Notes under the pieces: generated by a model
What the model was told of the DNA's origin: nothing
Database searches by the model: none
What the model saw: the letters and a program-made list of their open reading frames with translations, nothing else
Shown here: positions 1 through 64,000 of the stretch, one piece after another
Numbering within the stretch: position 1 is the stretch's first letter
How the letters are laid out: each line of letters starts with the position of its first letter
Origin: Natronorubrum halophilum
GTDB taxonomy: Archaea > Halobacteriota > Halobacteria > Halobacteriales > Natrialbaceae
NCBI RefSeq assembly: GCF_003670115.1
Contig: NZ_QQTY01000002.1
Coordinates: forward strand, 124,001 to 188,000
Reading direction: 5' to 3'
DNA length: 64,000 nucleotides
Made by a program: the position numbers and the translations under genes

Positions 1-2
1 AC

Positions 3-158
3 AACTACACCATTCGGGTCTTCGATAACGGCTTTCTGATCCGCGTGACCACCGACAGCGAGGGCGTCTTCGCGACGACGGACGGGCTCACGGTCAAGGA
101 TTTCGAAGAAGTCGCGACGGCGCTCCGTTCGTTCTTGAGCGATCGCAGGGTCAACTAA
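3..158 (+). CDS. C-terminal part of a DUF7522-like haloarchaeal protein (partial)
   Basis: An open frame runs in from the left edge and stops at TAA 156-158, giving 51 residues that begin NYTIRVFDNGF and include VFATTDGLTVKDFEEVATALRSF-type sequence. The pattern of a beta strand pair followed by a T-DG-T turn and an amphipathic helix matches, from memory, the C-terminus of the haloarchaeal DUF7522 family. No function is known for that family. The start lies outside the window. Codon use is typical of the neighbours, so the frame is very likely real even though the family name is less certain. Confidence 0.6.
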   Translation, partial: NYTIRVFDNGFLIRVTTDSEGVFATTDGLTVKDFEEVATALRSFLSDRRVN

Positions 159-568
159 CGGGACGCTGTCGACGTATCGGCTGTCGTTCCCCGCTCGTGG
201 TCGTTCGTGTCGGCTCCGCCCGTCGTACGACTCGAGTGGGAACCGATCGGCAGTCCGCAGCCGTGCTCGCCGTCTATACCGAGAAGACGGGCGAACCGGC
301 GATGTTCGGCGGCGTGTCTATCGAGACTCATACCGTCGAAAAACGATGATATCCGTTGTAGTAATGCAGACCATTTGCCGCGGAAACGCCCGACTATGGT
401 CGTGAAACGATCCCGGTGCCCGCTATCGATTTTCCCGCTGTAACAGTTTCATTCCGCCTCGGTGGAACATCGACCGAGGTCGCTTTCTAGTCGCCCCGTT
501 TCGCCGGGCGAGGCGTCGCGTCTGTTCGTCCCGTAACACCCTTTTCCGTCACGCCCGTCGTTCCGGTA
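159..568. other. 410-base intergenic region, no gene seen
   Basis: No frame here has haloarchaeal codon bias; the longest plus-strand frame (207-443) is Arg/Ser/Pro-rich and looks like noise. The middle part is lower in GC than the genes. The promoter of the downstream DUF5813 gene must lie in the last 100 bases, but no clear TATA box stands out. Confidence 0.5.
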
Positions 569-1096
569 ATGACCGAACTCCCAGGGCTCGTCGAGCGCGA
601 ACTCGAGACCCACGACGCCTTCGAGTCGACCGACGACGCCAGCTACGACCTCACGACGACAGTCTTCGAGACGGCAGTCACCGCGGTCGAGGCGGAGGGA
701 AAGCGGGACGGGCGGTTTCACGTTACCGTAACCCTCCCGACGCTCGATGCCGCCGTCGCGAACGAGGCCGTCGCCGCAGCCGTCGAAGACGGCTGGTTCG
801 AGACCCTCGAGCGACGACTCGAGGACGTGTTTACCGTCGCCCGCACGGGAACGCACGAGGAACCCGCCATCGACCGGGATACGAACACCGTCACGGTGAC
901 CCTCGAGTACGTCGCCTGGGACGCGGCCGAGGGCGTCGAGGACGCGAAGGCGCTCGTCGAGTACGTCGAGGGAACCTTCGCCCAGGGGATCGTCCCCGGC
1001 TACGAGTATCGCGGCGAAGCGGCGGCGCTACTCGACAACGCCCAAAACCGCGGCCAACAGGCGGCAGACGGAGACCGTGGCGGGATGCCGATGTAA
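569..1096 (+). CDS. DUF5813 family protein
   Basis: This 175-residue acidic soluble protein begins MTELPGLVERELETHDAFE and has the alternating helix and beta pattern of the haloarchaeal family DUF5813, with a central segment rich in T/V/E strands and a conserved 'VEYVEGTFAQGIVPGYEY' region near residues 130-150. There are no membrane segments or cysteines. The C-terminal tail (about residues 155-175) is Gln/Gly/Asp-rich and looks disordered. The gene is single and faces a short Lrp-like gene convergently. The function of the family is unknown. The family assignment is from recognition of the overall sequence. Confidence 0.75.
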   Translation: MTELPGLVERELETHDAFESTDDASYDLTTTVFETAVTAVEAEGKRDGRFHVTVTLPTLDAAVANEAVAAAVEDGWFETLERRLEDVFTVARTGTHEEPAIDRDTNTVTVTLEYVAWDAAEGVEDAKALVEYVEGTFAQGIVPGYEYRGEAAALLDNAQNRGQQAADGDRGGMPM

Positions 1097-1314
1097 AACC
1101 GGTTGTGCCGCGAGCGAGCCACCGACTGGCCCGCGAGGAAACGAAGCCACGCTGTAAATAGAGCGAATAGGTATCGGTTGTTACGGCCACCGAGGGATCG
1201 GACGTCACGGCCAGCGACGATTCCCCGGTCCCTCGAGCAATCAGCGCAAAGCGCCGTCGACCGCGAACGAGAGCGTGCAGGACCGCCCCCAGCGAATTTT
1301 AGCTCGCCGGTTCG

Positions 1315-1545
1315 CTACCCCATCGCGATGTACGTCTTCGTATCGGTTATGCCCTCGAGCGCCTGGATGCCCGAGGAGACGGCCTCGAGCACGTTGTAGA
1401 CTTCGGGGGCGTCGACTTCGGCGATGACGTCGTAGGTGCCGGCGACGATGTGGGCCTCCGAGACGGACTCGAGGTCCCTGATCGCCGCGAGCAGCCCCTC
1501 GGACTCTCCGGCGGCCGTTTTGATCATGATAAACGCGTGAACCAT
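1315..1545 (-). CDS. Stand-alone Lrp/AsnC ligand-binding (RAM) domain protein
   Basis: This 76-residue protein (MVHAFIMIKTAAGE...) is a single alpha/beta RAM domain with the beta1 strand AFIMIK, the central HIVAGTYDVIAEV and the ending TKTYIAMG that are typical of Lrp/AsnC effector domains. No helix-turn-helix is attached. Such proteins form dimers and octamers that bind amino acids or other small ligands. It is closely related to the gene at 2386-2616, and the two bracket the TrkA-type gene on opposite strands. A role as a ligand-sensing partner of TrkA is inference from this arrangement. Confidence 0.85.
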   Translation of the reverse strand: MVHAFIMIKTAAGESEGLLAAIRDLESVSEAHIVAGTYDVIAEVDAPEVYNVLEAVSSGIQALEGITDTKTYIAMG

Positions 1546-1666
1546 CTGTTTGGGTGTGGTACACTATCACACGACTAAAACCTTTGCCTAGCTGGGCGAA
1601 CGGTTCGAACAGTTGGCATGGTAACTCGGGGCAAACTTATTGGCGGGCGCGAGCGTACCCCTGTCC

Positions 1667-2386
1667 ATGCGGTTCGTGATCATTGGCGCTGGACGAGTAG
1701 GGCTGCGCACAGCGCGCGTCCTGCGCGACGAGGGCCACGAGGTGACGGTGATCGAACGGGACGAGGCGATGATTCGACGCGCTCGAACGCAGGAGTTTAC
1801 CGTCGTCGAGGGCGACGGCTCTCACGAGACGGTCCTCGAGGAGGCCGGTATCGCCGACGCTGACGCGCTGGGCGCGTTGACGGGTTCCCTGAACGTCAAC
1901 TTCACCGCCTGTATGATCGCAAAGCACTACGGCTGCCGGACGATCATGCGCATCGACGAAGCCTACCGCGAGGGCATCTATCGTAAGTACGCCGACGAGG
2001 TCGACGAGGTGATCTACCCCGAACGGCTCGGTGCCATCGGCGCGAAAAACGCCTTGCTCGGTGGCACGATCCGCGCGATCGCGGATATCGCCCCGCACCT
2101 GCAGGTCGTCGAACTCACGATCACCGACGAGGCCCCGGTCAACGGCTACACGATCAGCGAACTGCAACTCCCGGCCGACGCGACCGTCCTCGCATTCGGC
2201 AAGCGCGATCAGGACCTCGGCATTCCGGACGAAGATCTCTCGCTCGATACCGACGACCGACTCGTCGTCCTCGCGGATTACGACGTGTTGAGCGAAGTCC
2301 GACAGCTACTGGTCGGCGAGTCGGAAGCGCAGGCGACCGCGAACGCGGGCAGGGACGCGACCTCGAGTACTGGAGGTGTCAACTAA
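1667..2386 (+). CDS. trkA: TrkA-type potassium channel/transporter regulatory protein (RCK_N + RCK_C)
   Basis: The product is 239 residues when started at ATG 1667, which gives MRFVIIGAGRVGLRTARVL. The upstream in-frame ATG at 1640 would only add a non-conserved stretch. The N-terminal Rossmann RCK_N domain has GAGRVG (residues 7-12), an acidic end of beta2 (VIERDE) and the GDGSHE and ALTG motifs of NAD(H)-binding TrkA proteins. RCK_C occupies about residues 135-220. Such proteins gate TrkH/KtrB potassium transporters in the cytoplasm. No transporter subunit is adjacent. The stop overlaps the start of the next RAM-domain gene (TAATG), which indicates translational coupling. Confidence 0.88.
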   Translation: MRFVIIGAGRVGLRTARVLRDEGHEVTVIERDEAMIRRARTQEFTVVEGDGSHETVLEEAGIADADALGALTGSLNVNFTACMIAKHYGCRTIMRIDEAYREGIYRKYADEVDEVIYPERLGAIGAKNALLGGTIRAIADIAPHLQVVELTITDEAPVNGYTISELQLPADATVLAFGKRDQDLGIPDEDLSLDTDDRLVVLADYDVLSEVRQLLVGESEAQATANAGRDATSSTGGVN

Positions 2387-2616
2387 TGGTAACAGCATTC
2401 ATCATGATCAAGGCGAACACGGGCGAGGCGGATCGGCTCCGAGACAGCATCGACGGCATCGAGGGCGTTCGCTCCGTGCATATCGTCGCCGGGGATGTCG
2501 ACCTCATCGCGAAAGCGCAGGTCGAGACCCCCGCCGCAGTCAAGGAGATTTCCGCGACCCGGATCCAGGGTATCGACGGCGTCGAGAGCACGCAGACGTA
2601 CATCGCGATGGACTAA
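2386..2616 (+). CDS. Stand-alone Lrp/AsnC ligand-binding (RAM) domain protein
   Basis: This 76-residue RAM domain (MVTAFIMIKANTGE...) ends TQTYIAMD and aligns throughout with the product of 1315-1545, sharing AFIMIK, HIVAG and TYIAM. Its ATG overlaps the trkA stop by one base, so the two are one operon. It carries no DNA-binding domain. In the family, such proteins assemble in rings and bind small ligands. Its coupling to TrkA suggests that it senses a metabolite for control of potassium transport, which is inference. Confidence 0.87.
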   Translation: MVTAFIMIKANTGEADRLRDSIDGIEGVRSVHIVAGDVDLIAKAQVETPAAVKEISATRIQGIDGVESTQTYIAMD

Positions 2617-2884
2617 GAACGAAGTTTTGCGCTGCGGGCGCGAAGCGCCGCGCGTCCGTTCGCTCGCGGTGATTTTCTGGGCAAGAGCCTGCCCTCCCCC
2701 CGGGTTGCGTGCCTCTCGCAGTGCTCGAGTCGCGTTCCCGGCCATCGAATCCATTCAGAGATCGAACGACCGTTCACTACTACTGCTTATTGATCACAAA
2801 CACGGAACCAGTCAAGACTGATTCAACCACCCCGAAAATATAGAATGAAAAATTGAATATGTTAATCAAAGTACTTTTTATTCT
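2617..2884. other. Intergenic region with a GC hairpin followed by an AT-rich promoter zone
   Basis: The first third holds an inverted repeat (ggcgc at 2637-2641, gcgcc at 2645-2649, loop gaa) followed by a GC-rich tract resembling the hairpin repeats at 43.7 and 52.2 kb. The last 120 bases become very AT-rich and contain aaaatatagaatg and other TATA-like tracts that probably drive the RDD gene. Confidence 0.5.
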
Positions 2885-3361
2885 ATGATAGCAACTATTC
2901 ACCGGATGGAGTCTGACACTGATCGCACTTACTGTGGCGTCGGTATCCGTGGAGTTGCCATGTTTGTCGATTCGTTTATTTGGATTTTTCTCACGTTCAT
3001 TGCGATGCCATTCGTCGGGATTCTTACTGGGAACATTGAGACCGGAAATGGAACTTATGCGGACTTAGAAGGCACAGCGGCGGTTTTTGGACTTTCCTTG
3101 TGGTTTGTACTCGCAATCAGTTATCACACGGTTTTTGAGTGGAAGTACGGTCAAACACTTGGTAAATATCTTGTTTCAATCAAGGTAGAGCATAAAAATG
3201 GGGGGACACTCTCCCTTCGAGAGTCGTTTCTTCGAAATCTTCTCCGACTGGTTGATTGGCTTCCCATATTCTATATTGCCGGGATAGGAGTGTTGTTCGT
3301 ATCTAACCGGTATCAACGAATTGGAGATCGCGTTGCGGGCACAGTTATTGTTCGAACGTAA
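2885..3361 (+). CDS. RDD family membrane protein
   Basis: This 158-residue integral membrane protein has the RDD signature: an Arg before the first helix (RGVAMFVDSF, about residue 23), Asp in that helix, and Asp near the C-terminal GDRVAGTVIV. Three hydrophobic segments are visible at about residues 28-52, 68-90 and 125-145. RDD proteins have been linked to ion exchange and stress in some species, but the role here is unknown. Base composition and codon use are strikingly AT-rich compared with every neighbour, which points to recent acquisition. The start could also be the ATG at 2906. Confidence 0.85.
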   Translation: MIATIHRMESDTDRTYCGVGIRGVAMFVDSFIWIFLTFIAMPFVGILTGNIETGNGTYADLEGTAAVFGLSLWFVLAISYHTVFEWKYGQTLGKYLVSIKVEHKNGGTLSLRESFLRNLLRLVDWLPIFYIAGIGVLFVSNRYQRIGDRVAGTVIVRT

Positions 3362-3508
3362 AATTAATGTATAATCTATGTATGACAGACTGATGAATTT
3401 TTCTGAAATACCATTATTCAGATGTATTTTTAAGTGAAATACACAGTCACTATAACATCTGTACTTATCGGTCGATAGCGAACCCGTTCTCTGTGGGGAA
3501 CAGTTCCG

Positions 3509-4111
3509 TTACTCGTCACCAACGACGTCGGCCAGCACGGTCTGCACTTCCTCGAGCACCGCGTCCGCCCCCTGCGTCGCGTCGATACGAACGAACCGCT
3601 CCGGATCGCGTTCGATGAGCCGCTCGTAGTTCTCCCGCACCGCCTCGAGGTACTCGGCTCGCTCGAACTTGTTCGTCGCGCCCGCGCGTTTCGCGGCCGT
3701 CTCGGGGTCGAGATCGAGGTAGATCGTCAGGTCGGGCGCGACCGAGAACGGCTCGTGAACGTCGACGACGTACTCGAGCGGATCCTCGGTATCGAGTCGG
3801 TCCGAGGCCGCGAGCGTCGCCCCCTGGTAGGCAAACCGGGAGTCGGAGTACCGATCCGAGATCACGAGGTCGCCGCGCTCGAGCGCCGGTTCGATCACCC
3901 GCGAGAGGTGGTCGGCGTGGTCGGCGGTGTAGAGGAACAGTTCCGCGAGCGAGTCGGCGTCGTCGTCCTCGATCGACCGGTAGACGGCCTCGCCGTACCA
4001 CGAGTCGTCCGTCGGTTCGCGCGTGAACGTCGCATCGGGATACCGCTCCTGGAGCCCCTCCCGGACCGTCGTCTTGCCGCTGCCGTCCAGTCCCTCGAGC
4101 GTGACCAGCAT
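3509..4111 (-). CDS. tmk: Thymidylate kinase
   Basis: This 200-residue P-loop kinase phosphorylates dTMP to dTDP in the dTTP pathway. The P-loop GLDGSGKTT lies at residues 7-15. The [12 protein letters not shown] motif (about residues 91-102) supplies the dTMP-binding DR(Y/H) element, and [12 protein letters not shown] forms the LID/Arg region. The length is typical of the family. It is transcribed divergently from the SDR gene at 4216 across a 104-base gap and lies alone on its strand. Confidence 0.95.
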
Positions 4112-4215
4112 GCTCCCACGTCGTGGCGAGAACTATTTAGTAGCCGCTATCGAGCGTCGGCGACCAAACCTCGGAGGCGGTCAGCTATTTATCGCTGCGT
4201 CCGTACATTCGAGGT

Positions 4216-5136
4216 ATGAAGGTCCTCGTCGCCGGCGGTACCGGTTTTATCGGAACGAACCTCTGTGCGAAACTCCACGACCGTGGCCACGAGGTGACGG
4301 CATTGTCCCGCGATCCGAGCGGTAGCGACCTTCCCGACGGCGTCGACCGTGCGATGGGCGACGTCAGCGCGTACGACTCCATCGCCGCCATCGTGGCGGG
4401 CCACGACGCCGTCGTCAACCTCGTCTCGCTCTCGCCGCTGTACCAGCCCCCGAGCGACACCGATCACGAGACCGTCCACCTCGGCGGTACGGCGAACCTC
4501 GTCCAGGCCGCCGAGGACGGCGACGTCGAGCGATTCGTCCAGATGAGCGGACTCGGGGCGGATCCTAACGGACCGACCGACTTCCTCCGAGCCAAGGGCA
4601 AGGCCGAGGGCGTCGTTACGGACTCACACCTCGAGTGGACGATCTTCCGTCCCTCCGTGGTCTTCGGCGACGGCGGCGAGTTCGTCGAATTCACCAAACA
4701 GCTTACGACCCCGTACGTGACCGGGCTTCCGGGCGGCGGCGAGACCCGGTTCCAGCCGATCTGGGTCGGCGATCTGGTTCCGATGCTCGCGGATGCGCTC
4801 GAGGACGGGAGACACGTCGGCGAAATCTACGAGATCGCCGGCCCGCAGATCGTCACCCTCGCGGACGCGACGGAACTCGCCTACGCGGCCGAGGGGCGGT
4901 CGGTCTCTATCGTCTCGATTCCAATGTCGCTGGCGAAACTCGGGCTGACGGCGGTCGGTCCCGTCCCGTTCGTCCCCTTCGGGCCGGACCAGGCCCGGTC
5001 GCTGGAGCAAAACAACACCGTCGTCACCAATGACGTGACCGCATTCGGCGTCTCGGAGGAGGAGCTAACGACGCTCGGTTCGTATCTCGGACTCGAGGCG
5101 CGGAGACGACCCGAGTCGCGACAACAATCGGTCTGA
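4216..5136 (+). CDS. Atypical SDR: complex I NDUFA9-like NAD(P)-binding protein
   Basis: This 306-residue protein starts with the Rossmann motif GGTGFIGTNL (residues 7-16), followed by a cofactor-binding Arg at the end of beta2 (SRDPS). It then follows the NmrA/NDUFA9-type atypical SDR pattern (VVNLVSLSP, MSGLGADPNGPTDFLRAKGKAE, FRPSVVFGDGGEF, PIWVGDL). The classic YxxxK pair is replaced by the RAKGKAE segment. Relatives in haloarchaea are annotated as NDUFA9-family or nucleoside-diphosphate-sugar epimerase-like. The substrate is unknown. It stands alone, divergent from tmk. Confidence 0.85.
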   Translation: MKVLVAGGTGFIGTNLCAKLHDRGHEVTALSRDPSGSDLPDGVDRAMGDVSAYDSIAAIVAGHDAVVNLVSLSPLYQPPSDTDHETVHLGGTANLVQAAEDGDVERFVQMSGLGADPNGPTDFLRAKGKAEGVVTDSHLEWTIFRPSVVFGDGGEFVEFTKQLTTPYVTGLPGGGETRFQPIWVGDLVPMLADALEDGRHVGEIYEIAGPQIVTLADATELAYAAEGRSVSIVSIPMSLAKLGLTAVGPVPFVPFGPDQARSLEQNNTVVTNDVTAFGVSEEELTTLGSYLGLEARRRPESRQQSV

Positions 5137-5199
5137 GGCGCGCTCGAGCCATCATCGTCGTCTCCGCCCGCCCCGAAACTCGTTCAAATCCGGGCGAAT

Positions 5200-5392
5200 C
5201 GGCTCAAATATTTAATATAAAGTATAGTATCGCCGTCGCTAGCGGACTCCGTCTCGAGCCGATTCGACCTCAAAAACCCGCCGCATGCAGCCGGTTTTCG
5301 GGAACACGAAAGCTAACAAGACATTCATCTCAACAAAAGACTTATGTCCTTGATAACACTGTTACCAATTCAACGGAGCCCCCTGATAAATA
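5200..5392 (+). promoter_or_regulatory. Promoter region of cetZ1
   Basis: The tract around 5209-5230 (aatatttaatataaagtata) is strongly TATA-like. A second candidate, caaaagacttat at about 5334-5345, would place a start site near 5370, close to the ATG at 5393. Either could drive cetZ1. Using the first would give a leader of about 140 bases. This is a reading of sequence only. Confidence 0.4.
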
Positions 5393-6571
5393 ATGAAGCT
5401 GGCGATGATCGGATTTGGACAGGCTGGTGGGAAGATTGTCGATCGATTCCTCGATTACGACGATCGAACGGGCAGTGGGATCGTCCGCGCGGCGATTGCC
5501 GTCAACTCCGCGAAAGCGGACCTCATGGGCCTGACGAATATTCCACAGGAGAATCGCGTACTCATCGGTCAGGCCCGCGTGAAGGGCCACGGCGTGGGTG
5601 CTGACAACGAACTCGGCGCGGAAATCGCCGAGGAGGACATCGACGAGGTCCAGAACGCTATCGATGCGATTCCGACCCACGAGGTCGACGCGTTCCTCGT
5701 CGTCTCCGGGATGGGCGGCGGGACCGGATCGGGTGGTGCACCCGTTCTCGCGAAACATCTCAAACGGATCTATACGATCCCCGTCTACGGACTGGGCGTG
5801 CTTCCGGGCACGGACGAGGGCGGCATTTACACCCTCAACGCGGCGCGGTCGTTCCAGACGTTCGTCCGCGAAGTCGACAACCTGCTGGTCTTTGACAACG
5901 ACTCGTGGCGACAGACCGGCGAGTCCGTCGAAGGCGGCTACGATCAGATCAACGAGGAGATCGTCCGTCGATTCGGGATCCTCTTCGGTGCCGGCGAAGT
6001 CGGCGAGGGCCAGGAAGTCGCCGAAAGCGTCGTCGACTCCTCCGAGATCATCAACACCCTCTCGGGTGGCGGCGTCTCGACGGTCGGCTTTGCGAGCGAG
6101 GAAGTCGACCTGAATACGAGCGGTGGACTGCTCTCGCGGTTCACCGGAAACGACGGCGGTAACGACGGCCTGGACGCCGCGAACACGACGAATCGTATTA
6201 CGAGTCTCGTCCGCAAGGCCGCACTCGGTCGGCTGACGCTCCCCTGTGAGATCGAAGGCACCGAACGTGCCCTGCTCGTCCTCTCCGGCCCGCCGGAGTA
6301 TCTCAACCGGAAAGGCATCGAACGCGGCCGCAAGTGGCTCGAGGAGGAAACCGGCAGTATGGAAGTCCGCGGTGGCGACTTCCCGCGCGGAGAGCCCGAG
6401 GTCGCCGCAGCGATCTTGCTTTCGGGCGTGACGAACGTGCCGCGAATCAAGCGACTCCAGCAGGTCGCGATCGAGGCACAGGATAACATGGACGACATCC
6501 AGAACGAAAGCGAAGAGAACTTAGAAGAACTCGTCGAAGACGACGAGGACGAACTCGAGCCGCTGTTCTAG
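5393..6571 (+). CDS. cetZ1: CetZ1, tubulin/FtsZ-superfamily cytoskeletal GTPase
   Basis: This 392-residue protein begins MKLAMIGFGQAGGK and carries the tubulin signature GGGTGSG at residues 108-114. Both the N-terminal GTPase domain and the C-terminal activation domain are present, followed by a highly acidic tail (about residues 368-392). Start, signature and length match haloarchaeal CetZ1 rather than FtsZ. CetZ1 polymerises under the membrane and is required for rod-shape development and motility in Haloferax. It lies just upstream of cofC-cofG, an order I recall from other haloarchaea. The start at 5393 begins the conserved beta1 strand directly. Confidence 0.93.
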   Translation: MKLAMIGFGQAGGKIVDRFLDYDDRTGSGIVRAAIAVNSAKADLMGLTNIPQENRVLIGQARVKGHGVGADNELGAEIAEEDIDEVQNAIDAIPTHEVDAFLVVSGMGGGTGSGGAPVLAKHLKRIYTIPVYGLGVLPGTDEGGIYTLNAARSFQTFVREVDNLLVFDNDSWRQTGESVEGGYDQINEEIVRRFGILFGAGEVGEGQEVAESVVDSSEIINTLSGGGVSTVGFASEEVDLNTSGGLLSRFTGNDGGNDGLDAANTTNRITSLVRKAALGRLTLPCEIEGTERALLVLSGPPEYLNRKGIERGRKWLEEETGSMEVRGGDFPRGEPEVAAAILLSGVTNVPRIKRLQQVAIEAQDNMDDIQNESEENLEELVEDDEDELEPLF

Positions 6572-6733
6572 GCTCAGACCGTTTCGCGGCTCGAACGCGC
6601 CAGCGACTGCACTCGTGTCGGGGGGCACGATGGCGGTCACGCGACTGGCGGTATCGACGCGTTGTTGACGGGTATCGGTGGGGATAGTTCGAGTTCGACG
6701 TGTTTTTGGAGCCGTCGGGACTACGCTCGGTAG

Positions 6734-7423
6734 ATGCGCGTCGTCGTCCCGTTCGCCGCGACCGACCCGAAGACGCGGCTCGAGTCCGTCCTCGCCGCTC
6801 CAGAGCGATCGACGTTCGCTCGCGCCATGCTGGCGGACGTCCTGCGTTCGGTCGTCGAGGCGGGCCACGAGCCGCGGGTCGTGTCGACGGCCCCCCTCGA
6901 TCTCGACGACCTCGCGCTTCCGGATCGCGTTCTCGAGTCGGTTTCGGTCACCGTCGACGATCGGTCGTTGACGGAGGCGGTCAACGCGCGGCTTCCGAGC
7001 GCCGGCGGTGACGACGCCGTAGCCGTCGTCATGTCCGATCTCGCACTCGCGACGCCCGACGCGCTCGAGGCCCTCGTCTCGCAGGACGCTGGCGTTACCA
7101 TCGCACCCGGCCGGAGCGGTGGTACCAACGCGCTCGTCGTCCGCCACCCCGCGTTTCGAGTGGACTACCACGGCGCGTCCTATCTGGACCACTGCGAAAT
7201 CGCCCGGGAGGAAGGGCTGTGCCTCGAGACGGCCGACTCCTTCCGGCTGGCGACCGATATCGACGAGCCGGCGGACCTCGTCGAGGTGCTCGTTCACGGC
7301 GACGATACCGCCCGCGCGCCGGCCTGTCTCCGCAGATTCGGGTTCGAACTCGACACGCGGAGCGGGCGCGTCGATGTCGTCCGATCCGAGGAGTCGCCGA
7401 CGCATCGCTCCGGGTCGAAGTGA
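6734..7423 (+). CDS. cofC: 2-phospho-L-lactate guanylyltransferase (CofC)
   Basis: This 229-residue nucleotidyltransferase activates 2-phospholactate (or phosphoenolpyruvate) with GTP for coenzyme F420 synthesis. The start MRVVVPFAATDPKTRL is the modified nucleotide-binding loop of CofC. The core has VVMSDLALATP (the metal-binding Asp), then APGRSGGTNAL (about residues 118-130) and FRLATDIDEPAD near residue 175. The last 30 residues are variable. It sits 34 bases ahead of cofG, and cofH lies convergently beyond that, so the F420 genes are clustered. Confidence 0.93.
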   Translation: MRVVVPFAATDPKTRLESVLAAPERSTFARAMLADVLRSVVEAGHEPRVVSTAPLDLDDLALPDRVLESVSVTVDDRSLTEAVNARLPSAGGDDAVAVVMSDLALATPDALEALVSQDAGVTIAPGRSGGTNALVVRHPAFRVDYHGASYLDHCEIAREEGLCLETADSFRLATDIDEPADLVEVLVHGDDTARAPACLRRFGFELDTRSGRVDVVRSEESPTHRSGSK

Positions 7424-7457
7424 AGTCTTATGTGTCGAGCGACGCCACTCTGAGGTA

Positions 7458-8669
7458 ATGTTCCCCGGGGCGAGCGAGTACGGTGTCGACATCTCGATCG
7501 ACGACGCGGCGGCCGACGACCTCCTGACGGTCTCACCCGACGACGTCGAGGCGCCGCCGGCGTTGACCTTCTCGCGAAACGTCTTCGTCCCGCTGACGAC
7601 GGCGTGTCGCTACACCTGTACCTACTGTACCTACTTCGACGCGCCGGGAAACGCGTCGCTGCTCTCGCTCGAGGAAGTCCGCGACATCTGTGCGCGCGGG
7701 GCCGACGCGGGCTGTACGGAGGCGCTCTTCACGTTCGGCGACGACCCCGACGAGCGCTACACCGAGATCCACGAGCAACTCGAAGCGTGGGGTCACGACT
7801 CGATACACACCTACCTGCGCGAGGCCTGCGAGGTCGCCCTCGAGGAAGGACTCCTTCCCCACGCCAATCCCGGCGACCAGACGATCGCGCAGATGGAAAC
7901 GGTCGCGGACGTCAACGCCAGCATGGGCGTGATGCTCGAGACGACCGCCGAAGTCGGCGCTCACGCCGGCCCGCGGCGGAAAGAGCCGGGCCAGCGCCTG
8001 CGCACCCTCGAGAACGCGGGCCGACTCGACGTCGCCTTTACGACCGGTATTCTGGTCGGTATCGGCGAGACGTGGCGCGACCGCGCGGAGAGCCTGCTCG
8101 CGATTCGTGAGATGCACGAGCGCTACGATCACATCCAGGAGGTGATCGTCCAGCCCGTGATGAACAACGAGCGCTGGTCGGACGGCTCGCCCGACCTCGA
8201 GACGATGCGCCGGGTGACGGCGATGGCTCGGGTCGCCCTGCCGGAGGAAATCTCCGTGCAGGTCCCGCCGAATCTCGCGCCCGCCCGCGACCTGATCGAC
8301 TGCGGCGTCGACGATCTCGGCGGCGTCTCGCCGATCACGGACGACCACATCAATCCCGACTACACGTGGCCCGCGCTTCGCGAACTCGAGGAGATCGCCG
8401 CCTCCGCGGACCTGCCGCTCGGCGAACGGCTGCCGGTCTACGAGCGGTTCCTGCCGGACGACCTGCGAACGGACGGGTTCGACGGCGTGGCGGCCGACGG
8501 AACGGCGGGTGCGGACGGTGGGGCGGAAGCAGCGAACGGCGGCCGCGATCCGAACGCGAACCGCGAGTGGATCTCACCGACGATTCGGGCGGCGCTCGAG
8601 GACGATGACGAGGCCGGGAAGCGGTATCGGGCGGTGCTTCGAAGTGAGACGACCGCGGTATCGCGTTGA
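7458..8669 (+). CDS. cofG: 7,8-didemethyl-8-hydroxy-5-deazariboflavin synthase, CofG subunit
   Basis: CofG is a radical SAM enzyme that works with CofH to build the F0 chromophore of coenzyme F420 from 5-amino-6-ribitylaminouracil and tyrosine. The start at ATG 7458 (MFPGASEYGV) gives 403 residues. The frame is open further upstream, but that part overlaps cofC and lacks homology. The radical SAM cluster CRYTCTYC has Cys50, Cys54 and Cys57. The conserved NPGDQT, GHAGPRRKEPGQRL-type and ETWRDRAESL segments follow. Near the C-terminus (about residues 345-365) an Ala/Gly/Asp-rich insert is present. Confidence 0.95.
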   Translation: MFPGASEYGVDISIDDAAADDLLTVSPDDVEAPPALTFSRNVFVPLTTACRYTCTYCTYFDAPGNASLLSLEEVRDICARGADAGCTEALFTFGDDPDERYTEIHEQLEAWGHDSIHTYLREACEVALEEGLLPHANPGDQTIAQMETVADVNASMGVMLETTAEVGAHAGPRRKEPGQRLRTLENAGRLDVAFTTGILVGIGETWRDRAESLLAIREMHERYDHIQEVIVQPVMNNERWSDGSPDLETMRRVTAMARVALPEEISVQVPPNLAPARDLIDCGVDDLGGVSPITDDHINPDYTWPALRELEEIAASADLPLGERLPVYERFLPDDLRTDGFDGVAADGTAGADGGAEAANGGRDPNANREWISPTIRAALEDDDEAGKRYRAVLRSETTAVSR

Positions 8670-8858
8670 TCGCTCTCTCGCGGATCGCGACGACTCGCGC
8701 GGCGGGTTCCTCCACGGCCGTCGATCCCCGCGATAACTACTCTCTTCGAGTGCACGTACGGTCCTTCTCGAGACGGACTCTCACTGCTGCGACGTGGATC
8801 GGATAGGCCCGGAGCACGAGCAGTCGGGTATCGGGAGTACTCGAGAAGCCGTTCTCGA

Positions 8859-10241
8859 TCAGTCGTCGGCCGTCACCGCTCGCTCCTCGCGCTCGGCAGC
8901 GTCGAGCAGCGGCGTGCCGTCGGCCTTCGGGCCGAGTCGCGGACCGAAGGACGGCTCGTCGGGATCGATGACGCGACGAGTCTCGTAGTCGGTCGAGCGC
9001 TCGACCGGGACGCGGCCGATCGAGGTGATCATCTCGACGTAGTCCTCGAAGGAGCGGAACTCGCCGTGGGTCCCGCCCGCCCGCGTCGTGATCTCCTCGG
9101 AGAGGATCGTTCCCATGTAGTCGTCGGCCCCGCAGTTGAGCATTTTCAGTCCCTGCTCGTCGCCGTACTTGACCCACGAGGACTGCACGTGGTCGATATT
9201 GTCGAGAAAGAGTCGGGACACGGCGATCATGAGTTCGTCCTCGTCCGTGCTCGCGCCGCCGGAGACGACGTCGTGTTCGAACAGCGGCGTGTTCTGGTGG
9301 ACGAAAGAGAGGGGGACGAACTCCGTGATCGCGCCGTCGACGCGCTCCTGGAGGTCGCGAACGCGTTTCAGGTGCATCGCGCGGTGGGCCTCGTTGTCGA
9401 CGTGGCCGTACATGATCGTCGCCGTCAATCCGAGGCCGGCGCTTGCAGCGCCCTCCATCGCCTCGAGCCAGTCGTCGGTTCGAATCTTGCCGGGGCAGAT
9501 GACGTCCCGGACCTCGTCGACGAGGATCTCGGCGGCGGTTCCGGGAACCGTATCGAGGCCGGCGTCCTTGAGGCGGCCGTAGACCTCCTCGTAGGACCAG
9601 TCGGTGCCGCGACGAGCGTGGTAGCCCTCTTCGGGCGTCATCGAGTGGACGTGAACGCCGTCGACGCTCATCGCGGATATCTGGTCCGTGTAGGTTCCGG
9701 GGCTGGTCTCGTAGCGTTCGGGCGGTTTGTAGTTGACCACCTTCGGGTCGGAATGGGCCTCGAGGATCTCGCGGTGTTCCGCGTCGAGCGCGAAGGCCGG
9801 GTGCAGTCCGGAGACCGAGGTCACCTCGTAGATGCCTCGATCGACGGCGTCCGCGACGATTTCGCGGGACTCCGCGGGCGTCTTCGTGAAGCCGGCGGTC
9901 TCCACCTCGGCGTCGCGTTCGAACGTGTGTGCGGCGTCCTTGAAGTTACAGAAGAGACAGCCCACGTTGCAGGCCGTCGTGACGTTGTTGTTCAGGTTCG
10001 CGACGAACGTGATCTCCTCGCCGACGACGTCGGCCCGTCGCCGGTCGGCAGCCTCGAGCACCCGCTCCTTGCGCCGACAGTCGATGCCCTCGGTGGACGT
10101 TCCCGTCGTGAGTAACTCGATGGCGTCGTCGACCGTGAGCCGGTCGCCGGCGCGCGCGTTTTCGAGTGCGTTCTCGAACGACTGGTCGGTCTCGGGAACG
10201 TGTTCGAACGTCAGGTCTGCCTCGGTCACCGGTCGCTCCAT
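8859..10241 (-). CDS. cofH: 5-amino-6-(D-ribitylamino)uracil:L-tyrosine 4-hydroxyphenyl transferase, CofH subunit
   Basis: CofH is the second radical SAM half of F0 synthase; it joins the tyrosine-derived group to the pyrimidine. The start at 10241 (MERPVTEADLTFEHV) gives 460 residues; the longer open frame upstream is Arg/Thr-rich and non-conserved. The cluster motif CNVGCLFCNF has Cys91, Cys95 and Cys98. Also visible are VSGLHPAF, GTAAEILVDEVR, ATIMYGHVD and the CGADDYMGT motif near the C-terminus. It is convergent with cofG, separated by 189 bases without a gene. Confidence 0.95.
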   Translation of the reverse strand: MERPVTEADLTFEHVPETDQSFENALENARAGDRLTVDDAIELLTTGTSTEGIDCRRKERVLEAADRRRADVVGEEITFVANLNNNVTTACNVGCLFCNFKDAAHTFERDAEVETAGFTKTPAESREIVADAVDRGIYEVTSVSGLHPAFALDAEHREILEAHSDPKVVNYKPPERYETSPGTYTDQISAMSVDGVHVHSMTPEEGYHARRGTDWSYEEVYGRLKDAGLDTVPGTAAEILVDEVRDVICPGKIRTDDWLEAMEGAASAGLGLTATIMYGHVDNEAHRAMHLKRVRDLQERVDGAITEFVPLSFVHQNTPLFEHDVVSGGASTDEDELMIAVSRLFLDNIDHVQSSWVKYGDEQGLKMLNCGADDYMGTILSEEITTRAGGTHGEFRSFEDYVEMITSIGRVPVERSTDYETRRVIDPDEPSFGPRLGPKADGTPLLDAAEREERAVTADD

Positions 10242-10564
10242 CGGCGTATCAATATCAGTACAGCGAGAAAAGGGTGATGGATCGTTTGTTCGGCTCGTCC
10301 GCGCCGTACATCTATCGTCGTCACCGAACGCCACTGCACGCCCGATTCGCGCAGTTGTCGTGCGATGGGTGTAACTAGTTTCAGTTCTCACTGTCTCGTG
10401 ACCGCTGTGGGGGCCGTTCGGCGCGTCACACCGATCGAAACGGCCGCCTCGACGGATCAATAATTCGTCCCCGACGACCGTTCCGATACTGAAACCTTCT
10501 TACGGTCCGACCACGCCAACTGGGGTATGAACTGCGGCAGCGGATCCGTTCCGGGGTGGCTCTG
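10242..10564. other. Divergent intergenic region between cofH and purC
   Basis: This 323-base stretch must hold the cofH promoter on the minus strand and the purC promoter on the plus strand. Apart from the short upstream ORF described separately, no coding frame is seen. Confidence 0.6.
10491..10502 (+). promoter_or_regulatory. Probable BRE/TATA of the purC transcript
   Basis: gaaacc (BRE-like) is followed by ttctta (weak TATA) at 10497-10502. The usual 24-28 base spacing would place the transcription start at about the ATG of the 12-codon ORF at 10527, which would then be read as a leaderless message. Confidence 0.45.
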
Positions 10565-10565
10565 A
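10527..10565 (+). CDS. Possible 12-residue upstream ORF coupled to purC
   Basis: ATG 10527 opens a frame coding [12 protein letters not shown] and ends at TGA 10563-10565, whose final A is the first base of the purC ATG (TGATG). A weak BRE/TATA lies at the right distance for leaderless initiation on this ATG. If used, ribosomes would reach purC by termination-reinitiation. No homology can be claimed for such a short peptide, and it may be coincidental. Confidence 0.35.
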
Positions 10566-11626
10566 TGACGAGCGTCAAAGGATTCCGAATCGAGGAGGAA
10601 GCGACCGACGACAGCCTCGGCCGAGGCTCGTTCGTCTTCACCGACGCCTACTCGGTGTTCGACTGGGGCCAGATGCCCGACCAGATCCCCGAGAAGGGCG
10701 CGAGCCTCTGTACGATGGGCGCGTACAACTTCGAACTGCTCGAGTCCGAGGGCGTCCCCACCCACTACCGCGGTGTTGTCGATGACGGCGACGTCGTCCC
10801 GCTCGAGGACACCTCGCGTCCGCCGGACGAGATGGCCATCGACCTCACGCAGGTTCCCGACCTGCCGAACGAGGGTCGGGAGTACGACTACGACCACTAC
10901 CACGACGCGGCCGGCGAGAACTACCTGATCCCGCTCGAGGTCGTCTTCCGCAATCGCGTGCCGGTCGGCTCGAGTCTCCGCCGCCGGACCGAGCCCGCGG
11001 ACCACGGACTCGAGTTCGAAGAGTGGCCCGAGGAGGCCGTCGACCTCGCGGAGCCAATCGTCGAATTCACGACGAAGTACGAGGAGGGCGACCGACAACT
11101 CGACCGCGAGGAGGCCGATTACATCGCGGGCGAGGCGAGCATCGACGACCTCGAGTCGGTCGCGCTCGAGGTCAACCGGATCGTCACCGAACGGGCGGAA
11201 TCAGCCGGACTCACGCACGAGGACGGCAAAATCGAGTGTCTGTACTTCGGTGCGGCGACCGCCGATGGTGAGCGGGCCGGCGGGTCCGCGAACGGGGAGA
11301 TCCGCGTGGCCGACGTCGTCGGCACGTTCGACGAGAATCGCTTTAGCTACGAGGGCATCCAGCTTTCGAAGGAGGTGCTGCGCCAGTACCACAAGCGTAC
11401 CCAGCCGGAGTGGGTTCAGGCAGTCGAAGCCGCCAAAGCCGAGGCGAAACGGGAGGGCGTCGCCGACTGGAAATCGCTCTGCGAGGAAGCGCCCGAACCG
11501 CTCGATGACGGCGTCGTCGACACTGCCCGCGATCTGTACTGCGCCGGAACCAACGCCTACATCGGCCGCGAGGTGTTCGACGCGCCGCCGCTCTCGAGCG
11601 CGATCGGTGCGGTCCAACGCCTTTAG
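10565..11626 (+). CDS. purC: Phosphoribosylaminoimidazole-succinocarboxamide synthase (PurC)
   Basis: PurC condenses CAIR with aspartate using ATP in purine synthesis. The start ATG 10565 gives [16 protein letters not shown], with a preceding GTG at 10556 as the alternative. The 353-residue protein shows [23 protein letters not shown] (ATP-binding glycine strand and catalytic Asp), [28 protein letters not shown] and [12 protein letters not shown]. The C-terminal extension beyond a bacterial enzyme (about residues 270-353) is usual in haloarchaea. A 12-codon ORF overlaps its start. Confidence 0.93.
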
Positions 11627-11884
11627 ACCTGTAGCCGCTCGTTGACCGCCGTCCGGGCTTCGCGCTCGCCGCCGCGCGTCGCGACCATCGTCTCTCGTCA
11701 GCACCGCGCGTTCTGTCGGTTCCCCCATCGTCCGGGAGCGAGGTCTGCTGTTGGACGTCTCCCGCCCGAACTGTCGGCTGTACTACTGCTTCCGGTAGCT
11801 CGTGCCCTTCGGTATCGTTTCACACCCGTTGGCCGACAAAGTAACCCTCATATGGGGGGATGGGAAACACCCGAGTGAGCGAAA

Positions 11885-12094
11885 ATGACTCTCGTTCCCA
11901 GTGGAATCGGCGAAAGCATCGTTCTGTTCAGTCCCACCGTCGGTATCACCGCCGTCGCGGGCCTCATGTTGGCGCTGTTCGTCCTCGCGATGGTCTTTCT
12001 GGCCGTTGCACCCCTCGTCTCCACCTCGTGGGCCGACGAGCTGAGTGCAACGTCCACGTCGTCCGGCGGTACCGCCGCGCCGAGCGACGACTGA
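11885..12094 (+). CDS. Small single-pass membrane protein of unknown function
   Basis: This 69-residue protein has one long hydrophobic segment (about residues 17-45, VGITAVAGLMLALFVLAMVF) followed by a Ser/Thr/Gly-rich tail ending AAPSDD. Codon use fits a real haloarchaeal gene. A TATA-like aaagtaaccctcata lies about 35 bases upstream. No family is recognised. The tail probably lies outside the membrane; topology is not decided by the sequence. Confidence 0.6.
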   Translation: MTLVPSGIGESIVLFSPTVGITAVAGLMLALFVLAMVFLAVAPLVSTSWADELSATSTSSGGTAAPSDD

Positions 12095-12241
12095 TCTCCG
12101 GCTATCGTTTCTTCGAGCCGATGGCACGCCCAGAGTAACGATGACGTCCGGAGCGCGATCGAACGAACCGACGATGCGGCCACTTCGACCCCGCGAAGCG
12201 AGCGGCTATTTGTCCGTCCGGCCCCACTCTCGAGCAGAGAG

Positions 12242-12562
12242 ATGGACGTGACAGTGTACGGTCCGTTGCGAAGCGCGACCGGCGAGAAGACGGTCTCGAT
12301 CGAGTTCACGGGAACAACCGTCGCGGACGCCCTCGAGGCGTTCGTCGACGCGTACCCGCGAGCGACTCCGCAGCTCTACGACGGCGACGAGGTGCGCTCG
12401 AGCGTCAGGGCGTCGATCGATGGTGAACGTGCGGCGCTCGAGGACCCGATTCCGGACGGCGCGTCGCTGTCGCTGGTTCCGGCCGTTCAGGGCGGTTCTC
12501 GGGACTGGCCGCTCGAGCGATCGAAATATACACAACGGATCCATTCGTCAGTAGTCCTATGA
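12242..12562 (+). CDS. MoaD/ThiS-like ubiquitin-fold protein with a tail beyond Gly-Gly
   Basis: This 106-residue protein has a beta-grasp start (MDVTVYGPLRSATGEKTVSIEF), the TVADALEAFVDAYP helix and the end LSLVPAVQGG at residues 76-85, which correspond to MoaD/SAMP1-type proteins. In the family, the Gly-Gly is the very C-terminus and is adenylated by an E1-like enzyme for sulfur transfer or protein conjugation. Here 21 more residues (SRDWPLERSKYTQ...) follow. Either the tail is cut off by a JAMM/MPN protease or the protein is not activated. The gene overlaps the next one by four bases (ATGA). Confidence 0.75.
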   Translation: MDVTVYGPLRSATGEKTVSIEFTGTTVADALEAFVDAYPRATPQLYDGDEVRSSVRASIDGERAALEDPIPDGASLSLVPAVQGGSRDWPLERSKYTQRIHSSVVL

Positions 12563-12837
12563 CACGGACGGTTGACGACCTCCGAAACGAGATCCGAGAG
12601 GCCGTGGGGAGGTACGAACGCGTCGAATCGACCGCCTTCACCAAGGAGGCTCTCGCCGCCATCTGTGAGGCCGTCGACTACGATATCGACGCGAACAGCC
12701 TTCCCTCCAAACCGCAGATGCGGGCCGGTATCCTCTGGAAGATCGGCGACAGGGACGACGACGATCCGGACGAGACTGGCAGCCCCTTCCGGAAGGCGGA
12801 ACTCGAGTCTATCGCGGCGGCGCTAACGTCCGAGTAG
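12559..12837 (+). CDS. Haloarchaeal hypothetical protein, 92 residues
   Basis: This small acidic helical protein begins MTRTVDDLRNEIREAVGRYERVE and contains AFTKEALAAICEAVDYDIDANSLPSKPQMRAGILWKIG, a pattern I recognise as recurrent in haloarchaea but cannot name. It has no cysteine pairs or membrane segment. The ATG overlaps the stop of the MoaD-like gene, so the two are translationally coupled. A TATA-like tract (aaatataca) inside the tail of that gene might also give it its own promoter. Confidence 0.65.
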   Translation: MTRTVDDLRNEIREAVGRYERVESTAFTKEALAAICEAVDYDIDANSLPSKPQMRAGILWKIGDRDDDDPDETGSPFRKAELESIAAALTSE

Positions 12838-12863
12838 CGGTCTCTCTATCCTCGGTTCGGCGT

Positions 12864-14171
12864 TCACAGGCCGTACTGCTCGCGGACTAGGTGGGCGAGG
12901 CCGCGCTCCTCGAGGACGTCCATCGGCGCGAGCAGGTCGAGTTGCACGACGCCGGGGAGCCGCCCGATCTGGACGCCGCCGGTGAACGTACACCGCGAGC
13001 GGACCTCGCCTTCGCCCATCTCGAGGAGGTCGGTCGCCCGATCGAAGGCGTTCTGCGTGGCGTCGTTGACCGTCGCCCCGGAGCCGACGACCTGAATCGG
13101 TCCCATGTCGTCCTCGACGTCGACGCCGTGTCGCGCGCCGAGTTCGCGGCCGGCCTCGCGCTCCTCGTCGCTGTAGGGTTTGCTGATGAACGGCAGGTCC
13201 TCCTCGTTGGGCAGGAGAAGCGGCCCGTCGAGTTCGAGGCCCTCGATGACCTCGACGTCCATCGTGACGGTGCCGCTGACGTCGGTCGTGTGCAGGGAGA
13301 GTTCGCCGTCGCCCTGATTGGCGTGTAGGTCGCCGACGTAGACACCGGCCCCGTCGACCTTGACGGGACAGATGAGCGTCGCGCCCGCCCGGACCTGCGG
13401 GATGTCCATGTGGCCGTCCGTTCGGTCCTCGAGTTCGTCCTCGGACTCGATGCCGTAGTCGTGGTCCGCGCCGATGAGGAACTGGCCGAAGTCGCCGGCG
13501 TTGTGCGAGTCGGGCAACGTCACCGGCGGCGTCGTCCCGACGTTTCCGACGAACGGGCGCAGGCGGCCGAGCGTTCCCGGCATCTCGCCGGGTTCGTAGA
13601 GCAGGATCGGGTGCTGGCGCGAGTTCTCGGGGATGTCCAGCGCCTCGTCGGCGTCTTCCGCGAGTTCGTGTGCGCCATCCTCGTCTACCGTGATCCCGAC
13701 GGTGTGATCGTCGTCGAACGCGACGGTGTAACCGTACTCGAAACCGAAGGCGGAGGCGTTCGCGCCGCACTCGGCGCACCTGATCGATTCCTCGCCCGTT
13801 CCCTCGACGATCGTCTCGGGCCAGGTAGTGCCGCATTCGGGGCAGCGGTGATCGACGAACGGATCGTCGCCGAAGGCCCCCTCCCGCTCGGCCATCGAGC
13901 CCGTACTCGTCGCCATGCTCGTTACCTCGACAGCTCGAATGCGGAGGGCGACGGCGTCGCCGACCGAGGCTCCTTCGACGCGAATCGGCCGGGTGACCTC
14001 GTGACCGCCGCGGAACTCCGGCGTGATCATCGGTCCCCAGCAGCCCGGCGGCGTGTACGTCTCGATCGTGCCGCCGTCCGCGACGGTTCCCGCCCACTCC
14101 TGATCCGGGCCGACGAGGCCGAGGGTGTACCGGTCGACGTACAACTCCTGTTGCACCTCTTGTTGTGACAT
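12864..14171 (-). CDS. Acetamidase/formamidase family protein with an inserted zinc ribbon
   Basis: Started at 14171 (MSQQEVQQELYVDRY), the product has 435 residues. It carries family features: TYTPPGCWGPMI near residue 40, the LICPVKVDGAGVYVGDLHANQGDGEL block with its conserved Asp/His residues, and the end region GVVQLDLLAP. Family members hydrolyse formamide or acetamide to ammonia and the acid. An insert at about residues 100-140 has Cys110, Cys113, Cys132 and Cys135 in two CxEC knuckles, a zinc ribbon not found in the bacterial enzymes I know. The substrate is not determined. Confidence 0.88.
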   Translation of the reverse strand: MSQQEVQQELYVDRYTLGLVGPDQEWAGTVADGGTIETYTPPGCWGPMITPEFRGGHEVTRPIRVEGASVGDAVALRIRAVEVTSMATSTGSMAEREGAFGDDPFVDHRCPECGTTWPETIVEGTGEESIRCAECGANASAFGFEYGYTVAFDDDHTVGITVDEDGAHELAEDADEALDIPENSRQHPILLYEPGEMPGTLGRLRPFVGNVGTTPPVTLPDSHNAGDFGQFLIGADHDYGIESEDELEDRTDGHMDIPQVRAGATLICPVKVDGAGVYVGDLHANQGDGELSLHTTDVSGTVTMDVEVIEGLELDGPLLLPNEEDLPFISKPYSDEEREAGRELGARHGVDVEDDMGPIQVVGSGATVNDATQNAFDRATDLLEMGEGEVRSRCTFTGGVQIGRLPGVVQLDLLAPMDVLEERGLAHLVREQYGL

Positions 14172-14417
14172 GACACACCAAGCTATGGCGTCGGCGTCGA
14201 TAAGCCTACTGTCCCCGAAATCGAGCACTCCCTCGAGTCTCAACACCGGTCCGCTTTGGGCATTGAATCCGAACGCCCGACCCCAAAGCCGACCTCGAGA
14301 CGCTCGCCGAGTCGCTGGTTTCGATTCTGCAGGCGCTGACCGTCCCCATTCCCCGACCCGTGGCTGATTCCGCCGCAATAGGTTCGTTCAAGTAAGTCTT
14401 GTCCCTTCACTTCGGTA

Positions 14418-14588
14418 ATGGCTGATTCGACGGACGAAGATCCACCCGAGTGCCACCAGTGTGGCGAGCCTGTCGCACCGTCTTCCGAACACCGTGTCGT
14501 GACCGCTCTCGAGGACGGACAGGCGTCGTATCTGTACTTTTGTACCGACGAGTGCCTCGAGAACTGGGACTCGGCGAGTCGCAGTTGA
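14418..14588 (+). CDS. Small zinc-ribbon protein (DUF7576-like), 56 residues
   Basis: ATG 14418 to TGA 14588 encodes MADSTDEDPPECHQCGEPV and ends FCTDECLENWDSASRS. Two cysteine pairs (CHQC at residues 12-15 and CTDEC at about residues 42-46) flank a short beta hairpin, as in treble-clef or TRASH-like zinc ribbons. The gene has typical codon bias and an acidic product. The family name DUF7576 is from memory and uncertain. Such small zinc proteins are frequent in haloarchaea and mostly uncharacterised. Confidence 0.7.
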   Translation: MADSTDEDPPECHQCGEPVAPSSEHRVVTALEDGQASYLYFCTDECLENWDSASRS

Positions 14589-14602
14589 GAACTCGAGTCC
14601 GG

Positions 14603-15553
14603 CTACCGATCGTTCGCGACGACGCTTCCGATCCCGTCGACCGGTCGGTCCGGCGTAAACTCGTCGACCTCGTCGGGCAGTCCGAGCTGGTAGTCGGTCC
14701 CGTTCTCGCGGACCGACGTTCGACCGCGGTGGACCGAGACGTCGCCGTTGAGGTGTAGTTTGACCCCCTCGAGCAGGGCGTCGGCTTCCAGCGGCTGCCC
14801 GCGGTGTTTCATCTCGTCGAGGTCGGCGTCGTCGGGCACGTCGAAGGCTCGCTGGGTGATGATCGGTCCCTGATCGAGATCGGTCGTGACGTAGTGGGCG
14901 GTAACGCCGGCGACGCGCACCCCTTCTTCGACGGCCTGTCGGTACGCCTCCGCGCCGGGGAACGCCGGCAGCAGCGAGGGATGGACGTTGATGATCCGAT
15001 CCTCGTAACGGAAGACGACGTTCGGGCTGAGGATGCGCATGTACCGCGCCAGCACGATCAGGTCGACGTCGTACTCGCCGAGCAACTCGAGCAGTTCGTC
15101 TTCGTTTTGCTGCCCGCCGTCGTCGCCGATGTCGTGGAAGGGAACGTCGTAGTGCTCCGCCAGCGGCTGGAGGTCGTCGTGGTTGCCGATGACGACGCCG
15201 ATGTCCGCGCCGAGTTCGTCGTTGGCCCACGCCTCGAACAGCGCCTCAAGGCAGTGGCTCTCTTTCGTGACCAACACGGCGATGTGCTGGTTCTCGCGGT
15301 CGGCGGGAAACCGAACCTGGACGTCGAGTCCGAGGTCGGCCCCGAGTTCGTTGAGGTCCTCCCGGAGCGTGTCCTCGGTACAGACCATCTCCGAGGTGTC
15401 GACGGCGAGGTACATCCGGAAGACGCCGTCTCGAACCGCCTGATCGAGATCCTCGATATTGATTCCGCGCTCGAACAGCAGGCTCGTCACCCGGGCGATG
15501 AGCCCGGTGTCGTCGTCCCCGATCACGGTAATTTCGGTCACGTCGGTCGTCAT
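14603..15553 (-). CDS. purU: Formyltetrahydrofolate deformylase (PurU)
   Basis: PurU hydrolyses 10-formyl-THF to THF and formate. The start at 15553 (MTTDVTEITVIGDDDTGLIARV) gives 316 residues: an N-terminal ACT domain (about residues 5-85, GLIARVTSLLFERGINIEDLDQ) and a formyltransferase fold with the HPSLLPAFPG motif and the DLDQGPIITQ segment. The frame is open upstream to 15694, but that part is unlike the family. After the catalytic domain there is a C-terminal segment of about 50 residues, longer than in bacterial PurU. A formate dehydrogenase-type gene lies 38 kb away. Confidence 0.92.
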   Translation of the reverse strand: MTTDVTEITVIGDDDTGLIARVTSLLFERGINIEDLDQAVRDGVFRMYLAVDTSEMVCTEDTLREDLNELGADLGLDVQVRFPADRENQHIAVLVTKESHCLEALFEAWANDELGADIGVVIGNHDDLQPLAEHYDVPFHDIGDDGGQQNEDELLELLGEYDVDLIVLARYMRILSPNVVFRYEDRIINVHPSLLPAFPGAEAYRQAVEEGVRVAGVTAHYVTTDLDQGPIITQRAFDVPDDADLDEMKHRGQPLEADALLEGVKLHLNGDVSVHRGRTSVRENGTDYQLGLPDEVDEFTPDRPVDGIGSVVANDR

Positions 15554-15738
15554 CGCAGCCACCTCCGCTCGAGCGAAATGGAATCCATCACTACGGGTTG
15601 CAGTCCACGGGCGGTCAAAAGTCCTGCTTTCTGTGGATGTTCTTGAGAATCGCACAATGCTACTATCTCCGACCTTCTTAATAGAAATCAGCAACCTAAA
15701 ACTAAATTTTATTAAGCCTGCCTCGTCGCCATCACTGT

Positions 15739-17067
15739 ATGACGCTTCCGACAGCGCTCGATGTTGCGATCGTCGGCGCCGGCCCCGCGGGTCTCGGAAC
15801 CGCGGTGGCCTTCGAGAAACTCGACGTCGAGTACGCCGTCCTCGAGCGCGAGCAGATCGGTGCTTCGTTTCGCCGGTGGCCCGCGGAGATGCGGCTCCTG
15901 ACGCCGTCGTTTCCGGCGAACGCCTTCGGCGTGCGCGACCTGAACGCGATCACGCTCGACACCTCGCCGGCGCTGGCGCTCGATTGCGAGCATCCGACCG
16001 GCGACCAGTACGCCGACTACCTCGAGGCGATCGCGGAGTTTCACGACCTCCCGATCGAAACGGGCGTCGACGTCGAGCGCGTCGTCCCCGAAACCGAGCC
16101 AGCGGACGAAACGGATCGGACGGACGAGGCCGACGAACCGACTCCGGGGTTCGCGCTCGAGACGAACGAGGGGACGATCGAGGCCCGGTACGTCGTCTGG
16201 GCTGCCGGCCAGTATCAGTACCCCTCGCACGGATCGATTTCCGGCGCATCCCACGCGGTTCACGTGTCGACCGTCGACTCGTGGGCGCGCCACGCCGAGT
16301 CGTGTTCGGTCGACGCCAGCGAGACCGTCTCGGCCGCCGATACGGACGTTGAGACGGTGGGTTCGACCGATCCACCGCGATCGAGACCGCCGTCAATCGC
16401 GGCCGACGGTGCCGGTGTCGCCGCCCCCGCCACGGACGACGTCGTCGTGATCGGCGGCGCGGAGAGCGGCATCGACGCGGCGCTCGGACTGGCCGAGGCC
16501 GGACTCTCGGTGACCGTCCTCGACACCGATGGAACGTGGCAGTACCGCAGCCCCGATCCCAGCGAGGTCCTGTCGCCGCGGACGAACGAACGCCTCGAGG
16601 CGGCGCTCGCTGACGGGCAGCCGCTCGACCTCGTCGCCGAGGTGCGCGTCGACCGAATCGAACGCGAGCGACCGGACGCGGACGGGGCCGACGAGGCGGA
16701 CTACGCCGCGGTTACCGCCGACGGCGACCGGTTTCACGCGCGAACGCCACCGGTGCTCGCGACCGGATTCGAGGGCAGTCTCACGCTCGTCGAGGACCTG
16801 TTTGGGGTCGACGAGAGCGGTGGTCCCGACCTGACCGAGCGCGACGAATCGACCGAGACGGCAGGACTGTTCCTCGTCGGCCCGCAGGTCGCTCACAACG
16901 GCCAGCAGTTTTGCTTCATTTACAAGTTCCGCCAGCGCTTCGCCGTGGTCGCCGAAACTATCGGTGACGAACTCGGGGTCGATACCGAACCGCTCGAGGC
17001 CTACCGCGAGATACGGATGCTTCTCGAGGACCTCGAGTGCTGTGAGCCGGAGTACTGCGACTGCTGA
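15739..17067 (+). CDS. FAD/NAD(P)-dependent oxidoreductase (flavin monooxygenase/YpdA-like)
   Basis: This 442-residue flavoprotein has two dinucleotide-binding motifs: GAGPAGLGTAVAFE near residue 11 (FAD) and a second, degenerate one, VVIGGAESGIDAAL (about residues 235-248, NAD(P)). It also has VWAAGQYQYPSHG and the ATGF motif near residue 340. It ends ECCEPEYCDC, a cluster of five cysteines that could bind metal or be redox-active. An acidic insert (about residues 195-232) separates the domains. The substrate is unknown. An AT-rich promoter lies just upstream. Confidence 0.82.
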   Translation: MTLPTALDVAIVGAGPAGLGTAVAFEKLDVEYAVLEREQIGASFRRWPAEMRLLTPSFPANAFGVRDLNAITLDTSPALALDCEHPTGDQYADYLEAIAEFHDLPIETGVDVERVVPETEPADETDRTDEADEPTPGFALETNEGTIEARYVVWAAGQYQYPSHGSISGASHAVHVSTVDSWARHAESCSVDASETVSAADTDVETVGSTDPPRSRPPSIAADGAGVAAPATDDVVVIGGAESGIDAALGLAEAGLSVTVLDTDGTWQYRSPDPSEVLSPRTNERLEAALADGQPLDLVAEVRVDRIERERPDADGADEADYAAVTADGDRFHARTPPVLATGFEGSLTLVEDLFGVDESGGPDLTERDESTETAGLFLVGPQVAHNGQQFCFIYKFRQRFAVVAETIGDELGVDTEPLEAYREIRMLLEDLECCEPEYCDC

Positions 17068-17201
17068 GAAGCGGATAGTGTTTTGGGAGGACGGAAACGG
17101 AATCACGGCCGAGCGCGCCCGGCCGAGGTCGGTCGCTCGACGACGCAACGGACGGACCGATCGCCGACCGTGTCTCGGTTATATCGTCGACCGTGACTCG
17201 G

Positions 17202-17417
17202 TTATCGGGCGTCCTCGAGGGAGACGAACGCCGAGCCGGTCGCTTTGATCCACGTCGTTTCGATGGAACCGACGGTCGCGTCCGAGTAGATCGTACAGAC
17301 GTTCGGACGGTGGTCGTTTCGCACGATGTACGCCCGGAAACACGGCGAGATGTCGCCGTTCGCCGGCTGTGGCCCGGTTGCCGGCGTCGGTTCGGTGTCG
17401 GAATCTCCGTCGGTCAT
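17202..17417 (-). CDS. DUF7511-like haloarchaeal protein
   Basis: This 71-residue protein has a disordered acidic N-terminus (MTDGDSDTEPTPATGPQ) and a compact domain (about residues 25-71) reading FRAYIVRNDHRPNVCTIYSDATVGSIETTWIKA, which I recognise as the DUF7511-type domain found as short haloarchaeal proteins. No function is known. It follows the broken CobW-like gene on the same strand by nine bases and was probably cotranscribed with it. Confidence 0.72.
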   Translation of the reverse strand: MTDGDSDTEPTPATGPQPANGDISPCFRAYIVRNDHRPNVCTIYSDATVGSIETTWIKATGSAFVSLEDAR

Positions 17418-17426
17418 CGTGGTGTC

Positions 17427-17717
17427 TCAGTCCGCAATGCCGAGTTCCGCCGTGCGGTCGTGCTTGCCGTCTATCTCCGTTTTCCCGTCTCCGTCGGAGC
17501 CGCCCTCGAGTTCGGGCGGCTCGAACGTCGGGAAGCGGTCGTCGAACGTCGTCCAGTCGCCCTCGAGTTCGGCGTCGACGTTCACCGAACCCATGTCGTT
17601 GACGAGAGCGGCCAGGTTGCGCGACGCGCTCTCGCGAAGCAAGTGATCGAGGACGGTTGTCTTGCTGGCACCGAGGATTCCGGACAGCACCGTGACGGGG
17701 ATCGAGTTGTCGGCCAT
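17427..17717 (-). pseudogene. Truncated CobW/COG0523 GTPase remnant
   Basis: Only 96 residues remain. The first 52 (MADNSIPVTVLSGILGASKTT..., LVNDMGSVNVDAELE) match the N-terminus of CobW-type metal-chaperone GTPases, such as the intact gene at 47789-48931. The Walker A (residues 13-21) reads GILGASKTT instead of GYLGAGKTT, so a loop glycine is lost. The CxCC metal motif, G3/G4 motifs and C-terminal domain are absent; the rest (FDDRFPTFEPPELEGG...) looks like the tail of a CobW protein joined after an internal deletion. It lies divergently from feoB. Confidence 0.75.
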
Positions 17718-17741
17718 TCGGTTAACAACTCCACATCTCTC

Positions 17742-17782
17742 CTGATAGAAGTTATCATTTTAGATAGAAGAATTGTTAACTC
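17742..17782. promoter_or_regulatory. AT-rich divergent promoter with ATAGAAGTTA motif (feoB side)
   Basis: Between the CobW remnant and feoB lies ctgatagaagttatc (17742-17756), followed by a degenerate second copy (gatagaagaattgtta, about 17763-17778). The same element, ctaatagaagttaa, occurs ahead of the FAD gene at 19724. A shared regulator for this metal patch is inferred. Confidence 0.45.
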
Positions 17783-17879
17783 GGCGGCGTGAGATGCGGA
17801 CGAGTATGTACCGATTGTCGCGGAGCGATGGTCCGGTAGCGTCGGCTGATAATCGACCGGCAGCGGGGACTCGTACTGA

Positions 17880-19592
17880 ATGACCGAGGGGGATCGCGAA
17901 CGCGTCGTCCTGATCGGCAAAGAGAGCGTCGGCAAGTCGGCGATCGCGACCGGGCTTACCGGCGCGGCCCCGACGAGCGAAAACGTCGCCGGCTCGACGA
18001 TCACCAGCGAGCGCTACCGGACCGACGATCTCGAGGTGGTCGACACGCCCGGCATCACGCTCGAGGCGGACACCAGGACCACTCGCGAGGCCCTCGGTCG
18101 TCTCGAGCGCGTGGAGACCGTCGTGCTCGTCGTGCCGGCGACGGACCTCGATCGGGACCTCGCCGACCTCCTGCCCCTCGTTCGGGGTCGAACGGGTGCG
18201 GTGATCGTCACGCACTGGGACCGAGTGACCGCCGTCGATGCGTCTCGGGGGGTAATCGCCGATCTCGAGGCCGACCCCGGCGTCCCCGTCGTGCCCGTCG
18301 ACGCGCGAACCCTCACTCGCGTCGCGGGGGACGGCGGCGTCCAAGGCGGCCGTCAGCGCACCGACCCGGACGGCGCCGTGACGGCTGCCCATCCCGCGCC
18401 AGCAGCCGACGGGCGGGGAGTTCTCGCAGCGATTCAGCACGCGGGCGAACTCCCCGGCGAGACCGCGGTGCAGGCCGGCTGGCGGATCGAACCGCCCGAA
18501 CGGACCTTCGAACGGCCGTACCTCGGCCCCGTTGCGAGCGCGTGTCTCCTCGTGCTCCCTGCGGCCATCGCCGTCTGGTTCGCGAACACCGTCGCGGGTG
18601 AACTCGATCCGCTCGTGGGCGGCGCACTCGAGCCCCTGATCGGCCTGGCTGAAACGCTTCCGGGGCCGCTCGCGGCCGTCCTGGCTGGCGACTACGGTCT
18701 GCTTTCGATGGGGCCGTTCCTGTTCGTCTGGGCGCTGCCGACGATGCTCATCTTCGCGCTCGTTATGGGGGCCTATTCGGCGAGCGGCCTCACGATGCGG
18801 GTCACGACCGCGTTGCATCCGGTCATGCGCCGCGTCGGACTCACCGGTCGGGACCTCGTGCGGGTCGTCATGGGCTTCGGCTGTAACGTCCCCGCGGTGA
18901 CGAGCACCCGCGGCTGTTCGGACTGTACCCGCTGTACGACGATCTCCGCGATCTCCTTCGGCTCGGCGTGTTCCTACCAGTTCCCCGCTACCCTCGCCGT
19001 CTTCGCCGCCGTCGGAATGCCCTGGCTCGTCGGCCCCTATCTCGCGATTCTCGTGGCGACGACGCTGATCTACGTTCGACTGATCGCGCCGGCCGAAGCC
19101 AGAGCTGCCGGTCTCGCCGTCGATCGTCGCACGTTCCTCGAGTGGCCGCGGCCCGCTGCGATCTTGCGGGAGGCGCGGCGGTCGCTCGCGAGTTTCGTCG
19201 CGACCGCGCTTCCCGTCTTCGCCGGTCTCTGCGTCGCCGCCGCGCTGCTCGACTACGCGGGCGCGCTCGAGCGTTTCGGAACCGTCCTCGGGCCGGCGAT
19301 GGCCGCCTTCGCCCTTCCGGCGGAGGCGGCGCTCCCGGTCGTTCTCGCGGCGGTCCGCAAGGACGGTATCGCGCTCCTCACCGCGGATTCGACGGGCGTC
19401 GCCGCCCTCTCACCGGTCGAGGTACTGGTCGCCGTCTATCTGGCCGGCGTCTTACTGCCTTGTCTCGTCACCGCGATCACGATCGCCCGGGAGGTCTCGA
19501 CTCGGTTCGTCGCGGCGATGCTCGTCCGTCAGGCCGCCGCGGCGAGTGGGTTCGCGCTCGTGATCGCCTGGGTCGGTCGGCTGCTGTTCTGA
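17880..19592 (+). CDS. feoB: FeoB-type ferrous iron transporter (short form)
   Basis: This 570-residue protein has an N-terminal G domain with P-loop GKESVGKS (residues 13-20) and VDTPGI (about residue 55), then a membrane part of about nine helices. It shows the FeoB Gate signature GFGCNVPAV followed by GCSDCTRCTTISAISFGSACSY, a cysteine-rich pore region. The G4 motif is THWD rather than NKxD, which should weaken guanine specificity. FeoB moves Fe2+ into the cell. No feoA is adjacent. It is shorter than most bacterial FeoB proteins. Confidence 0.88.
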   Translation: MTEGDRERVVLIGKESVGKSAIATGLTGAAPTSENVAGSTITSERYRTDDLEVVDTPGITLEADTRTTREALGRLERVETVVLVVPATDLDRDLADLLPLVRGRTGAVIVTHWDRVTAVDASRGVIADLEADPGVPVVPVDARTLTRVAGDGGVQGGRQRTDPDGAVTAAHPAPAADGRGVLAAIQHAGELPGETAVQAGWRIEPPERTFERPYLGPVASACLLVLPAAIAVWFANTVAGELDPLVGGALEPLIGLAETLPGPLAAVLAGDYGLLSMGPFLFVWALPTMLIFALVMGAYSASGLTMRVTTALHPVMRRVGLTGRDLVRVVMGFGCNVPAVTSTRGCSDCTRCTTISAISFGSACSYQFPATLAVFAAVGMPWLVGPYLAILVATTLIYVRLIAPAEARAAGLAVDRRTFLEWPRPAAILREARRSLASFVATALPVFAGLCVAAALLDYAGALERFGTVLGPAMAAFALPAEAALPVVLAAVRKDGIALLTADSTGVAALSPVEVLVAVYLAGVLLPCLVTAITIAREVSTRFVAAMLVRQAAAASGFALVIAWVGRLLF

Positions 19593-19666
19593 CGGTCTCC
19601 AACGGAGCGCTCGAGTTTCCGATGCGGATCGCCATCGCCCTTTAATTACGAACCAACTCACATACA

Positions 19667-19723
19667 CTAATAGAAGTTAATAATACGAATTCATAAAATA
19701 ATAATACTGTGTACTCGGCCTCG
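19667..19723 (+). promoter_or_regulatory. AT-rich promoter with ATAGAAGTTA motif (FAD gene)
   Basis: ctaatagaagttaa at 19667-19680 repeats the element seen ahead of feoB. It is followed by a long A/T tract (about 19676-19708) with several possible TATA boxes before the start at 19724. Confidence 0.45.
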
Positions 19724-20977
19724 ATGTACGACTGCGTTATCGTCGGCGGTGGTATCCACGGGACGTACCTCTCTCAGCGACTGCTCGAGGATACCGACCT
19801 CGAGCGCGAGAACCTCCTGATCGTCGACCCGCACGAGCGGCTGCTGGAGTCGTTCCGCCGGAAGGCTGCTGCCTGCGAGATGGACGAACTACGATCGATG
19901 TTCGTCCACCACGTCGGAACCGAGCCGTTCGGACTCGAGAGTTTCGCCGAGGGACGGAACCGAGCGGACGAGCTCCGATCGACGCCGGACTATCCGTCGC
20001 GGCCGACGCTGTCGTTGTTCCTCAATTATGCGAACTACGTGATCGATCGCAACGACCTTCCCGGGCTCCATCGACGGGCGGCCGTCGAGTCGATTCGACG
20101 GCCGATCACGGAAGATGGGACGCTCGTCCTCGAGTTGGCGGACGGCGGCGACGGATCGAGGGAGCTGCACACGCCGCGGATTCGGACCCGATCCTGCGTG
20201 CTGGCGATCGGCCACGGCGGCCGCTATCGGTACCCCGACTGGGCCGAGGGCGTCGATTCGATCACCCACGTCTGGGACGGATTCGACCCCGAGACGCGAG
20301 CCGACGACACGCTCGTCGTCGTCGGCGGGATCACGGCCGTCCAGCTCGCAACCTGTCTCGCCGAGCGGGATCGCGAGCCGGTGACGCTCTGTTCGAGACA
20401 CGCTCTCGAGGAGGCGACCGTCGAGGCTAACCCGCGCTGGATCAACTGGAACCACATCGAACGTCGGTTACACCGCCATCCTCCCGGATCGCGAGCGCGA
20501 GTCGAAACCGTTCGCGAGGCGCGCAACGACGCTACGGTTCCGCCGCTGCTCCTCGAGCGCCTCGAGACGGCCGCCGACGAGGGGCGGCTATCGATCCGAA
20601 ACGGCGACGTTCGCTCCGCCCGCGAGGTCGACGGTCGGGTTCGCCTCCTGCTCGAGGACGGCGGTTGTCTCTCGGCCGAGCGTCCCGTTCTGGCGACGGG
20701 CTTCGCACCCGCTTTCGATCATCCGTTCGTCGAGAGCGTCGCCGACGAACTCGACCTCGAGCGCGGCTACCGCGGCATGCCGGTGCTCGACGACGAGACG
20801 CTCGCGTGGCGAGAGTCGGGCGGCGGCGATTCGCCGGTGTTCGTCTCGGGTGCGCTCGCAGCCGGTACCGTCGGGCCGTTCGCAGGCAACGTCGTCGGTG
20901 CGCGACGAGCGGCCGATCGGATCGCGCGAGCGCTCGAGCGACGCCGAGCCCCCTCGGTCGCTTGCCGACGCCGGTAG
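19724..20977 (+). CDS. FAD/NAD(P)-binding protein, SidA/lysine N-monooxygenase-like
   Basis: The start ATG 19724 (MYDCVIVGGGIHGTYLSQRLL) puts the FAD-binding GGGIHG at residues 8-13; the GTG at 19709 is possible. The 417-residue protein also has LAIGHGGRYRYP, a second Rossmann motif VVVGGITAVQLA and LATGFAPAF, the ATGY-like motif of class B flavin monooxygenases. The fold resembles siderophore N-hydroxylases (SidA/IucD), but substrate specificity cannot be read. It lies after feoB and shares its promoter motif, so a role in iron handling is plausible but unproven. Confidence 0.8.
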   Translation: MYDCVIVGGGIHGTYLSQRLLEDTDLERENLLIVDPHERLLESFRRKAAACEMDELRSMFVHHVGTEPFGLESFAEGRNRADELRSTPDYPSRPTLSLFLNYANYVIDRNDLPGLHRRAAVESIRRPITEDGTLVLELADGGDGSRELHTPRIRTRSCVLAIGHGGRYRYPDWAEGVDSITHVWDGFDPETRADDTLVVVGGITAVQLATCLAERDREPVTLCSRHALEEATVEANPRWINWNHIERRLHRHPPGSRARVETVREARNDATVPPLLLERLETAADEGRLSIRNGDVRSAREVDGRVRLLLEDGGCLSAERPVLATGFAPAFDHPFVESVADELDLERGYRGMPVLDDETLAWRESGGGDSPVFVSGALAAGTVGPFAGNVVGARRAADRIARALERRRAPSVACRRR

Positions 20978-21045
20978 TATCCACGAACGTGTATCACGGA
21001 GTCAAGGCGAAAGCGTTTTTGAGCACGGTTACGGGGTATCAGGTG

Positions 21046-21297
21046 ATGACCGCCTACACCGCGACGGTGACCGTCCGACTCAAACACGGCGTCCTCGATC
21101 CCGAGGCCGAGACCACCCAGCAGGCTCTGGCGCGTCTGGGCTTCGAACTCGAGGATCTTCGCTCGGCCGACCGCTTCGACATCGACCTCGAAGCCGAGTC
21201 GACCGACGCCGCGAGCGAGCGCGCGAGCGAGATGGCCGAACGGCTGCTGGCGAACCCGACCATCCACGACTACGACGTGGAGGTCGACGAACGGTAG
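21046..21297 (+). CDS. purS: Phosphoribosylformylglycinamidine synthase subunit PurS
   Basis: This 83-residue PurS (MTAYTATVTVRLKHGVLDPEAETTQQAL) has the conserved KxGVLDPxGxx helix start and ends NPTIHDYDVEVDE. PurS bridges PurQ and PurL in the FGAM synthase complex. The start at 21046 matches the family; the longer open frame overlaps the preceding gene. purQ follows 134 bases downstream. purL is not in the window. Confidence 0.93.
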   Translation: MTAYTATVTVRLKHGVLDPEAETTQQALARLGFELEDLRSADRFDIDLEAESTDAASERASEMAERLLANPTIHDYDVEVDER

Positions 21298-21434
21298 ATG
21301 TCCGTCGTCATTACACCGACCGAGACCTCCGGTCGTATCCCGGCGGGGTGGCGTCCGTGACCACGGTCGCTCTCGCTCCCGTTGGTCGCCTCCCGCTCCC
21401 TGATCACACGAACCGCACGAGGTGGTCCGCGTGA
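21298..21434 (+). other. Chain of two very short ORFs between purS and purQ
   Basis: ATG 21298 directly follows the purS stop and opens a 20-codon frame (MSVVITPTETSGRIPAGWRP) ending TGA 21358-21360. GTG 21357 overlaps that stop (GTGA) and opens a 25-codon frame that ends TGA 21432-21434, again overlapping the purQ GTG at 21431 (GTGA). Whether these are translated or are chance frames in GC-rich DNA is unknown. Confidence 0.3.
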
Positions 21435-22123
21435 CGGTCTCGATCATCCGATTCGGCGGCTCGAACTGCGATCGGGACGCCGCGCAGGCCCTCGAGCACC
21501 TCGAAATCGACGCCGAGATTGTCTGGCACGAGGACGGCCTCCCCGAGGAAACGACGGGGATCGTCCTGCCGGGCGGGTTCTCCTACGGCGACTACCTGCG
21601 TGCGGGCGCGATGGCGGCGCGTTCGCCGATCATGCGCGAAGTTCGCGAGGCCGCTGCCGACGGCACGCCCGTCCTCGGCGTCTGCAACGGTGCCCAGGTC
21701 GGCTGCGAATCGGGACTCACCGACGGCGCGTTCACGACGAACGAGAGCGCCCGGTTCCAGTGCGAGCACGTGTTCCTCCGCGTCGAACGCGACGATACGC
21801 CGTGGACGGCCCGCTACGACGAAGGCGACGTCATCGAGATCCCGATCGCCCACGGAGAGGGCCGCTACGAGATCGACGACGACCGACTGGTCGAACTCGA
21901 GGACGAGGATCGAGTGCTCTTTCGCTACTGCGACGAGAACGGCGAGACGAGCCCGGACGCGAACCCGAACGGCTCGAAACACAACATCGCCGGGGTCCTC
22001 GGCGAACGCGAGAGCGTCGCGGTGTTGATGCCCCATCCCGAGCGCGCGACGTTGCCCGATGTCGGGGCCACTGACGGACAGGGCGTTCTTCGCGGGTTCG
22101 AATCCGCCGACAACCGCGTGTAG
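21431..22123 (+). CDS. purQ: Phosphoribosylformylglycinamidine synthase subunit PurQ
   Basis: PurQ is the class I glutamine amidotransferase subunit that feeds ammonia to PurL. The start GTG 21431 gives MTVSIIRFGGSNCDRDA, the family start; GTG 21422 would add three residues. The 230-residue protein shows the oxyanion strand GGFSYGDYLRAGAMAA, the nucleophile Cys in GVCNGAQ and the catalytic His-Glu in MPHPERA. It forms a purS-purQ operon. Confidence 0.94.
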   Translation: MTVSIIRFGGSNCDRDAAQALEHLEIDAEIVWHEDGLPEETTGIVLPGGFSYGDYLRAGAMAARSPIMREVREAAADGTPVLGVCNGAQVGCESGLTDGAFTTNESARFQCEHVFLRVERDDTPWTARYDEGDVIEIPIAHGEGRYEIDDDRLVELEDEDRVLFRYCDENGETSPDANPNGSKHNIAGVLGERESVAVLMPHPERATLPDVGATDGQGVLRGFESADNRV

Positions 22124-22260
22124 GGCCGATCCGGTCGCCGCCATCCACGCCGTATCCGTTCTTGCCGTTCCGCGGGACGACTCAGTTTCTGAGTCGAGTT
22201 AAACAGTAATAGTCCGGTAGTTCGTTGATGACGCTGTAAACCACTGGAGGGGATAGGTGT

Positions 22261-25200
22261 ATGGAACCAACAACCCAGATCGTGTACCTCGGCGCTACCG
22301 CGCCCGCCGAGGTCGTACAGGGGCTCCGCGCCGTCGGCGGGCGGGTCGCAGTAGTCGAGACCGGAGCCGAATGTCTCGCCCGCCTTTCGAATGCGTCCTG
22401 CGTCGTTGCAACGAGACCCACTCCCGAAACCGATCTCGTCGATCTCTGTACGCGGCTCCGGGAGCGTCGTCCCGACGTTCCGATCGTCTTCGTTCCAGCG
22501 GACGGCAGCGAGACGCTCGCAGGCGAGCTACTCGCCGCCGGTGCCGACGGCTACGTTCCGCACGCGGCGGGCGTCGATACGCTCACGACTCGAGTGCGCG
22601 AACTGCTCGAGGGGACGGCCACGCCGGATGCTGACGGTGCGCTCCGTCCGTCGTGTTCCAGTCGGAACGGCCGCGCCGCCCTCGAGAGCCGTTCCGGATC
22701 GGTCTCCGACCCGGATCTCGACACCGGCGAGGCGGCCGTCGGGAGCCCTTTGCCGGGCGCTTCGGCGGCAGATCCCGCCGAGCGCCTCGAGTTACTCGTC
22801 AACCGGTCACCGTTTGCGATCATCGAATGGACCCCCGAGTTCGAGGTCGCGAGCTGGAACCCGGCGGCGACGGACCTGTTCGGGTACACCGACGTCGAGG
22901 CCCGCGGCGAACACGCCCTCGACCTGCTCGTCCCCGACGCGAACCGGGCGGAGGTACTCGAGCACTGGGAGCAACTGGTCGACGGCGTTCCCGACAGCCC
23001 CGCGTGGCGGGCCAATAGGAACGTTCGCAAGGACGGCTCGACGATCACTTGCGAGTGGTTCGACGCGCCGCTTTTCGACGACGGGGAACTCGCCGGCATC
23101 CTGTCGTTCGCACAGGACGTCACCGCGGAGCGCAAACGGGCGAACGCGCTCGAGTCGCTACAGGAGACGACCCAGCGGTTGATGCGCGCGGAGTCGGTCG
23201 ACGAGATCACCTCGATCGTGATCGCCGCGACCGAACACGTTACCGACCGATCGCTGGCCGCGCTCCGACTGTACGACGACGAGACGGGGCTGCTCGAACT
23301 GGCCGCAGCCACGCCGAACCTCGACGAGAACACGAGTGATCTCGGAGCGATCGGGCCGACCGATACCGTCCTCTGGAAAGCGTACACGAACGGCGAGCCG
23401 CGCACCATCGACGACGTCTCGACGGCGCAGATTCCCTCCGACCTCGAGACGACGGTCGGCACGGCGGTCGTTCATCCGCTCGGCGACCACGGACTGTTGA
23501 CGGTGGCGTCGTCGGGCGACGACGAACTCGGTACCGCGGAGCAACACCTCGTCCACGTCCTCGCCGCGACGGCTGAGGCCGCACTCGACCGGGCGGAACG
23601 CGAACGCGAACTCGAGCGAACGGAAACGATCGTCGAAACCGTCGGCGACAGCGTCTACGCGTTGGACCGGGACGGGACGCTCGTCACGGTAAACGACAGG
23701 TTGACGGCGGTGACCGGATACAGCCGGGACGAACTCGTCGGCGAGCACGTTTCGACGGTACTCACCGACGAAAGCCTCGAGCGCGGTCGCAAACGGATTC
23801 GGGCGCTCGTCTCGGCCGACGCGGATTTCGTCGCGACGTACGAGATCACGCTCGTGACGCGCGAGGGCGACCACGTTCCGTGTGAGGTCAACACGACGCT
23901 GTTACAGACCAACGGTACGCTCGAGGGGACGGTCGGAATCGTCCGCGACATCGGCGATCGCAAGCGCATGGAGCGAGAGCTCGTCGACCGCAAGGCGAAA
24001 ATCGAGGGGCTCCACGAGGTTGCATCGCAACTCGACGACTGCGAGAGTCGTGAGGATATCTACGAACTCACCGTCGAGGCCGCCGAGGACGTGCTGAACT
24101 TCGACGTCTGCGTCGTCGACAGGGTCGAGGACGGGTACCTCGTCGAGGCGGCCCGTTCTTCGACGCTCGATGGGAACGTCACTCGACGGATGCGAATCGA
24201 GGAGGGGATCGCCGGGAAGACCTATCGGACGCAGGAGACGTACCGCATCGACGATATCAGAACGGACTCCGCGGCCGCCCCGCAGAACGAGGAGTTCCGT
24301 TCCGCCCTTTCCGTGCCGATCGGTGACTGGGGCGTCTTCCAGACCGTCTCGACGGAAATCGCGTCGTTCACGCGCGAGGACGAGGAACTGGCGGAACTGT
24401 TGCTTTCACACGTCACCGACGCTCTCGATCGGATCGCGTTCGAGAAACAGCTCCGAACGGAACGCGATCGGTTCGCGGCGCTATTCGAGAACGTTCCCGA
24501 CGGCGTGGTCAGCGCACGCGAGTCCGACGGTGAGGCGATCATCGAATCGGTCAACCCCGCCTTCGAGCACATCTTCGGCTACGACGAGGCGACGCTCGTC
24601 GACGAACCCCTCGACCGATTTATCGTCCCGGCGGACAGGGCGTCCGAGGCCGAAGCGATCACGCGCCGCGGCAGCATGGGCGAGACCATCGAGGCCGAGG
24701 TCAAACGCCGAACCAGCGACAGCTTACGCGATTTCATGATGCGGGTCGTGCCGGTCGAACGAAACGAATCCTCGAGCCGCGCCTTCGGTCTCTACACCGA
24801 TATTACCGACCAGAAGCAGCGCCAGAAACGCGTCGAAATCCTGAACCGCGTGTTGCGCCACGACATGCGAAACAGCATGAACATCATCGACGGCTGCGCC
24901 GAGATGCTCGCCGAGGCCGTCGAGGACGACGCGGCCGAGTACGCAGCGGCGATCCAAACGCGAGCCACCGAACTCGTAGAACTCGCCGAGAAGACTCGCG
25001 CCGTCGAACGCGTCCTCGAGCGCGAGTCAGCGACGACGGGGCCGATCGATATCGCAACCGTCGTCTCCGGGGCTGCGTCCCGACTCGAGGACGACTATCC
25101 CGGCGTCGAGGTCAGCTGTTCGATACCGGAGCGGCTGTTCGTCCGCGCCGACGCGTCGCTCGAGACGGCGATCTATCAGATCCTCGAGAACGCAGTCGAA

Positions 25201-25524
25201 CACAACGACGCGTCGACACCGACCGTCGTGATCACGGCGTGTAGTCGCACCGACGACGGACTGTTGTCCGTGTCGATCGCCGACAACGGGCCCGGCATCC
25301 CCGACGAAGAGCGCGAGTTGCTGCAGGGCGATCGAGAGATCACGCAGCTTCGGCACGCGAGCGGACTCGGACTTTGGCTGGTCACCCTCGTGGTCACGCA
25401 GTTCGGCGGCCAGTTGGCGTTCGAGACGAACGAACCGCGAGGGACGGTCGTCTCCCTCGAGATGCCACGGGCCGACGCCGAACTCGCCAACGCGACGGGC
25501 GACAGTACCGTGGCTGGAGACTGA
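22261..25524 (+). CDS. Multi-sensor histidine kinase (pseudo-receiver, PAS/GAF array, HisKA, HATPase)
   Basis: This 1087-residue protein has no membrane segments. In order: a receiver-like domain (about residues 1-118) whose phosphoacceptor position reads VVATRP, so no Asp; PAS (about 175-295, FAIIEWTPEFEVASWN); GAF (about 305-440); PAS (about 450-575, YALDRDGTLVTVND); GAF (about 580-730); PAS (about 735-855); a HisKA H-box, LRHDMRNSMN (His at about 868); and an HATPase with LENAVEHND, ADNGPGIP and GLGLWLV. It is a cytoplasmic sensor with several ligand or redox inputs. No response regulator is adjacent, which is common in haloarchaea. Confidence 0.9.
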   Translation: MEPTTQIVYLGATAPAEVVQGLRAVGGRVAVVETGAECLARLSNASCVVATRPTPETDLVDLCTRLRERRPDVPIVFVPADGSETLAGELLAAGADGYVPHAAGVDTLTTRVRELLEGTATPDADGALRPSCSSRNGRAALESRSGSVSDPDLDTGEAAVGSPLPGASAADPAERLELLVNRSPFAIIEWTPEFEVASWNPAATDLFGYTDVEARGEHALDLLVPDANRAEVLEHWEQLVDGVPDSPAWRANRNVRKDGSTITCEWFDAPLFDDGELAGILSFAQDVTAERKRANALESLQETTQRLMRAESVDEITSIVIAATEHVTDRSLAALRLYDDETGLLELAAATPNLDENTSDLGAIGPTDTVLWKAYTNGEPRTIDDVSTAQIPSDLETTVGTAVVHPLGDHGLLTVASSGDDELGTAEQHLVHVLAATAEAALDRAERERELERTETIVETVGDSVYALDRDGTLVTVNDRLTAVTGYSRDELVGEHVSTVLTDESLERGRKRIRALVSADADFVATYEITLVTREGDHVPCEVNTTLLQTNGTLEGTVGIVRDIGDRKRMERELVDRKAKIEGLHEVASQLDDCESREDIYELTVEAAEDVLNFDVCVVDRVEDGYLVEAARSSTLDGNVTRRMRIEEGIAGKTYRTQETYRIDDIRTDSAAAPQNEEFRSALSVPIGDWGVFQTVSTEIASFTREDEELAELLLSHVTDALDRIAFEKQLRTERDRFAALFENVPDGVVSARESDGEAIIESVNPAFEHIFGYDEATLVDEPLDRFIVPADRASEAEAITRRGSMGETIEAEVKRRTSDSLRDFMMRVVPVERNESSSRAFGLYTDITDQKQRQKRVEILNRVLRHDMRNSMNIIDGCAEMLAEAVEDDAAEYAAAIQTRATELVELAEKTRAVERVLERESATTGPIDIATVVSGAASRLEDDYPGVEVSCSIPERLFVRADASLETAIYQILENAVEHNDASTPTVVITACSRTDDGLLSVSIADNGPGIPDEERELLQGDREITQLRHASGLGLWLVTLVVTQFGGQLAFETNEPRGTVVSLEMPRADAELANATGDSTVAGD

Positions 25525-25611
25525 CGGGCCGGCGGAGAAACGCGGTAGCGGTGATCCGTCCGGTCGAGACCGATCATCGATTTCGCCGCAGGTGGCGCTC
25601 GAGTCGGTCCG

Positions 25612-26712
25612 TCACCGGGTCAGCGGCTGATTGAAACTCCGTTCGCGCTCGATGACGGTCTCCCAGGTCAGTTCGCACTCGCAGGACACCTGTTCGAACA
25701 CCGACGGATCCTGTCGGAGGTCGAAGTCCTTGATCGCCTTCTGGACGAGGTCGTCGCACTCCTTGCAGTTGTGCGGGCCGCGGTCGGAGCCGTGACCGAC
25801 CGGATCCGAGACGACGATGGCGTCGACGTCCGCCGTTTCGCGAAGGACGTGTGCGACCGACCAGAGCCACGGCGGTCGGTAGCCGTCGTTGAAGTAGAGT
25901 TCGTCGACCATGGTGTAGCGCTGGACGTTACAGGGGTTCATCGAGACGGTGTGGCAGCCGGGCACGTCGGCGCAGCGCTCGACCGATGCGATCATATCCG
26001 CGACGGCCTCGGACTCGGTGAGGAAGGGCGGTTTCATCAGGAGGTAGGCCTTGATGCCCGCCTCGACGTCGCCGCCCGCGTCCTCGTCTGCTCGGGCGGC
26101 TTCCGCGCAGGCGTCCTGGAAGTCCGCGAAGTCGAAGTACTTGTTCACGCAGTCGTGTCGGACGCGGTCGGTCGCCGTCTCGAGGCCGATCGCGATGTCC
26201 GTGTCGATGCCGTGGCGGGTGAAGTCGCCGATCTTTTCGCGGTCGACGAAGTCAGGGAGGGACTCGAGGACGATCCGTTCGCGGTCGGCGAAGGTCTCAC
26301 CGATCGCTCGGCGGCTCTCCGCGCCGACCTCGCGTTCGTCGAGGAAGGATCCGGAGGTGTAGATCTTGATGAGGTCGGCTCGCTCGTCCCCGTTCTCCGC
26401 TTCGTGTTCCAGACAGACGTCGATCTGGTTCATCAGGGCTTCGTGAGAGACGGAGCCGCCGTCGACGCTCTCGGCGACGTAGCCACACATCGTACAGCCG
26501 CCCGCGCGGGCCCAGCGGCAGCCGCCGGTGTTCAGGATGATCGTCAGGCTCTGCTTGACGCCGTCGGGGGTGTTGTCCTCGTCGAGCCAGACGCGGGTGG
26601 GCTCGTGGGGATCGTAGCTCGCTTCCTTGCGAGAGCGGATCTCCCGCATCGCTTGATTGTGGGCGTCCATGCCCTTGCCCTGCTCGTAGACGTCGGGCGT
26701 GGGTTTACTCAT
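25612..26712 (-). CDS. raSEA: Archaeosine biosynthesis radical SAM protein RaSEA
   Basis: This 366-residue radical SAM protein has the unusual cluster spacing CX7CX2C (Cys65, Cys73, Cys76 in GGCRWARAGGCTMC) used by RaSEA, which with ArcS converts preQ0-lysine tRNA to archaeosine at G15. Later motifs include YTSGSFLDEREVG, ESLPDFV, IGLETATDRVR and MNPCNVQRYTMV. The C-terminal HNCKECDD...CECELTW region adds cysteines likely to hold a second metal site. ArcS is not in the window. Confidence 0.9.
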   Translation of the reverse strand: MSKPTPDVYEQGKGMDAHNQAMREIRSRKEASYDPHEPTRVWLDEDNTPDGVKQSLTIILNTGGCRWARAGGCTMCGYVAESVDGGSVSHEALMNQIDVCLEHEAENGDERADLIKIYTSGSFLDEREVGAESRRAIGETFADRERIVLESLPDFVDREKIGDFTRHGIDTDIAIGLETATDRVRHDCVNKYFDFADFQDACAEAARADEDAGGDVEAGIKAYLLMKPPFLTESEAVADMIASVERCADVPGCHTVSMNPCNVQRYTMVDELYFNDGYRPPWLWSVAHVLRETADVDAIVVSDPVGHGSDRGPHNCKECDDLVQKAIKDFDLRQDPSVFEQVSCECELTWETVIERERSFNQPLTR

Positions 26713-26800
26713 TGTGGGAGTGAAGCGGTCCAGCGCCTAAAGCGCCTTCGTCTAGGGGTCGGGAACGAACCGCGCGCTGAAAAGATTCGATCGATGGATC

Positions 26801-27238
26801 TTACGCTCGAGTGCGGGCACGGTCGGGCGCGTCGGCGCTGCTGTTAGCGTAGGCGTTGTAGGCGGCGAGGAGCGCGACGACGACACCGGAGATCGTGGTA
26901 CCGGTCGCGAGTTCGCTGCTCCCCATGTCGATGACGTACGGCGAGACGACCGCCCACAGACCGAGCAGAATGGCCAGGGACGCGACGCCGACGCTCGCCA
27001 ACCGATCCCTCGACATGCGGTAGAAATTGTACCCGCCGAGCAGAAAGATTCCCGTCCCGACGAGGGTGTCGTTCCAGGTCGCCGCGTCCGTGGCTTCGAA
27101 GATGAACGGCGAAGCGACGAGGTACAGTCCGACGAGCGCGACGAGGGCGCTCACCCACTGCATCGTATCGGTGTTGAGGGTGTCTCGATTCCTCTCGTCA
27201 TCGCGGTCGGTTTGATTGTCGGTTGGTGTGGTGCTCAT
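26801..27238 (-). CDS. SPW repeat membrane protein
   Basis: This 145-residue protein has a charged N-terminus (about residues 1-25) and four transmembrane helices. Two tandem repeats each pair a helix with a (S)P(W/Y/F) motif: LYLVASPFIFEATDAATWND near residue 40 and LWAVVSPYVIDMG near residue 95, which defines the SPW repeat family. Function is unknown. It is on the minus strand, upstream of RaSEA but separated from it by 88 bases. Confidence 0.82.
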   Translation of the reverse strand: MSTTPTDNQTDRDDERNRDTLNTDTMQWVSALVALVGLYLVASPFIFEATDAATWNDTLVGTGIFLLGGYNFYRMSRDRLASVGVASLAILLGLWAVVSPYVIDMGSSELATGTTISGVVVALLAAYNAYANSSADAPDRARTRA

Positions 27239-27327
27239 GCTATCCTCGGATCACGATAGCTGACAGCAAGCTAAGACGGCAGTGCTTGCACCTGTCGGGA
27301 AGAACTGGACGTCCCGCGTCCGTCCGG

Positions 27328-27528
27328 CTACGGTTCCCTTCCGAGGCGCAGTTCGCGGGTTTCGACCGCGTCACAGGTCGGACAGACGAACTGGTAGGTG
27401 ACGCGGCTCCCGGTGGTCGCCACGCGCCATCCGCACTCGGTATCGACGTATCCACACGACGGACAGTTCGGGTTCGATTCGTCGAACTTCGCCCGAAGCC
27501 GTTCGAACGGCGACTGATAGCTAGACAT
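27328..27528 (-). CDS. Small zinc finger protein (HVO_0649-like)
   Basis: This 66-residue protein begins MSSYQSPFERLRAKFDESNPNCPSCGY and has CPSC (about residues 22-25) and CPTC (about residues 49-52) pairs spaced for one zinc ribbon with a beta sheet between. The start and spacing match, from memory, the HVO_0649 family of haloarchaeal zinc finger proteins. Its partner is not known. It lies divergently from the LOV/Bat gene. Confidence 0.75.
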   Translation of the reverse strand: MSSYQSPFERLRAKFDESNPNCPSCGYVDTECGWRVATTGSRVTYQFVCPTCDAVETRELRLGREP

Positions 27529-27637
27529 ATGTCATCATATCTCGCGTGGAACTATAACATTCGGGGAACCCGTTCGGCGAGTAACTGGTCTGGGTGCCTA
27601 CCGGGGTTATTACGAAGCTCGCTTCCGAAGAACCGCT

Positions 27638-29569
27638 ATGGAAAACGCCGATGCGGAGTACGGTGGTGGGGGTCGTGCCGCGCCGGCGGCCGCCGCGCTC
27701 GAGGCCGTCGTCGAACCCGTCGTCGCCGTCACCGACGGGACGATTACGTACGCAAACGGTGCCGCGCGGGAGGCGTTCGACCTCTCGGAGGACGAGCGAG
27801 CCGACGAGACCGGCGCGGGAAACTGGGACGCAGCGACCGGTTTCGAGTCGTGGTCGCGACTCGAGGCGGCGATCGACGAGACGACGGTCGGAACCGTCCG
27901 CCACGTCACCCTCGAGGGCGACGCCGATGGGTACGACGCGCGCGTGCATCGGTCCGCCGACGGCGCGACGGTCACCTTCACGCGGACGACCGCCGAAACC
28001 GGAGCGGTCGGCGAAACGGAATCGATCGGCGAGAGCGACCGCGCGATCAAGGATCGCGCGATCAACGAGGCTCCGGTCGGGATCACCATCGCGGACCCGG
28101 ACCGCGAGGACACCTCGCTCGTGTACGTCAACGACGCGTTTCAGGAAATCACCGGGTACAGTTACGACGAGGTCGTCGGCCAGAACTGCCGATTTCTACA
28201 GGGGCCGGACTCGAGCGAGGACGTAATCGCCGAGATGGCAGCGGCGATCGACGCGAAGCGCCCGATTACCGTCGAACTCAAGAATTACCGCAGCGACGGC
28301 ACCGAGTTCTGGAACGAGGTCACGATCGCCCCCGTCCGCGACGAGGCGGGCGTGGTCACGCACTACGTCGGCTTCCAGAACGACGTCACGACGCGCAAGG
28401 AGGCCGAACTCGCACTCGAGCGCCGAACCGCGGAACTCGAGTACATCCTGGAGCGAGTGGAGGGCTTGATTCAGGACGTCACGGACGTGATCGCGGGATC
28501 GACCGCTCGCTCCGAACTCGAGGCCGAAGTCTGCGATCGGATCGCCGTAGAGTCGACCTACGAGGGGGCCTGGATCGGTGAACGCAACCCCGCGACGGAA
28601 ACGGTCGACGTTCGGACGGGTGCTGGACGGTACCCCGAAACGGGGGTTTCGGCGACCGCTGACCATCCGGCCGCCACCGCGCTCGCCGAGAACGCGGCCA
28701 CGACCGACACGCTCGAGGGGACGACCCACGCGTCGTTCCCGCTGTCGTACAACGGCATCGAATACGGCGTCCTTACCGTCTGCACCGACCGCGACAGGGC
28801 GATCGACGAGCGCGAAACGGTGATCCTCTCGGCGCTCGCCCGCGCAGTTGCGAGTGGCGTCAACGCTCGCGAAACCAGCCGCGTGCTCGAGACCGACGCC
28901 GTCGTCGCCGTCGAGGTCGCGCTCACCGATTCGAGCGTCGCCCCCGTCGCCCTGTCCGCCGCGGCGGACTGCCGACTCGAGTATCGCCGATCGGTCCACC
29001 GGACGGATGACGAGACGGCGTCGCTGTTTACCGTTACCGGCGCGGACGCGACTGCCGACGCGCTCGAGGCCGCCGTCGCCGACGTTCCGGACCTCGAGTG
29101 TCGCGTCATCGTCGAACGCGACGGCGAGTGTCTGATCGAACTGTCCGGCGGCGACGACCTCGTCGGCTGGCTCTCCGAGCGCGGCGTCCGCACGCAGGCG
29201 ATCGAAAGCGACGACGGGCGAGCGCGCCTCACGCTCGAGATCCCTCGCTCGGCGAACGTTCGCTCGGTCGTCGAGGCTATCGAGGACCGCTACAGCGGGA
29301 CCGACGTCATTTCCTTCGAGCAACGCGACCGCGACAGCGAGACGCGCCAGGAGTTCGCGGCACGACTCGAGAACGACCTCACCGAGCGTCAGTTCGGCGC
29401 GTTACAGCGAGCGTACCTGAGCGGCTACTTCGAGTGGCCCCGACCGATGACCGGCGAAGAACTCGCCCAGTCGATGGGAATCTCGCGGCCGACGTTCCAC
29501 GAACACCTGCGAACGGCCGAGGCGAAACTGTCTCGAGCCTTCTTCGAGGAGGATCAATCCTCGGGCTGA
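27638..29569 (+). CDS. Bat-like regulator with PAS, LOV-type PAS, GAF and HTH_10 domains
   Basis: This 643-residue cytoplasmic protein has a PAS domain (about residues 20-115), a second PAS (about 140-262) carrying GQNCRFLQ, the flavin-adduct Cys motif of LOV photoreceptors, plus the matching strand VELKNYRSDGTEFWNE, then a GAF domain (about 285-410), a bacterio-opsin-activator middle domain (about 415-575) and a C-terminal HTH_10 (LTERQFGALQRAYLSGYFEWPR...GISRPTFHEHLRTAE). It should be a transcription factor that responds to blue light or redox. The target genes are unknown. Confidence 0.9.
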   Translation: MENADAEYGGGGRAAPAAAALEAVVEPVVAVTDGTITYANGAAREAFDLSEDERADETGAGNWDAATGFESWSRLEAAIDETTVGTVRHVTLEGDADGYDARVHRSADGATVTFTRTTAETGAVGETESIGESDRAIKDRAINEAPVGITIADPDREDTSLVYVNDAFQEITGYSYDEVVGQNCRFLQGPDSSEDVIAEMAAAIDAKRPITVELKNYRSDGTEFWNEVTIAPVRDEAGVVTHYVGFQNDVTTRKEAELALERRTAELEYILERVEGLIQDVTDVIAGSTARSELEAEVCDRIAVESTYEGAWIGERNPATETVDVRTGAGRYPETGVSATADHPAATALAENAATTDTLEGTTHASFPLSYNGIEYGVLTVCTDRDRAIDERETVILSALARAVASGVNARETSRVLETDAVVAVEVALTDSSVAPVALSAAADCRLEYRRSVHRTDDETASLFTVTGADATADALEAAVADVPDLECRVIVERDGECLIELSGGDDLVGWLSERGVRTQAIESDDGRARLTLEIPRSANVRSVVEAIEDRYSGTDVISFEQRDRDSETRQEFAARLENDLTERQFGALQRAYLSGYFEWPRPMTGEELAQSMGISRPTFHEHLRTAEAKLSRAFFEEDQSSG

Positions 29570-29666
29570 TATCGCAGGCGAATGCCGGTCTTAATCGATC
29601 GTAGCGCGAACGTATGGAGTAGGACGGTCGCCGATGTTTATCTACACCTTCGTGATAGACTGTAGT

Positions 29667-29858
29667 ATGCTCGAACTCACGACCGCGGTACCACTCCAGA
29701 TGGGTGGCGGCTTCCTGTACTGGGCGATCATCTTCTTCGTGCTCGCGATCGTCGCCGCGGCCGTCGGCGCTCGAGGCGTCGCCGGCATCTCGATGGAGGT
29801 CGCGCGGATCTTCGTGTTGATCTTCATCATCCTCGCGGTTGTCGCCCTCCTGTTGTAG
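29667..29858 (+). CDS. DUF1328 family small membrane protein
   Basis: This 63-residue protein has two transmembrane helices: FLYWAIIFFVLAIVAAAVGARGVAG, the DUF1328 signature, and a C-terminal helix IFVLIFIILAVVALLL. The start at ATG 29667 (MLELTTAVPLQMGGG) is preferred over 29634, which adds an unrelated stretch. In bacteria the family (YtjA) is small and of unknown function. The gene is isolated. Confidence 0.85.
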   Translation: MLELTTAVPLQMGGGFLYWAIIFFVLAIVAAAVGARGVAGISMEVARIFVLIFIILAVVALLL

Positions 29859-30133
29859 GGCGATTCTCGGCCGTCGATCGGGGGCGTACGGTGACGTTCG
29901 CTGGCTCCCGTTGCGACCGGCCCGAGGGGACCGGCGACGTTCGCTCGAGACCACTGATAGTTACGATCTGGCAGTATTTGTTAGTCCGAGACGCGTCGAT
30001 AACTCGATACGCTCGCTCCGATTCCCGCACCGCCGTCGAAACCGATTGGTTCTGAGCGCGTAACGACATCTGGTTACGATCGGGTGGGAACGACTAACAG
30101 GGTAGAGAACGAAATAAAGAGCGAGGAGTTACC

Positions 30134-32059
30134 ATGACCGAACTTGGCGGATTTCAAGATAGGGTTGCCCGCATTGACCTTTCGGACGGGTCGGTCGCAT
30201 ATGAGTCGATCGACGAGGAGGACGCGAAGAAGTATATCGGTGCTCGCGGGCTCGGCGTAAAGTACGTTTTCGAACAGGGACCGGACGTCGATCCGCTCGG
30301 GCCGGACAACTTGCTCGCGTTCATGAACGGGCCGTTGTCGGGCACGCAGGTGACGATGAGCGGTCGGATCGCCGTCTGTACGAAGTCGCCGCTGACCGGT
30401 ACCGTCACCGACAGCCACCACGGCGGCTGGTCCGGCGCACGGCTCAAGTGGTCCGGCTTCGACGGTCTGTTGTTCGAGGGCGAAGCCGACGAACCGGTCT
30501 ACGCCGTCGTCGAGGACGGCGAGGTCGAACTGCGAGACGCCTCGCATCTCTGGGGAACTGGCTTCCACGAGACGCGCGACGCGATCGAGGAGGAAGTCGA
30601 CGGCTCGTACGGCAAGAACCTCAGCATCATGGGTATCGGTCCCGGCGGCGAGAACGAGGTCAAGTACGCCAGCATCATGAACGAGGACGACCGGGCCTCG
30701 GGACGAGGCGGCACGGGCTGTGTCATGGGGTCGAAGAACCTCAAGGCGGTCGTCGTCAAATCCACGACGAAGATGCCCCAGCCCGCGGATCCGGAGACCT
30801 TCAAGGAGGGCCATCAGCAGGCGATGAAGGCCATTACCGAGTCCGAAGTCACCGCACCGAACGAGGGCGGACTCTCGATGTACGGGACCAACGTCCTGAT
30901 GAACATCGGCGAGGAGATGGACGGCCTCCCGACGAAAAACGGGCAGTACACCTCGACCAAGGCCATGCGCGACGCGGAGGGCGTCGACATCGACGCCGAG
31001 CGCGTCTCCGGCGAAAACGTCCGCGAGAACATCCTCGTCGACGAACCGACCTGTCACTCCTGTCCCGTCGCCTGCAAGAAGGAAGTCGAAGTGCAGGCGA
31101 TGCACAAGGGCGAGGAGATGAACGTCCGGATGGAGTCCTACGAGTACGAGTCGGCCTACGCGCTCGGGCCGAACTCCGGCCACACCGATCGCGACGCCAT
31201 CGCGCTCATGATCGACCGCTGTAACGACATGGGTCTCGACACCATCGACGCGGGGAACATGATGGCGATGGCCATGGAGATGTCCGAGGAGGGCAAACTC
31301 GAGGACATCGGCGAGTTAGAGTGGGGCGACTACGAGACGATGATCGACATGATCGAACAGATCGCCCGCCGCGAGAACGATCTCGCGGACCTCCTCGCGG
31401 AGGGACCGCGACGGGTCGCCGACCGGCGGGAGGCCCACGACAACTCCCTCGCCGTGAAAGGCCAGACCATCGCCGCCTACGATCCCCGCTGTCTGAAGGG
31501 CATGGGCATCGGCTACGCGACCTCGAACCGCGGGGCCTGCCACCTGCGCGGCTACACCCCCGCCGCCGAAATCCTCGGTATCCCGGAGAAGGTCGATCCC
31601 TACGAATACGAGGGTAAAGGTGAACTCACCGCCGCATTCCAGGATCTCCACGCCATCAGCGACTCGTTCGACATCTGCAAGTTCAACGCCTTCGCGGAGG
31701 GCATCGAGGAGTACGTCCTCCAGTACAACGGGATGACCGGACTGGATGTCGGCGAGGAGGACCTGCTCGAGGCCGGCGAGCGGATCTACAACTTAGAACG
31801 GTACTACAACAACCTCGTCGGCTTCGACGGCGACGACGACTCGCTTCCCGCGCGGTTCCTCGAGGACGGCATCCGCGGTCAGGGTGCGAGCGAGGGCGAG
31901 TACTGCGAACTCGAGGAGATGAAAACGGAGTACTACGACCACCGCGGCTGGGTCGACGGCGTCGTCCCCGACGAGAAACTCGAGGACCTCGAGATCGATA
32001 TCGGACCGGGAACCGGCGTCACCAGCGGGAGCGGAGCGGCCGCCCCGAGCGACGACTGA
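30134..32059 (+). CDS. Aldehyde:ferredoxin oxidoreductase (AOR family)
   Basis: This 641-residue tungsten- or molybdenum-pterin enzyme oxidises aldehydes to acids with ferredoxin as electron acceptor. The N-terminal AOR domain has RIDLSDGSV, GARGLGVKYVFEQ and the pterin region SGRIAVCTKSPLTGT...DSHHGGWSGARLKW. Cluster ligands are Cys307, Cys310 and Cys314 (CHSCPVAC) and Cys515 (SFDICKFN). The pterin motif GRGGTGCVMGSKNLKA lies near residue 195. The ending SGSGAAAPSDD is a haloarchaeal tail. It could remove aldehydes made by the alcohol dehydrogenase at 39 kb. Confidence 0.93.
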   Translation: MTELGGFQDRVARIDLSDGSVAYESIDEEDAKKYIGARGLGVKYVFEQGPDVDPLGPDNLLAFMNGPLSGTQVTMSGRIAVCTKSPLTGTVTDSHHGGWSGARLKWSGFDGLLFEGEADEPVYAVVEDGEVELRDASHLWGTGFHETRDAIEEEVDGSYGKNLSIMGIGPGGENEVKYASIMNEDDRASGRGGTGCVMGSKNLKAVVVKSTTKMPQPADPETFKEGHQQAMKAITESEVTAPNEGGLSMYGTNVLMNIGEEMDGLPTKNGQYTSTKAMRDAEGVDIDAERVSGENVRENILVDEPTCHSCPVACKKEVEVQAMHKGEEMNVRMESYEYESAYALGPNSGHTDRDAIALMIDRCNDMGLDTIDAGNMMAMAMEMSEEGKLEDIGELEWGDYETMIDMIEQIARRENDLADLLAEGPRRVADRREAHDNSLAVKGQTIAAYDPRCLKGMGIGYATSNRGACHLRGYTPAAEILGIPEKVDPYEYEGKGELTAAFQDLHAISDSFDICKFNAFAEGIEEYVLQYNGMTGLDVGEEDLLEAGERIYNLERYYNNLVGFDGDDDSLPARFLEDGIRGQGASEGEYCELEEMKTEYYDHRGWVDGVVPDEKLEDLEIDIGPGTGVTSGSGAAAPSDD

Positions 32060-32146
32060 TCGGGCCGAACCGATCGTCCGTTCGGGTTCCGAGTTGCGAC
32101 CCGTTCAGTTTTGCGACTGCTTCCGTTTCGCGATCCACGATCACCG

Positions 32147-32920
32147 ATGAGCCCGACTCGATACGTCTTCGGCGTGTACCACTGGCGACGGCGGTTCAGA
32201 TCGATCGGTCTCGCGCTCGCCGCGATCGCTCTCGCCGCCGTCTTCCGGCGGCGGACGGCCGACCCGCTCCGACGGGCCGCCGCGGAGTCGGTCGCGGTCG
32301 GGGCGTCCGTCCACGTCGTTCGAGTGCTTCGTCGAATGTTGTCGCCGCCGCCGTGGGCGGTAGAACGGGCCAAGTACGATGCGCTCGCCGAGCGGCTACC
32401 GCTCGCCGACGCGGAGCGAATCCTCGACGTCGGCTGCGGGACCGGTCGATCGCTCGTGGGGATGGCACCGCACGTGCCGCCCGGGCGGGACGTGGTCGGC
32501 CTCGACGTCTTCGATAGCCGAATCGTTCTCGGAAACGGCCCGGAACTCGCGCGACGCAACGGCGCTCGCGCCGGTCTCGAGGTGACGCCGATCGTCGGCG
32601 ACGGGGCGGCGCTCCCGCTCGCGGACGGTTCGGTCGCCGTCGTCACCGCCTGCAGGGTCCTGCACGACCTCGAGGCGTCGGCTGTCGATCGGGCGCTCCG
32701 CGAAATTCACCGCGTCTGCGAACCGGACGGTGCGTTCGGTCTCCTCGAACTGCCGCTCGTTCCCGCGGGCGTCTCGAGCGATCCCGACCGGTACTGGCCC
32801 GACCGCGTCTCCGCGGCGGGATTCCGGATCGACGTCCTCGAGCGACTCGAGCGGGATGGGAACGCCGATCCGTACCTCGTGCTCGTCGCGACCCCGATAG
32901 CCGAACCCGATGACGGCTGA
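32147..32920 (+). CDS. Class I SAM-dependent methyltransferase with N-terminal hydrophobic region
   Basis: Started at 32147 (MSPTRYVFGVYHWRRRF), the product has 257 residues. Residues about 18-40 are hydrophobic (SIGLALAAIALAAVF) and may attach it to the membrane. The SAM-binding motif I is ILDVGCGTGRSLVGMA (about residues 87-102), followed by VGLDVF, GDGAALPLADGSV and VTACRVLHDLE. The overall type is UbiE/Methyltransf_11. The substrate is unknown. It lies 87 bases after the AOR gene. Confidence 0.85.
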   Translation: MSPTRYVFGVYHWRRRFRSIGLALAAIALAAVFRRRTADPLRRAAAESVAVGASVHVVRVLRRMLSPPPWAVERAKYDALAERLPLADAERILDVGCGTGRSLVGMAPHVPPGRDVVGLDVFDSRIVLGNGPELARRNGARAGLEVTPIVGDGAALPLADGSVAVVTACRVLHDLEASAVDRALREIHRVCEPDGAFGLLELPLVPAGVSSDPDRYWPDRVSAAGFRIDVLERLERDGNADPYLVLVATPIAEPDDG

Positions 32921-33048
32921 GCGACGGGCCGTCGCGTCGGTCGCCCTGAGACACGCCGCTCGATGACGGTCATCCGAGACCGACTACGTAACGGAACGGA
33001 CAAACCCTTTATCCCGGCATCCGTGGATAGCCTTCCCCGTGAGTGATA

Positions 33049-34122
33049 ATGACAAGCACTTATTGTGCGCGACGTCGCTTCCTCGCCGTCGCGGGGGCCG
33101 GAACCCTCGCCGGGTGTTTCGGCGGTCCCGGCGGCGACTCGAGCGAGGAAGCCGCCGACGGCGAACCGGCGATCGATACCGTTACGCTGTTGCTCAACTG
33201 GCGGATCGGCGCGCTTCACGCGCCGTACGTCGCGGCCCGCGAGAACGGCTTTTACGCCGACGAGGGGTTCGCGGACGTCGCGCTCGAGGGCGGGGACGGC
33301 TCCGACTTCGCGGCGAATCAGGCCGGTCTCGGCAACGTCGAGTTCGCGATCTCGAGTAGCGACCAGCTGCTCAACGTCAACAGCCGCGGGCTGTCGCCCC
33401 GCTGCGTCGCCGTCGTCATGCAACGCAATCCGAACGTCGTCTTCGCCACTCGAGACGGGTTCGGCGAGCTAACCGACCCCGAGCAACTCGAGGGAGCGAC
33501 CGTCGGGAGCGGACCCGGGATGGTTCGCGAGATGACTCGGGCGTACCTCGATCGTCACGGCGTCCTCGAGTCCGTCGAGTACGTCGATGCGGGGTTCGAT
33601 ACCGTCCAGCAGTTGCTCGCCGGCGATCTCGACGCCGCCGGCGGCGTGTTCGGTGACGTCGTCGACGCCGAACACCAGGGCGTCGAGATCGACGCCCTCT
33701 CGGTCGACGACACGATCCGGTCGTACGGCCATCTCGTAGCCACCGACGAGGCGTTCGCGGCCGAACACGAGACCACCGTTCGTTCGTTCCTCCGCGCGAC
33801 CGCCAGAGGTGCCGTCTGGGCGAGCGAAAACCCCGAGGACGCGATCGACGCCCTCGTCGACGTCCAGCCGGAACTCGGGGAGGTCCGGGAGAATCAACTC
33901 GACAAGTGGGATCGAATGGCCGCCGAGTACATGCTGTCGGACGCCGTCGCCGAACGCGGCTGGGGCGTCAGCGAACCTGAGCCGTGGGAACAGACGTACG
34001 AGACGCTCGATTCGGCCGGCGTCTTCGAGGACGACGTCGATCCGGAGACGGTGTGGACGAACGACTATCTCGACGATGAAGACGAGCATACCGCCGAGTA
34101 CGCCGAACTGGTCGGGGCATGA
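33049..34122 (+). CDS. ABC transporter substrate-binding lipoprotein (NitT/TauT, SsuA/THI5-like)
   Basis: This 357-residue exported protein starts at ATG 33049 with a twin-arginine signal (CARRRFLAVAGAGTLAGCF) and a lipobox LAGC, so it should be a Tat-exported lipoprotein. The mature part has the NMT1/THI5 signature LLNWRIGALHAPYVAARENGFYADEG. Family members bind thiamine pyrimidine precursors, taurine, nitrate or similar ligands. The C-terminal ERGWGVSEPEPW segment is shared with the HTH-fused paralogue at 36691-37977. A permease gene follows at 34314. Confidence 0.9.
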   Translation: MTSTYCARRRFLAVAGAGTLAGCFGGPGGDSSEEAADGEPAIDTVTLLLNWRIGALHAPYVAARENGFYADEGFADVALEGGDGSDFAANQAGLGNVEFAISSSDQLLNVNSRGLSPRCVAVVMQRNPNVVFATRDGFGELTDPEQLEGATVGSGPGMVREMTRAYLDRHGVLESVEYVDAGFDTVQQLLAGDLDAAGGVFGDVVDAEHQGVEIDALSVDDTIRSYGHLVATDEAFAAEHETTVRSFLRATARGAVWASENPEDAIDALVDVQPELGEVRENQLDKWDRMAAEYMLSDAVAERGWGVSEPEPWEQTYETLDSAGVFEDDVDPETVWTNDYLDDEDEHTAEYAELVGA

Positions 34123-34197
34123 CCCCCGGCGCGAGCGTCGATCCGCCGACACGCGAGCGGACGGCGTCCGCCGCGTCGGTTACACGCTCGAGAGACG

Positions 34198-34260
34198 GAT
34201 CGAATCGGCGAGACTCGGAGTGAGCGGGGTCGGATCGACGAGGCTCGGAGCGAGCGGAAT
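34198..34260 (+). repeat. Two imperfect direct repeats of about 30 bases
   Basis: 34198-34230 (ggatcgaatcggcgag..., ending gagcgggg) and 34233-34260 (ggatcgacgaggctcg..., ending gagcggaa) are imperfect copies between the substrate-binding and permease genes. Their role is unknown. Confidence 0.55.
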
Positions 34261-34313
34261 CGAATCGAGAGAAACCGAGACGGAAGCCGTCGGATCCGCG
34301 GCGAGGTGGATCG

Positions 34314-35147
34314 ATGGCTGACGGTCAGCGAGACTCACACCGCCGGTGGTATCGGACGCCGTCGATCGTTTCGCCCTCGACCGTTCGCGGCCGACTCGTT
34401 GCGGCCGGGCGGCGAGTCGTCCCGCCGGCCATCGTCTTCGCGGCGCTGCTCGTCGCGTGGCACGCGGCCGTCGTCGTCGCCGACGTACCGACGCTGATCC
34501 TCCCGTCGCCGGTCGACGTCGCGACGGCGCTGGCCGAGACGTATCCCACGTTGCTCGGCGACGCGACCGTCACCGGACTCACCGCCGCGGCGGGGCTGTT
34601 CGGCGGCGGCGCGGTCGGTTTCGTACTCGCGTTCGCGATGACGTACTCGCGGACGGCGACGCGGACTATGCTGCCCTACGTCGTCGCGTTGCGGATCGCC
34701 CCGCTGATCGCCGTCGCGCCGCTGTTGTTCCTCTGGTTCGGCCGCGGAATTCCCGCTCGAGCGCTGCTCGTGGCGACCCTGACGGTGTTTCCGCTGACGA
34801 TCGCCACGCTCGACGGACTTCGGCGGACGCCGACGAGGTACCTCGACCTCGCTGACTCGGTCGGCGCGTCCCGCGCCGAAACGTTCCTCCTTGTGCGCGT
34901 GCCGGCGGCGGCACCGAGCGTCGTCGCGGGGGGAAAGATCGCCGCGACGCTGGCCGTCGTCGGGAGCGTCGTCGCCGAGTTCGTCACGTACGACGCCGGC
35001 CTCGGCTACCGGGTGTTCGAAACCGCGACGTACCTGCGGACGGCCGAAACGTACGCCGCGCTCGTCGTCCTCTCGGGGCTCGGGATCGGCTTCTATCTCG
35101 TCCCGGTGGGCGTAGAGCGCCTGCTCTGGGACGACCCGACTCCGTGA
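34314..35147 (+). CDS. ABC transporter permease (NitT/TauT type)
   Basis: This 277-residue permease has about six transmembrane helices and the binding-protein-dependent transport motif with the EAA loop DLADSVGASRAETFLLVRVPAAAPSVVAGGKIA (about residues 180-212), through which it contacts the ATPase. The N-terminus has about 30 extra charged residues. It lies 191 bases after the lipoprotein gene on the same strand, converging with a second permease at 35172. The only ATPase in the locus is the one on the opposite strand, which may serve both permeases. Confidence 0.9.
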   Translation: MADGQRDSHRRWYRTPSIVSPSTVRGRLVAAGRRVVPPAIVFAALLVAWHAAVVVADVPTLILPSPVDVATALAETYPTLLGDATVTGLTAAAGLFGGGAVGFVLAFAMTYSRTATRTMLPYVVALRIAPLIAVAPLLFLWFGRGIPARALLVATLTVFPLTIATLDGLRRTPTRYLDLADSVGASRAETFLLVRVPAAAPSVVAGGKIAATLAVVGSVVAEFVTYDAGLGYRVFETATYLRTAETYAALVVLSGLGIGFYLVPVGVERLLWDDPTP

Positions 35148-35171
35148 CGCCGGAGCCGGTCACTCCGAGCG

Positions 35172-35951
35172 CTATCGGTCGGCCGACGACTCGAGCCCCA
35201 GCCGCCGGTACGCCCCCCGCTGGAGGAGGACGACCGCCCCGTAGAGAATCAGGCCCTCGAGCAACAGGACGGCGAGCGCGGCGAGCATCACGTCCGGGCG
35301 GACGTTCTCCGAGCCCATCAACACGAGGTAACCGAGACCCTCGTCGGCGATCACCCACTCCGCGACGACCGCGCCGACAACGGCGAGCGTCACCGACTGC
35401 TTGAGCCCCGCGAACACGTCCGGCAGCGCGTACGGCAGGTCGACGAAGACGATTCGCTCGAGGACGCCCGCGTCGACGGATCGCAGCAGTTCGCGGTGGG
35501 CCGTCGGCGCGCCGTCGAGCCCCGCGGCCGCGTTCAGGACCAGGGGGAAGAACGCGATGAGCGCGACGAAGACGACCGCCGTCGAGGGTCCCGTCCCGAG
35601 GTAGATCAACAGCAAGGGCGCGACGGCGATCTTGGGCAACACCCTGATCGCGACGAGATACGGATACACCGCGGTGCGAACCCGCGGCAGGTACGCGACG
35701 AGCACCGCCAGGAGAAAGCCGCCGGCGATGCCGACGCTCCCGCCGTAGACGACCGTCTCGAGCGTGTACCAGGCGTTCCGTGCATACAGCGTCGGGTTCC
35801 CCACCAGTCGAGCGGCGACGGCGGTCGGCGCGGGCAACACGAACGAGGGCACGTCGCCGAGGGCCGTCACCGCCCACCAGCACAGCGTCCCGACGGCCAG
35901 CGCCAGCAACGGGTAGGTCGCGTCGCCCGCGAGGGTCCGGGCCCGCGTCAT
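35172..35951 (-). CDS. ABC transporter permease (NitT/TauT type), second copy
   Basis: This 259-residue permease has about six helices and the EAA loop ELLRSVDAGVLERIVFVDLPYALPDVFAGLKQSVTLAVVGAVVAEW. It overlaps the end of the upstream ATPase gene by four bases and so belongs to a three-gene minus-strand operon (HTH-binding protein, ATPase, permease). It is clearly paralogous to the permease at 34314; the two genes converge with a 24-base gap. Confidence 0.92.
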   Translation of the reverse strand: MTRARTLAGDATYPLLALAVGTLCWWAVTALGDVPSFVLPAPTAVAARLVGNPTLYARNAWYTLETVVYGGSVGIAGGFLLAVLVAYLPRVRTAVYPYLVAIRVLPKIAVAPLLLIYLGTGPSTAVVFVALIAFFPLVLNAAAGLDGAPTAHRELLRSVDAGVLERIVFVDLPYALPDVFAGLKQSVTLAVVGAVVAEWVIADEGLGYLVLMGSENVRPDVMLAALAVLLLEGLILYGAVVLLQRGAYRRLGLESSADR

Positions 35952-36694
35952 CGGTCGTGGGCCTCGTGGAGGGTTCGGCGGACGGCCGCGACCTGCTCCT
36001 GAAACCGTCGCGAGCCGAAGACGTCCGTGTCACGCGGGCCGGGTAACTCGACGTCGAAGGTCGCCTCGATCCGGCCCGGTCGACCGCAGACGACGAGACA
36101 CCGATCGGCGAGAAACACCGCTTCGGGGACGCTGTGGGTGACGAAGACGACCGTTTTCCGCTCGCGACGCCAGAGATTCCGGATCTCGACGCCGAGTTCG
36201 TCGCGCGTGATCTCGTCCAGTTCCCCGAACGGTTCGTCCATCAGGAGGACGTCGGCACCGAGGTGGAGCGCCCGGGCGATGGCGACTCGCTGTTTCATCC
36301 CGCCGGAGAGCGCCGCCGGTCGCGCGCCCTCGAACCCCTCGAGTCCCATCGAACGCAACAACCCGCGCGCGTCCGCCTCGTTCGGCGCGTCGCCGGCCAA
36401 CGTCCGGAGGAACGTGACGTTCTCGAGGGCGCTCTTCCACGGAAAGAGCGTGTGTTGCTGGAAGACGACCCCGACGTCGGCGTTCGCCTGCGCGACCGTC
36501 GGTGGCTGGCCGTCGATTCGAACGCGCCCGGTCGTCGGCTCCTGCAGGCCGCCGATCGTCCGCAGCAGCGTCGTCTTGCCACAGCCCGACGGGCCGACGA
36601 CCGTGATGAACTCGCCGTCATCGATCCGGAGGTCGACGTCCGCGATCGCGGTAACGTCGTCGAACGCGACCGCGACGTCCTCGAGTTCGATCAC
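35948..36694 (-). CDS. ABC transporter ATP-binding protein (NitT/TauT type)
   Basis: This 248-residue ATPase has Walker A GPSGCGKTT (about residues 34-42), the Q-loop FQQHTLFPW, ABC signature LSGGMKQR, Walker B VLLMDEPFGELD and the H-loop VTHSVPEAVFL. It overlaps both neighbours by four bases, so the operon is tightly coupled. It energises import through the permeases of this locus. Confidence 0.94.
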   Translation of the reverse strand: MIELEDVAVAFDDVTAIADVDLRIDDGEFITVVGPSGCGKTTLLRTIGGLQEPTTGRVRIDGQPPTVAQANADVGVVFQQHTLFPWKSALENVTFLRTLAGDAPNEADARGLLRSMGLEGFEGARPAALSGGMKQRVAIARALHLGADVLLMDEPFGELDEITRDELGVEIRNLWRRERKTVVFVTHSVPEAVFLADRCLVVCGRPGRIEATFDVELPGPRDTDVFGSRRFQEQVAAVRRTLHEAHDR

Positions 36695-37977
36695 GCCTCA
36701 CCACGGAGCAACGCTCCCTGCTCGAGCGCCGTTCGGAGGCGCTCCCACATGTCCGGTCGGTGCCACCCCCAGCCGCGTTCGCGGACGGCGTCGCTCTCGC
36801 CGAACGTCGAGGCGGCTCGCTCGAAGGTCCGACCGATCCGATCCGGTGGATCGTCGCTCGCCGCCGCGATCCGTTCGGCCGCCGGTCCGGGATCGCGTCG
36901 CGCCTCGGCCCAGCCGCCGGTCGTTCCCGCCAGCGCGCCCGCGAGCGCCGTCGGCCGATCCTCGAGCGTCCGCTCGCGGGCGACGATCGTCGGCCCGTAG
37001 ATCGGGAAGTGATCGGTGAGGGCCAACGCGTCGACGGTCCGCCCTTGCCGTTCCAGTCGCGTCGGATCGGCGAACGAGCCGGTCACGACGTCGGCGTCGC
37101 CGTCCAAGAGCGCGTTCCGTTCCTCGCCGTTCGTGTCGACGATACGGCTGTCGTCGTCGAATCCCGTCTGCGAGAGGAAGAGCCGTCCGAGCAGTCGCGT
37201 CTCCGAGTCGGGGGGCATGCCGATCCGTTTCCCCTCGAATTGGTCGATGCGTTCCAGCGGCTCGCCGAACGCGTCCCGGACGGTGTAGAGGACGGTCATC
37301 GCCCGCTGGTAGCACACCGCAACGGGAACGATCGGTTCGCCCGCGGCCCGCGCCCGAACGACCGTCCCGGCACCGACGACGGCGAGGTCGGCGGGTCCCG
37401 AGATCACGCGCTCGAGCGCGCGACGCGACCCCTCGCGGTGATCGATCCGAACGTCGACGTCGAACGCGCCGTACCACCCCGCAGCGATTGCGGCGTATAT
37501 CGGCACGTGAAGGGCGTTCGGACGCCAGTTCAGAACGAGGCCGACCGAGGACGACGATTCCGCTTCGACGTCGCGGACCCTGCCTCGCGGCCCGCTCGGG
37601 TCGGGCTCTCGGCGGGTATCGGCGCGTTCGAGCAGCGCCTCGGCGTGACTCCGGTAGGTGTTCTCGATCGTTTCCTCGACGCCGTCGGTCGGTCGCCAGG
37701 CCGTCCGGGGCCGCCCGCCGTCCGAATCCCTCTCTCGGACGGCCGTCCGCTCGACCAGTTCGCGGGACTCGAGTCGGGCCACCGTCTCGCTGATCGTCGT
37801 CCGGTTCACTCGCGTCCCGGCCTGGAGGTGGACGGTCGTCGCCGGCTCGGCCTCGCGTTCGGCCCGCAAGAGCAGGTAGGCGAGGAGCCGCGCCGGCGTT
37901 CGACCGATGCCGGCCGCGATCCTGTCGACGAGCGGATCGTCCTCGCCGTCGAGCTCCCAGAAGGAACGCGATCGCAT
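36691..37977 (-). CDS. Winged-helix domain fused to an NMT1/THI5-type substrate-binding domain
   Basis: This 428-residue protein has no signal peptide. Residues about 20-95 form a winged helix-turn-helix (LAYLLLRAERE..., TVHLQAGTRVNRTTISETVARLESRELVER). From about residue 140 the sequence is a periplasmic-type binding domain (LVLNWRPNALHVPIYAAIAAGWYGAF, DLAVVGAGTVV, ERGWGWHRPDMWE) homologous to the lipoprotein at 33049. It heads the operon with ATPase and permease. It is most likely a cytoplasmic ligand-responsive regulator of this importer. A binding-protein role would need export, for which no signal is seen. Confidence 0.85.
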   Translation of the reverse strand: MRSRSFWELDGEDDPLVDRIAAGIGRTPARLLAYLLLRAEREAEPATTVHLQAGTRVNRTTISETVARLESRELVERTAVRERDSDGGRPRTAWRPTDGVEETIENTYRSHAEALLERADTRREPDPSGPRGRVRDVEAESSSSVGLVLNWRPNALHVPIYAAIAAGWYGAFDVDVRIDHREGSRRALERVISGPADLAVVGAGTVVRARAAGEPIVPVAVCYQRAMTVLYTVRDAFGEPLERIDQFEGKRIGMPPDSETRLLGRLFLSQTGFDDDSRIVDTNGEERNALLDGDADVVTGSFADPTRLERQGRTVDALALTDHFPIYGPTIVARERTLEDRPTALAGALAGTTGGWAEARRDPGPAAERIAAASDDPPDRIGRTFERAASTFGESDAVRERGWGWHRPDMWERLRTALEQGALLRGEA

Positions 37978-38010
37978 TGTGTCATGGTAACGATCAACGC
38001 CGTTCGGTAT

Positions 38011-38019
38011 AATGGTATC
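38011..38019 (-). promoter_or_regulatory. GATACCATT element ahead of the HTH-binding protein operon
   Basis: Read on the minus strand this is gataccatt, 34 bases before the start at 37977. The same nonamer occurs on the plus strand at 38190-38198, ahead of the alcohol dehydrogenase operon. The sites might bind one regulator. Confidence 0.3.
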
Positions 38020-38159
38020 ACTACGGCGGGGATCGCGGATCCGAAACGGACGGCCGATGAACCGCTTCGAGCGTTTCGAACGAACTGACGGTCAGGAGAC
38101 ACGTCCTGTTACGGCGCGACAGATTCCGCTCAAGCACAGGTTCGTTTCTACCTATATTC

Positions 38160-38245
38160 CGTTTATTTATACTATGCTGCAGGGGTTGGATACCATTGGT
38201 AAGTATTATCCAAACTGGCAGTGTCGTTATGTGCGCAGTGGTAAC
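38160..38245 (+). promoter_or_regulatory. Promoter of the alcohol dehydrogenase operon with an 11-bp palindrome
   Basis: gtttatttatac at about 38161-38172 is a strong TATA candidate. It is followed by the palindrome TACCATTGGTA at 38191-38201 (five-base arms, one-base spacer), placed near the expected transcription start and hence a good operator candidate. The start codon of the first gene is at 38246. Confidence 0.45.
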
Positions 38246-39148
38246 ATGAGTCAAACACCAACCCTGTCACACATGACGGTCGCGGACCACCGCGATCTGG
38301 CGACGACCCTCGGCGTCGAGACGCCGGGAGACGGAGAGGTAACGTGGGAGTTGCTCGCGGGACGGGTCGAGCCGCACTCCGGGTCGGCGTTCGCCTCGAG
38401 AGGGGAGGCGATCCGGGCCGACCTCGAGGGGCGGCTCGATCCCGACGTCCTCGAGCGAGAGCGAACGAACATGGCGGCCGAGATCGGGCGTCTGGCGGCC
38501 GTCCGCGACGCGGGCGTTCCGGACGAGCCGGCGGGACCGTATACGGAGGTCGCCACGCCCGGCTGGCGACTCTACGAGCACCTGCTCGAGGTCGGCTTCT
38601 TCGAGAGTCTCGACGAGAACCTGCCGCGGTTTACCGCCGAGCACATCGAGACGACGGCGCGCGAACTGGTGCTCGCGGAGCCGCTCTCGTCGGCGCTCGA
38701 CGACGTCGGGTTCGACGAGGCGGAAAAGACGGCGCTGTTGAGCGCCGTCACGAACAACACGGAGCGACTCGCCCGGTGGGTGCCCTCGAACCAGATTCCG
38801 GCGGGCGTCGAGTTCGACACGTCGAACGTGCCGCCGCTGCACCAGCGCGCGATAGGCGGGGCGTTGCTGTGGATTCGCGGCCTCGACAGACACCTCTGGC
38901 AGAACGAGGTGCTCGTCACCGACGAGATTCTCGACGACGCCGTCAGACACGTCAAGGGCATGCTGGGCGGGTTGTACGTGTCGGCGACCGCCGCCTGCGA
39001 TCTCGCCACGGAGGGACAGTTCACGGATCAACAGCTGACCGCCGCGCTCACCGCGGGCGCGGCCGTCCAGATCGTCGAACAGGAGGAGTTGCTGCACGAC
39101 GTCTTCTACATCAGAGACGAGATGCGCGCTCCGAGCGAGCTGAGGTGA
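38246..39148 (+). CDS. Uncharacterised all-helical protein encoded with a PQQ-type dehydrogenase
   Basis: Started at ATG 38246 (MSQTPTLSHMTVADHRDL), the product has 300 residues; the open frame upstream runs through the promoter and is not coding. The sequence is almost entirely amphipathic helix, acidic, without signal peptide, membrane helix or cysteine pairs. Notable segments are RWVPSNQIPAGVEF near residue 180 and IVEQEELLHDVFYIRDEM near the C-terminus. I cannot assign it to a family. It ends six bases before the dehydrogenase gene, so it is surely cotranscribed, and may be a maturation or cofactor-insertion partner. Confidence 0.75.
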   Translation: MSQTPTLSHMTVADHRDLATTLGVETPGDGEVTWELLAGRVEPHSGSAFASRGEAIRADLEGRLDPDVLERERTNMAAEIGRLAAVRDAGVPDEPAGPYTEVATPGWRLYEHLLEVGFFESLDENLPRFTAEHIETTARELVLAEPLSSALDDVGFDEAEKTALLSAVTNNTERLARWVPSNQIPAGVEFDTSNVPPLHQRAIGGALLWIRGLDRHLWQNEVLVTDEILDDAVRHVKGMLGGLYVSATAACDLATEGQFTDQQLTAALTAGAAVQIVEQEELLHDVFYIRDEMRAPSELR

Positions 39149-39154
39149 TCACGC

Positions 39155-40864
39155 ATGGCACTACGCAACGACAGGGCCGTTCAGGCCGCACGCGACATCG
39201 AACTGGTAGAGACCGACGACGGCTATACGCTGGTCGGCGGTCCCGAGCACTCGATCACCCAGGAACACGACGGCGACCGGATTCCGGAGGTCGACGTCGA
39301 TCAGGAGATGCTGAGCAACGCGGGGGAGGACCCCGAGTCCTGGTTGATGTACGGCGGGAACTACGAACAACAGCGGGTGACGACCGCCGACGTCATCACG
39401 CCGGACAACGTCTCCGACCTCGAGCTCGAGTACGAGATGTCCGTCGGGACCGGCTCGAGCATGGAGGGAACGCCCATCGTGGTTCCGGGCGACCCGCCGG
39501 TCATGTACCAGACCAACGGGCCGAACCACATGAAGGCGATCGACCCTCGCGAGGGCGAGGTCCTCTGGAGTTACACCTACGCGGTGCCGATCGGCGTCGA
39601 GCTGTGTTGTGACGACAACAATCGCGGGGCCGCCGTCCTCGGCGACAAGGTGTACATGACGACGCTCGATTCCGGCGTCGTCGCGCTGGACCGCTACACC
39701 GGCGAGGAGGTCTGGCACACCCAGACGGCCGACCACGAGGTCGGCTACTCCGCGACGTGGGCCCCCGTAATCCACGATGGAACGATCTACACGGGCAGCG
39801 CCGGCGGCGAGTACGGCGTGCAGGGATTCATCGCCGCTCTCGACGCCGAGAGCGGGGAGATGATGTGGCAGACCCACACGCTTCTCGAGGACGAGTGGAT
39901 CGGCGCGAGCCGCGAGCACGGCTGCGGGACGAGCTGGATGACGCCGACGATCGACGAGGAGCGCGGCGTGCTCTACTCGCCGGTCGCCAACCCCGGCCCG
40001 GACTTCGACGGCACCGTCCGGCCGGGACCGAACTTCCCGACCTGCGGGACGCTCTCGCTCGATCTCGAGGAAGGCGGGTTCAACTGGGGCTTCCAGAGCA
40101 GCCCGCACGACGTCTGGGACTACGACGCGGCGGCTCCGCGAGTGCTGGTGCCCGACGTCGAGGTCGACGGCGAGTCGACGGACCTCGTGGTCGGCTCCGA
40201 CAAGTCCGGGTGGGTCTACATGATGGACCCCGAGTCGGGCCAACTCCACGAGCGAAGCGACGAGATCTGCCAGCACATCAACATGTGGGAGATGATCCCC
40301 CACATCAGCGCGGACGAGCGGATTCCGTTCGTCCCCGGCGCGCCGGGCGGCAACGACTGGCAGCCGCCGTCGTACAATCCCGAAACCGGGTACGTGTACG
40401 TCATCCACCAGAACTTCCCGCAGGACCTCTACTGGCGGTACGAGGAGTACAGCGAGGGCAACCCCTACTGGGGCGGCAACCTCGACGATCCGGCCTCGGA
40501 GATGCCCGACGAGTGGAACGAGAGCATCACCGCCTTCGCCGCGGTTGATCCGGCGACGGGCGAGCGCGTCTGGCGCGAGTGGATCGAGAGCGAGGACGAG
40601 TTCTACATGTGGGGCGGCTCCATGTCGACGGCGACGGGGCTCGTCTTCAACGGCACCCAGAACGGCACCTTCGTCGCCTACGACGGCGAGAGCGGCGACC
40701 GCCTCTGGGAGTACGAATTCGACGTGCCGATCAGCGCCTCGCCGATGAGCTGGTACGATCCCGGCGAGGAGAAACAGTACGTCGCCGTCCAAGTCGGCGG
40801 CAGCGGCTGGCTCCGCCAGGGAACTCGCGGCGACACGCTCGCCGTGTTCTCGATGGAGGACTGA
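39155..40864 (+). CDS. PQQ-dependent alcohol dehydrogenase-like quinoprotein with lanthanide-type metal site
   Basis: This 569-residue eight-bladed propeller protein aligns with MxaF/XoxF-type alcohol dehydrogenases. Visible are the vicinal disulfide Cys151-Cys152 (ELCCDDNNRG), metal ligand Glu219 (GGEYGVQG), PQQ-stacking Trp261 (GTSWMTP), Asn279 (ANPGPDF, RPGPN), the catalytic Asp322 and the second Asp324 (WDYDAA). The Trp-Asn and Asn-Asp spacings match methanol dehydrogenase. Asp324 is the extra ligand typical of lanthanide enzymes. No signal peptide is seen, although such enzymes act outside the membrane. It should oxidise an alcohol and reduce the cupredoxin encoded next. Confidence 0.88.
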   Translation: MALRNDRAVQAARDIELVETDDGYTLVGGPEHSITQEHDGDRIPEVDVDQEMLSNAGEDPESWLMYGGNYEQQRVTTADVITPDNVSDLELEYEMSVGTGSSMEGTPIVVPGDPPVMYQTNGPNHMKAIDPREGEVLWSYTYAVPIGVELCCDDNNRGAAVLGDKVYMTTLDSGVVALDRYTGEEVWHTQTADHEVGYSATWAPVIHDGTIYTGSAGGEYGVQGFIAALDAESGEMMWQTHTLLEDEWIGASREHGCGTSWMTPTIDEERGVLYSPVANPGPDFDGTVRPGPNFPTCGTLSLDLEEGGFNWGFQSSPHDVWDYDAAAPRVLVPDVEVDGESTDLVVGSDKSGWVYMMDPESGQLHERSDEICQHINMWEMIPHISADERIPFVPGAPGGNDWQPPSYNPETGYVYVIHQNFPQDLYWRYEEYSEGNPYWGGNLDDPASEMPDEWNESITAFAAVDPATGERVWREWIESEDEFYMWGGSMSTATGLVFNGTQNGTFVAYDGESGDRLWEYEFDVPISASPMSWYDPGEEKQYVAVQVGGSGWLRQGTRGDTLAVFSMED

Positions 40865-40901
40865 GCCGACGGACGACTGACCCAAGACACACTACACAAC
40901 C

Positions 40902-42371
40902 ATGACGAACGAACAACGCTCACGCGACGTTTCTCGTCGCGGCATGCTAAAGGGAACGGCGATCGCCGGAACGGCCGCGATGACCGGCACCGCAGGTGCC
41001 TATCGCGACGAGATCGACTTTCGGCTGCCGGCCACGCAGAACGACGGCGAGGGGCGAACGCTCTCGCTGCTTGGCATCGTCGGCGGCTGGATCGGCGTCG
41101 CCCCAGCCGAGATCGACGGCGTCTCCAACCCGACGCTACGACTGATCGAGGACGAAGAGAACGAAATCGTCTGGACGAACGGCGACGGCATGAACCACAA
41201 TTTCACCGTCGCGGACGAAGACGGCGAGGTGATCGAGGCCACGGAGTTCGTGGATGAAGCGGGCGAGTCCACCTCGCTCACGATCACTCCAGACGAGGAG
41301 ATGGCGGAGTACTACTGTCAGCCGCACCCGGTCCAGATGCGCGGTCCGATCGAACTGATCGACCCGGACGAGGTGCACGAACTCCGCGTCCGCGTCGAGG
41401 ACGAAGACGGCGAACCGCTCGGCGCGGAGGTGTTTGTCGGGGAGCACCACTCGTTCTCCGACGTCGCCGCGCGGCCGAGTCCGCCGGAAGAAGAGGACGA
41501 AGCGACGGAGGAGTTAGAGCCGGGAGACGACGAAGGCGGCAACGAAACGGCCGCTAACGAAACCGAGAACGAAACGGCCGGCGACGGCGCTCAGGACGAG
41601 GAGACGCCGGCCGAGGAGGACGCGCCGGCGATCGCCCGCTTCGACATGCTCGAGGACGGCGAGTACGACCTCGAGGTCTGGACCTACGGCCACGAGCGGG
41701 TCACCGATACGGTCGAGATCGACGGCGACGACGAGGAGGTCACCATCACGCTCTCGGCGGTCGAAGTGGGCGATCCGGTCGAGACCTTCTCGATGCGTCT
41801 CGAGGAGGGCCAGTGGGTCGGCCAGGAACCCGACGAGATCGCCGACGAGGCGAACCCGACGCTCGAGGTGGAGTCGGGCGAATCCTACGCGGTCGAGTGG
41901 GAGAACGGAATCGGTCGCCACCAGCCCGAAGCGGAGGATCGGGTCTTCGAACCGCTTCCCGGCCACAACTTCGTGATCGCCACCGGCGGCGACACCAACG
42001 AGTGGAACACGTACGTTCGCTCGAACTTCCTCGACGAGGAAGGCGACACGCAGACCGTCGAGTTCGTCGCCGAAGAAGAGATGGCCGTCTACCTCGATCA
42101 GTGCCAACTCGACGCGATCGGCGAAATCGCCGTCGACGGCGAGACCGGTGAGACGGTCGCCGTCGGCAACGAGACGACGGAGACAGACGGCAACGAGACG
42201 GTCACCGCGGACGGCAACGAAACAGCCGACGTAACGGGTAACGAGACGATCGAGACGGCTGATAACGAGACCGTCGGAACCGACGGAAACGAGACGGTCG
42301 AGAGCACCGACAACGAGACGGCTGATAACGAGACGATCGAGACGGCCGGTAACGAGACGTCCGACGACTGA
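40902..42371 (+). CDS. Tat-exported two-domain cupredoxin with Asn-Glu-Thr repeat tail
   Basis: This 489-residue protein has a twin-arginine signal (SRRGMLKGTAIAGTAAM, residues 11-27). The first cupredoxin domain carries type-1 copper ligands His99, Cys139, His142 and Met146 (CQPHPVQM). An acidic linker and a carboxypeptidase-regulatory-like segment follow. The second cupredoxin-like domain (about residues 290-415) keeps Cys but reads CQLDAIG, so its copper site is incomplete. Residues about 420-489 are NET-type repeats, possibly N-glycosylated. It lies 37 bases after the quinoprotein gene and is its likely electron acceptor. Confidence 0.85.
   Translation: MTNEQRSRDVSRRGMLKGTAIAGTAAMTGTAGAYRDEIDFRLPATQNDGEGRTLSLLGIVGGWIGVAPAEIDGVSNPTLRLIEDEENEIVWTNGDGMNHNFTVADEDGEVIEATEFVDEAGESTSLTITPDEEMAEYYCQPHPVQMRGPIELIDPDEVHELRVRVEDEDGEPLGAEVFVGEHHSFSDVAARPSPPEEEDEATEELEPGDDEGGNETAANETENETAGDGAQDEETPAEEDAPAIARFDMLEDGEYDLEVWTYGHERVTDTVEIDGDDEEVTITLSAVEVGDPVETFSMRLEEGQWVGQEPDEIADEANPTLEVESGESYAVEWENGIGRHQPEAEDRVFEPLPGHNFVIATGGDTNEWNTYVRSNFLDEEGDTQTVEFVAEEEMAVYLDQCQLDAIGEIAVDGETGETVAVGNETTETDGNETVTADGNETADVTGNETIETADNETVGTDGNETVESTDNETADNETIETAGNETSDD
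42165..42360 (+). repeat. Short tandem repeats encoding NET(V/I/A) units
   Basis: The word aacgagacg and close variants recur about eleven times at intervals of 12-24 bases, encoding the repetitive NET tail of the cupredoxin. Such tracts are prone to length change. NxT is the archaeal N-glycosylation sequon. Confidence 0.8.
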
Positions 42372-42506
42372 CGCCGGTTCTCCGTCCGATTCCGTCGTTT
42401 TCTTCGGTACCGTTTCGATCCGCGGATGCGTCCGCCGTCGGTCCGACGTCCCTCGAGCGCGTGGCTCCGTCAGCGCCCGCGGGTTCGCGGGCGGACGGCC
42501 GCTCCG

Positions 42507-43607
42507 TCACGCGTAGTTCGCGATCCAATAGCCGACGTACAGCGCGACGAGGACCGCACCGCTCGAGCGCGTCACGCGACCTCGAGCGAGCGTGCCGGCG
42601 ACGACGAGCAAGCACGCGGCGAGGAACGGCCAGTGGACGGTCATCACCGCGCCGCCGGTATCGACGGGACGCAGTAACGCGACGATGCCGACGTTGGCCG
42701 TCACGTAGAACACCGTGCTCCCGACGACGTTCCCGACGGCGAGGTGCGCCCGACCCTGGCGAACCGGTTCGACGGTGAGCGCCAGTTCCTCGATCGAGGC
42801 GATGAACGAAAGCACCGTCGCGCCGAACGCGAGCCCCGAGATCCCCAGCGCCACGAAGATCCCTTCGGCGCTCGCCACCGTGAGTCCGGACCCGACCGTC
42901 ATCCCGACGATCGCGAGGAGCGCGACGACCAGGCTGAACCGGCCGCTTTTCCCCTCGAGGTCGGGGACGAACTCGTCGAGGTCGAGGTCCGGGTCGCGTT
43001 TGCGCCCGGCGGATCGTTCGTCGGCGCGCGCTCCCTCGAGCGCGGAAGCGCCGCCGTTCGGCTCGGTTTCGATCGTCGCGTTCGTCTCCGCCGGGTCCTT
43101 CGCCTCGAGATCGACGGCGTCTTCGACTTCGTCCGAGAGCAGGTACGTCGTCTCCGAGCGGCGCTCGCGCCAGAAGATGCCGGCGAGCAGCGGGACGAAC
43201 AGAACGGTGAGGATCGCACCGTCCGCCCAGTCGAGTGTCCCGTCGATAGAGAGCGCGAACGCCGGGAGGGGAACGAGGACGAGCACGAACAGGTAGCTCC
43301 GCGGGACGTCGATCCGAAACGGGACCGTGATCCCCGCGACGCCGACGGCGACCGCGAGGACGAACAGCGACTCGCCGAACACCGTCCCGAGCGCGAGGTC
43401 CGGGAGGTCGACGAACGCCGCCGTGACGCCGAGGATCGCGTTCTCGAGGTCGATCCCGGCGAGAACGACCGCGAGGAAGAACCCGGAGATACCGAGCGAG
43501 ACGGCGCTCCGGGCGACGGCTTCGATAAAGACCTCGACGCACCAGATGACGAGGACGACGCCCGCCAGGAATAGGGCGGCGAGGCCGACGAGTTCCGCGG
43601 CGCTCAT
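42507..43607 (-). CDS. Sodium/calcium exchanger family (CaCA) antiporter
   Basis: Started at 43607 (MSAAELVGLAALFLAGVVLVI), this protein has 366 residues, about ten transmembrane helices and two inverted halves. The alpha repeats are degenerate relatives of GNxxGSN/TSxPE: GTVFGESLF in the first half, SFIASIEELALTVEPVRQG and GNVVGSTVFYVTANVG in the second. A long acidic cytosolic loop (about residues 155-225) separates the halves. It would extrude Ca2+ or another divalent/trivalent cation against Na+ or H+. A paralogue lies next to it at 43905. Confidence 0.85.
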   Translation of the reverse strand: MSAAELVGLAALFLAGVVLVIWCVEVFIEAVARSAVSLGISGFFLAVVLAGIDLENAILGVTAAFVDLPDLALGTVFGESLFVLAVAVGVAGITVPFRIDVPRSYLFVLVLVPLPAFALSIDGTLDWADGAILTVLFVPLLAGIFWRERRSETTYLLSDEVEDAVDLEAKDPAETNATIETEPNGGASALEGARADERSAGRKRDPDLDLDEFVPDLEGKSGRFSLVVALLAIVGMTVGSGLTVASAEGIFVALGISGLAFGATVLSFIASIEELALTVEPVRQGRAHLAVGNVVGSTVFYVTANVGIVALLRPVDTGGAVMTVHWPFLAACLLVVAGTLARGRVTRSSGAVLVALYVGYWIANYA

Positions 43608-43904
43608 ACGCGCAGTGAAACGGTGGCGTCGCACTTATAGTACCGACCGCGACGAGCTACACACCGATCGCCTCGTCCGCGGTTCTCGCTCACTCCGTTC
43701 GCTCACGGCTCGCAAGGCTCGCCGTCTGCTCACGGGCGCACAGCGCCCGTTCGCATGGTCCGCGGGATCGAAGATCCCGCGCTATTCGCATTCTCGCGGT
43801 TTTCGCTCACTCTGTTCGCTCCGAACCGCGCTCGCTCCGAACCGCGCTCCCCTCGTGCGACCGGGCGTGTACTGGCTCGCAGTGGCTACGATACTCCCGA
43901 ACGC
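43608..43904. repeat. Intergenic repeat with paired hairpins and a 16-bp tandem repeat
   Basis: Two perfect hairpins stand close together: arms 43732-43739/43743-43750 (acgggcgc, loop aca) and 43761-43769/43773-43781 (cgcgggatc, loop gaa). Further on, tcgctccgaaccgcgc occurs twice in tandem (43816-43831 and 43832-43847). The first hairpin unit has a diverged copy at 52.2 kb. No coding frame is seen between the two exchanger genes. Confidence 0.75.
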
Positions 43905-45014
43905 TCAGTCCGGAACCGGGACGCCGCCGAAGGCGACGAGCGCGACGATCCAGTAGGCGACGTACAGCGCGGCCAGGAGGGAGCCGTGCCTGCGTCCAAC
44001 GCGTCCGGTTGAGATGGCGTAGGCGGCGACGGCGGTCAGGACGATCACCGCGGGGAGGTGAAAGACGAGCACGGACGACGGGATCGCCACGTCCGCGACG
44101 AACGCGATGACGCCGACGTTCGCCGTGACGGAGAAGACCACGCTGCCGACGACGTGGCCGATCCCGATCTCCGGAATCCCCCGACGGACCGGTTCGATCG
44201 TCAACAGCAGGTTCTCGAACGTCAGGACCAGCGTGAGGACGGTTGCCCCGAAGACCGTCTCCTCGATCCCCCACGACTCGACGACCGCCTCGGAACCCGC
44301 CTCGAGGAGAATCGATCCCGCGACGATGCCGACCAGCGCCAGGACCGACAATCCGAGCCAGAAGAGGCCTTCGTATCGCGACTCAGTGACGAACCGGTCT
44401 TCCGGGATCTCCTCGAGAACCGTTCTGCGATCGATCTCCTCGAGGGTGAGTTGATCGATCGGAACGCCGCCGTCGGCCTCGATTCGGTCCGCGATCTCCG
44501 AGTCCCTGAACACCGGCAGGTCGCGCTGGTACTCACGGACGACGATGTATCCGAGGAGGACGACGAACGCCGCCACGAGGACGAGTCCGTGGACGACGGA
44601 GAGCGTGCCCGCGAGAACGAACGGCACCAGGAGAAACGGCGAGAGGGCGAACAGCAACAGGTAATCTCCGGGCACGTCGACGGGAAACGGTCGAACGATC
44701 GCCGCCGCCGCGAGGGTGATCCCGGTGATCGCGAGGGCCGTCCCGAGCGCGGTCCCGAGCGCGACCTGTTCGAGGCCGCCCGCGCTGAACACGAGCGCGA
44801 CGACGGTGTCGTCGAACTCGAGGCCCGTGAAGACGATCGCGAGCGTGAAGATCGAAACGCCGAGGCCGATCGCGGCCCGAGTGAGGTAGCTGATGAGCTT
44901 CTCGACGCTGTAGGTGAGCACGATCGCGCCCGCGACGAGGATGACGTACGCGAGCCACGTCCCCCGGCCCTCGATGGCGCTCTCGAGGAGGTCTTCCACC
45001 ATAGCCCGTTGCAT
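43905..45014 (-). CDS. Sodium/calcium exchanger family (CaCA) antiporter, second copy
   Basis: This protein has about 369 residues if started at 45014 (MQRAMVEDLLESA); ATG 45029 is an alternative and is close to a TATA-like tract. There are about ten helices, with alpha-repeat relatives GTALGTALAITG in the first half and VLTFENLLLTIEPVRRG plus GHVVGSVVFSVTANVGV in the second. The loop between the halves is acidic and shorter than in the adjacent paralogue. Same predicted function: cation/Ca2+ antiport. Each gene probably has its own promoter, because the hairpin repeat separates them. Confidence 0.85.
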   Translation of the reverse strand: MQRAMVEDLLESAIEGRGTWLAYVILVAGAIVLTYSVEKLISYLTRAAIGLGVSIFTLAIVFTGLEFDDTVVALVFSAGGLEQVALGTALGTALAITGITLAAAAIVRPFPVDVPGDYLLLFALSPFLLVPFVLAGTLSVVHGLVLVAAFVVLLGYIVVREYQRDLPVFRDSEIADRIEADGGVPIDQLTLEEIDRRTVLEEIPEDRFVTESRYEGLFWLGLSVLALVGIVAGSILLEAGSEAVVESWGIEETVFGATVLTLVLTFENLLLTIEPVRRGIPEIGIGHVVGSVVFSVTANVGVIAFVADVAIPSSVLVFHLPAVIVLTAVAAYAISTGRVGRRHGSLLAALYVAYWIVALVAFGGVPVPD

Positions 45015-45245
45015 GCTAGCTGCCAACATATAACCACCAACTCGGGGAGAGAAGTTCATTGGAAAATCGTACACGCGTTGCGGATCGAACGCCGGGACGA
45101 CCGTCGAACCGGGCGGACCACCGGCCGTGGCGAGGGTCGCCCTCGAATGGACCCGTACAGCGGCGACGACGCCGGTCCCGCCCGTTTTGGAGCGAAAATC
45201 CGCCGGCTGGTTGCAAAGCGACGAACGCCGAACGCCGGCGGGTCG

Positions 45246-45674
45246 TTACGGAGAGCGGTCGTCGAACCTGTCGACCCCCGACTCAGCGACGTCCATGTCC
45301 TGTTCGACCGCCCCGCCGCTGACGCCGATCGCCCCGACGACGTCGCCGTCTCGTTCCAGCGGGTATCCGCCGCCGAAGATGACCATCCGTCCCTGGTTGG
45401 TGTTTTGCAAGCCGTACAGCGATTCGCCCGGACGGGTCGGATCGGCGAGGTCGTGCGTCGGCATGTCGAGGGCGGCCGCCGTGTAGGCCTTGTTCCGCGA
45501 AATATCGATCGACGCGAGCCACGCGCCGTCCATCCGGTGTTGAGCGATGAGGTTCCCCTCGGAATTCGCGACCGTGATCACCATGGGATTGTCGATTTCG
45601 TCCGCTCGCTGCTCGGCCGCGTCGATGACTTCCTTCGCCGTGTCGAGACGTACTGTGTCGACCATGCGAGACAT
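45246..45674 (-). CDS. GlcG/HbpS family heme- or cofactor-binding protein
   Basis: Started at 45674 (MSRMVDTVRLDTAKEVIDAAEQRA), this 142-residue protein has the GlcG/HbpS/PduO-C pattern: helix start, VITVANSEGNLIAQHRMDGAWLASIDISRNKAYTAAAL, then VIFGGGYPLERDGDVVGAIGVSGGAVEQDMDVAESGV. The family includes GlcG of glycolate operons, heme-binding HbpS and the PduO C-terminal domain. No export signal is seen. It lies beside alcohol and formaldehyde dehydrogenase genes, which suits a role in alcohol metabolism, but the ligand is unknown. Confidence 0.88.
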   Translation of the reverse strand: MSRMVDTVRLDTAKEVIDAAEQRADEIDNPMVITVANSEGNLIAQHRMDGAWLASIDISRNKAYTAAALDMPTHDLADPTRPGESLYGLQNTNQGRMVIFGGGYPLERDGDVVGAIGVSGGAVEQDMDVAESGVDRFDDRSP

Positions 45675-45701
45675 CACCACGTCTCGAGGATTCATAAACA
45701 C

Positions 45702-46007
45702 TTCCCGTGAAAATCCGACGATACACTGGCGCTGATAGGTGTCCCTCCATCGCCTGGATTATTGGTTCCGCTGGGGGACTTCTGCCGAGCACCGCGAGAC
45801 GAGGCCTCATCACATGATACCGCTCGAGCGCCCTCGGCGAGCGAGCACGGAGCGGTCGCCCAACGGGTTAGTCGCCACCGAGGTGGGTTAAACTGGTACG
45901 TTTTTCTTTCGGAACGAACGCGGTCGAGAGCCGTTCTGCTCGAGTGCAGCAGCCACACGAAGGTTTACAACGAAGCCTGTGGTCCGTTCATCGAGGTTTG
46001 ATAACTC
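45702..46007. other. Intergenic region, 306 bases, no gene seen
   Basis: The frames here are short and have no haloarchaeal codon bias. The last 80 bases hold the promoter of the zinc dehydrogenase gene; an imperfect inverted repeat ctgct...agcag lies at about 45935-45952 and a TATA-like ggtttacaac about 15 bases further on. Confidence 0.5.
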
Positions 46008-47174
46008 ATGTCAATGAACGCCGTCGTCTACCAGGGACCGAACGATGTCGCCGTCGAAGAGGTCGACGAGCCAGAGATCGAACACGAGAACGACATTATC
46101 GTCGATATCACGACGACGTGCATCTGTGGATCGGACCTCCACATGTACGAGGGGCGAACCTCGGCCGATCCGGGGATCGTCTTCGGTCACGAGAACATGG
46201 GAACCGTAATCGAGGCCGGCGACGCCGTGACGTCGCTCGAAGAGGGCGACCGCGTCGTGATGCCGTTCAACGTGGCCTGTGGATTCTGCCGGAACTGTGA
46301 AAACGGCTATACCGGCTTCTGTACCAACGTCAACCCCGGATTCGCCGGCGGTGCGTACGGATACGTCGCGATGGGGCCGTACAAGGGCGGCCAGGCCGAG
46401 AAGCTCCGGGTGCCTTTCGCCGACTTCAACGCGCTCAAACTGCCTGAGGGTGACGAGCACGAGGACGCCTTCGCGCTCCTCGCGGACATCTTCCCGACGG
46501 GGTGGCACGGTACCCGACTCGCGAACCTGCAACCCGGCGAGTCGATCGCGATATTCGGGGCCGGCCCCGTCGGCCTGATGGCCGCCTACAGCGCCAAGCT
46601 ACAGGGCGCGTCGGAGATCTACATCGTCGACCGCGTCGAGAGCCGCCTCGAGATGGCTGAAGACCACTGCGACGCCCGCGCGATCAACTTCGAGGAGAGC
46701 GATCCCGTCGAACAGATCAAAGACGCACACGGCGGCGGTGTCGACAACGGCGTCGACGCGGTGGGCTACCAGGCGATCGACCCCGAGACGGACCCGGCCG
46801 ACGACGCCTACGACCCGGCTCGGGAGAACCCGGCAGTCGTGCTCAACCAGCTCATTCAGACCGTTCGACCGACCGGACAACTCGGAATTCCGGGATTGTA
46901 CGTTCCGTCTGATCCCGGCGCGCCCGACGAAATGGCGGCGCAGGGCCGACTCGGCATCGACTTCGGAAAACTCTTCGAGAAGGGGCTGAAGCTGGGCACC
47001 GGCCAGTGTAACGTCAAGCAGTACAACCGGGAGCTGCGAGACATGATAATCGAGGGACGCGCCGACCCCAGCTGGGTCGTCTCCCAGCGCGTCGACCTCG
47101 AGCGCGCGCCGGAGATGTACGAGAAGTTCGACGAGCGCGAGGAGGGCGTCATCAAGGTCTTGCTCGAGCCCTAA
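46008..47174 (+). CDS. Zinc-dependent, glutathione-independent formaldehyde dehydrogenase-like protein
   Basis: This 388-residue medium-chain dehydrogenase has the catalytic zinc sites ICGSDLHMYEG and FGHENMG, a structural zinc lobe with CGFCRNC...GFC, and the Rossmann motif GAGPVGLMAAYSA (about residues 185-197). The long insertion after the Rossmann core (AVGYQAIDPETDPADDAYDPAREN) is typical of the FdhA/formaldehyde dismutase branch that holds NAD tightly. It oxidises formaldehyde or small aldehydes/alcohols. It may act downstream of the quinoprotein at 39 kb. Confidence 0.9.
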   Translation: MSMNAVVYQGPNDVAVEEVDEPEIEHENDIIVDITTTCICGSDLHMYEGRTSADPGIVFGHENMGTVIEAGDAVTSLEEGDRVVMPFNVACGFCRNCENGYTGFCTNVNPGFAGGAYGYVAMGPYKGGQAEKLRVPFADFNALKLPEGDEHEDAFALLADIFPTGWHGTRLANLQPGESIAIFGAGPVGLMAAYSAKLQGASEIYIVDRVESRLEMAEDHCDARAINFEESDPVEQIKDAHGGGVDNGVDAVGYQAIDPETDPADDAYDPARENPAVVLNQLIQTVRPTGQLGIPGLYVPSDPGAPDEMAAQGRLGIDFGKLFEKGLKLGTGQCNVKQYNRELRDMIIEGRADPSWVVSQRVDLERAPEMYEKFDEREEGVIKVLLEP

Positions 47175-47264
47175 CCGCCCCGCCGACGGCTCCGATCGAC
47201 CGCCGTCGTTTCGACCAGGCGATCGTACCGAAATCGCGTCTCGAGCGACGAGCGAGCCCCGGCT

Positions 47265-47426
47265 TCAGCTTCGCAGCCACGCCGTCGGGTGTTCGTCGCG
47301 AAGGTGATCCTGATACCGTTTGACCAATTCCGGATAGGATCCTGCGACCGCGTGCCACCCGCAGCGGTCGCATTCCCGTTCGATCGTGTCGGTCGCACTA
47401 GAAACGTATCCGCCTCGTTGATTCAT
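47265..47426 (-). CDS. Small C2H2-type zinc protein, 53 residues
   Basis: On the minus strand ATG 47426 to TGA 47265 encodes MNQRGGYVSSATDTIEREC and ends HPTAWLRS. The motif CDRC (residues 19-22) followed by HLRDEH (residues 41-46) makes a C2H2-like zinc site of the kind common in small haloarchaeal proteins. It faces the formaldehyde dehydrogenase gene convergently. No function is known. Confidence 0.72.
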   Translation of the reverse strand: MNQRGGYVSSATDTIERECDRCGWHAVAGSYPELVKRYQDHLRDEHPTAWLRS

Positions 47427-47583
47427 GCTCATCGTCGCTCCCTCGCGACGTCATAGCTCTTCTGGCTTCCGTCGATCGCTCGCGTTCGATGTCGTCGCAT
47501 TTTCCCTGTCGCTTGCGATCGATTCGGGTGAGTCGTGGTCGCCGTCCGTTCCGCCGGCGTGTACCTCGAGCGGCAAAACGGGT

Positions 47584-47769
47584 ATGTCGTCGACCGACGT
47601 AGTCCGACGTATGTGCCAGTACTGCAGCTACTCCTATCACGACGGCTGGACGCGGCTGCTCGAGTACGACGACGTCTATCAGAACGCCCTCCCCGATCGG
47701 GTGACGGACCGGTCGACCCACGGCTTTCACGAATCCTGGGAGGAACTCAGCGACGAACTGGAGCTGTAA
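47584..47769 (+). CDS. Small haloarchaeal hypothetical protein with a CxxC motif
   Basis: ATG 47584 gives 61 residues; ATG 47611 (MCQYCSYSYHDGW) is an attractive alternative start of 52 residues. The sequence has one CQYC pair near the start, then a mostly acidic helical tail with HESWEELSDELEL at the end. The frame continues open upstream but is Ser/Arg-rich there. No family is recognised. Confidence 0.55.
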   Translation: MSSTDVVRRMCQYCSYSYHDGWTRLLEYDDVYQNALPDRVTDRSTHGFHESWEELSDELEL

Positions 47770-47788
47770 GAACTCGAGTGTGGGACGA

Positions 47789-48931
47789 TCACAGCGGGAA
47801 CGGATCAGCCGCTGCTTCCACCTCCGCCGCTTCGTCGCCCGCCGCCAGACACGCCTCGAGTTCCTCGCGGATTCGGTCCTCGTCCATCTTCCGGCCGATG
47901 AACACTAACTGCGTGCGACGGTCGTCGCCCGGTCGCCACTCGCCGATCGGACCGGCCCTGACGGACGGGCCGGCCTGACTGAGACCGATCACTTCCTCGC
48001 GGTTTGCGACGTAACAGACCCCTTTGGCCCTGATGATCGCCCCGTCCCAGTCCTCGAGCCAGGCCGCGAGTCGCTCCGGGTGGAACGGTCGGTCGGATCG
48101 GAAGACGAACGACGAGACGCCGTGACGTTCGGCGGCACCCGGTTCCGCGTCGCGGTCGTGATCGTCTCCACTCCGGGTACGCTCGTCGCGGTCGTGATCG
48201 TGACCCTCCCCCCGCAGGTGGCGTTTCCACCCCTGGGAACGCTTCGCCGTCTCGAAGTCGAACCGATCGGTGTCGAGGACGACGTCCGGATCCACCTCGC
48301 AGTAGGACGTTCGCAGCCGTTTCGCTCGCGGTTGGAGGGTGTCCACGACCGCTTCGATCTCCTCGAGAACGTCGTCGGGGACCATGTCGGACTTGTTGAG
48401 GAGCAAGACGTCACAGAACTCGATCCCTTCGACGAGGACCTCGCTCAGCGGCCGGTCTTCGTCGGGTTGAGCGCCCGCCGGCAACTGCGCTCCGGCGTCG
48501 AACTCCTTCCAGAACCCGTACGTGTCGAGGACGGTCACCATCGTATCCAACCGAAACAGCGTCGTCGGGTCCACATCGCTGGTTTCCGTCCCTTCGGTGA
48601 ACACCTGTGCGACGGGGATCGGTTCGCTGATCCCCGAGGACTCGACCAGCAGGGTGTCGAACACTCGGCTCTCCGCCAGCCGCGACGCCTCCTCGAGGAG
48701 GTCTCCCTGCAACCGACAACAGATGCAGCCGTTCGAGAGGTCCACGATCCCCTCGTCCTCGCTGGCTCGCTCGATGAGTTCCGCGTCGATATTCACCTCG
48801 CCCATGTCGTTGACGATCACTGCCACCCGCCGTCCTCCCGGATTCGACAGCAGGTGATTGATCAGCGTCGTTTTCCCCGCCCCGAGATAGCCGCTGACGA
48901 CGGTGACGGGAATCATCTCGGTATCAGTCAT
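47789..48931 (-). CDS. CobW/COG0523 family metal-binding GTPase
   Basis: Started at 48931 (MTDTEMIPVTVVSGYLGAGKTT), this 380-residue metallochaperone GTPase has Walker A GYLGAGKTT, the CICC metal motif at residues 69-72, VESSGISEPIPVAQ (G3 region) and LLNKSDMV (G4, NKxD). A His/Asp-rich metal-binding stretch (GHDHDRDE..., about residues 270-295) precedes the CobW C-terminal domain, which includes RAKGVCYVANREEV and QLVFIGRKMDED. It likely delivers zinc or another metal. It is the intact counterpart of the remnant at 17427. Confidence 0.92.
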   Translation of the reverse strand: MTDTEMIPVTVVSGYLGAGKTTLINHLLSNPGGRRVAVIVNDMGEVNIDAELIERASEDEGIVDLSNGCICCRLQGDLLEEASRLAESRVFDTLLVESSGISEPIPVAQVFTEGTETSDVDPTTLFRLDTMVTVLDTYGFWKEFDAGAQLPAGAQPDEDRPLSEVLVEGIEFCDVLLLNKSDMVPDDVLEEIEAVVDTLQPRAKRLRTSYCEVDPDVVLDTDRFDFETAKRSQGWKRHLRGEGHDHDRDERTRSGDDHDRDAEPGAAERHGVSSFVFRSDRPFHPERLAAWLEDWDGAIIRAKGVCYVANREEVIGLSQAGPSVRAGPIGEWRPGDDRRTQLVFIGRKMDEDRIREELEACLAAGDEAAEVEAAADPFPL

Positions 48932-49115
48932 GCGATCGTATCGCACGGTACGGGCGGTACTAAGTGACCGGGCGGTTCTCGCTGACAGTACACCGATGAG
49001 ACGGGTTCCGATCGAAGACGCACGTCGGCCGTCGATCGTCACCCCGAATACGATGGTAGAGCTGTCAGTCCGTCGATTGCGTCGCGTGCGAACGCCGCGG
49101 AGCGCCGCGAGTCGA

Positions 49116-49409
49116 TCACCGATCTGCCGTCTCCGACGCGTCGACCTCGTCGGCCTGGAGCACGAACTGCCGCTCCGGCGGCGGTGCGATCCGCAACTCG
49201 AGGGATTTGGTCAGCCGGTAGTACTTGCGGTTGCCGCGCATGTACCACTCGACGAGGCCGGCGTCCTCCAGCGTCGACAGGTGGTGGACGGCGCTCTTCC
49301 CGTCCATGCCGACCGCCTCGGCGAGTTCCGAGACGTACTTCGGTCTCCGGGAGAGTTCGCGAAGGATCTCGAGTCGCGTCCCGTTCCCCAGCACCTCGAT
49401 CAGTGACAT
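49116..49409 (-). CDS. ArsR-type winged-helix transcriptional regulator
   Basis: This 97-residue regulator begins MSLIEVLGNGTRLEILRELSRRPKYVSELAEAVGMDGKSAVHHLSTLEDAGLVEWYMRGNRKYYRLTKSLE-like sequence, a classic ArsR/HTH_20 winged helix with the recognition helix around residues 38-52. No metal-binding cysteine box is present. The C-terminal 25 residues are acidic. It lies beside the CobW gene, separated by 184 bases, and may regulate it. Confidence 0.87.
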   Translation of the reverse strand: MSLIEVLGNGTRLEILRELSRRPKYVSELAEAVGMDGKSAVHHLSTLEDAGLVEWYMRGNRKYYRLTKSLELRIAPPPERQFVLQADEVDASETADR

Positions 49410-49523
49410 GGTCGACCAGTCGGCGACCGGAACAAGAAGGATTTCGCAGGTACGGCTCCCTTACATGCAGGATTCGAAGGATGTTGGTCCAGGTTTATGC
49501 CCCATACCGTGGGAACTCATATC

Positions 49524-49826
49524 ATGACTGATCGAGTCACGCTTCCGGAGGATCGCGAGCAAGAGCTGCGGACGATCACCGACGGCTTCTTCGAACGGGA
49601 GGTGTACCTTTCGCGCCAGGAGACGGCCGACTTCCTCCGGGACCTCGCCGACCAACTCGAGGCCGAGACGACGGTGACGGTCGCGGGAGCGACGTGGGAG
49701 ATCCCCTTCGAGTACCGCGAACCGGTCGAGGTCGAGGTCGAGTTCACGAGCCGGCGCGAGCGCGAACTCGAGATCGAACTCGAGTTCGCCGACGCCGGTG
49801 ACGGATCGGATCTCTCCGTTCGGTGA
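49524..49826 (+). CDS. Amphi-Trp domain protein
   Basis: The start ATG 49524 gives 100 residues: MTDRVTLPEDREQELRTI, then SRQETADFLRDLADQLEAETTVTVAGATWEIPFEY, the amphi-Trp domain pattern (helix, beta hairpin with a conserved Trp and an acidic amphipathic strand). The C-terminal VEVEVEF...RELEIELEF is a beta strand pair. Function is unknown; the family is common in haloarchaea as short stand-alone proteins. Confidence 0.82.
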   Translation: MTDRVTLPEDREQELRTITDGFFEREVYLSRQETADFLRDLADQLEAETTVTVAGATWEIPFEYREPVEVEVEFTSRRERELEIELEFADAGDGSDLSVR

Positions 49827-49975
49827 CTCGAGTCGCTCGTCGGGATCCGCGTGTACGGCCACGCTCACCGTCGGACTCCGGACGCACGATCGCGACCGCT
49901 CCCGGAGTCCGACCGCTCGCACGAGCGTATCACGGCGTGCCCAAACGATTAGTCGCCACCCACGATAGTGACGAT

Positions 49976-50722
49976 ATGGATCTCCTCGACGCGCTTCGAG
50001 CCAAATCCGGCGTCGTCGCCGTCGTCGGCGCGGGCGGAAAGAAGACGACGCTGTACGCGCTGGCGACCCGCGCCGCGGGCGGTCGCGCATCCCGGGCGGT
50101 CGTGACCGCGACGGTTCGGATCCCCATCTTCGATCGGCACGTCGAATCGGTCGCCGTGACCGACGACCCGATCGCGGCCCTCAAGCGGACGACGACGTGG
50201 CCGGTCGGCGTCGTCCCCAAGCGCGAGGGTGATCGATACGTGGGGTTCGAGAGCGGAATCGTCGACGATATCGCGGCGGCCGACGTCGCCGACGCCGTCT
50301 TCGTCAAGGCCGACGGCGCGCGAACGCGCGAGTTCAAGGCCCCGGACGACCGCGAACCGCAACTCCCCCGACGCGTCGATACCGTGATCCCCATCGCGAG
50401 CGTCCGCGTCGTCGGAGCGCCGCTCTCGGAGGAGTCCGTCCACCGTCCGGCGCGAGTGGCGGCGATCACGGGCCGCGGCCGCGGCGATCCGATCCGCCCC
50501 GTCGACGTGGCTCGCGTGCTCGCGAGCGATCGCGGCGGCCTGAAGGACGTCCCCGCGGGGGCGACGGTCGTCCCGCTGCTCAACAAAGTCGACGACGCCG
50601 ATCTGCGGGCGACCGCCGTGGAGATCGCGAGGGAAGTCATCGCGCGCACCCCGGCCGTATCGAGAGTCGTGCTGGCGCGGATGATCGCCGACGATCCGGT
50701 GGTCGACGTCGTCGAGGCGTAG
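49976..50722 (+). CDS. YqeC-like protein (selenium/molybdenum cofactor-associated P-loop protein)
   Basis: This 248-residue protein begins MDLLDALRAKSGVVAVVGAGGKKTTLYALA; the GAGGKKTT loop near residues 18-25 is the P-loop of the YqeC family. Further motifs are VVTATVRIPIF, VFVKADGARTREFKAPDDREPQLP and VVPLLNKVDDADL (an NKxD-like motif). Bacterial YqeC genes travel with selenium-dependent molybdenum hydroxylases. Here the gene lies next to mobA and a formate dehydrogenase gene, so a part in molybdenum cofactor tailoring is the best guess. Confidence 0.8.
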   Translation: MDLLDALRAKSGVVAVVGAGGKKTTLYALATRAAGGRASRAVVTATVRIPIFDRHVESVAVTDDPIAALKRTTTWPVGVVPKREGDRYVGFESGIVDDIAAADVADAVFVKADGARTREFKAPDDREPQLPRRVDTVIPIASVRVVGAPLSEESVHRPARVAAITGRGRGDPIRPVDVARVLASDRGGLKDVPAGATVVPLLNKVDDADLRATAVEIAREVIARTPAVSRVVLARMIADDPVVDVVEA

Positions 50723-50759
50723 CGGTCGTTTCGATCGCCGCGTCGCGTCACGCCACCGG

Positions 50760-51398
50760 CTACGATTCCTCGAGTCGCTCAAGCACCGCCTCGAACTCCT
50801 CGCGCGTGTTGACGTTCTCGAACGTCTCGAGGGCGGCGTACTCGCGAACCTCGTCCTCGTCGACGACGACGTAGTCGAGTTCGAGCAGCGGTTCGACGAT
50901 CCGCCGTTCGTCCCGTTCCAGGGCGCGCTCGCAGGCCGCGGCCATCGGTCCGGCCCGGTAGACGGCCTGCGTGGTCTGGAACCACTGGTCGTCGAGTCGG
51001 GGGACCGCGGCCTCGCAGCCGGTCGCTCGCCCGAAGAGGTGGTCGACGAGCGCGGGATCGACGAACGGCATGTCGCAGGCGACGACGAGGGCGTACTCCG
51101 TTGCGGTTTCCCGAAGGCCGGTCATGATGCCGGCCATCGGCCCGCGGTCGGGGATCGGATCGACCGCGAACGACGCGTCCGGCCCGCCCTCGAGCGCGTC
51201 CCGGATCGCCGGCACCTGCTCCTCTCGGCAGTTGACGACGAGGTCGTCGACGACCGGACCGATTCGGTCGACGACGCGGCGAACCATCGGGGTGCCGGCG
51301 AGTTCGGCGACGGCTTTGTCCTCCTCCCCGAAGCGGGTCGAGTGGCCACCGGCGACCACGAGCCCCGTTCGCTCGCCTCTCCCGGTCTCGGTGGGCAT
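50760..51398 (-). CDS. mobA: Molybdenum cofactor guanylyltransferase (MobA-like)
   Basis: This 212-residue nucleotidyltransferase adds GMP to molybdopterin to form the bis-MGD-type cofactor. The nucleotide-binding loop is VVAGGHSTRFGEEDKA (about residues 14-29); DIPDRGPMAGIMTGL-type sequence and the metal-binding VACDMPFV follow. It is convergent with the yqeC-like gene. It probably serves the formate dehydrogenase-type enzyme encoded 1 kb away. Confidence 0.92.
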   Translation of the reverse strand: MPTETGRGERTGLVVAGGHSTRFGEEDKAVAELAGTPMVRRVVDRIGPVVDDLVVNCREEQVPAIRDALEGGPDASFAVDPIPDRGPMAGIMTGLRETATEYALVVACDMPFVDPALVDHLFGRATGCEAAVPRLDDQWFQTTQAVYRAGPMAAACERALERDERRIVEPLLELDYVVVDEDEVREYAALETFENVNTREEFEAVLERLEES

Positions 51399-51478
51399 GG
51401 TTGACCGTTAGTCGACGGGGGGCAAAAGCCTCCGGTCGCGCCGAGGGGTCGCGTCGTTCGACCGCGGCGCTCGTCCGT

Positions 51479-52042
51479 TCAGGCAGACAACCGCCAGAGC
51501 GCGCGATACAGCGTCCACAGGTCGCAGTCGAAGCGGTCGGCCAGCGACCGACACCGCTCGAGGTAGGTCTCGTACTCCGAGATCGACGGCGGAGCCGGGT
51601 ACGGCTGCTCGAGTTCGTTCGCCGTCCGGAGCGCCGCCCATTCCCGGGGACCGACGACGAGGGACGCGTCGGGATCGATGAACATACAGAACGCGGAGGC
51701 GACGGGCACGTTGACGGCCTCGAGGTCGGTCAATCGATCGATCCCCACGGCGACGTCGCCCGCGTCAACTGCGTCGACGGCATCGCTGATGGCGCTCCGA
51801 ACGGCCTCGAAGTCGTTGTCCCGGAGCTCCTCCTCCGCTTTCCGTCGCTCGGCGTCGGGATAGTCGCCGAGGAACCGCCGGTAGTACCACCTGACGACCC
51901 AGGCCGTGTCCCGGCGGCCGTACTCGCCCGATTCGAACGCCCCCGGGAGCGTCTCGAGGTTCTCCTGCTCGACGGTGTACAGCGCCTCTCGCTCCCGGTA
52001 CTCGCGCGCCCGCGTCTCGACGAGCGACCGTGTGAGTTCCAT
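51479..52042 (-). CDS. Haloarchaeal hypothetical protein, possibly molybdoenzyme-associated
   Basis: Started at 52042 (MELTRSLVETRAREYREREAL), this helical soluble protein has 187 residues, with RWYYRRFLGDYPDAERRKAEEELRDNDFEAV in the middle and a conserved-looking NVPVASAFCMFIDPDASLVV stretch near residue 120. I cannot name its family. It lies between mobA and the formate dehydrogenase gene, so it could be a chaperone for that enzyme, but it lacks clear TorD-type motifs. Confidence 0.65.
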   Translation of the reverse strand: MELTRSLVETRAREYREREALYTVEQENLETLPGAFESGEYGRRDTAWVVRWYYRRFLGDYPDAERRKAEEELRDNDFEAVRSAISDAVDAVDAGDVAVGIDRLTDLEAVNVPVASAFCMFIDPDASLVVGPREWAALRTANELEQPYPAPPSISEYETYLERCRSLADRFDCDLWTLYRALWRLSA

Positions 52043-52436
52043 CGTGGGACCGTTCGGCACGCTCGTCCGTCAGCGTTACCCTGTCGACGGGGATACCGGA
52101 GGATCCGGTCTGCGGAGCGACAACGGCGAGTCCGAACGCCCCGCTCGCGTTCCGGGAGACCATCCCCTCCCAGCCCATTCGCTAGCGCGTGATTGGTGGT
52201 TCGCCCCGCCCACGGTTCCCCGGAGGTCACCGTCTGCTTACGGACGCGCTGCGTCTGTTCGAATGGGTCGCGGTGAGGCGCGCGAGGCGCGACCCAGCAC
52301 GCGCTACCGCGGACGCATCTCGGAGCGGTACGAAGCGGTCGGTCATCCGTCGCTCGCCGCTACATACCACTCGTGTGGTAGAAAACGTCATACACGCTCG
52401 GGTAGTTGGTTCTGTCTAACGGGTGAGACGTAACCA
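52043..52436. repeat. Intergenic region with a hairpin repeat related to that at 43.7 kb
   Basis: Hairpin 1 has arms 52241-52248 and 52252-52259 (acggacgc / gcgtctgt, loop gct). Hairpin 2 has arms 52265-52273 and 52289-52297 (tgggtcgcg / cgcgaccca). The order and stem length match the pair at 43.73-43.78 kb, and the flank ccgtctgct is shared. The final 60 bases carry the promoter of the formate dehydrogenase gene. No coding frame is convincing. Confidence 0.65.
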
Positions 52437-54614
52437 ATGTCCGGAGAGCAACAAGAACCAGTCAAGACGATCTGTCCGTACTGCGGGGTCGGGTGTGGTA
52501 TCCAGGTACAACAGGGCGAGGAGCCCGGCGACGTCCGGTTCATGCCCTGGGGCGATGCGCCGGTCAACGAGGGGCGCATCTGCATCAAAGGCGGCGCGGC
52601 GACGGAGGTCGTCGACCACGAGGATCGACTCACCGACCCGCTGATCAAGGAGAACGGAGAGTTCCGAGAGGCCACCTGGGAGGAGGCCTACGAGTACGTC
52701 GTGAGCGAACTCGAGCGGATTCGCGACGAGTACGGCCCGGACGCGATGGGCTTTTTCGGCTCCTCGAAGGTGATGAACGAGGAGAACTACCTCCTCCAGA
52801 AACTCGCGCGCCGCTACGGGACCAACAACGTCGACAACTGCACGCGGATGTGTCACGCCTCGACGGTCTGGGCGCTGCGGACCAGCCTGGGCGCGGGAGC
52901 GATGACCAACAGCATGCGCGACCTCCGCGAGGAAGCCGACGTGTTCTGGATTCAGGGGGCGAACCCGGGCGAGCAACACCCCATCGCTAACAGCCAGTAC
53001 TTCCGGCAGGCCGTCCTCGAGGGCGCGACGGTCATCCAGGTCGACCCGCACGCGAACAAGACGACGCGGTCGTTCCAGATCGACGACACCGACCGTCACC
53101 AGCACCTGCAGCTGAATCCCGGAACCGACATTCCCCTGTTGAACATCGTCCTCAAGACGATCCTCGAGCACCACGAGGCCCACCCCGACGAGGGCTGGAT
53201 CGACGAGGCGTTCATCGAGGAGCGCACCGAGGGATTCGACCACCTCGTCGAGACGCTCGAGGACTTCGATACAGAGGCGGCGGCCGAAGAGTGTGGCGTC
53301 CCGCTCGAGGAGATCGAACTGGCCGCAAAGAAGTACGCGACGGCTGACAACGCGGCCATCTTCACCGGCATGGGGATGAGCCAGCACGCCTGCGGCGTCG
53401 ACAACGTCCAGAACGAGATCAACCTGGCGCTGATCACCGGAAACCTCGGCCGTCCCGGCACGGGCGTCAACCCGCTGCGCGGCCAGAACAACGTCCAGGG
53501 AACCTGCGACGTCGGCGCGATGCCGAACGTCCTGCCGGGCTATCAGCTCGTCGACGACGACGAGGCCCGTCAGTCGGTCGAGGAGGTCTGGGGCTTCGAA
53601 GTACCCTCGGAGCCGGGCCTGACGAACGTCGAGATCTCCTACGCGGCCGGCGACTCGATCAAGGGGCTGTACGTCATGGGCGAGAACCCCGTGATGAGCG
53701 AGCCGGACGCCAACGCCGTCGCCGAGCGACTCGCCGAACTCGAGTTCACCGTCGTGCAGGACATCTTCCCGACGGAGACGGCGGAGTATGCCGACGTGAT
53801 CCTCCCGGCGACGACCTGGGCCGAACGCGGCGGCACTGTCACCAACACGGACCGGCGCGTCCAGCGCATGCGCGGCGTCGAGAAGGTCCACGAGAACACG
53901 AAACACGACCTCGAGATCGTGAGCGAGGTCGGGAGGCGGCTGTTCGACGAGGGGAGCGAGGGACGACGCTCCGCGGAGAGCCGGGATGAGCCCGGCGGAG
54001 CGTTCGACTTCGACGATCCCGAGGCGGTCTTCGAGGAACTCCGTCAGGTCTGTCCGAGCTACCACGGGATGACATACGATCTGCTGGGCGAAGACGGGCT
54101 CCACTGGCCCTGCTACGAGCCCGGCGACGAGGGCGATCCGTTCCTCTACGAGCACGAGTTCGACACCGAGAGCGGCCTCGGTCACATCGAGGGCGTCGAA
54201 CACCAGCCGCCGGCGGAGACGCCCGACGACGAGTACCCGCTGATCCTCACGACGGCCCGCCTCGAGGAACACTACAACACCGGGACGATGAGCACGCGCT
54301 CGCCGACGCTCAACCGCCAGACGCCGGAGAACTTCGTCGATGTCCACCCCGCCGACGCCGAGCGCTACGGGATCGAGGATGGCGAGTACGTCCGCCTGCG
54401 CTCGCGACGCGGCGAGATCACGCTCGAGGCTCAGGTGACCGAGGACACCAAGGAGGGCGTCGTCTGGACGACGCCGCATTTCGCGGCCGCCTCGGCGAAC
54501 AAACTCACGAACCACGTGCTCGACGAACGGGCGAAGATCCCCGAGTACAAGGCCGCCGCGGCGGAGATCGAGGTCGACGTCGAACCGCTCGGCGAGACAG
54601 CTGACGACGACTGA
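52437..54614 (+). CDS. Formate dehydrogenase alpha-type molybdopterin oxidoreductase
   Basis: This 725-residue bis-MGD enzyme has a [4Fe-4S] site from Cys13, Cys16, Cys20 and Cys49 (CPYCGVGC...GRICIKG). The probable molybdenum ligand is Cys139, followed by His140 (TRMCHAS), in the position of Sec/Cys-His in formate dehydrogenases. GMGMSQHACG, GRPGTGVNPLRGQNNVQGTCDVG and the C-terminal molydop-binding domain (NTGTMSTRSPTLN) follow. No Tat signal is present, so it is cytoplasmic. No beta subunit is adjacent. MobA and the YqeC-like gene nearby supply cofactor steps. Confidence 0.92.
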   Translation: MSGEQQEPVKTICPYCGVGCGIQVQQGEEPGDVRFMPWGDAPVNEGRICIKGGAATEVVDHEDRLTDPLIKENGEFREATWEEAYEYVVSELERIRDEYGPDAMGFFGSSKVMNEENYLLQKLARRYGTNNVDNCTRMCHASTVWALRTSLGAGAMTNSMRDLREEADVFWIQGANPGEQHPIANSQYFRQAVLEGATVIQVDPHANKTTRSFQIDDTDRHQHLQLNPGTDIPLLNIVLKTILEHHEAHPDEGWIDEAFIEERTEGFDHLVETLEDFDTEAAAEECGVPLEEIELAAKKYATADNAAIFTGMGMSQHACGVDNVQNEINLALITGNLGRPGTGVNPLRGQNNVQGTCDVGAMPNVLPGYQLVDDDEARQSVEEVWGFEVPSEPGLTNVEISYAAGDSIKGLYVMGENPVMSEPDANAVAERLAELEFTVVQDIFPTETAEYADVILPATTWAERGGTVTNTDRRVQRMRGVEKVHENTKHDLEIVSEVGRRLFDEGSEGRRSAESRDEPGGAFDFDDPEAVFEELRQVCPSYHGMTYDLLGEDGLHWPCYEPGDEGDPFLYEHEFDTESGLGHIEGVEHQPPAETPDDEYPLILTTARLEEHYNTGTMSTRSPTLNRQTPENFVDVHPADAERYGIEDGEYVRLRSRRGEITLEAQVTEDTKEGVVWTTPHFAAASANKLTNHVLDERAKIPEYKAAAAEIEVDVEPLGETADDD

Positions 54615-54620
54615 CGACGC

Positions 54621-55475
54621 TCACCCTTCTGCCTCGAGGTGCGTCTCGGGTACTCCGGCCAACTCGAGCCAGGGCTCGGCGTTCGACTCGGAGACGACGA
54701 GGTCGACCACCGGCCGATCACACGCTTCGCAGGTCGCGCGAACGGCGACGCGGGGCTGTCGACAGCAGTGCTCGAGGCGCTCGACCGTCGACGATATCGG
54801 TCCGCCACAGACCGGACAGTCCGCTCGCAACAGTCGCAGCCCCGTCAGCGCGTCACGTCGCTCGTCCGCGCCGAGGGCGTCCCATCCGTCGAGACGGGAT
54901 CGGAGTTCGGTCGCCGCGGCGACGTCCGCCGCCAGCGCCGCCGTCGATTCCCACCGGACCTGCCTCCGCCCCTCGAGTTCGAACGACGCGTCGCCGACGC
55001 GTTCGATCTCGTCGACGCCGAGCGCCGATCCCACTGCGACCGCGTCCGGATCGTCCGCGCCGTCGCTCGAGAGTCGCTCGTTCCACCGCGTTCGGAAGGC
55101 GGAGGTCAGTCGGACCGCGCCCCCGCGATCGCTCGCGACGCCGGCAGCGGTCAACACGCGTGTCAGTTCCACGGGCGTTAGCGTCTCGATAGTCGGTCCG
55201 GACGCTGCCGACTTCCCGACGGCCTCGAGGACGCGTTCGGGGAGGTATCGCCGAGTGAGCGCCGGCGTACCGGGGATCAGGTAGCCCCGAAGAGCGATGA
55301 TCGTCAGGAACGCACCGAGCGCGATCGCGCCGGCGAGCGCGGAGCCCGCGCCGCCGATCACGACCGCGAGGGCGAGGGCGATCGCGACGTTCACCACCGT
55401 ACACGGCCGACACCGATTCTCACCGGTGTACTCGGGTTGCTCGAGCCGCGAGAGGGCGTCGGGGACGTCGATCAC
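54621..55475 (-). CDS. Haloarchaeal membrane protein with C-terminal zinc ribbon
   Basis: This 284-residue protein has a CRPC pair before two membrane helices (about residues 28-62, VVNVAIALALAVVIGGAGSALAGAIALGAFLTIIALRGYL), a soluble acidic middle part and a C-terminal zinc region with CPVCGG (about residue 216), CC and CEACDR pairs. The whole pattern is familiar from haloarchaeal hypothetical proteins, but no function is known. It converges on the formate dehydrogenase gene with a six-base gap. Confidence 0.7.
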   Translation of the reverse strand: MIDVPDALSRLEQPEYTGENRCRPCTVVNVAIALALAVVIGGAGSALAGAIALGAFLTIIALRGYLIPGTPALTRRYLPERVLEAVGKSAASGPTIETLTPVELTRVLTAAGVASDRGGAVRLTSAFRTRWNERLSSDGADDPDAVAVGSALGVDEIERVGDASFELEGRRQVRWESTAALAADVAAATELRSRLDGWDALGADERRDALTGLRLLRADCPVCGGPISSTVERLEHCCRQPRVAVRATCEACDRPVVDLVVSESNAEPWLELAGVPETHLEAEG

Positions 55476-55608
55476 CGGTTCTCACCACCGACAGCTACGC
55501 GCCGAACGGCGAAAAAAGGCCACCGCTCGAGCGACGACTCCGCGCCGTGTCACTACCGGATCGACTGCGACCGCCGTGGTGTCCGCTCCGACGCGGCTCG
55601 AGCGGGGG

Positions 55609-55989
55609 CTAGTCGCTCCGCTCGGATTCCCCGTTCGTTCCGATGCAGACCGGTTCCCGGATCTCGAGTGCCGTCCCGAACGTCGCCTCGCGGTCGGTCC
55701 GTCTGCCGATCCGTAGCAGTTGTTCTTCGTGTGCGCGGCGGATCGCCGACAGTTCGCGCTCGGTCACCTCGAGTTCGTCGCCCAGTTCTTCCCAGTGGCC
55801 CCACTCCACGGCGAACACTTCGAGCCCGTCGTCCGCGTGGAGACGCTCGTACTCGCGGCGGTAGTCCTCGAGCTTCGGGCGGAGGAGCGCCTGTGCGCGG
55901 TCGACGAGATCCGGCAGTCGGTTCGGCTGGACGCTCGCCTTCGCGGCCGTGAGCACGAGCACCTGCCCTTCGATCGGCTCGCCGGCCAT
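55609..55989 (-). CDS. Haloarchaeal hypothetical protein, 126 residues
   Basis: The start at 55989 (MAGEPIEGQVLVLTAAKASVQPNRLPDLVDRAQALLRPK) gives a helical, acidic soluble protein with a DYRREYERLHADDGLEVFAVEWGHWEELGDELEV core. No family is named with confidence. It lies one base after the stop of the gene at 55991 on the same strand, so the two form an operon. Confidence 0.65.
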   Translation of the reverse strand: MAGEPIEGQVLVLTAAKASVQPNRLPDLVDRAQALLRPKLEDYRREYERLHADDGLEVFAVEWGHWEELGDELEVTERELSAIRRAHEEQLLRIGRRTDREATFGTALEIREPVCIGTNGESERSD

Positions 55990-55990
55990 C

Positions 55991-56257
55991 TTATCCGCCC
56001 GCCCGCATCGCTTTCTGTGCGAACTGCTCGACGAGCGACTCGAGGCTGCCCTCGCCACCCTCTCCCTCGAAGACGACCGTCACCTCGGTGAGCGTCATCG
56101 AGGGCCCGATTTCGACCGTCTCCGAGGAGAACGTCGCCGTCCAGTCCGACCCTTCGACGGTGTCCTCGGCGACCTGTTCGCCGCCCAAATTCGTCAGATA
56201 CCGAACGACGAGTCGCTCGGAAATGCCGCGAAAGGACCGTTCGACGCGCGTTGCCAT
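55991..56257 (-). CDS. Haloarchaeal hypothetical protein, 88 residues
   Basis: The start at 56257 (MATRVERSFRGISERLVVRYLTNLGGEQVAEDTVEGSDW) yields a small alpha/beta protein ending EQFAQKAMRAGG. A beta sheet with EIGPSMTLTEVTVVFEGEG is evident. The terminal Gly-Gly resembles a ubiquitin-like end, but the fold order differs (helix before the end), so I do not call it one. It precedes the gene at 55609 by one base. Confidence 0.62.
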   Translation of the reverse strand: MATRVERSFRGISERLVVRYLTNLGGEQVAEDTVEGSDWTATFSSETVEIGPSMTLTEVTVVFEGEGGEGSLESLVEQFAQKAMRAGG

Positions 56258-56325
56258 ACTCCGTCGTTCGAGCGCGACGCCGATAAACTCGAGTGTGGCG
56301 GAACGACGATCCGAACCGGGGCTTC

Positions 56326-56700
56326 TCAGACGAGTCCCCTGAACGCGACGACGGCGACGACCCCCGTACACAGCGCCAGCAGGATGCTCTCCGTTCGCCA
56401 CATCACCACCAACACGAGCCCGGCCGCCCCCCACTCCGCGGGGCCGCCGGCCGCGAGCTCCGGCCCGAGGACGGCGATCACGATCGCGCCCGGCAAGACG
56501 TTGAGTCCGGCCTCGAGTCGCTCGCTCAACTCGACGCGGCGGACGAGCCAGATACCGCCGATCTTCGTGAGCACCGTCACCGCGGTCATCGCGAGGATAA
56601 CGGCGACCACGAGGGGATCGAGCGAGAACGTGGCGAGGAGCGGCTCGGACGGGAGCGTGCCGTCGAGCAGCGACTCGAGTGCGAGTCCCTCACCTGTCAT
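56326..56700 (-). CDS. azlD: AzlD domain membrane protein
   Basis: This 124-residue protein has four hydrophobic helices and the AzlD pattern (VVAVILAMTAVTVLTKIGGIWL, LERLEAGLNVLPGAIVIAVLGPEL). It is the small partner of the AzlCD branched-chain amino acid exporter. The ATG overlaps the end of azlC by 11 bases, indicating coupling. Confidence 0.9.
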   Translation of the reverse strand: MTGEGLALESLLDGTLPSEPLLATFSLDPLVVAVILAMTAVTVLTKIGGIWLVRRVELSERLEAGLNVLPGAIVIAVLGPELAAGGPAEWGAAGLVLVVMWRTESILLALCTGVVAVVAFRGLV

Positions 56701-57469
56701 AGCGGATCACCTCGACCGCCGCCGCAGCCAGCCCGCCGAGGAGGATGTACCATCGACCCGGAAGGAGGTCCGCCGCGACGACGCTCGTCCCGAGCGCGAC
56801 GACCCACGGGACCAGCGACGGGCGTCCCTCCCAGAGTTCGGCCGCGAGCGCGACGAAGACCGCGACGAGGATGAAATCGAAGCCGTACCGGGACGGATCG
56901 CCCACCGATTCGCCCGCGAACACGCCGAGAATCGTCGAGACGACCCAGAACAGCCAGAGCGCGATACCGCTCCCGAGCAAGAACGCGCCGCGTCCGCTCC
57001 CGGACTTGAGGTCGCGCATTGTCAGCGCCCAGTTCTCGTCGGCCATGAAGAAGAGACTGCCGTAGATCTGCGGCGGCGAGAGGCGACGAAACCACGGTTG
57101 CAGCGCCGCCCCCATCAGGGAGTAGCGGAGGTTGACCGCGAACGTCGTGAAGACGATCGCGGCAACCGGAAGCGGATTCGACCAGAGTTCGACGGCGATA
57201 ATCTGGGACGCGCCGGCGAGGACGGTCGCGCTCATCAGCGCCGCCTCGGCGACGCTCAGCCCGGCCTGATTGGCGACGACGCCGAACGCGATTCCGTAGC
57301 CGGCGACGCCGAGTGCGACCGGAATACACGTGAGAAAGCCGACGCGAATCCCCTCCCAGTCGAAGGCCACGGGCTCGCGGTCCGGCGCTCGCGACGAGTC
57401 CGGCGGCTCCTCGCCACCGTCCGTCCCACCCGGCTCTCGAGGGGTGCCCTCGTCTGATTCGGGATCCAT
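56690..57469 (-). CDS. azlC: AzlC family branched-chain amino acid exporter subunit
   Basis: This 259-residue protein has a disordered acidic N-terminus of about 35 residues, then the AzlC domain: GIRVGFLTCIPVALGVAGYGIAFGVVANQAGLS, ATVLAGASQIIAVELW, FAVNLRYSLMGAAL and a C-terminal helical pair. With AzlD it exports branched-chain amino acids such as leucine or its analogues. It forms an azlC-azlD operon. Confidence 0.92.
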   Translation of the reverse strand: MDPESDEGTPREPGGTDGGEEPPDSSRAPDREPVAFDWEGIRVGFLTCIPVALGVAGYGIAFGVVANQAGLSVAEAALMSATVLAGASQIIAVELWSNPLPVAAIVFTTFAVNLRYSLMGAALQPWFRRLSPPQIYGSLFFMADENWALTMRDLKSGSGRGAFLLGSGIALWLFWVVSTILGVFAGESVGDPSRYGFDFILVAVFVALAAELWEGRPSLVPWVVALGTSVVAADLLPGRWYILLGGLAAAAVEVIRYDR

Positions 57470-57675
57470 TCCTATCGCGGAGTGCTATCTCATGCTCGGT
57501 GGACCGTCGCGTAAAGCGTCCTCGAAATCGGCGACGGCGGCCGATTCTCGTTCGGGTGTGTTCGATTGCGCGCCGTCGAACTCGAGCGCGCGTCTCGTAC
57601 GGTCCGTTGTAATTCTTTACTGGCAATCGCTAGCTCGGCCGAGCGATCACCGGTAAAACGGTACACCGATCCGTA

Positions 57676-57966
57676 TCAGCCGCCAGCAACCGGCGGGAAC
57701 ACCGACAGCGTGTCGCCGTCCTCGAGTGCCGTCTCGACGCCCGCCATGTGTGTCACGTCGCGGCCGTTTTTCAGCACGCTCAACTGCGGCCGAATCGCGA
57801 GTCCGTCCTCGCCCGACTCGAGCAACTGGCCCTCGAGGTCGTCGTACTCGGCCTCGAGGTCGGCGAGGACGTCGCCCACCGACGCGTCGTCGTCGAACGC
57901 GTGCGTTCGTTCCTTCTCGCCGACGGCGTCGCGAAAGGTCGCGAAAAACCGCAATACGAGTTCCAT
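57676..57966 (-). CDS. samp3: Ubiquitin-like small archaeal modifier protein, SAMP3-type (MoaD family)
   Basis: This 96-residue beta-grasp protein begins MELVLRFFATFRDAVGEKE and ends DTLSVFPPVAGG with the terminal Gly-Gly needed for adenylation by UbaA. It closely resembles the SAMP3 of Haloferax (start and end pattern from memory). SAMP3 is attached to lysines of target proteins, including MoaE, which inhibits molybdopterin synthase. Unlike the MoaD-like protein at 12242, it has no tail after Gly-Gly. Confidence 0.88.
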   Translation of the reverse strand: MELVLRFFATFRDAVGEKERTHAFDDDASVGDVLADLEAEYDDLEGQLLESGEDGLAIRPQLSVLKNGRDVTHMAGVETALEDGDTLSVFPPVAGG

Positions 57967-58017
57967 ACGCGATGGTCGTGACGGGGCGGCATAAGTCCAA
58001 GTGCCGCGGCCGGCCGA

Positions 58018-58365
58018 TCAGGGCGCTACTGTTGCCGGCGACGTGTACGTGACGGAGTCGAGGTCGGCGTCCTCGAGGGCTGCATCGATCGAATCGGCAC
58101 CAATCGCCGTCGCCGCGTCGGCGTCGGCGGCATCGATGACGACGGTCACCGAAAACGCGACCGTAATCGTGTACGGGTCGAAGGGGCCGGTCGGATGTTC
58201 GTACACCTCGCTGTCGTCGATCGCCCAGTCGGCGATCGTCCCCTCGGCCTCGAGCGTCTCGAGGCTCGCGGCGAGCCCCTCGGCCGCTTCGTCGCAGGCC
58301 GTCGTATCGCTGCCTCCGTGTAAGGTAACGAGCGTCGTCCCGTCGCGCGAAACTGCAAACTCCAT
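58018..58365 (-). CDS. Haloarchaeal hypothetical protein, 115 residues
   Basis: The start at 58365 (MEFAVSRDGTTLVTLHGGSDTTACDEAAEGLAASLETLE) looks conserved, but the frame extends to 58419. The protein has an N-terminal beta hairpin and helix and a second alpha/beta part rich in Asp/Ala (DADAATAIGADSIDAAL). It is soluble and acidic. No family is named with confidence. Confidence 0.62.
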   Translation of the reverse strand: MEFAVSRDGTTLVTLHGGSDTTACDEAAEGLAASLETLEAEGTIADWAIDDSEVYEHPTGPFDPYTITVAFSVTVVIDAADADAATAIGADSIDAALEDADLDSVTYTSPATVAP

Positions 58366-58452
58366 ACCGTCCTCTACCAACTGCGAGCGTTTGAACGCTT
58401 GGTCTGTTTTCACGCGCATCCGTCGCCCCTTCTCGCTCGAAACGCGGCGCTA

Positions 58453-59562
58453 TCACCCGCGAATGCCGTCGTAAATCCGGGCCAACTGCTCGAGCGAGTG
58501 GTCGGCCGAGAGCATCGGCCGTCGCCGCCGACAGAGGTCCGAGAGGCGGTCGCGTTCGGCGAGGGTCCGTCGAATCGCCCACCGGAACCCCTCGAGATCG
58601 TCGGGCGCGTACCGGTAGCCGGTCTCCCCTTCGATGACGCTGTCGGTGAGCGCGCCGGCGTCGACGGCGACGACCGGCGTGCCGCAGGCGGTCGCCTCGA
58701 GCGCGACCAGTCCCTGGGTTTCGACCCGGCTTGGGAAGACGAAGGCGTCGAGCGCCGAGTAAAACGCCGGCAACTCCTCGCGCTCGAGAAAGCCGAGAAA
58801 CCGGATCTCGGCGTCCGCCGTCGCGGCGCGGGCCTCGAGGTCCTCCCGGGCCGGACCGTCACCCGCGATGACGAGCGCGTAGTCGGTGCCGTCGACGGCG
58901 TCGATCGCCTCCCCGATGCTCTTCTCGGGTCCGTGACGACCGGTGTACCCCAGCAGCGGTCCGTCGGGCAGGTCGTGGCGGTCCCGGAAGGTCTCCGACT
59001 CGAGCGGGCGGAAGAACTCGGTGTCGATGCCGTTGGAGACGACGGTCACGTCGACGTCCGCCTCGACGTGCTCGAGGAGGTGTCGCCGGGCGAACGACGT
59101 CGGCGCGGTGACGTGATCGACCCGCTCGAAAAACGCTCGCTCGTAGGTCCGGCAGGTCCGTTTGAAGCCGTCGACCAGCGAACCGGGCAGATGCTGGTTG
59201 ACGCGGTCCTCGAGCAGCGTGTGATAGGAGGCGACGACGGGGACGTCGCGCTTGCGAGCGAAGCGAATCCCCGCGAATCCGACGGTGAAGGGCGTATGAA
59301 CGTGGACGATATCGGGCGTCTCGAGACCGCGAGGGATCGTCGGCACTCCCAGTCGGTATCGCGGGTACAGCGGCGCGCTAACGCTCGAGAGCGCGTACTC
59401 CCCGTCGTCGGGCTCGTAACCGTCCATCTCCGGGTAGACGATATCCATCGTTCCGCGACAGTGGGGCCATCGCTCGCGCCAGAGGGCGACCGTGTACGCG
59501 ACGCCGTTGACCGTCGGGAAGTAGAGATCGGTAAACGCGGCGACAGACTCCGTGGTGGCCAT
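58453..59562 (-). CDS. Glycosyltransferase family 4 protein
   Basis: This 369-residue GT-B glycosyltransferase starts at 59562 (MATTESVAAFTDLYFPTVNGVAYTVALW). Motifs include DIVHVHTPFTVGFAGI, VASYHTLLEDRVNQHL, LGYTGRHGPEKSIGEAIDAVDG, and the donor-binding EX7E segment FPSRVETQGLVALEATACGTPVVAVDAGAL. Such retaining enzymes often build glycolipids or glycans at the membrane; the closest relatives transfer sugar or mannose to diacyl-glycerol lipids. The specific substrate is not readable. Confidence 0.92.
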   Translation of the reverse strand: MATTESVAAFTDLYFPTVNGVAYTVALWRERWPHCRGTMDIVYPEMDGYEPDDGEYALSSVSAPLYPRYRLGVPTIPRGLETPDIVHVHTPFTVGFAGIRFARKRDVPVVASYHTLLEDRVNQHLPGSLVDGFKRTCRTYERAFFERVDHVTAPTSFARRHLLEHVEADVDVTVVSNGIDTEFFRPLESETFRDRHDLPDGPLLGYTGRHGPEKSIGEAIDAVDGTDYALVIAGDGPAREDLEARAATADAEIRFLGFLEREELPAFYSALDAFVFPSRVETQGLVALEATACGTPVVAVDAGALTDSVIEGETGYRYAPDDLEGFRWAIRRTLAERDRLSDLCRRRRPMLSADHSLEQLARIYDGIRG

Positions 59563-59629
59563 CGATTGATGGTCCACGTCGCCGCTCAAATCGGTTACGA
59601 AACCGATACGTTTCGGTGATCGTCGCGCG

Positions 59630-60118
59630 TTAGCCGCGTGAGCCGTCGATCCGGAACGCGACGTCGTGATCCGAAAGTAACGATCGCATCCGCTCGACGC
59701 CGCTGTTCGTATCCCAGCCGACCCCCCTGTAGTGTCTGTACGGATGCCGGAGCCACGAGTACTCGCGGTGGGCGAACACCTCGACCGTGCCGGGATCGTC
59801 CGTGAACAGCGCGACGTGTAGCTGCCAGCTCGCGAGCGGAGACCGCCGACGGACCCAGCTTCCGGCTGAGAGCCGACCGTCGCGGTGCACCTTCAGCGAG
59901 GCGATCGGTTCGGGCGCGAACGACATCGTATCGAGGTCCGAGCGAAACTCCTCGAGGCCGTACTGGATAGTGCCGACGTACTCGTCGGGGTGTTGGATAC
60001 ACTGTGCGAAGCCACCGAGCGGTTCCTTGATTCGGTGGAGCGTCGGGAGGACGCGACGGCGCACGCGCGTCGTGAGGTCGATCGTGTCGGCGTCGTCGCG
60101 TTCGTCAGTCGGTGCCAC
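59630..60118 (-). CDS. Haloarchaeal hypothetical protein, 162 residues
   Basis: This soluble protein begins MAPTDERDDADTIDLTTRVRRRVLPTLHRIKEPLGGFAQCIQHPDEYVGTIQY and includes WQLHVALFTDDPGTVEVFAHREYSWLRHPYRHYRGVGWD, a beta-rich region with many aromatic and His residues. It appears intact and typical in codon use. No family is recognised. It lies between the glycosyltransferase gene and another hypothetical on the same strand. Confidence 0.65.
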   Translation of the reverse strand: MAPTDERDDADTIDLTTRVRRRVLPTLHRIKEPLGGFAQCIQHPDEYVGTIQYGLEEFRSDLDTMSFAPEPIASLKVHRDGRLSAGSWVRRRSPLASWQLHVALFTDDPGTVEVFAHREYSWLRHPYRHYRGVGWDTNSGVERMRSLLSDHDVAFRIDGSRG

Positions 60119-60202
60119 GGGTAGTCGATATCGTATACGAGTGCGGAACTATTGTGGTTTCCGGTAGCCCGTCGCCGGCGCGGGCGACGAGGTTCGTCGC
60201 TA

Positions 60203-60589
60203 TCACAGGTCCTGCAGTCGAATTCCGTCCTCGACCAGTCGCGCGTTTCGTTCCCGATCCAGGTGCTCGCCGAGTTCGTCGTGAGCGTGCAACTGGGCGA
60301 TCACGTCGGCGTAAAGCGTCCGCCACGCGATCGCGTAGATCGGCGACTGCCCCCACGCTCGCAGTTCCGGAACGAACTCGTCGTAGGTCTCGTACCGGCG
60401 TTCGAACCGGTCGATCGCTTCGAGCACCCGACCGGCCGCCTCGCGGTCGTCGTCGGCGTCCGCGATCACTCGGTTCAGGCGCTGCTCCCAACCGGCGACC
60501 GCTTTCTGCATGTCCGCGGCGACGTTCTCGTCGTCGGCCGGTAACCGGTCCAACACTGGCTGTGGTACGCCGAGGGAAATTTCGTCCAT
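60203..60589 (-). CDS. Haloarchaeal hypothetical helical protein, 128 residues
   Basis: The protein (MDEISLGVPQPVLDRLPADDENVAADMQKAVAGWEQRLNRVIAD...) is mainly helical with charged residues and a conserved-looking AWGQSPIYAIAWRTLYADVIAQLHAH segment. No cysteines or membrane helices are present. It is 30 bases before the GNAT gene on the same strand and could be cotranscribed with it. No function assigned. Confidence 0.65.
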   Translation of the reverse strand: MDEISLGVPQPVLDRLPADDENVAADMQKAVAGWEQRLNRVIADADDDREAAGRVLEAIDRFERRYETYDEFVPELRAWGQSPIYAIAWRTLYADVIAQLHAHDELGEHLDRERNARLVEDGIRLQDL

Positions 60590-60619
60590 ACCGGGAGTAA
60601 GTCCCGGGCTGGCAAGAAA

Positions 60620-61489
60620 CTACGGCCACGTCGCCAGCAGTACTTCGTCGACGAACTCGTCGTCGATCTGGTACTGCTCTTCGCGTTCGCCCTCGCGTCG
60701 CCAGCCGTTCGCTTCGAGAAACTCGATCGCGCCGTCGTTCGTCGCCGGCACGTTCTGGTACACCTTCCGATAGCCCGCGCTTTCGGCCCACTCGAGCCCG
60801 TACTCGAGCAGGCTCGAACCGACTCCGTTGCGGCGGCGATCAGGGGTGATGCCGACCGTCAGTTCGGCGGTGTGGCGCAGCGACGGCAGTTCGTTGGCGT
60901 CGACCTGAAGCCAGCCCACGACGCGCGATTCGTCGTCGGTCTCGATTCCCGCGTCCCCGACGGCCGCCTCGTCGGAATCCGCGTCAGCGTCGGCGTCGAA
61001 TTCCGGCTCGAAGGTCGCGACGAAACAGATCCGCGAGCGTTCCTCGTTCAGCCGAACGAGCGCCGAATCGCGCTCGAGTTGCGTCGCGACGTTTTCGGCG
61101 ACGATGTAGGGTCCCTCGCTCGCGACCTCGCGCATGGTCTCGACGACGCCGTCGCGGTCCTCCTCCCGCGCCGGTCGAATCGTCACGGTGCCGCCCTCGA
61201 CGTCGAGTTCGGTCGACGTCGCCGACAGGGCGACGCGGAGTTTGCCGTCCGATTCGGTCAGGTACCCCTCGTCTTTCAGCGCCTCGAGACAGGACTCGAG
61301 GTCGTCGGCTGACGGGCAGACCAATTCCGTGTACGATCCCGACCGGGCGGGCTTCGAGTGTGACGGACTCGATTCGATTCGGATCGATCGCGCCAGTTCG
61401 GCGGGTTCGACGGCACCGTTTCGTTCGACGTACTCGTAGACTCGCCGCTGGATCTCGCCGTCGAACGAAAACATTGGATGAACGCTCAT
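60620..61489 (-). CDS. GNAT family N-acetyltransferase with N-terminal winged-helix-like domain
   Basis: The start at 61489 (MSVHPMFSFDGEIQRRVYEYVERNGAVEPAELARSIRI) gives 289 residues. Residues about 1-90 resemble a winged-helix domain; residues about 100-280 are a GNAT fold (VTIRPAREEDRDGVVETMREV, acetyl-CoA loop VGITPDRRRNGVGSSLLEYGLEWA, YQNVPATNDGAIEFLEANGWRREG). An acidic insert (ADADADSDEAAVGD) lies in the middle. The acceptor is unknown. ATG 61516 is an alternative start. Confidence 0.88.
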   Translation of the reverse strand: MSVHPMFSFDGEIQRRVYEYVERNGAVEPAELARSIRIESSPSHSKPARSGSYTELVCPSADDLESCLEALKDEGYLTESDGKLRVALSATSTELDVEGGTVTIRPAREEDRDGVVETMREVASEGPYIVAENVATQLERDSALVRLNEERSRICFVATFEPEFDADADADSDEAAVGDAGIETDDESRVVGWLQVDANELPSLRHTAELTVGITPDRRRNGVGSSLLEYGLEWAESAGYRKVYQNVPATNDGAIEFLEANGWRREGEREEQYQIDDEFVDEVLLATWP

Positions 61490-61550
61490 ACGCACACTGG
61501 CGCCGTCGACCGGCATTACTGTGCACCCTGTATTGCCCGGTAGTCTCCGT

Positions 61551-62174
61551 TTACAGGTACGGTCGGAGAAGGTCTCCGTCGTGGAGATTCTCCGGAATCG
61601 TCTCGAACCACCGCGCCGCCGTGATTTCGTCCTCGGTCGTCCCCAGCCGCGATGGGTCGGGAATGCTCCCCGTTGCCGAGGCCGAATACACCACGTATGC
61701 CGCCGAGAACCGCTCGTTTTCGTCGTTTTCGGAGCGATAGGTCTGGTCGAGAACGACGAGCGGAGCGCCGATGGTGGCGTCGAGCCCCGTTTCTCCGCGG
61801 ACTTCCCGTCGAGCAGCCTCGACCGGCGTCTCGTTCGGTTCGACGCCGCCCCCAGGTAGGAACCAGCCGTCCGTCCACTGATTCTTGACGAGTGCGACAC
61901 GTCCGGTCGCGTCTCGGACGCGGGCCGCGGCCGTCACTCCGGTCCCGTCGACCGCCCACTCCCGAAGCGACTCGAGTTTCGATACCGGCAGCCGCAGCGT
62001 TTGCTGTACGCGTGGGGTTTCCGGGGCGATTTGGTCGGGATAGGACATCGGACTCGTACGGGGGTTCGTAATCCGCTCCCAAATGCGTTCTTCCGTTCGG
62101 ACTGGGGCGAGCCGTTCGTCCTCCAGAACGGAGTCCCGGTCGACCGACGAAGCGGTCGTGTTTTCGACGCTCAC
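61551..62174 (-). CDS. NUDIX hydrolase
   Basis: This 207-residue protein has the Nudix box near residues 110-132, in order G5-x-E...REVRGETGL. The second Glu pair reads RGE, not REE, so one of the usual metal-binding glutamates is a Gly. Surroundings (VTAAARVRDATGRVALVKNQWTDGWFLPGGGVEPNETPVEAARRE) match nucleotide-sugar or ADP-ribose Nudix enzymes. The first 45 residues are divergent and could contain the start uncertainty. Confidence 0.85.
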   Translation of the reverse strand: MSVENTTASSVDRDSVLEDERLAPVRTEERIWERITNPRTSPMSYPDQIAPETPRVQQTLRLPVSKLESLREWAVDGTGVTAAARVRDATGRVALVKNQWTDGWFLPGGGVEPNETPVEAARREVRGETGLDATIGAPLVVLDQTYRSENDENERFSAAYVVYSASATGSIPDPSRLGTTEDEITAARWFETIPENLHDGDLLRPYL

Positions 62175-63413
62175 CTTCGATGATACTGGTTTCGTATCGC
62201 CACATGACGTTTATCAACTGGCGATGAGCGATCTCGTCGGTTACATCCCGACTCGAGCCGCCGCGAACGTCGTCCGCTGAACTGCTGAAATCCGGATTTC
62301 TCGTCAGCGTGCTCGTCGGCTCGATTCCAGCGCCCAGCTTCGCGGATTTCACCCTCCCTCGAGCGAGGAACACGGAGTTCGGCCGAATCGAACTGGGTCG
62401 TGCTCGAGGAGTTCCTCGTCGCTATGGAATCGAGCGACCGCGCTCGGCGGGCGATTGTGCAATCGGGTGACTGCGGCGGCCGGTCGAGGAAGACGCGTTC
62501 ACGAGGTATTCTTGAACGAGTCCGGTATTGTTTGGAAAGCATACCATGTTTAGCGACCGAGTGACTCAGCCGAGCGCATCGAACTATTGTGTCCGGGCGA
62601 TCGCGTCGCGGTTTGGTCCGCGAACTCCGAACGCGCTCGTCTCGGCGGCTGCCGTGATTTCTTGCCCCAGTGTTACTCCGGGTGACCTCTCACCGGCGCT
62701 ACGTGCATCGCCGGACCGAGACGGCCCTCTCGAGTGCGTCCATCGGTTCTTCGAGTGATGTTCTCGCTCGCGCGAACGCACGTAGAATTCACATTTCAGA
62801 CGATAACGTGGATTTCAGCGAGAACCGTTTGGAACCCTCGAGACCCTGGTTTTCGACGGAACTTGCCACTCCGCTCCGCTGCTCGATCCAACCCGATGTC
62901 GTTCGATCGTCGCCCTGTTCGTCGAGTGGCCGGTCGCATCGCGATCGGAGTCAGAACCGGATGCGGTACCGCTTGCAAGCACGGCCGGTGGGGCTGTCGA
63001 ATCGGTTTCGCGGATCGGGCGAGCCATTCGGGAGTTGCCGTTTCCGAACGGGCCGCGGACGATTACCCGTGGATCGTTCCAGCGCGGTGCTCTGTGACCT
63101 GTGTGAAGACGATCACGAACGTACTTCGATTCACACTCAACTGCGCCTATTTTCGCGGTCGCGCGGTCAGGCGAAGTTCGATCCGCTCGCCTCTGCTTTC
63201 CGATAGTGGGTTTTCCACGAGAGTTCGTCGGTAGCCACGATATCGACGAGAGAGAGTCTGATGCGCCGACTTCGTTAGTGAAGGAACTCCGCTGAGTAAC
63301 TCGAGATGGACCAACACCTGGCCCATAAATCATATACTGCGATATCGAATCTTTCGGAAGTATCGGAATCGGGACGCCGTCGTTTAAGGGGATCGACGGG
63401 GAACTGAAAGGAT
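62175..63413. other. 1.2 kb region without a convincing gene, ahead of the Orc1/Cdc6 gene
   Basis: GC content is lower than in the flanking genes, and frames on both strands (for example 62734-63234 plus and 62815-63333 minus) are Arg/Ser-rich without the acidic bias of haloarchaeal proteins. Short stretches such as 62385-62470 read like degraded coding sequence (WVVLEEFLVAMESSDRARRA), so decay of older genes is possible. I looked for origin recognition boxes and saw no repeated motif. Confidence 0.5.
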
Positions 63414-64000
63414 GTGATCGTGGATGGTCGCGTCCTGCGCGAGGATTTCGTGCCCAGCGAGGCGGTTCACCGCCACGACGAGGTGAACCTCCTTTCGGAA
63501 ACGCTCGAGCCGCTGCTGTACGATCAGCGGGCGGACCCGTCGTTTCTCTTCGGTCCGACCGGCGTCGGCAAGACCTGTATCGCCCGGTACACGCTCGCCC
63601 AGCTGTGCAAACAGGAACCCACGGTGCAGGTTGCCTACGTCAACTGCTGGCAGGAGTACACCCGGTTTCGGGTCCTCTACAGCGTCCTCGAGGACGTCGG
63701 TCAAACGGTCGACATCCACCGATCGACGGCGAAGGACGAACTGTTCGACCGACTGGGGCGGACGGACGACCAGCCGGTCGTCGTTATTTTGGACGAGGTC
63801 GATCAGTTAGAGGAGACGGCCGCGCTGTACGACCTGCACCGATTGGGGCACGTCTCGCTCGTGTTGATCGCCAACCGCGAGGAGGAACTGTTCGCGAGTT
63901 TCGACGATCGAGTGCGTTCGCGGCTTCGGGCGGGGACCCGCGTTCGATTCGATCGGTACGGTACCGACGAACTCGCCGCGATCCTCGCGGAGCGAGCGAA
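63414..64000 (+). CDS. Orc1/Cdc6-type AAA+ replication initiator (5' part only)
   Basis: The frame starts at GTG 63414 (or GTG 63420) and runs off the right edge. The predicted protein begins VDGRVLREDFVPSEAVHRHDEVNLLSETLEPLL; Walker A FGPTGVGKT lies near residue 48 and Walker B VVVILDEVDQLEE follows, then sensor 1 LVLIANREEE and an Arg-containing DDRVRSRL. This matches archaeal Orc1/Cdc6. No signal for the winged-helix end is available because the gene is cut. Confidence 0.9.
   Translation, partial: MIVDGRVLREDFVPSEAVHRHDEVNLLSETLEPLLYDQRADPSFLFGPTGVGKTCIARYTLAQLCKQEPTVQVAYVNCWQEYTRFRVLYSVLEDVGQTVDIHRSTAKDELFDRLGRTDDQPVVVILDEVDQLEETAALYDLHRLGHVSLVLIANREEELFASFDDRVRSRLRAGTRVRFDRYGTDELAAILAERA

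Follow-up and report, generated by a model that had tools for sequence, protein, structure and literature searches.

The lanthanide-type metal site of a predicted haloarchaeal PQQ-type alcohol dehydrogenase, and the enzyme's possible export with a helical partner protein

Lanthanide enzymes are well known from bacteria, and no description of a PQQ or lanthanide enzyme from haloarchaea was found in the literature searched. A dehydrogenase gene in the window, the whole 64,000-nucleotide stretch of Natronorubrum halophilum DNA analysed here, raises the question whether such an enzyme exists in this group, from where it would obtain PQQ, and on which side of the membrane it would act. The initial annotation had read the gene as encoding a haloarchaeal quinoprotein that may leave the cell together with an exported cupredoxin.

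The dehydrogenase and its metal site

The gene and the codons of the residues considered are the following.

39155..40864, forward strand: PQQ-type alcohol dehydrogenase, 569 aa, without N-terminal signal (PF01011, TIGR03075, PDB relatives)
39605..39610, forward strand: codons of the vicinal Cys151-Cys152 (SolV C104-C105; 41 of 71 homologues)
39809..39811, forward strand: codon of Glu219, metal ligand position (SolV E172; Glu in 63 of 71)
39989..39991, forward strand: codon of Asn279, metal ligand position (SolV N256; 71 of 71)
40118..40120, forward strand: codon of Asp322, catalytic Asp position (SolV D299; 71 of 71)
40124..40126, forward strand: codon of Asp324, lanthanide-Asp position (SolV D301; 71 of 71 haloarchaeal and 12 of 13 other rows)

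The encoded protein scores 182 bits against PF01011, above the gathering score of 26.7, and 373.7 bits against TIGR03075 (methanol/ethanol family), below the cut-off of 480.05. Its best relatives in the PDB are PedH (6ZCV, 6ZCW) and XoxF (4MAE, 6DAM), with PedH heading the list by E-value. With the XoxF structure of SolV (4MAE) as reference, the alignment places Glu219, Asn279, Asp322 and Asp324 at Glu172, Asn256, Asp299 and Asp301, and Cys151/Cys152, Trp261 and Arg157 at Cys104/Cys105, Trp238 and Arg110. The position of SolV Arg326 is occupied by Lys350. The methanol dehydrogenase spacings that had been claimed for the four metal site residues, the cysteine pair and Trp261 are thus borne out residue by residue, including the assignment of Asp324 to the lanthanide-Asp position. 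Asn279, Asp322, Asp324, Trp261, Arg157 and Lys350 are invariant in all 71 haloarchaeal homologues, position 219 is Glu in 63, Asp in 6 and Tyr in 2, and the Cys-Cys pair is found throughout clades A, B and C and nowhere in D and E. Such agreement with SolV, kept over the homologues, is far beyond chance. Judged by these residues and the PF01011 score, the gene encodes a haloarchaeal PQQ-type alcohol dehydrogenase whose metal site is of the lanthanide type. A predicted structure of the enzyme reached a pLDDT of 50 from a shallow alignment and was left out of all readings.

The metal site suggests that the haloarchaeal dehydrogenase would bind a lanthanide. It could also run on Ca2+, or on either metal, in spite of the extra aspartate. 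Such behaviour would resemble that of m-GDH, a biochemically characterised PQQ dehydrogenase in which the motif is predicted and lanthanide dependence is only facultative (PMC11996626). However, the aspartate never varies in the haloarchaeal family, and among the 13 non-haloarchaeal rows it is replaced only in the Ca2+ enzyme 1KB0, which has Thr there, in line with the initial statement that Ca2+ enzymes lack it. Use of Ca2+ is therefore considered unlikely.

In a tree with 13 bacterial rows, which is a small sample, the haloarchaeal dehydrogenases form one separate clade (SH-aLRT 99) that lies outside the XoxF and PedH clades. Of the kinship with XoxF and PedH, the lanthanide-type residues are retained, but a grouping inside either clade is not. 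The haloarchaeal enzyme shares with XoxF methanol dehydrogenase (SolV 4MAE, 6DAM) the PQQ propeller, the Glu/Asn/Asp/Asp metal site, the vicinal cysteines and the Trp under PQQ. It differs in its clade, in the Lys that replaces Arg326, in having no signal peptide, in having a cupredoxin rather than a c-type cytochrome as gene neighbour, and in that PQQ synthesis genes were not found. The lanthanide ethanol dehydrogenase PedH/ExaF, which is Sec-exported in bacteria, has the same metal site, but again belongs to a separate clade, and the haloarchaeal partner is the upstream protein orfX or the cupredoxin, both described below. The PQQ dehydrogenases of Thaumarchaeota are likewise archaeal and PQQ-type, but these were identified by PF13360 and pqqC was gained in that lineage (PMC10640624), whereas PqqC is not detectable in haloarchaea.

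Possible source of PQQ and the linked importer

Neither PqqC nor, above cut-off, PqqE was detected in any of 391 haloarchaeal genomes, while the same searches were positive for all three bacterial plasmids used as control. PQQ would thus have to be scavenged, and the cofactor of the haloarchaeal dehydrogenase would come from outside the cell. The missing synthesis enzymes would also be explained if PQQ is not used at all, with another quinone-like cofactor or an empty propeller instead, as proposed for the 'empty quinoproteins' of Acidobacteria. The protein does match TIGR04528 (acido-empty-quinoprotein group A) with 264.9 bits, though this is below the cut-off of 650. A decaying pocket would not be expected to keep its metal ligands, Trp261, Arg157 and Lys350 across the family (with Glu in 63 of 71 at position 219), and many bacteria use PQQ that they do not make themselves (PMC12124388). 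We regard a dehydrogenase that does not use PQQ as quite improbable and infer that the enzyme would bind PQQ.

A possible route of entry is encoded upstream; like the lack of detectable PqqC and PqqE, it had not been noted in the initial annotation. The genes concerned are listed here.

33043..34122, forward strand: ABC importer, substrate-binding Tat lipoprotein of the NMT1 type (PF09084, 116.8 bits; likely start ATG at 33049)
34314..35147, forward strand: ABC permease 1 (ORF, neighbourhood conservation)
35172..35951, reverse strand: ABC permease 2 (ORF, neighbourhood conservation)
35948..36694, reverse strand: ABC ATPase (ORF, neighbourhood conservation)
36691..37977, reverse strand: regulator with a helix-turn-helix and a fused NMT1 binding domain, which may sense the importer's ligand (PF09084 and a weak MarR_2 match)

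The NMT1-type importer, together with the regulator, may supply the cytoplasm with PQQ, which would be loaded into the enzyme before export. Scavenging by way of PqqU in Gram-negative bacteria (PMC12124388) similarly supplies PQQ that the cell does not make, but PqqU is a TonB-dependent importer of the outer membrane, whereas haloarchaea would have at most an ABC importer across their single membrane. PQQ as the cargo is a conjecture. A different ligand, such as a thiamine pyrimidine, an alcohol substrate or a metallophore, is somewhat the better bet for importer and regulator; it would affect the import step only. The closest solved structure to the binding protein is ThiY (3IX1), which binds the thiamine pyrimidine formylaminopyrimidine, and this favours such a ligand. 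Against it stands the almost exclusive co-occurrence with the PQQ-type enzyme. The regulator was found at E<=1e-60 in 58 genomes, all of which carry the dehydrogenase, and an orthologue of the binding protein occurs in 47 genomes, 45 of them with the dehydrogenase. Even in the two exceptional genomes the gene lies beside those of a propeller-repeat lipoprotein and a cupredoxin-like protein, which also argues for PQQ. No riboswitches were found near the importer.

Partner proteins and a probable route of export

The immediate neighbours of the dehydrogenase gene, and a second dehydrogenase further downstream, are as follows.

38246..39148, forward strand: orfX, 300 aa, all-helical, proposed export or maturation subunit, 6 bp upstream of the dehydrogenase (linkage, co-occurrence, Tat models, structure model)
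40902..42371, forward strand: Tat-exported two-domain cupredoxin, proposed electron acceptor (PF00127, sequence features, downstream in all clade A loci)
41196..41339, forward strand: codons of the domain 1 copper ligands His99, Cys139, His142 and Met146 (read from the translation)
46008..47174, forward strand: Zn-dependent dehydrogenase, like glutathione-independent formaldehyde dehydrogenase, possible next step (TIGR02819)

The Zn-dependent dehydrogenase, which scores 345.6 bits against TIGR02819 (cut-off 637), is found near the PQQ-type enzyme in many clade A loci.

As stated in the initial annotation, the dehydrogenase gene has no signal peptide. A hydrophobic N-terminal segment was not found in the window protein (Kyte-Doolittle scale, 13-residue window), nor an N-terminal signal in any haloarchaeal dehydrogenase of the family. 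The maximum hydrophobicity among the latter is 0.98, compared to 1.45-2.74 in the bacterial relatives, of which only the six with a complete N-terminus were used. Yet two signal-less relatives (L072, L107) carry PGF-CTERM surface anchors above the Pfam threshold, and four others (L073, L074, L110, L111) are fused to N-terminal cupredoxin domains.

The most constant neighbour is orfX, which the initial annotation does not mention. It directly precedes the dehydrogenase in all 70 loci with upstream sequence; none of 30 genomes lacking the dehydrogenase contains orfX, and all ten positive-control genomes with the dehydrogenase do. It is an obligate genomic partner of the dehydrogenase. Its predicted model is all-helical (pLDDT 82, pTM 0.85). 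No sequence match was obtained in Pfam, NCBIfam or the PDB, and no clear fold match either (best Foldseek E 0.24; the top VIA match was a helical bundle at Z 6.8), so a PqqC-like or known hitchhiker fold is not supported; orfX represents a protein family not described before. About half of its copies start with a Tat signal. The TAT_signal models match 10 of 24 members, an RRxFL/RRxLL motif occurs in 32 relatives, and the copy of L100 carries RREFLQ. On the tree the motif is ancestral and was lost twice, and the window copy has none.

A signal-less catalytic subunit beside a subunit with a Tat signal is known from the FAD-glucose dehydrogenase of Burkholderia, with its hitchhiker γ-subunit (PMC6719666), and from PaoABC (PMC4273604). 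Compared to the γ-subunits, orfX is larger and, in the window's clade, no longer carries a Tat signal. Comparison with the hitchhiker families, including the Gluconate_2-dh3 and FAD-SLDH small subunits, gave no significant family match and no clear fold match; one member reached E=0.08 with PF12318, and nothing rose above noise.

The cupredoxin has a Tat signal (VSRRGMLKG), a PF00127 domain and 13 N-glycosylation sequons. The complete type-1 copper site that had been ascribed to it is confined to domain 1; domain 2 has C401 with no His after it. It directly follows the dehydrogenase in all loci of clade A, the window's clade, and adjacency is mainly limited to this clade and its two basal relatives, which rules it out as the general Tat partner. 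Of the initial proposal that the enzyme leaves the cell complexed with the cupredoxin, the piggy-back idea remains plausible in view of the anchored and fused relatives, but the universal partner is orfX. A move of the Tat signal from orfX onto a neighbouring partner does not hold strictly across the family. The pattern is suggestive in clade A, L062, L064-067 and L071, but clade B, the sister of clade A, has neither signal and L048 and L052 have both.

In view of the above, the dehydrogenase would fold in the cytoplasm together with orfX, and the complex would pass the membrane via Tat. In ancestral members orfX itself would supply the signal; in the window's clade, where this was lost, the adjacent cupredoxin probably does. 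Outside the cell the dehydrogenase would oxidise an alcohol and hand the electrons to the cupredoxin. Across the family, export in a complex is likely from the combination of signal-less dehydrogenases, Tat signals on orfX copies, and surface anchors or fused cupredoxins in relatives; in the window organism it is probable. Some members may be cytoplasmic, since clade B has no Tat signal on orfX or a neighbour.

The same could hold for the window's clade. The dehydrogenase would then be cytoplasmic, orfX a soluble subunit or chaperone past its export role, and the neighbouring cupredoxin independent. The missing signals on both window proteins, the missing Tat partner in clade B, and the nearby genes for ferredoxin and aldehyde ferredoxin oxidoreductase on one clade B plasmid would agree with this. 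A vicinal cysteine pair usually forms a disulphide, however, and its retention throughout clades A, B and C points to the outside of the cell, as do the anchors and fusions in relatives and the Tat cupredoxin that follows every clade A dehydrogenase. A cytoplasmic location is considered rather unlikely. For the proposal as a whole, which combines a lanthanide-type quinoprotein, Tat export with orfX, a cupredoxin acceptor, external PQQ and possibly an NMT1-type importer, we consider the chances evenly balanced.

Implications

The fullest form of the scheme is an extracellular lanthanide quinoprotein on scavenged PQQ, with ABC import and a fused sensor, loading in the cytoplasm, and Tat export of the folded enzyme on orfX or the cupredoxin. 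This is a speculative extension that we consider unlikely. In bacteria the enzyme acquires its PQQ outside the cytoplasm, and loading inside would reverse that order. The importer with its fused sensor is a candidate for PQQ uptake across the cytoplasmic membrane, and orfX is a new protein family with a possible role in exporting a cofactor enzyme. If the family is real and active, use of rare earths and PQQ reaches an archaeal class without a known route of PQQ synthesis, and dependence on PQQ made by neighbours in brines would be implied.

The dehydrogenase family and its metal site

The 569-aa PQQ-type alcohol dehydrogenase (39155-40864, + strand) matches PF01011 at 182 bits and TIGR03075 at 373.7 bits, below the latter's cut-off of 480, and its nearest solved structures are PedH and XoxF. 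It is the only such enzyme in the 4.67 Mb genome, two further matches being weak propeller repeats. The residues named in the initial annotation (Glu219, Asn279, Asp322, Asp324, the Cys151-Cys152 pair and Trp261) align exactly with Glu172, Asn256, Asp299, Asp301, Cys104, Cys105 and Trp238 of SolV XoxF (4MAE). Asp324 sits at the lanthanide-Asp position (Asp301 of 4MAE), which is Thr in the Ca2+ quinohaemoprotein 1KB0. Among 71 haloarchaeal homologues Asn279, Asp322, Asp324, Trp261, Arg157 and Lys350 are invariant, and Glu219 gives way to Asp or Tyr in 8 deep members. Every member of clades A, B and C has the vicinal Cys pair; none of D or E does. In the literature the extra Asp is taken as diagnostic of lanthanide use, with possible promiscuity (PMC11996626). 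In view of this caveat and of the residue conservation, the case for a lanthanide-type metal is good but not proven.

A homologue occurs in 70 of 391 sampled haloarchaeal genomes (20 of 86 genera). In the tree all haloarchaeal sequences group together, separate from the 13 bacterial ones (SH-aLRT 99). With so few bacterial sequences and several long branches, the tree shows a distinct haloarchaeal family and says nothing firm on its origin. Identity to the window protein is 78-91% in clade A, which includes it, 56-66% in clade B and ~50% in clade C (loci L058-L061 and L063 of other haloarchaea); clades D and E are more distant, E being deepest (L069, L072-L075, L107, L109-L111).

The upstream partner orfX and probable export

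The observations of the initial annotation stood and its interpretation did so in part: it proposed export with the cupredoxin and overlooked orfX (38246-39148, + strand), which ends 6 bases upstream of the dehydrogenase. This gene precedes the dehydrogenase in all 70 loci with upstream DNA covered, even at dehydrogenase identities of just 33-40%. A profile built from 24 orfX proteins matched 10/10 genomes with the dehydrogenase and 0/30 without it. Sequence searches of Pfam, NCBIfam and the PDB gave no family for orfX apart from Tat-signal models, which match 10 of the 24 members; plasmid records, where annotated, label it 'hypothetical'. AlphaFold2 predicts an all-helical structure with confidence (pLDDT 82, pTM 0.85); fold comparison gave no convincing match, Z below ~13 meaning little for helical bundles. 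One genome (G241) has 6 orfX copies, which suggests local expansion of the orfX-dehydrogenase pair.

The dehydrogenase N-terminus is without a hydrophobic segment, in line with the annotated lack of a signal peptide. The segment is absent from all haloarchaeal members and present in bacterial relatives with complete N-termini. A C-terminal PGF-CTERM surface-anchor motif is found in two relatives above the Pfam threshold and more weakly in a third, and four carry a fused N-terminal cupredoxin domain. An insert in one relative consists of Asn-Glu-Thr glycosylation sequons. All are traits of extracellular proteins.

Dehydrogenases with anchors or fusions (locus, coordinates)
L072:8444-10360, PGF-CTERM-like C-terminal anchor, no N-terminal signal
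L107:7768-9648, the same
L109:7190-9073, the same
L073:7752-9845, N-terminal cupredoxin fusion
L074:8107-10203, the same
L110:7321-9423, the same
L111:7229-9331, the same

Beside the anchored, fused and sequon-bearing enzymes, orfX opens with both a hydrophobic stretch and an RRxFLK-type motif (RRELLA in L073). The tree places this Tat signal as ancestral, with two losses: one in the common ancestor of clades A and B, the other in the group L062, L064-067 and L071. A Tat protein lies directly 3' of the dehydrogenase in clade A and in the latter group; none directly follows it in clade B. A known precedent is the γ-subunit of FAD-glucose dehydrogenase, a helical Tat hitchhiker required for folding and secretion of a signal-less catalytic subunit (PMC6719666); PaoABC is a second (PMC4273604). 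The extracellular features of relatives, the orfX signals and these precedents make it highly likely that the dehydrogenase leaves the cell within a complex in clades C, D and E. In clade A, to which the window's enzyme belongs, such export is moderately likely; in clade B it is uncertain.

Cofactor supply and the linked importer

PqqC was found in 0/391 haloarchaeal genomes and PqqE gave no match above cut-off in 391, with bacterial models that a very divergent archaeal pathway could escape; the same searches recovered both in 3/3 bacterial control plasmids (376-588 bits). PQQ, if used by the dehydrogenase, must therefore come by uptake.

Upstream lies an NMT1-type importer with its regulator.

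33043-36694, NMT1-type binding lipoprotein, two permeases and ATPase
36691-37977, - strand, regulator (helix-turn-helix fused to an NMT1 domain)

Regulator orthologues (E<=1e-60) occur in 58 genomes, all 58 with the dehydrogenase; 11 of these orthologues are located at a different place in the genome or on a separate contig. Binding-protein orthologues (E<=1e-75) occur in 47 genomes, of which 45 have the dehydrogenase. Hypergeometric tests gave nominal values of 1e-57 and 2e-38, respectively, which are too strong given genome kinship and frequent gene linkage. In the two exceptions, L119 (~5528-11031) and L120 (~8296-14137), the NMT1 importer has no dehydrogenase with it and neighbours a cupredoxin-like protein and a propeller-repeat Tat lipoprotein. 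Among solved binding proteins the pyrimidine binder ThiY is closest, so that PQQ is a hypothetical cargo, less likely than not.

Probable electron route and neighbouring genes

The Tat cupredoxin (40902-42371, + strand) has one complete type-1 copper site (H99, C139, H142, M146) and 13 N-glycosylation sequons; in its second domain no His follows the Cys. From its adjacency in clade A and the gene fusions in clade E, it or its relatives would be the likely electron acceptor. A Na+/Ca2+ exchanger-type transporter pair (42507-43634 and 43905-45074) beside it recurs near loci of clades A, B and D and may possibly be linked to metal supply.

30134-32059, aldehyde ferredoxin oxidoreductase
46008-47174, formaldehyde-dehydrogenase-like Zn enzyme
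52437-54614, formate dehydrogenase alpha subunit (TIGR01591, 727.8 bits, above cut-off)

A pathway taking an alcohol, possibly methanol, to CO2 would fit these three genes. Genes like the first and third, which flank the region, recur near other dehydrogenase loci. In many clade A loci the gene for the formaldehyde-dehydrogenase-like enzyme adjoins one for an HbpS/GlcG-like protein (PF03928, 45246-45701 in the window). A CobW/ZigA-type metallochaperone GTPase (47789-49042; 344 bits, below the ZigA cut-off) lies near the cluster, and YqeC (49976-50722; selenium cofactor biosynthesis model TIGR03172, 173.6 bits) adjoins a MobA-like gene near formate dehydrogenase.

For this family the chief points are an obligate partner, orfX, of no described family and the likely export of a signal-less enzyme, together with a missing PQQ pathway and the tight linkage of an importer and sensor.
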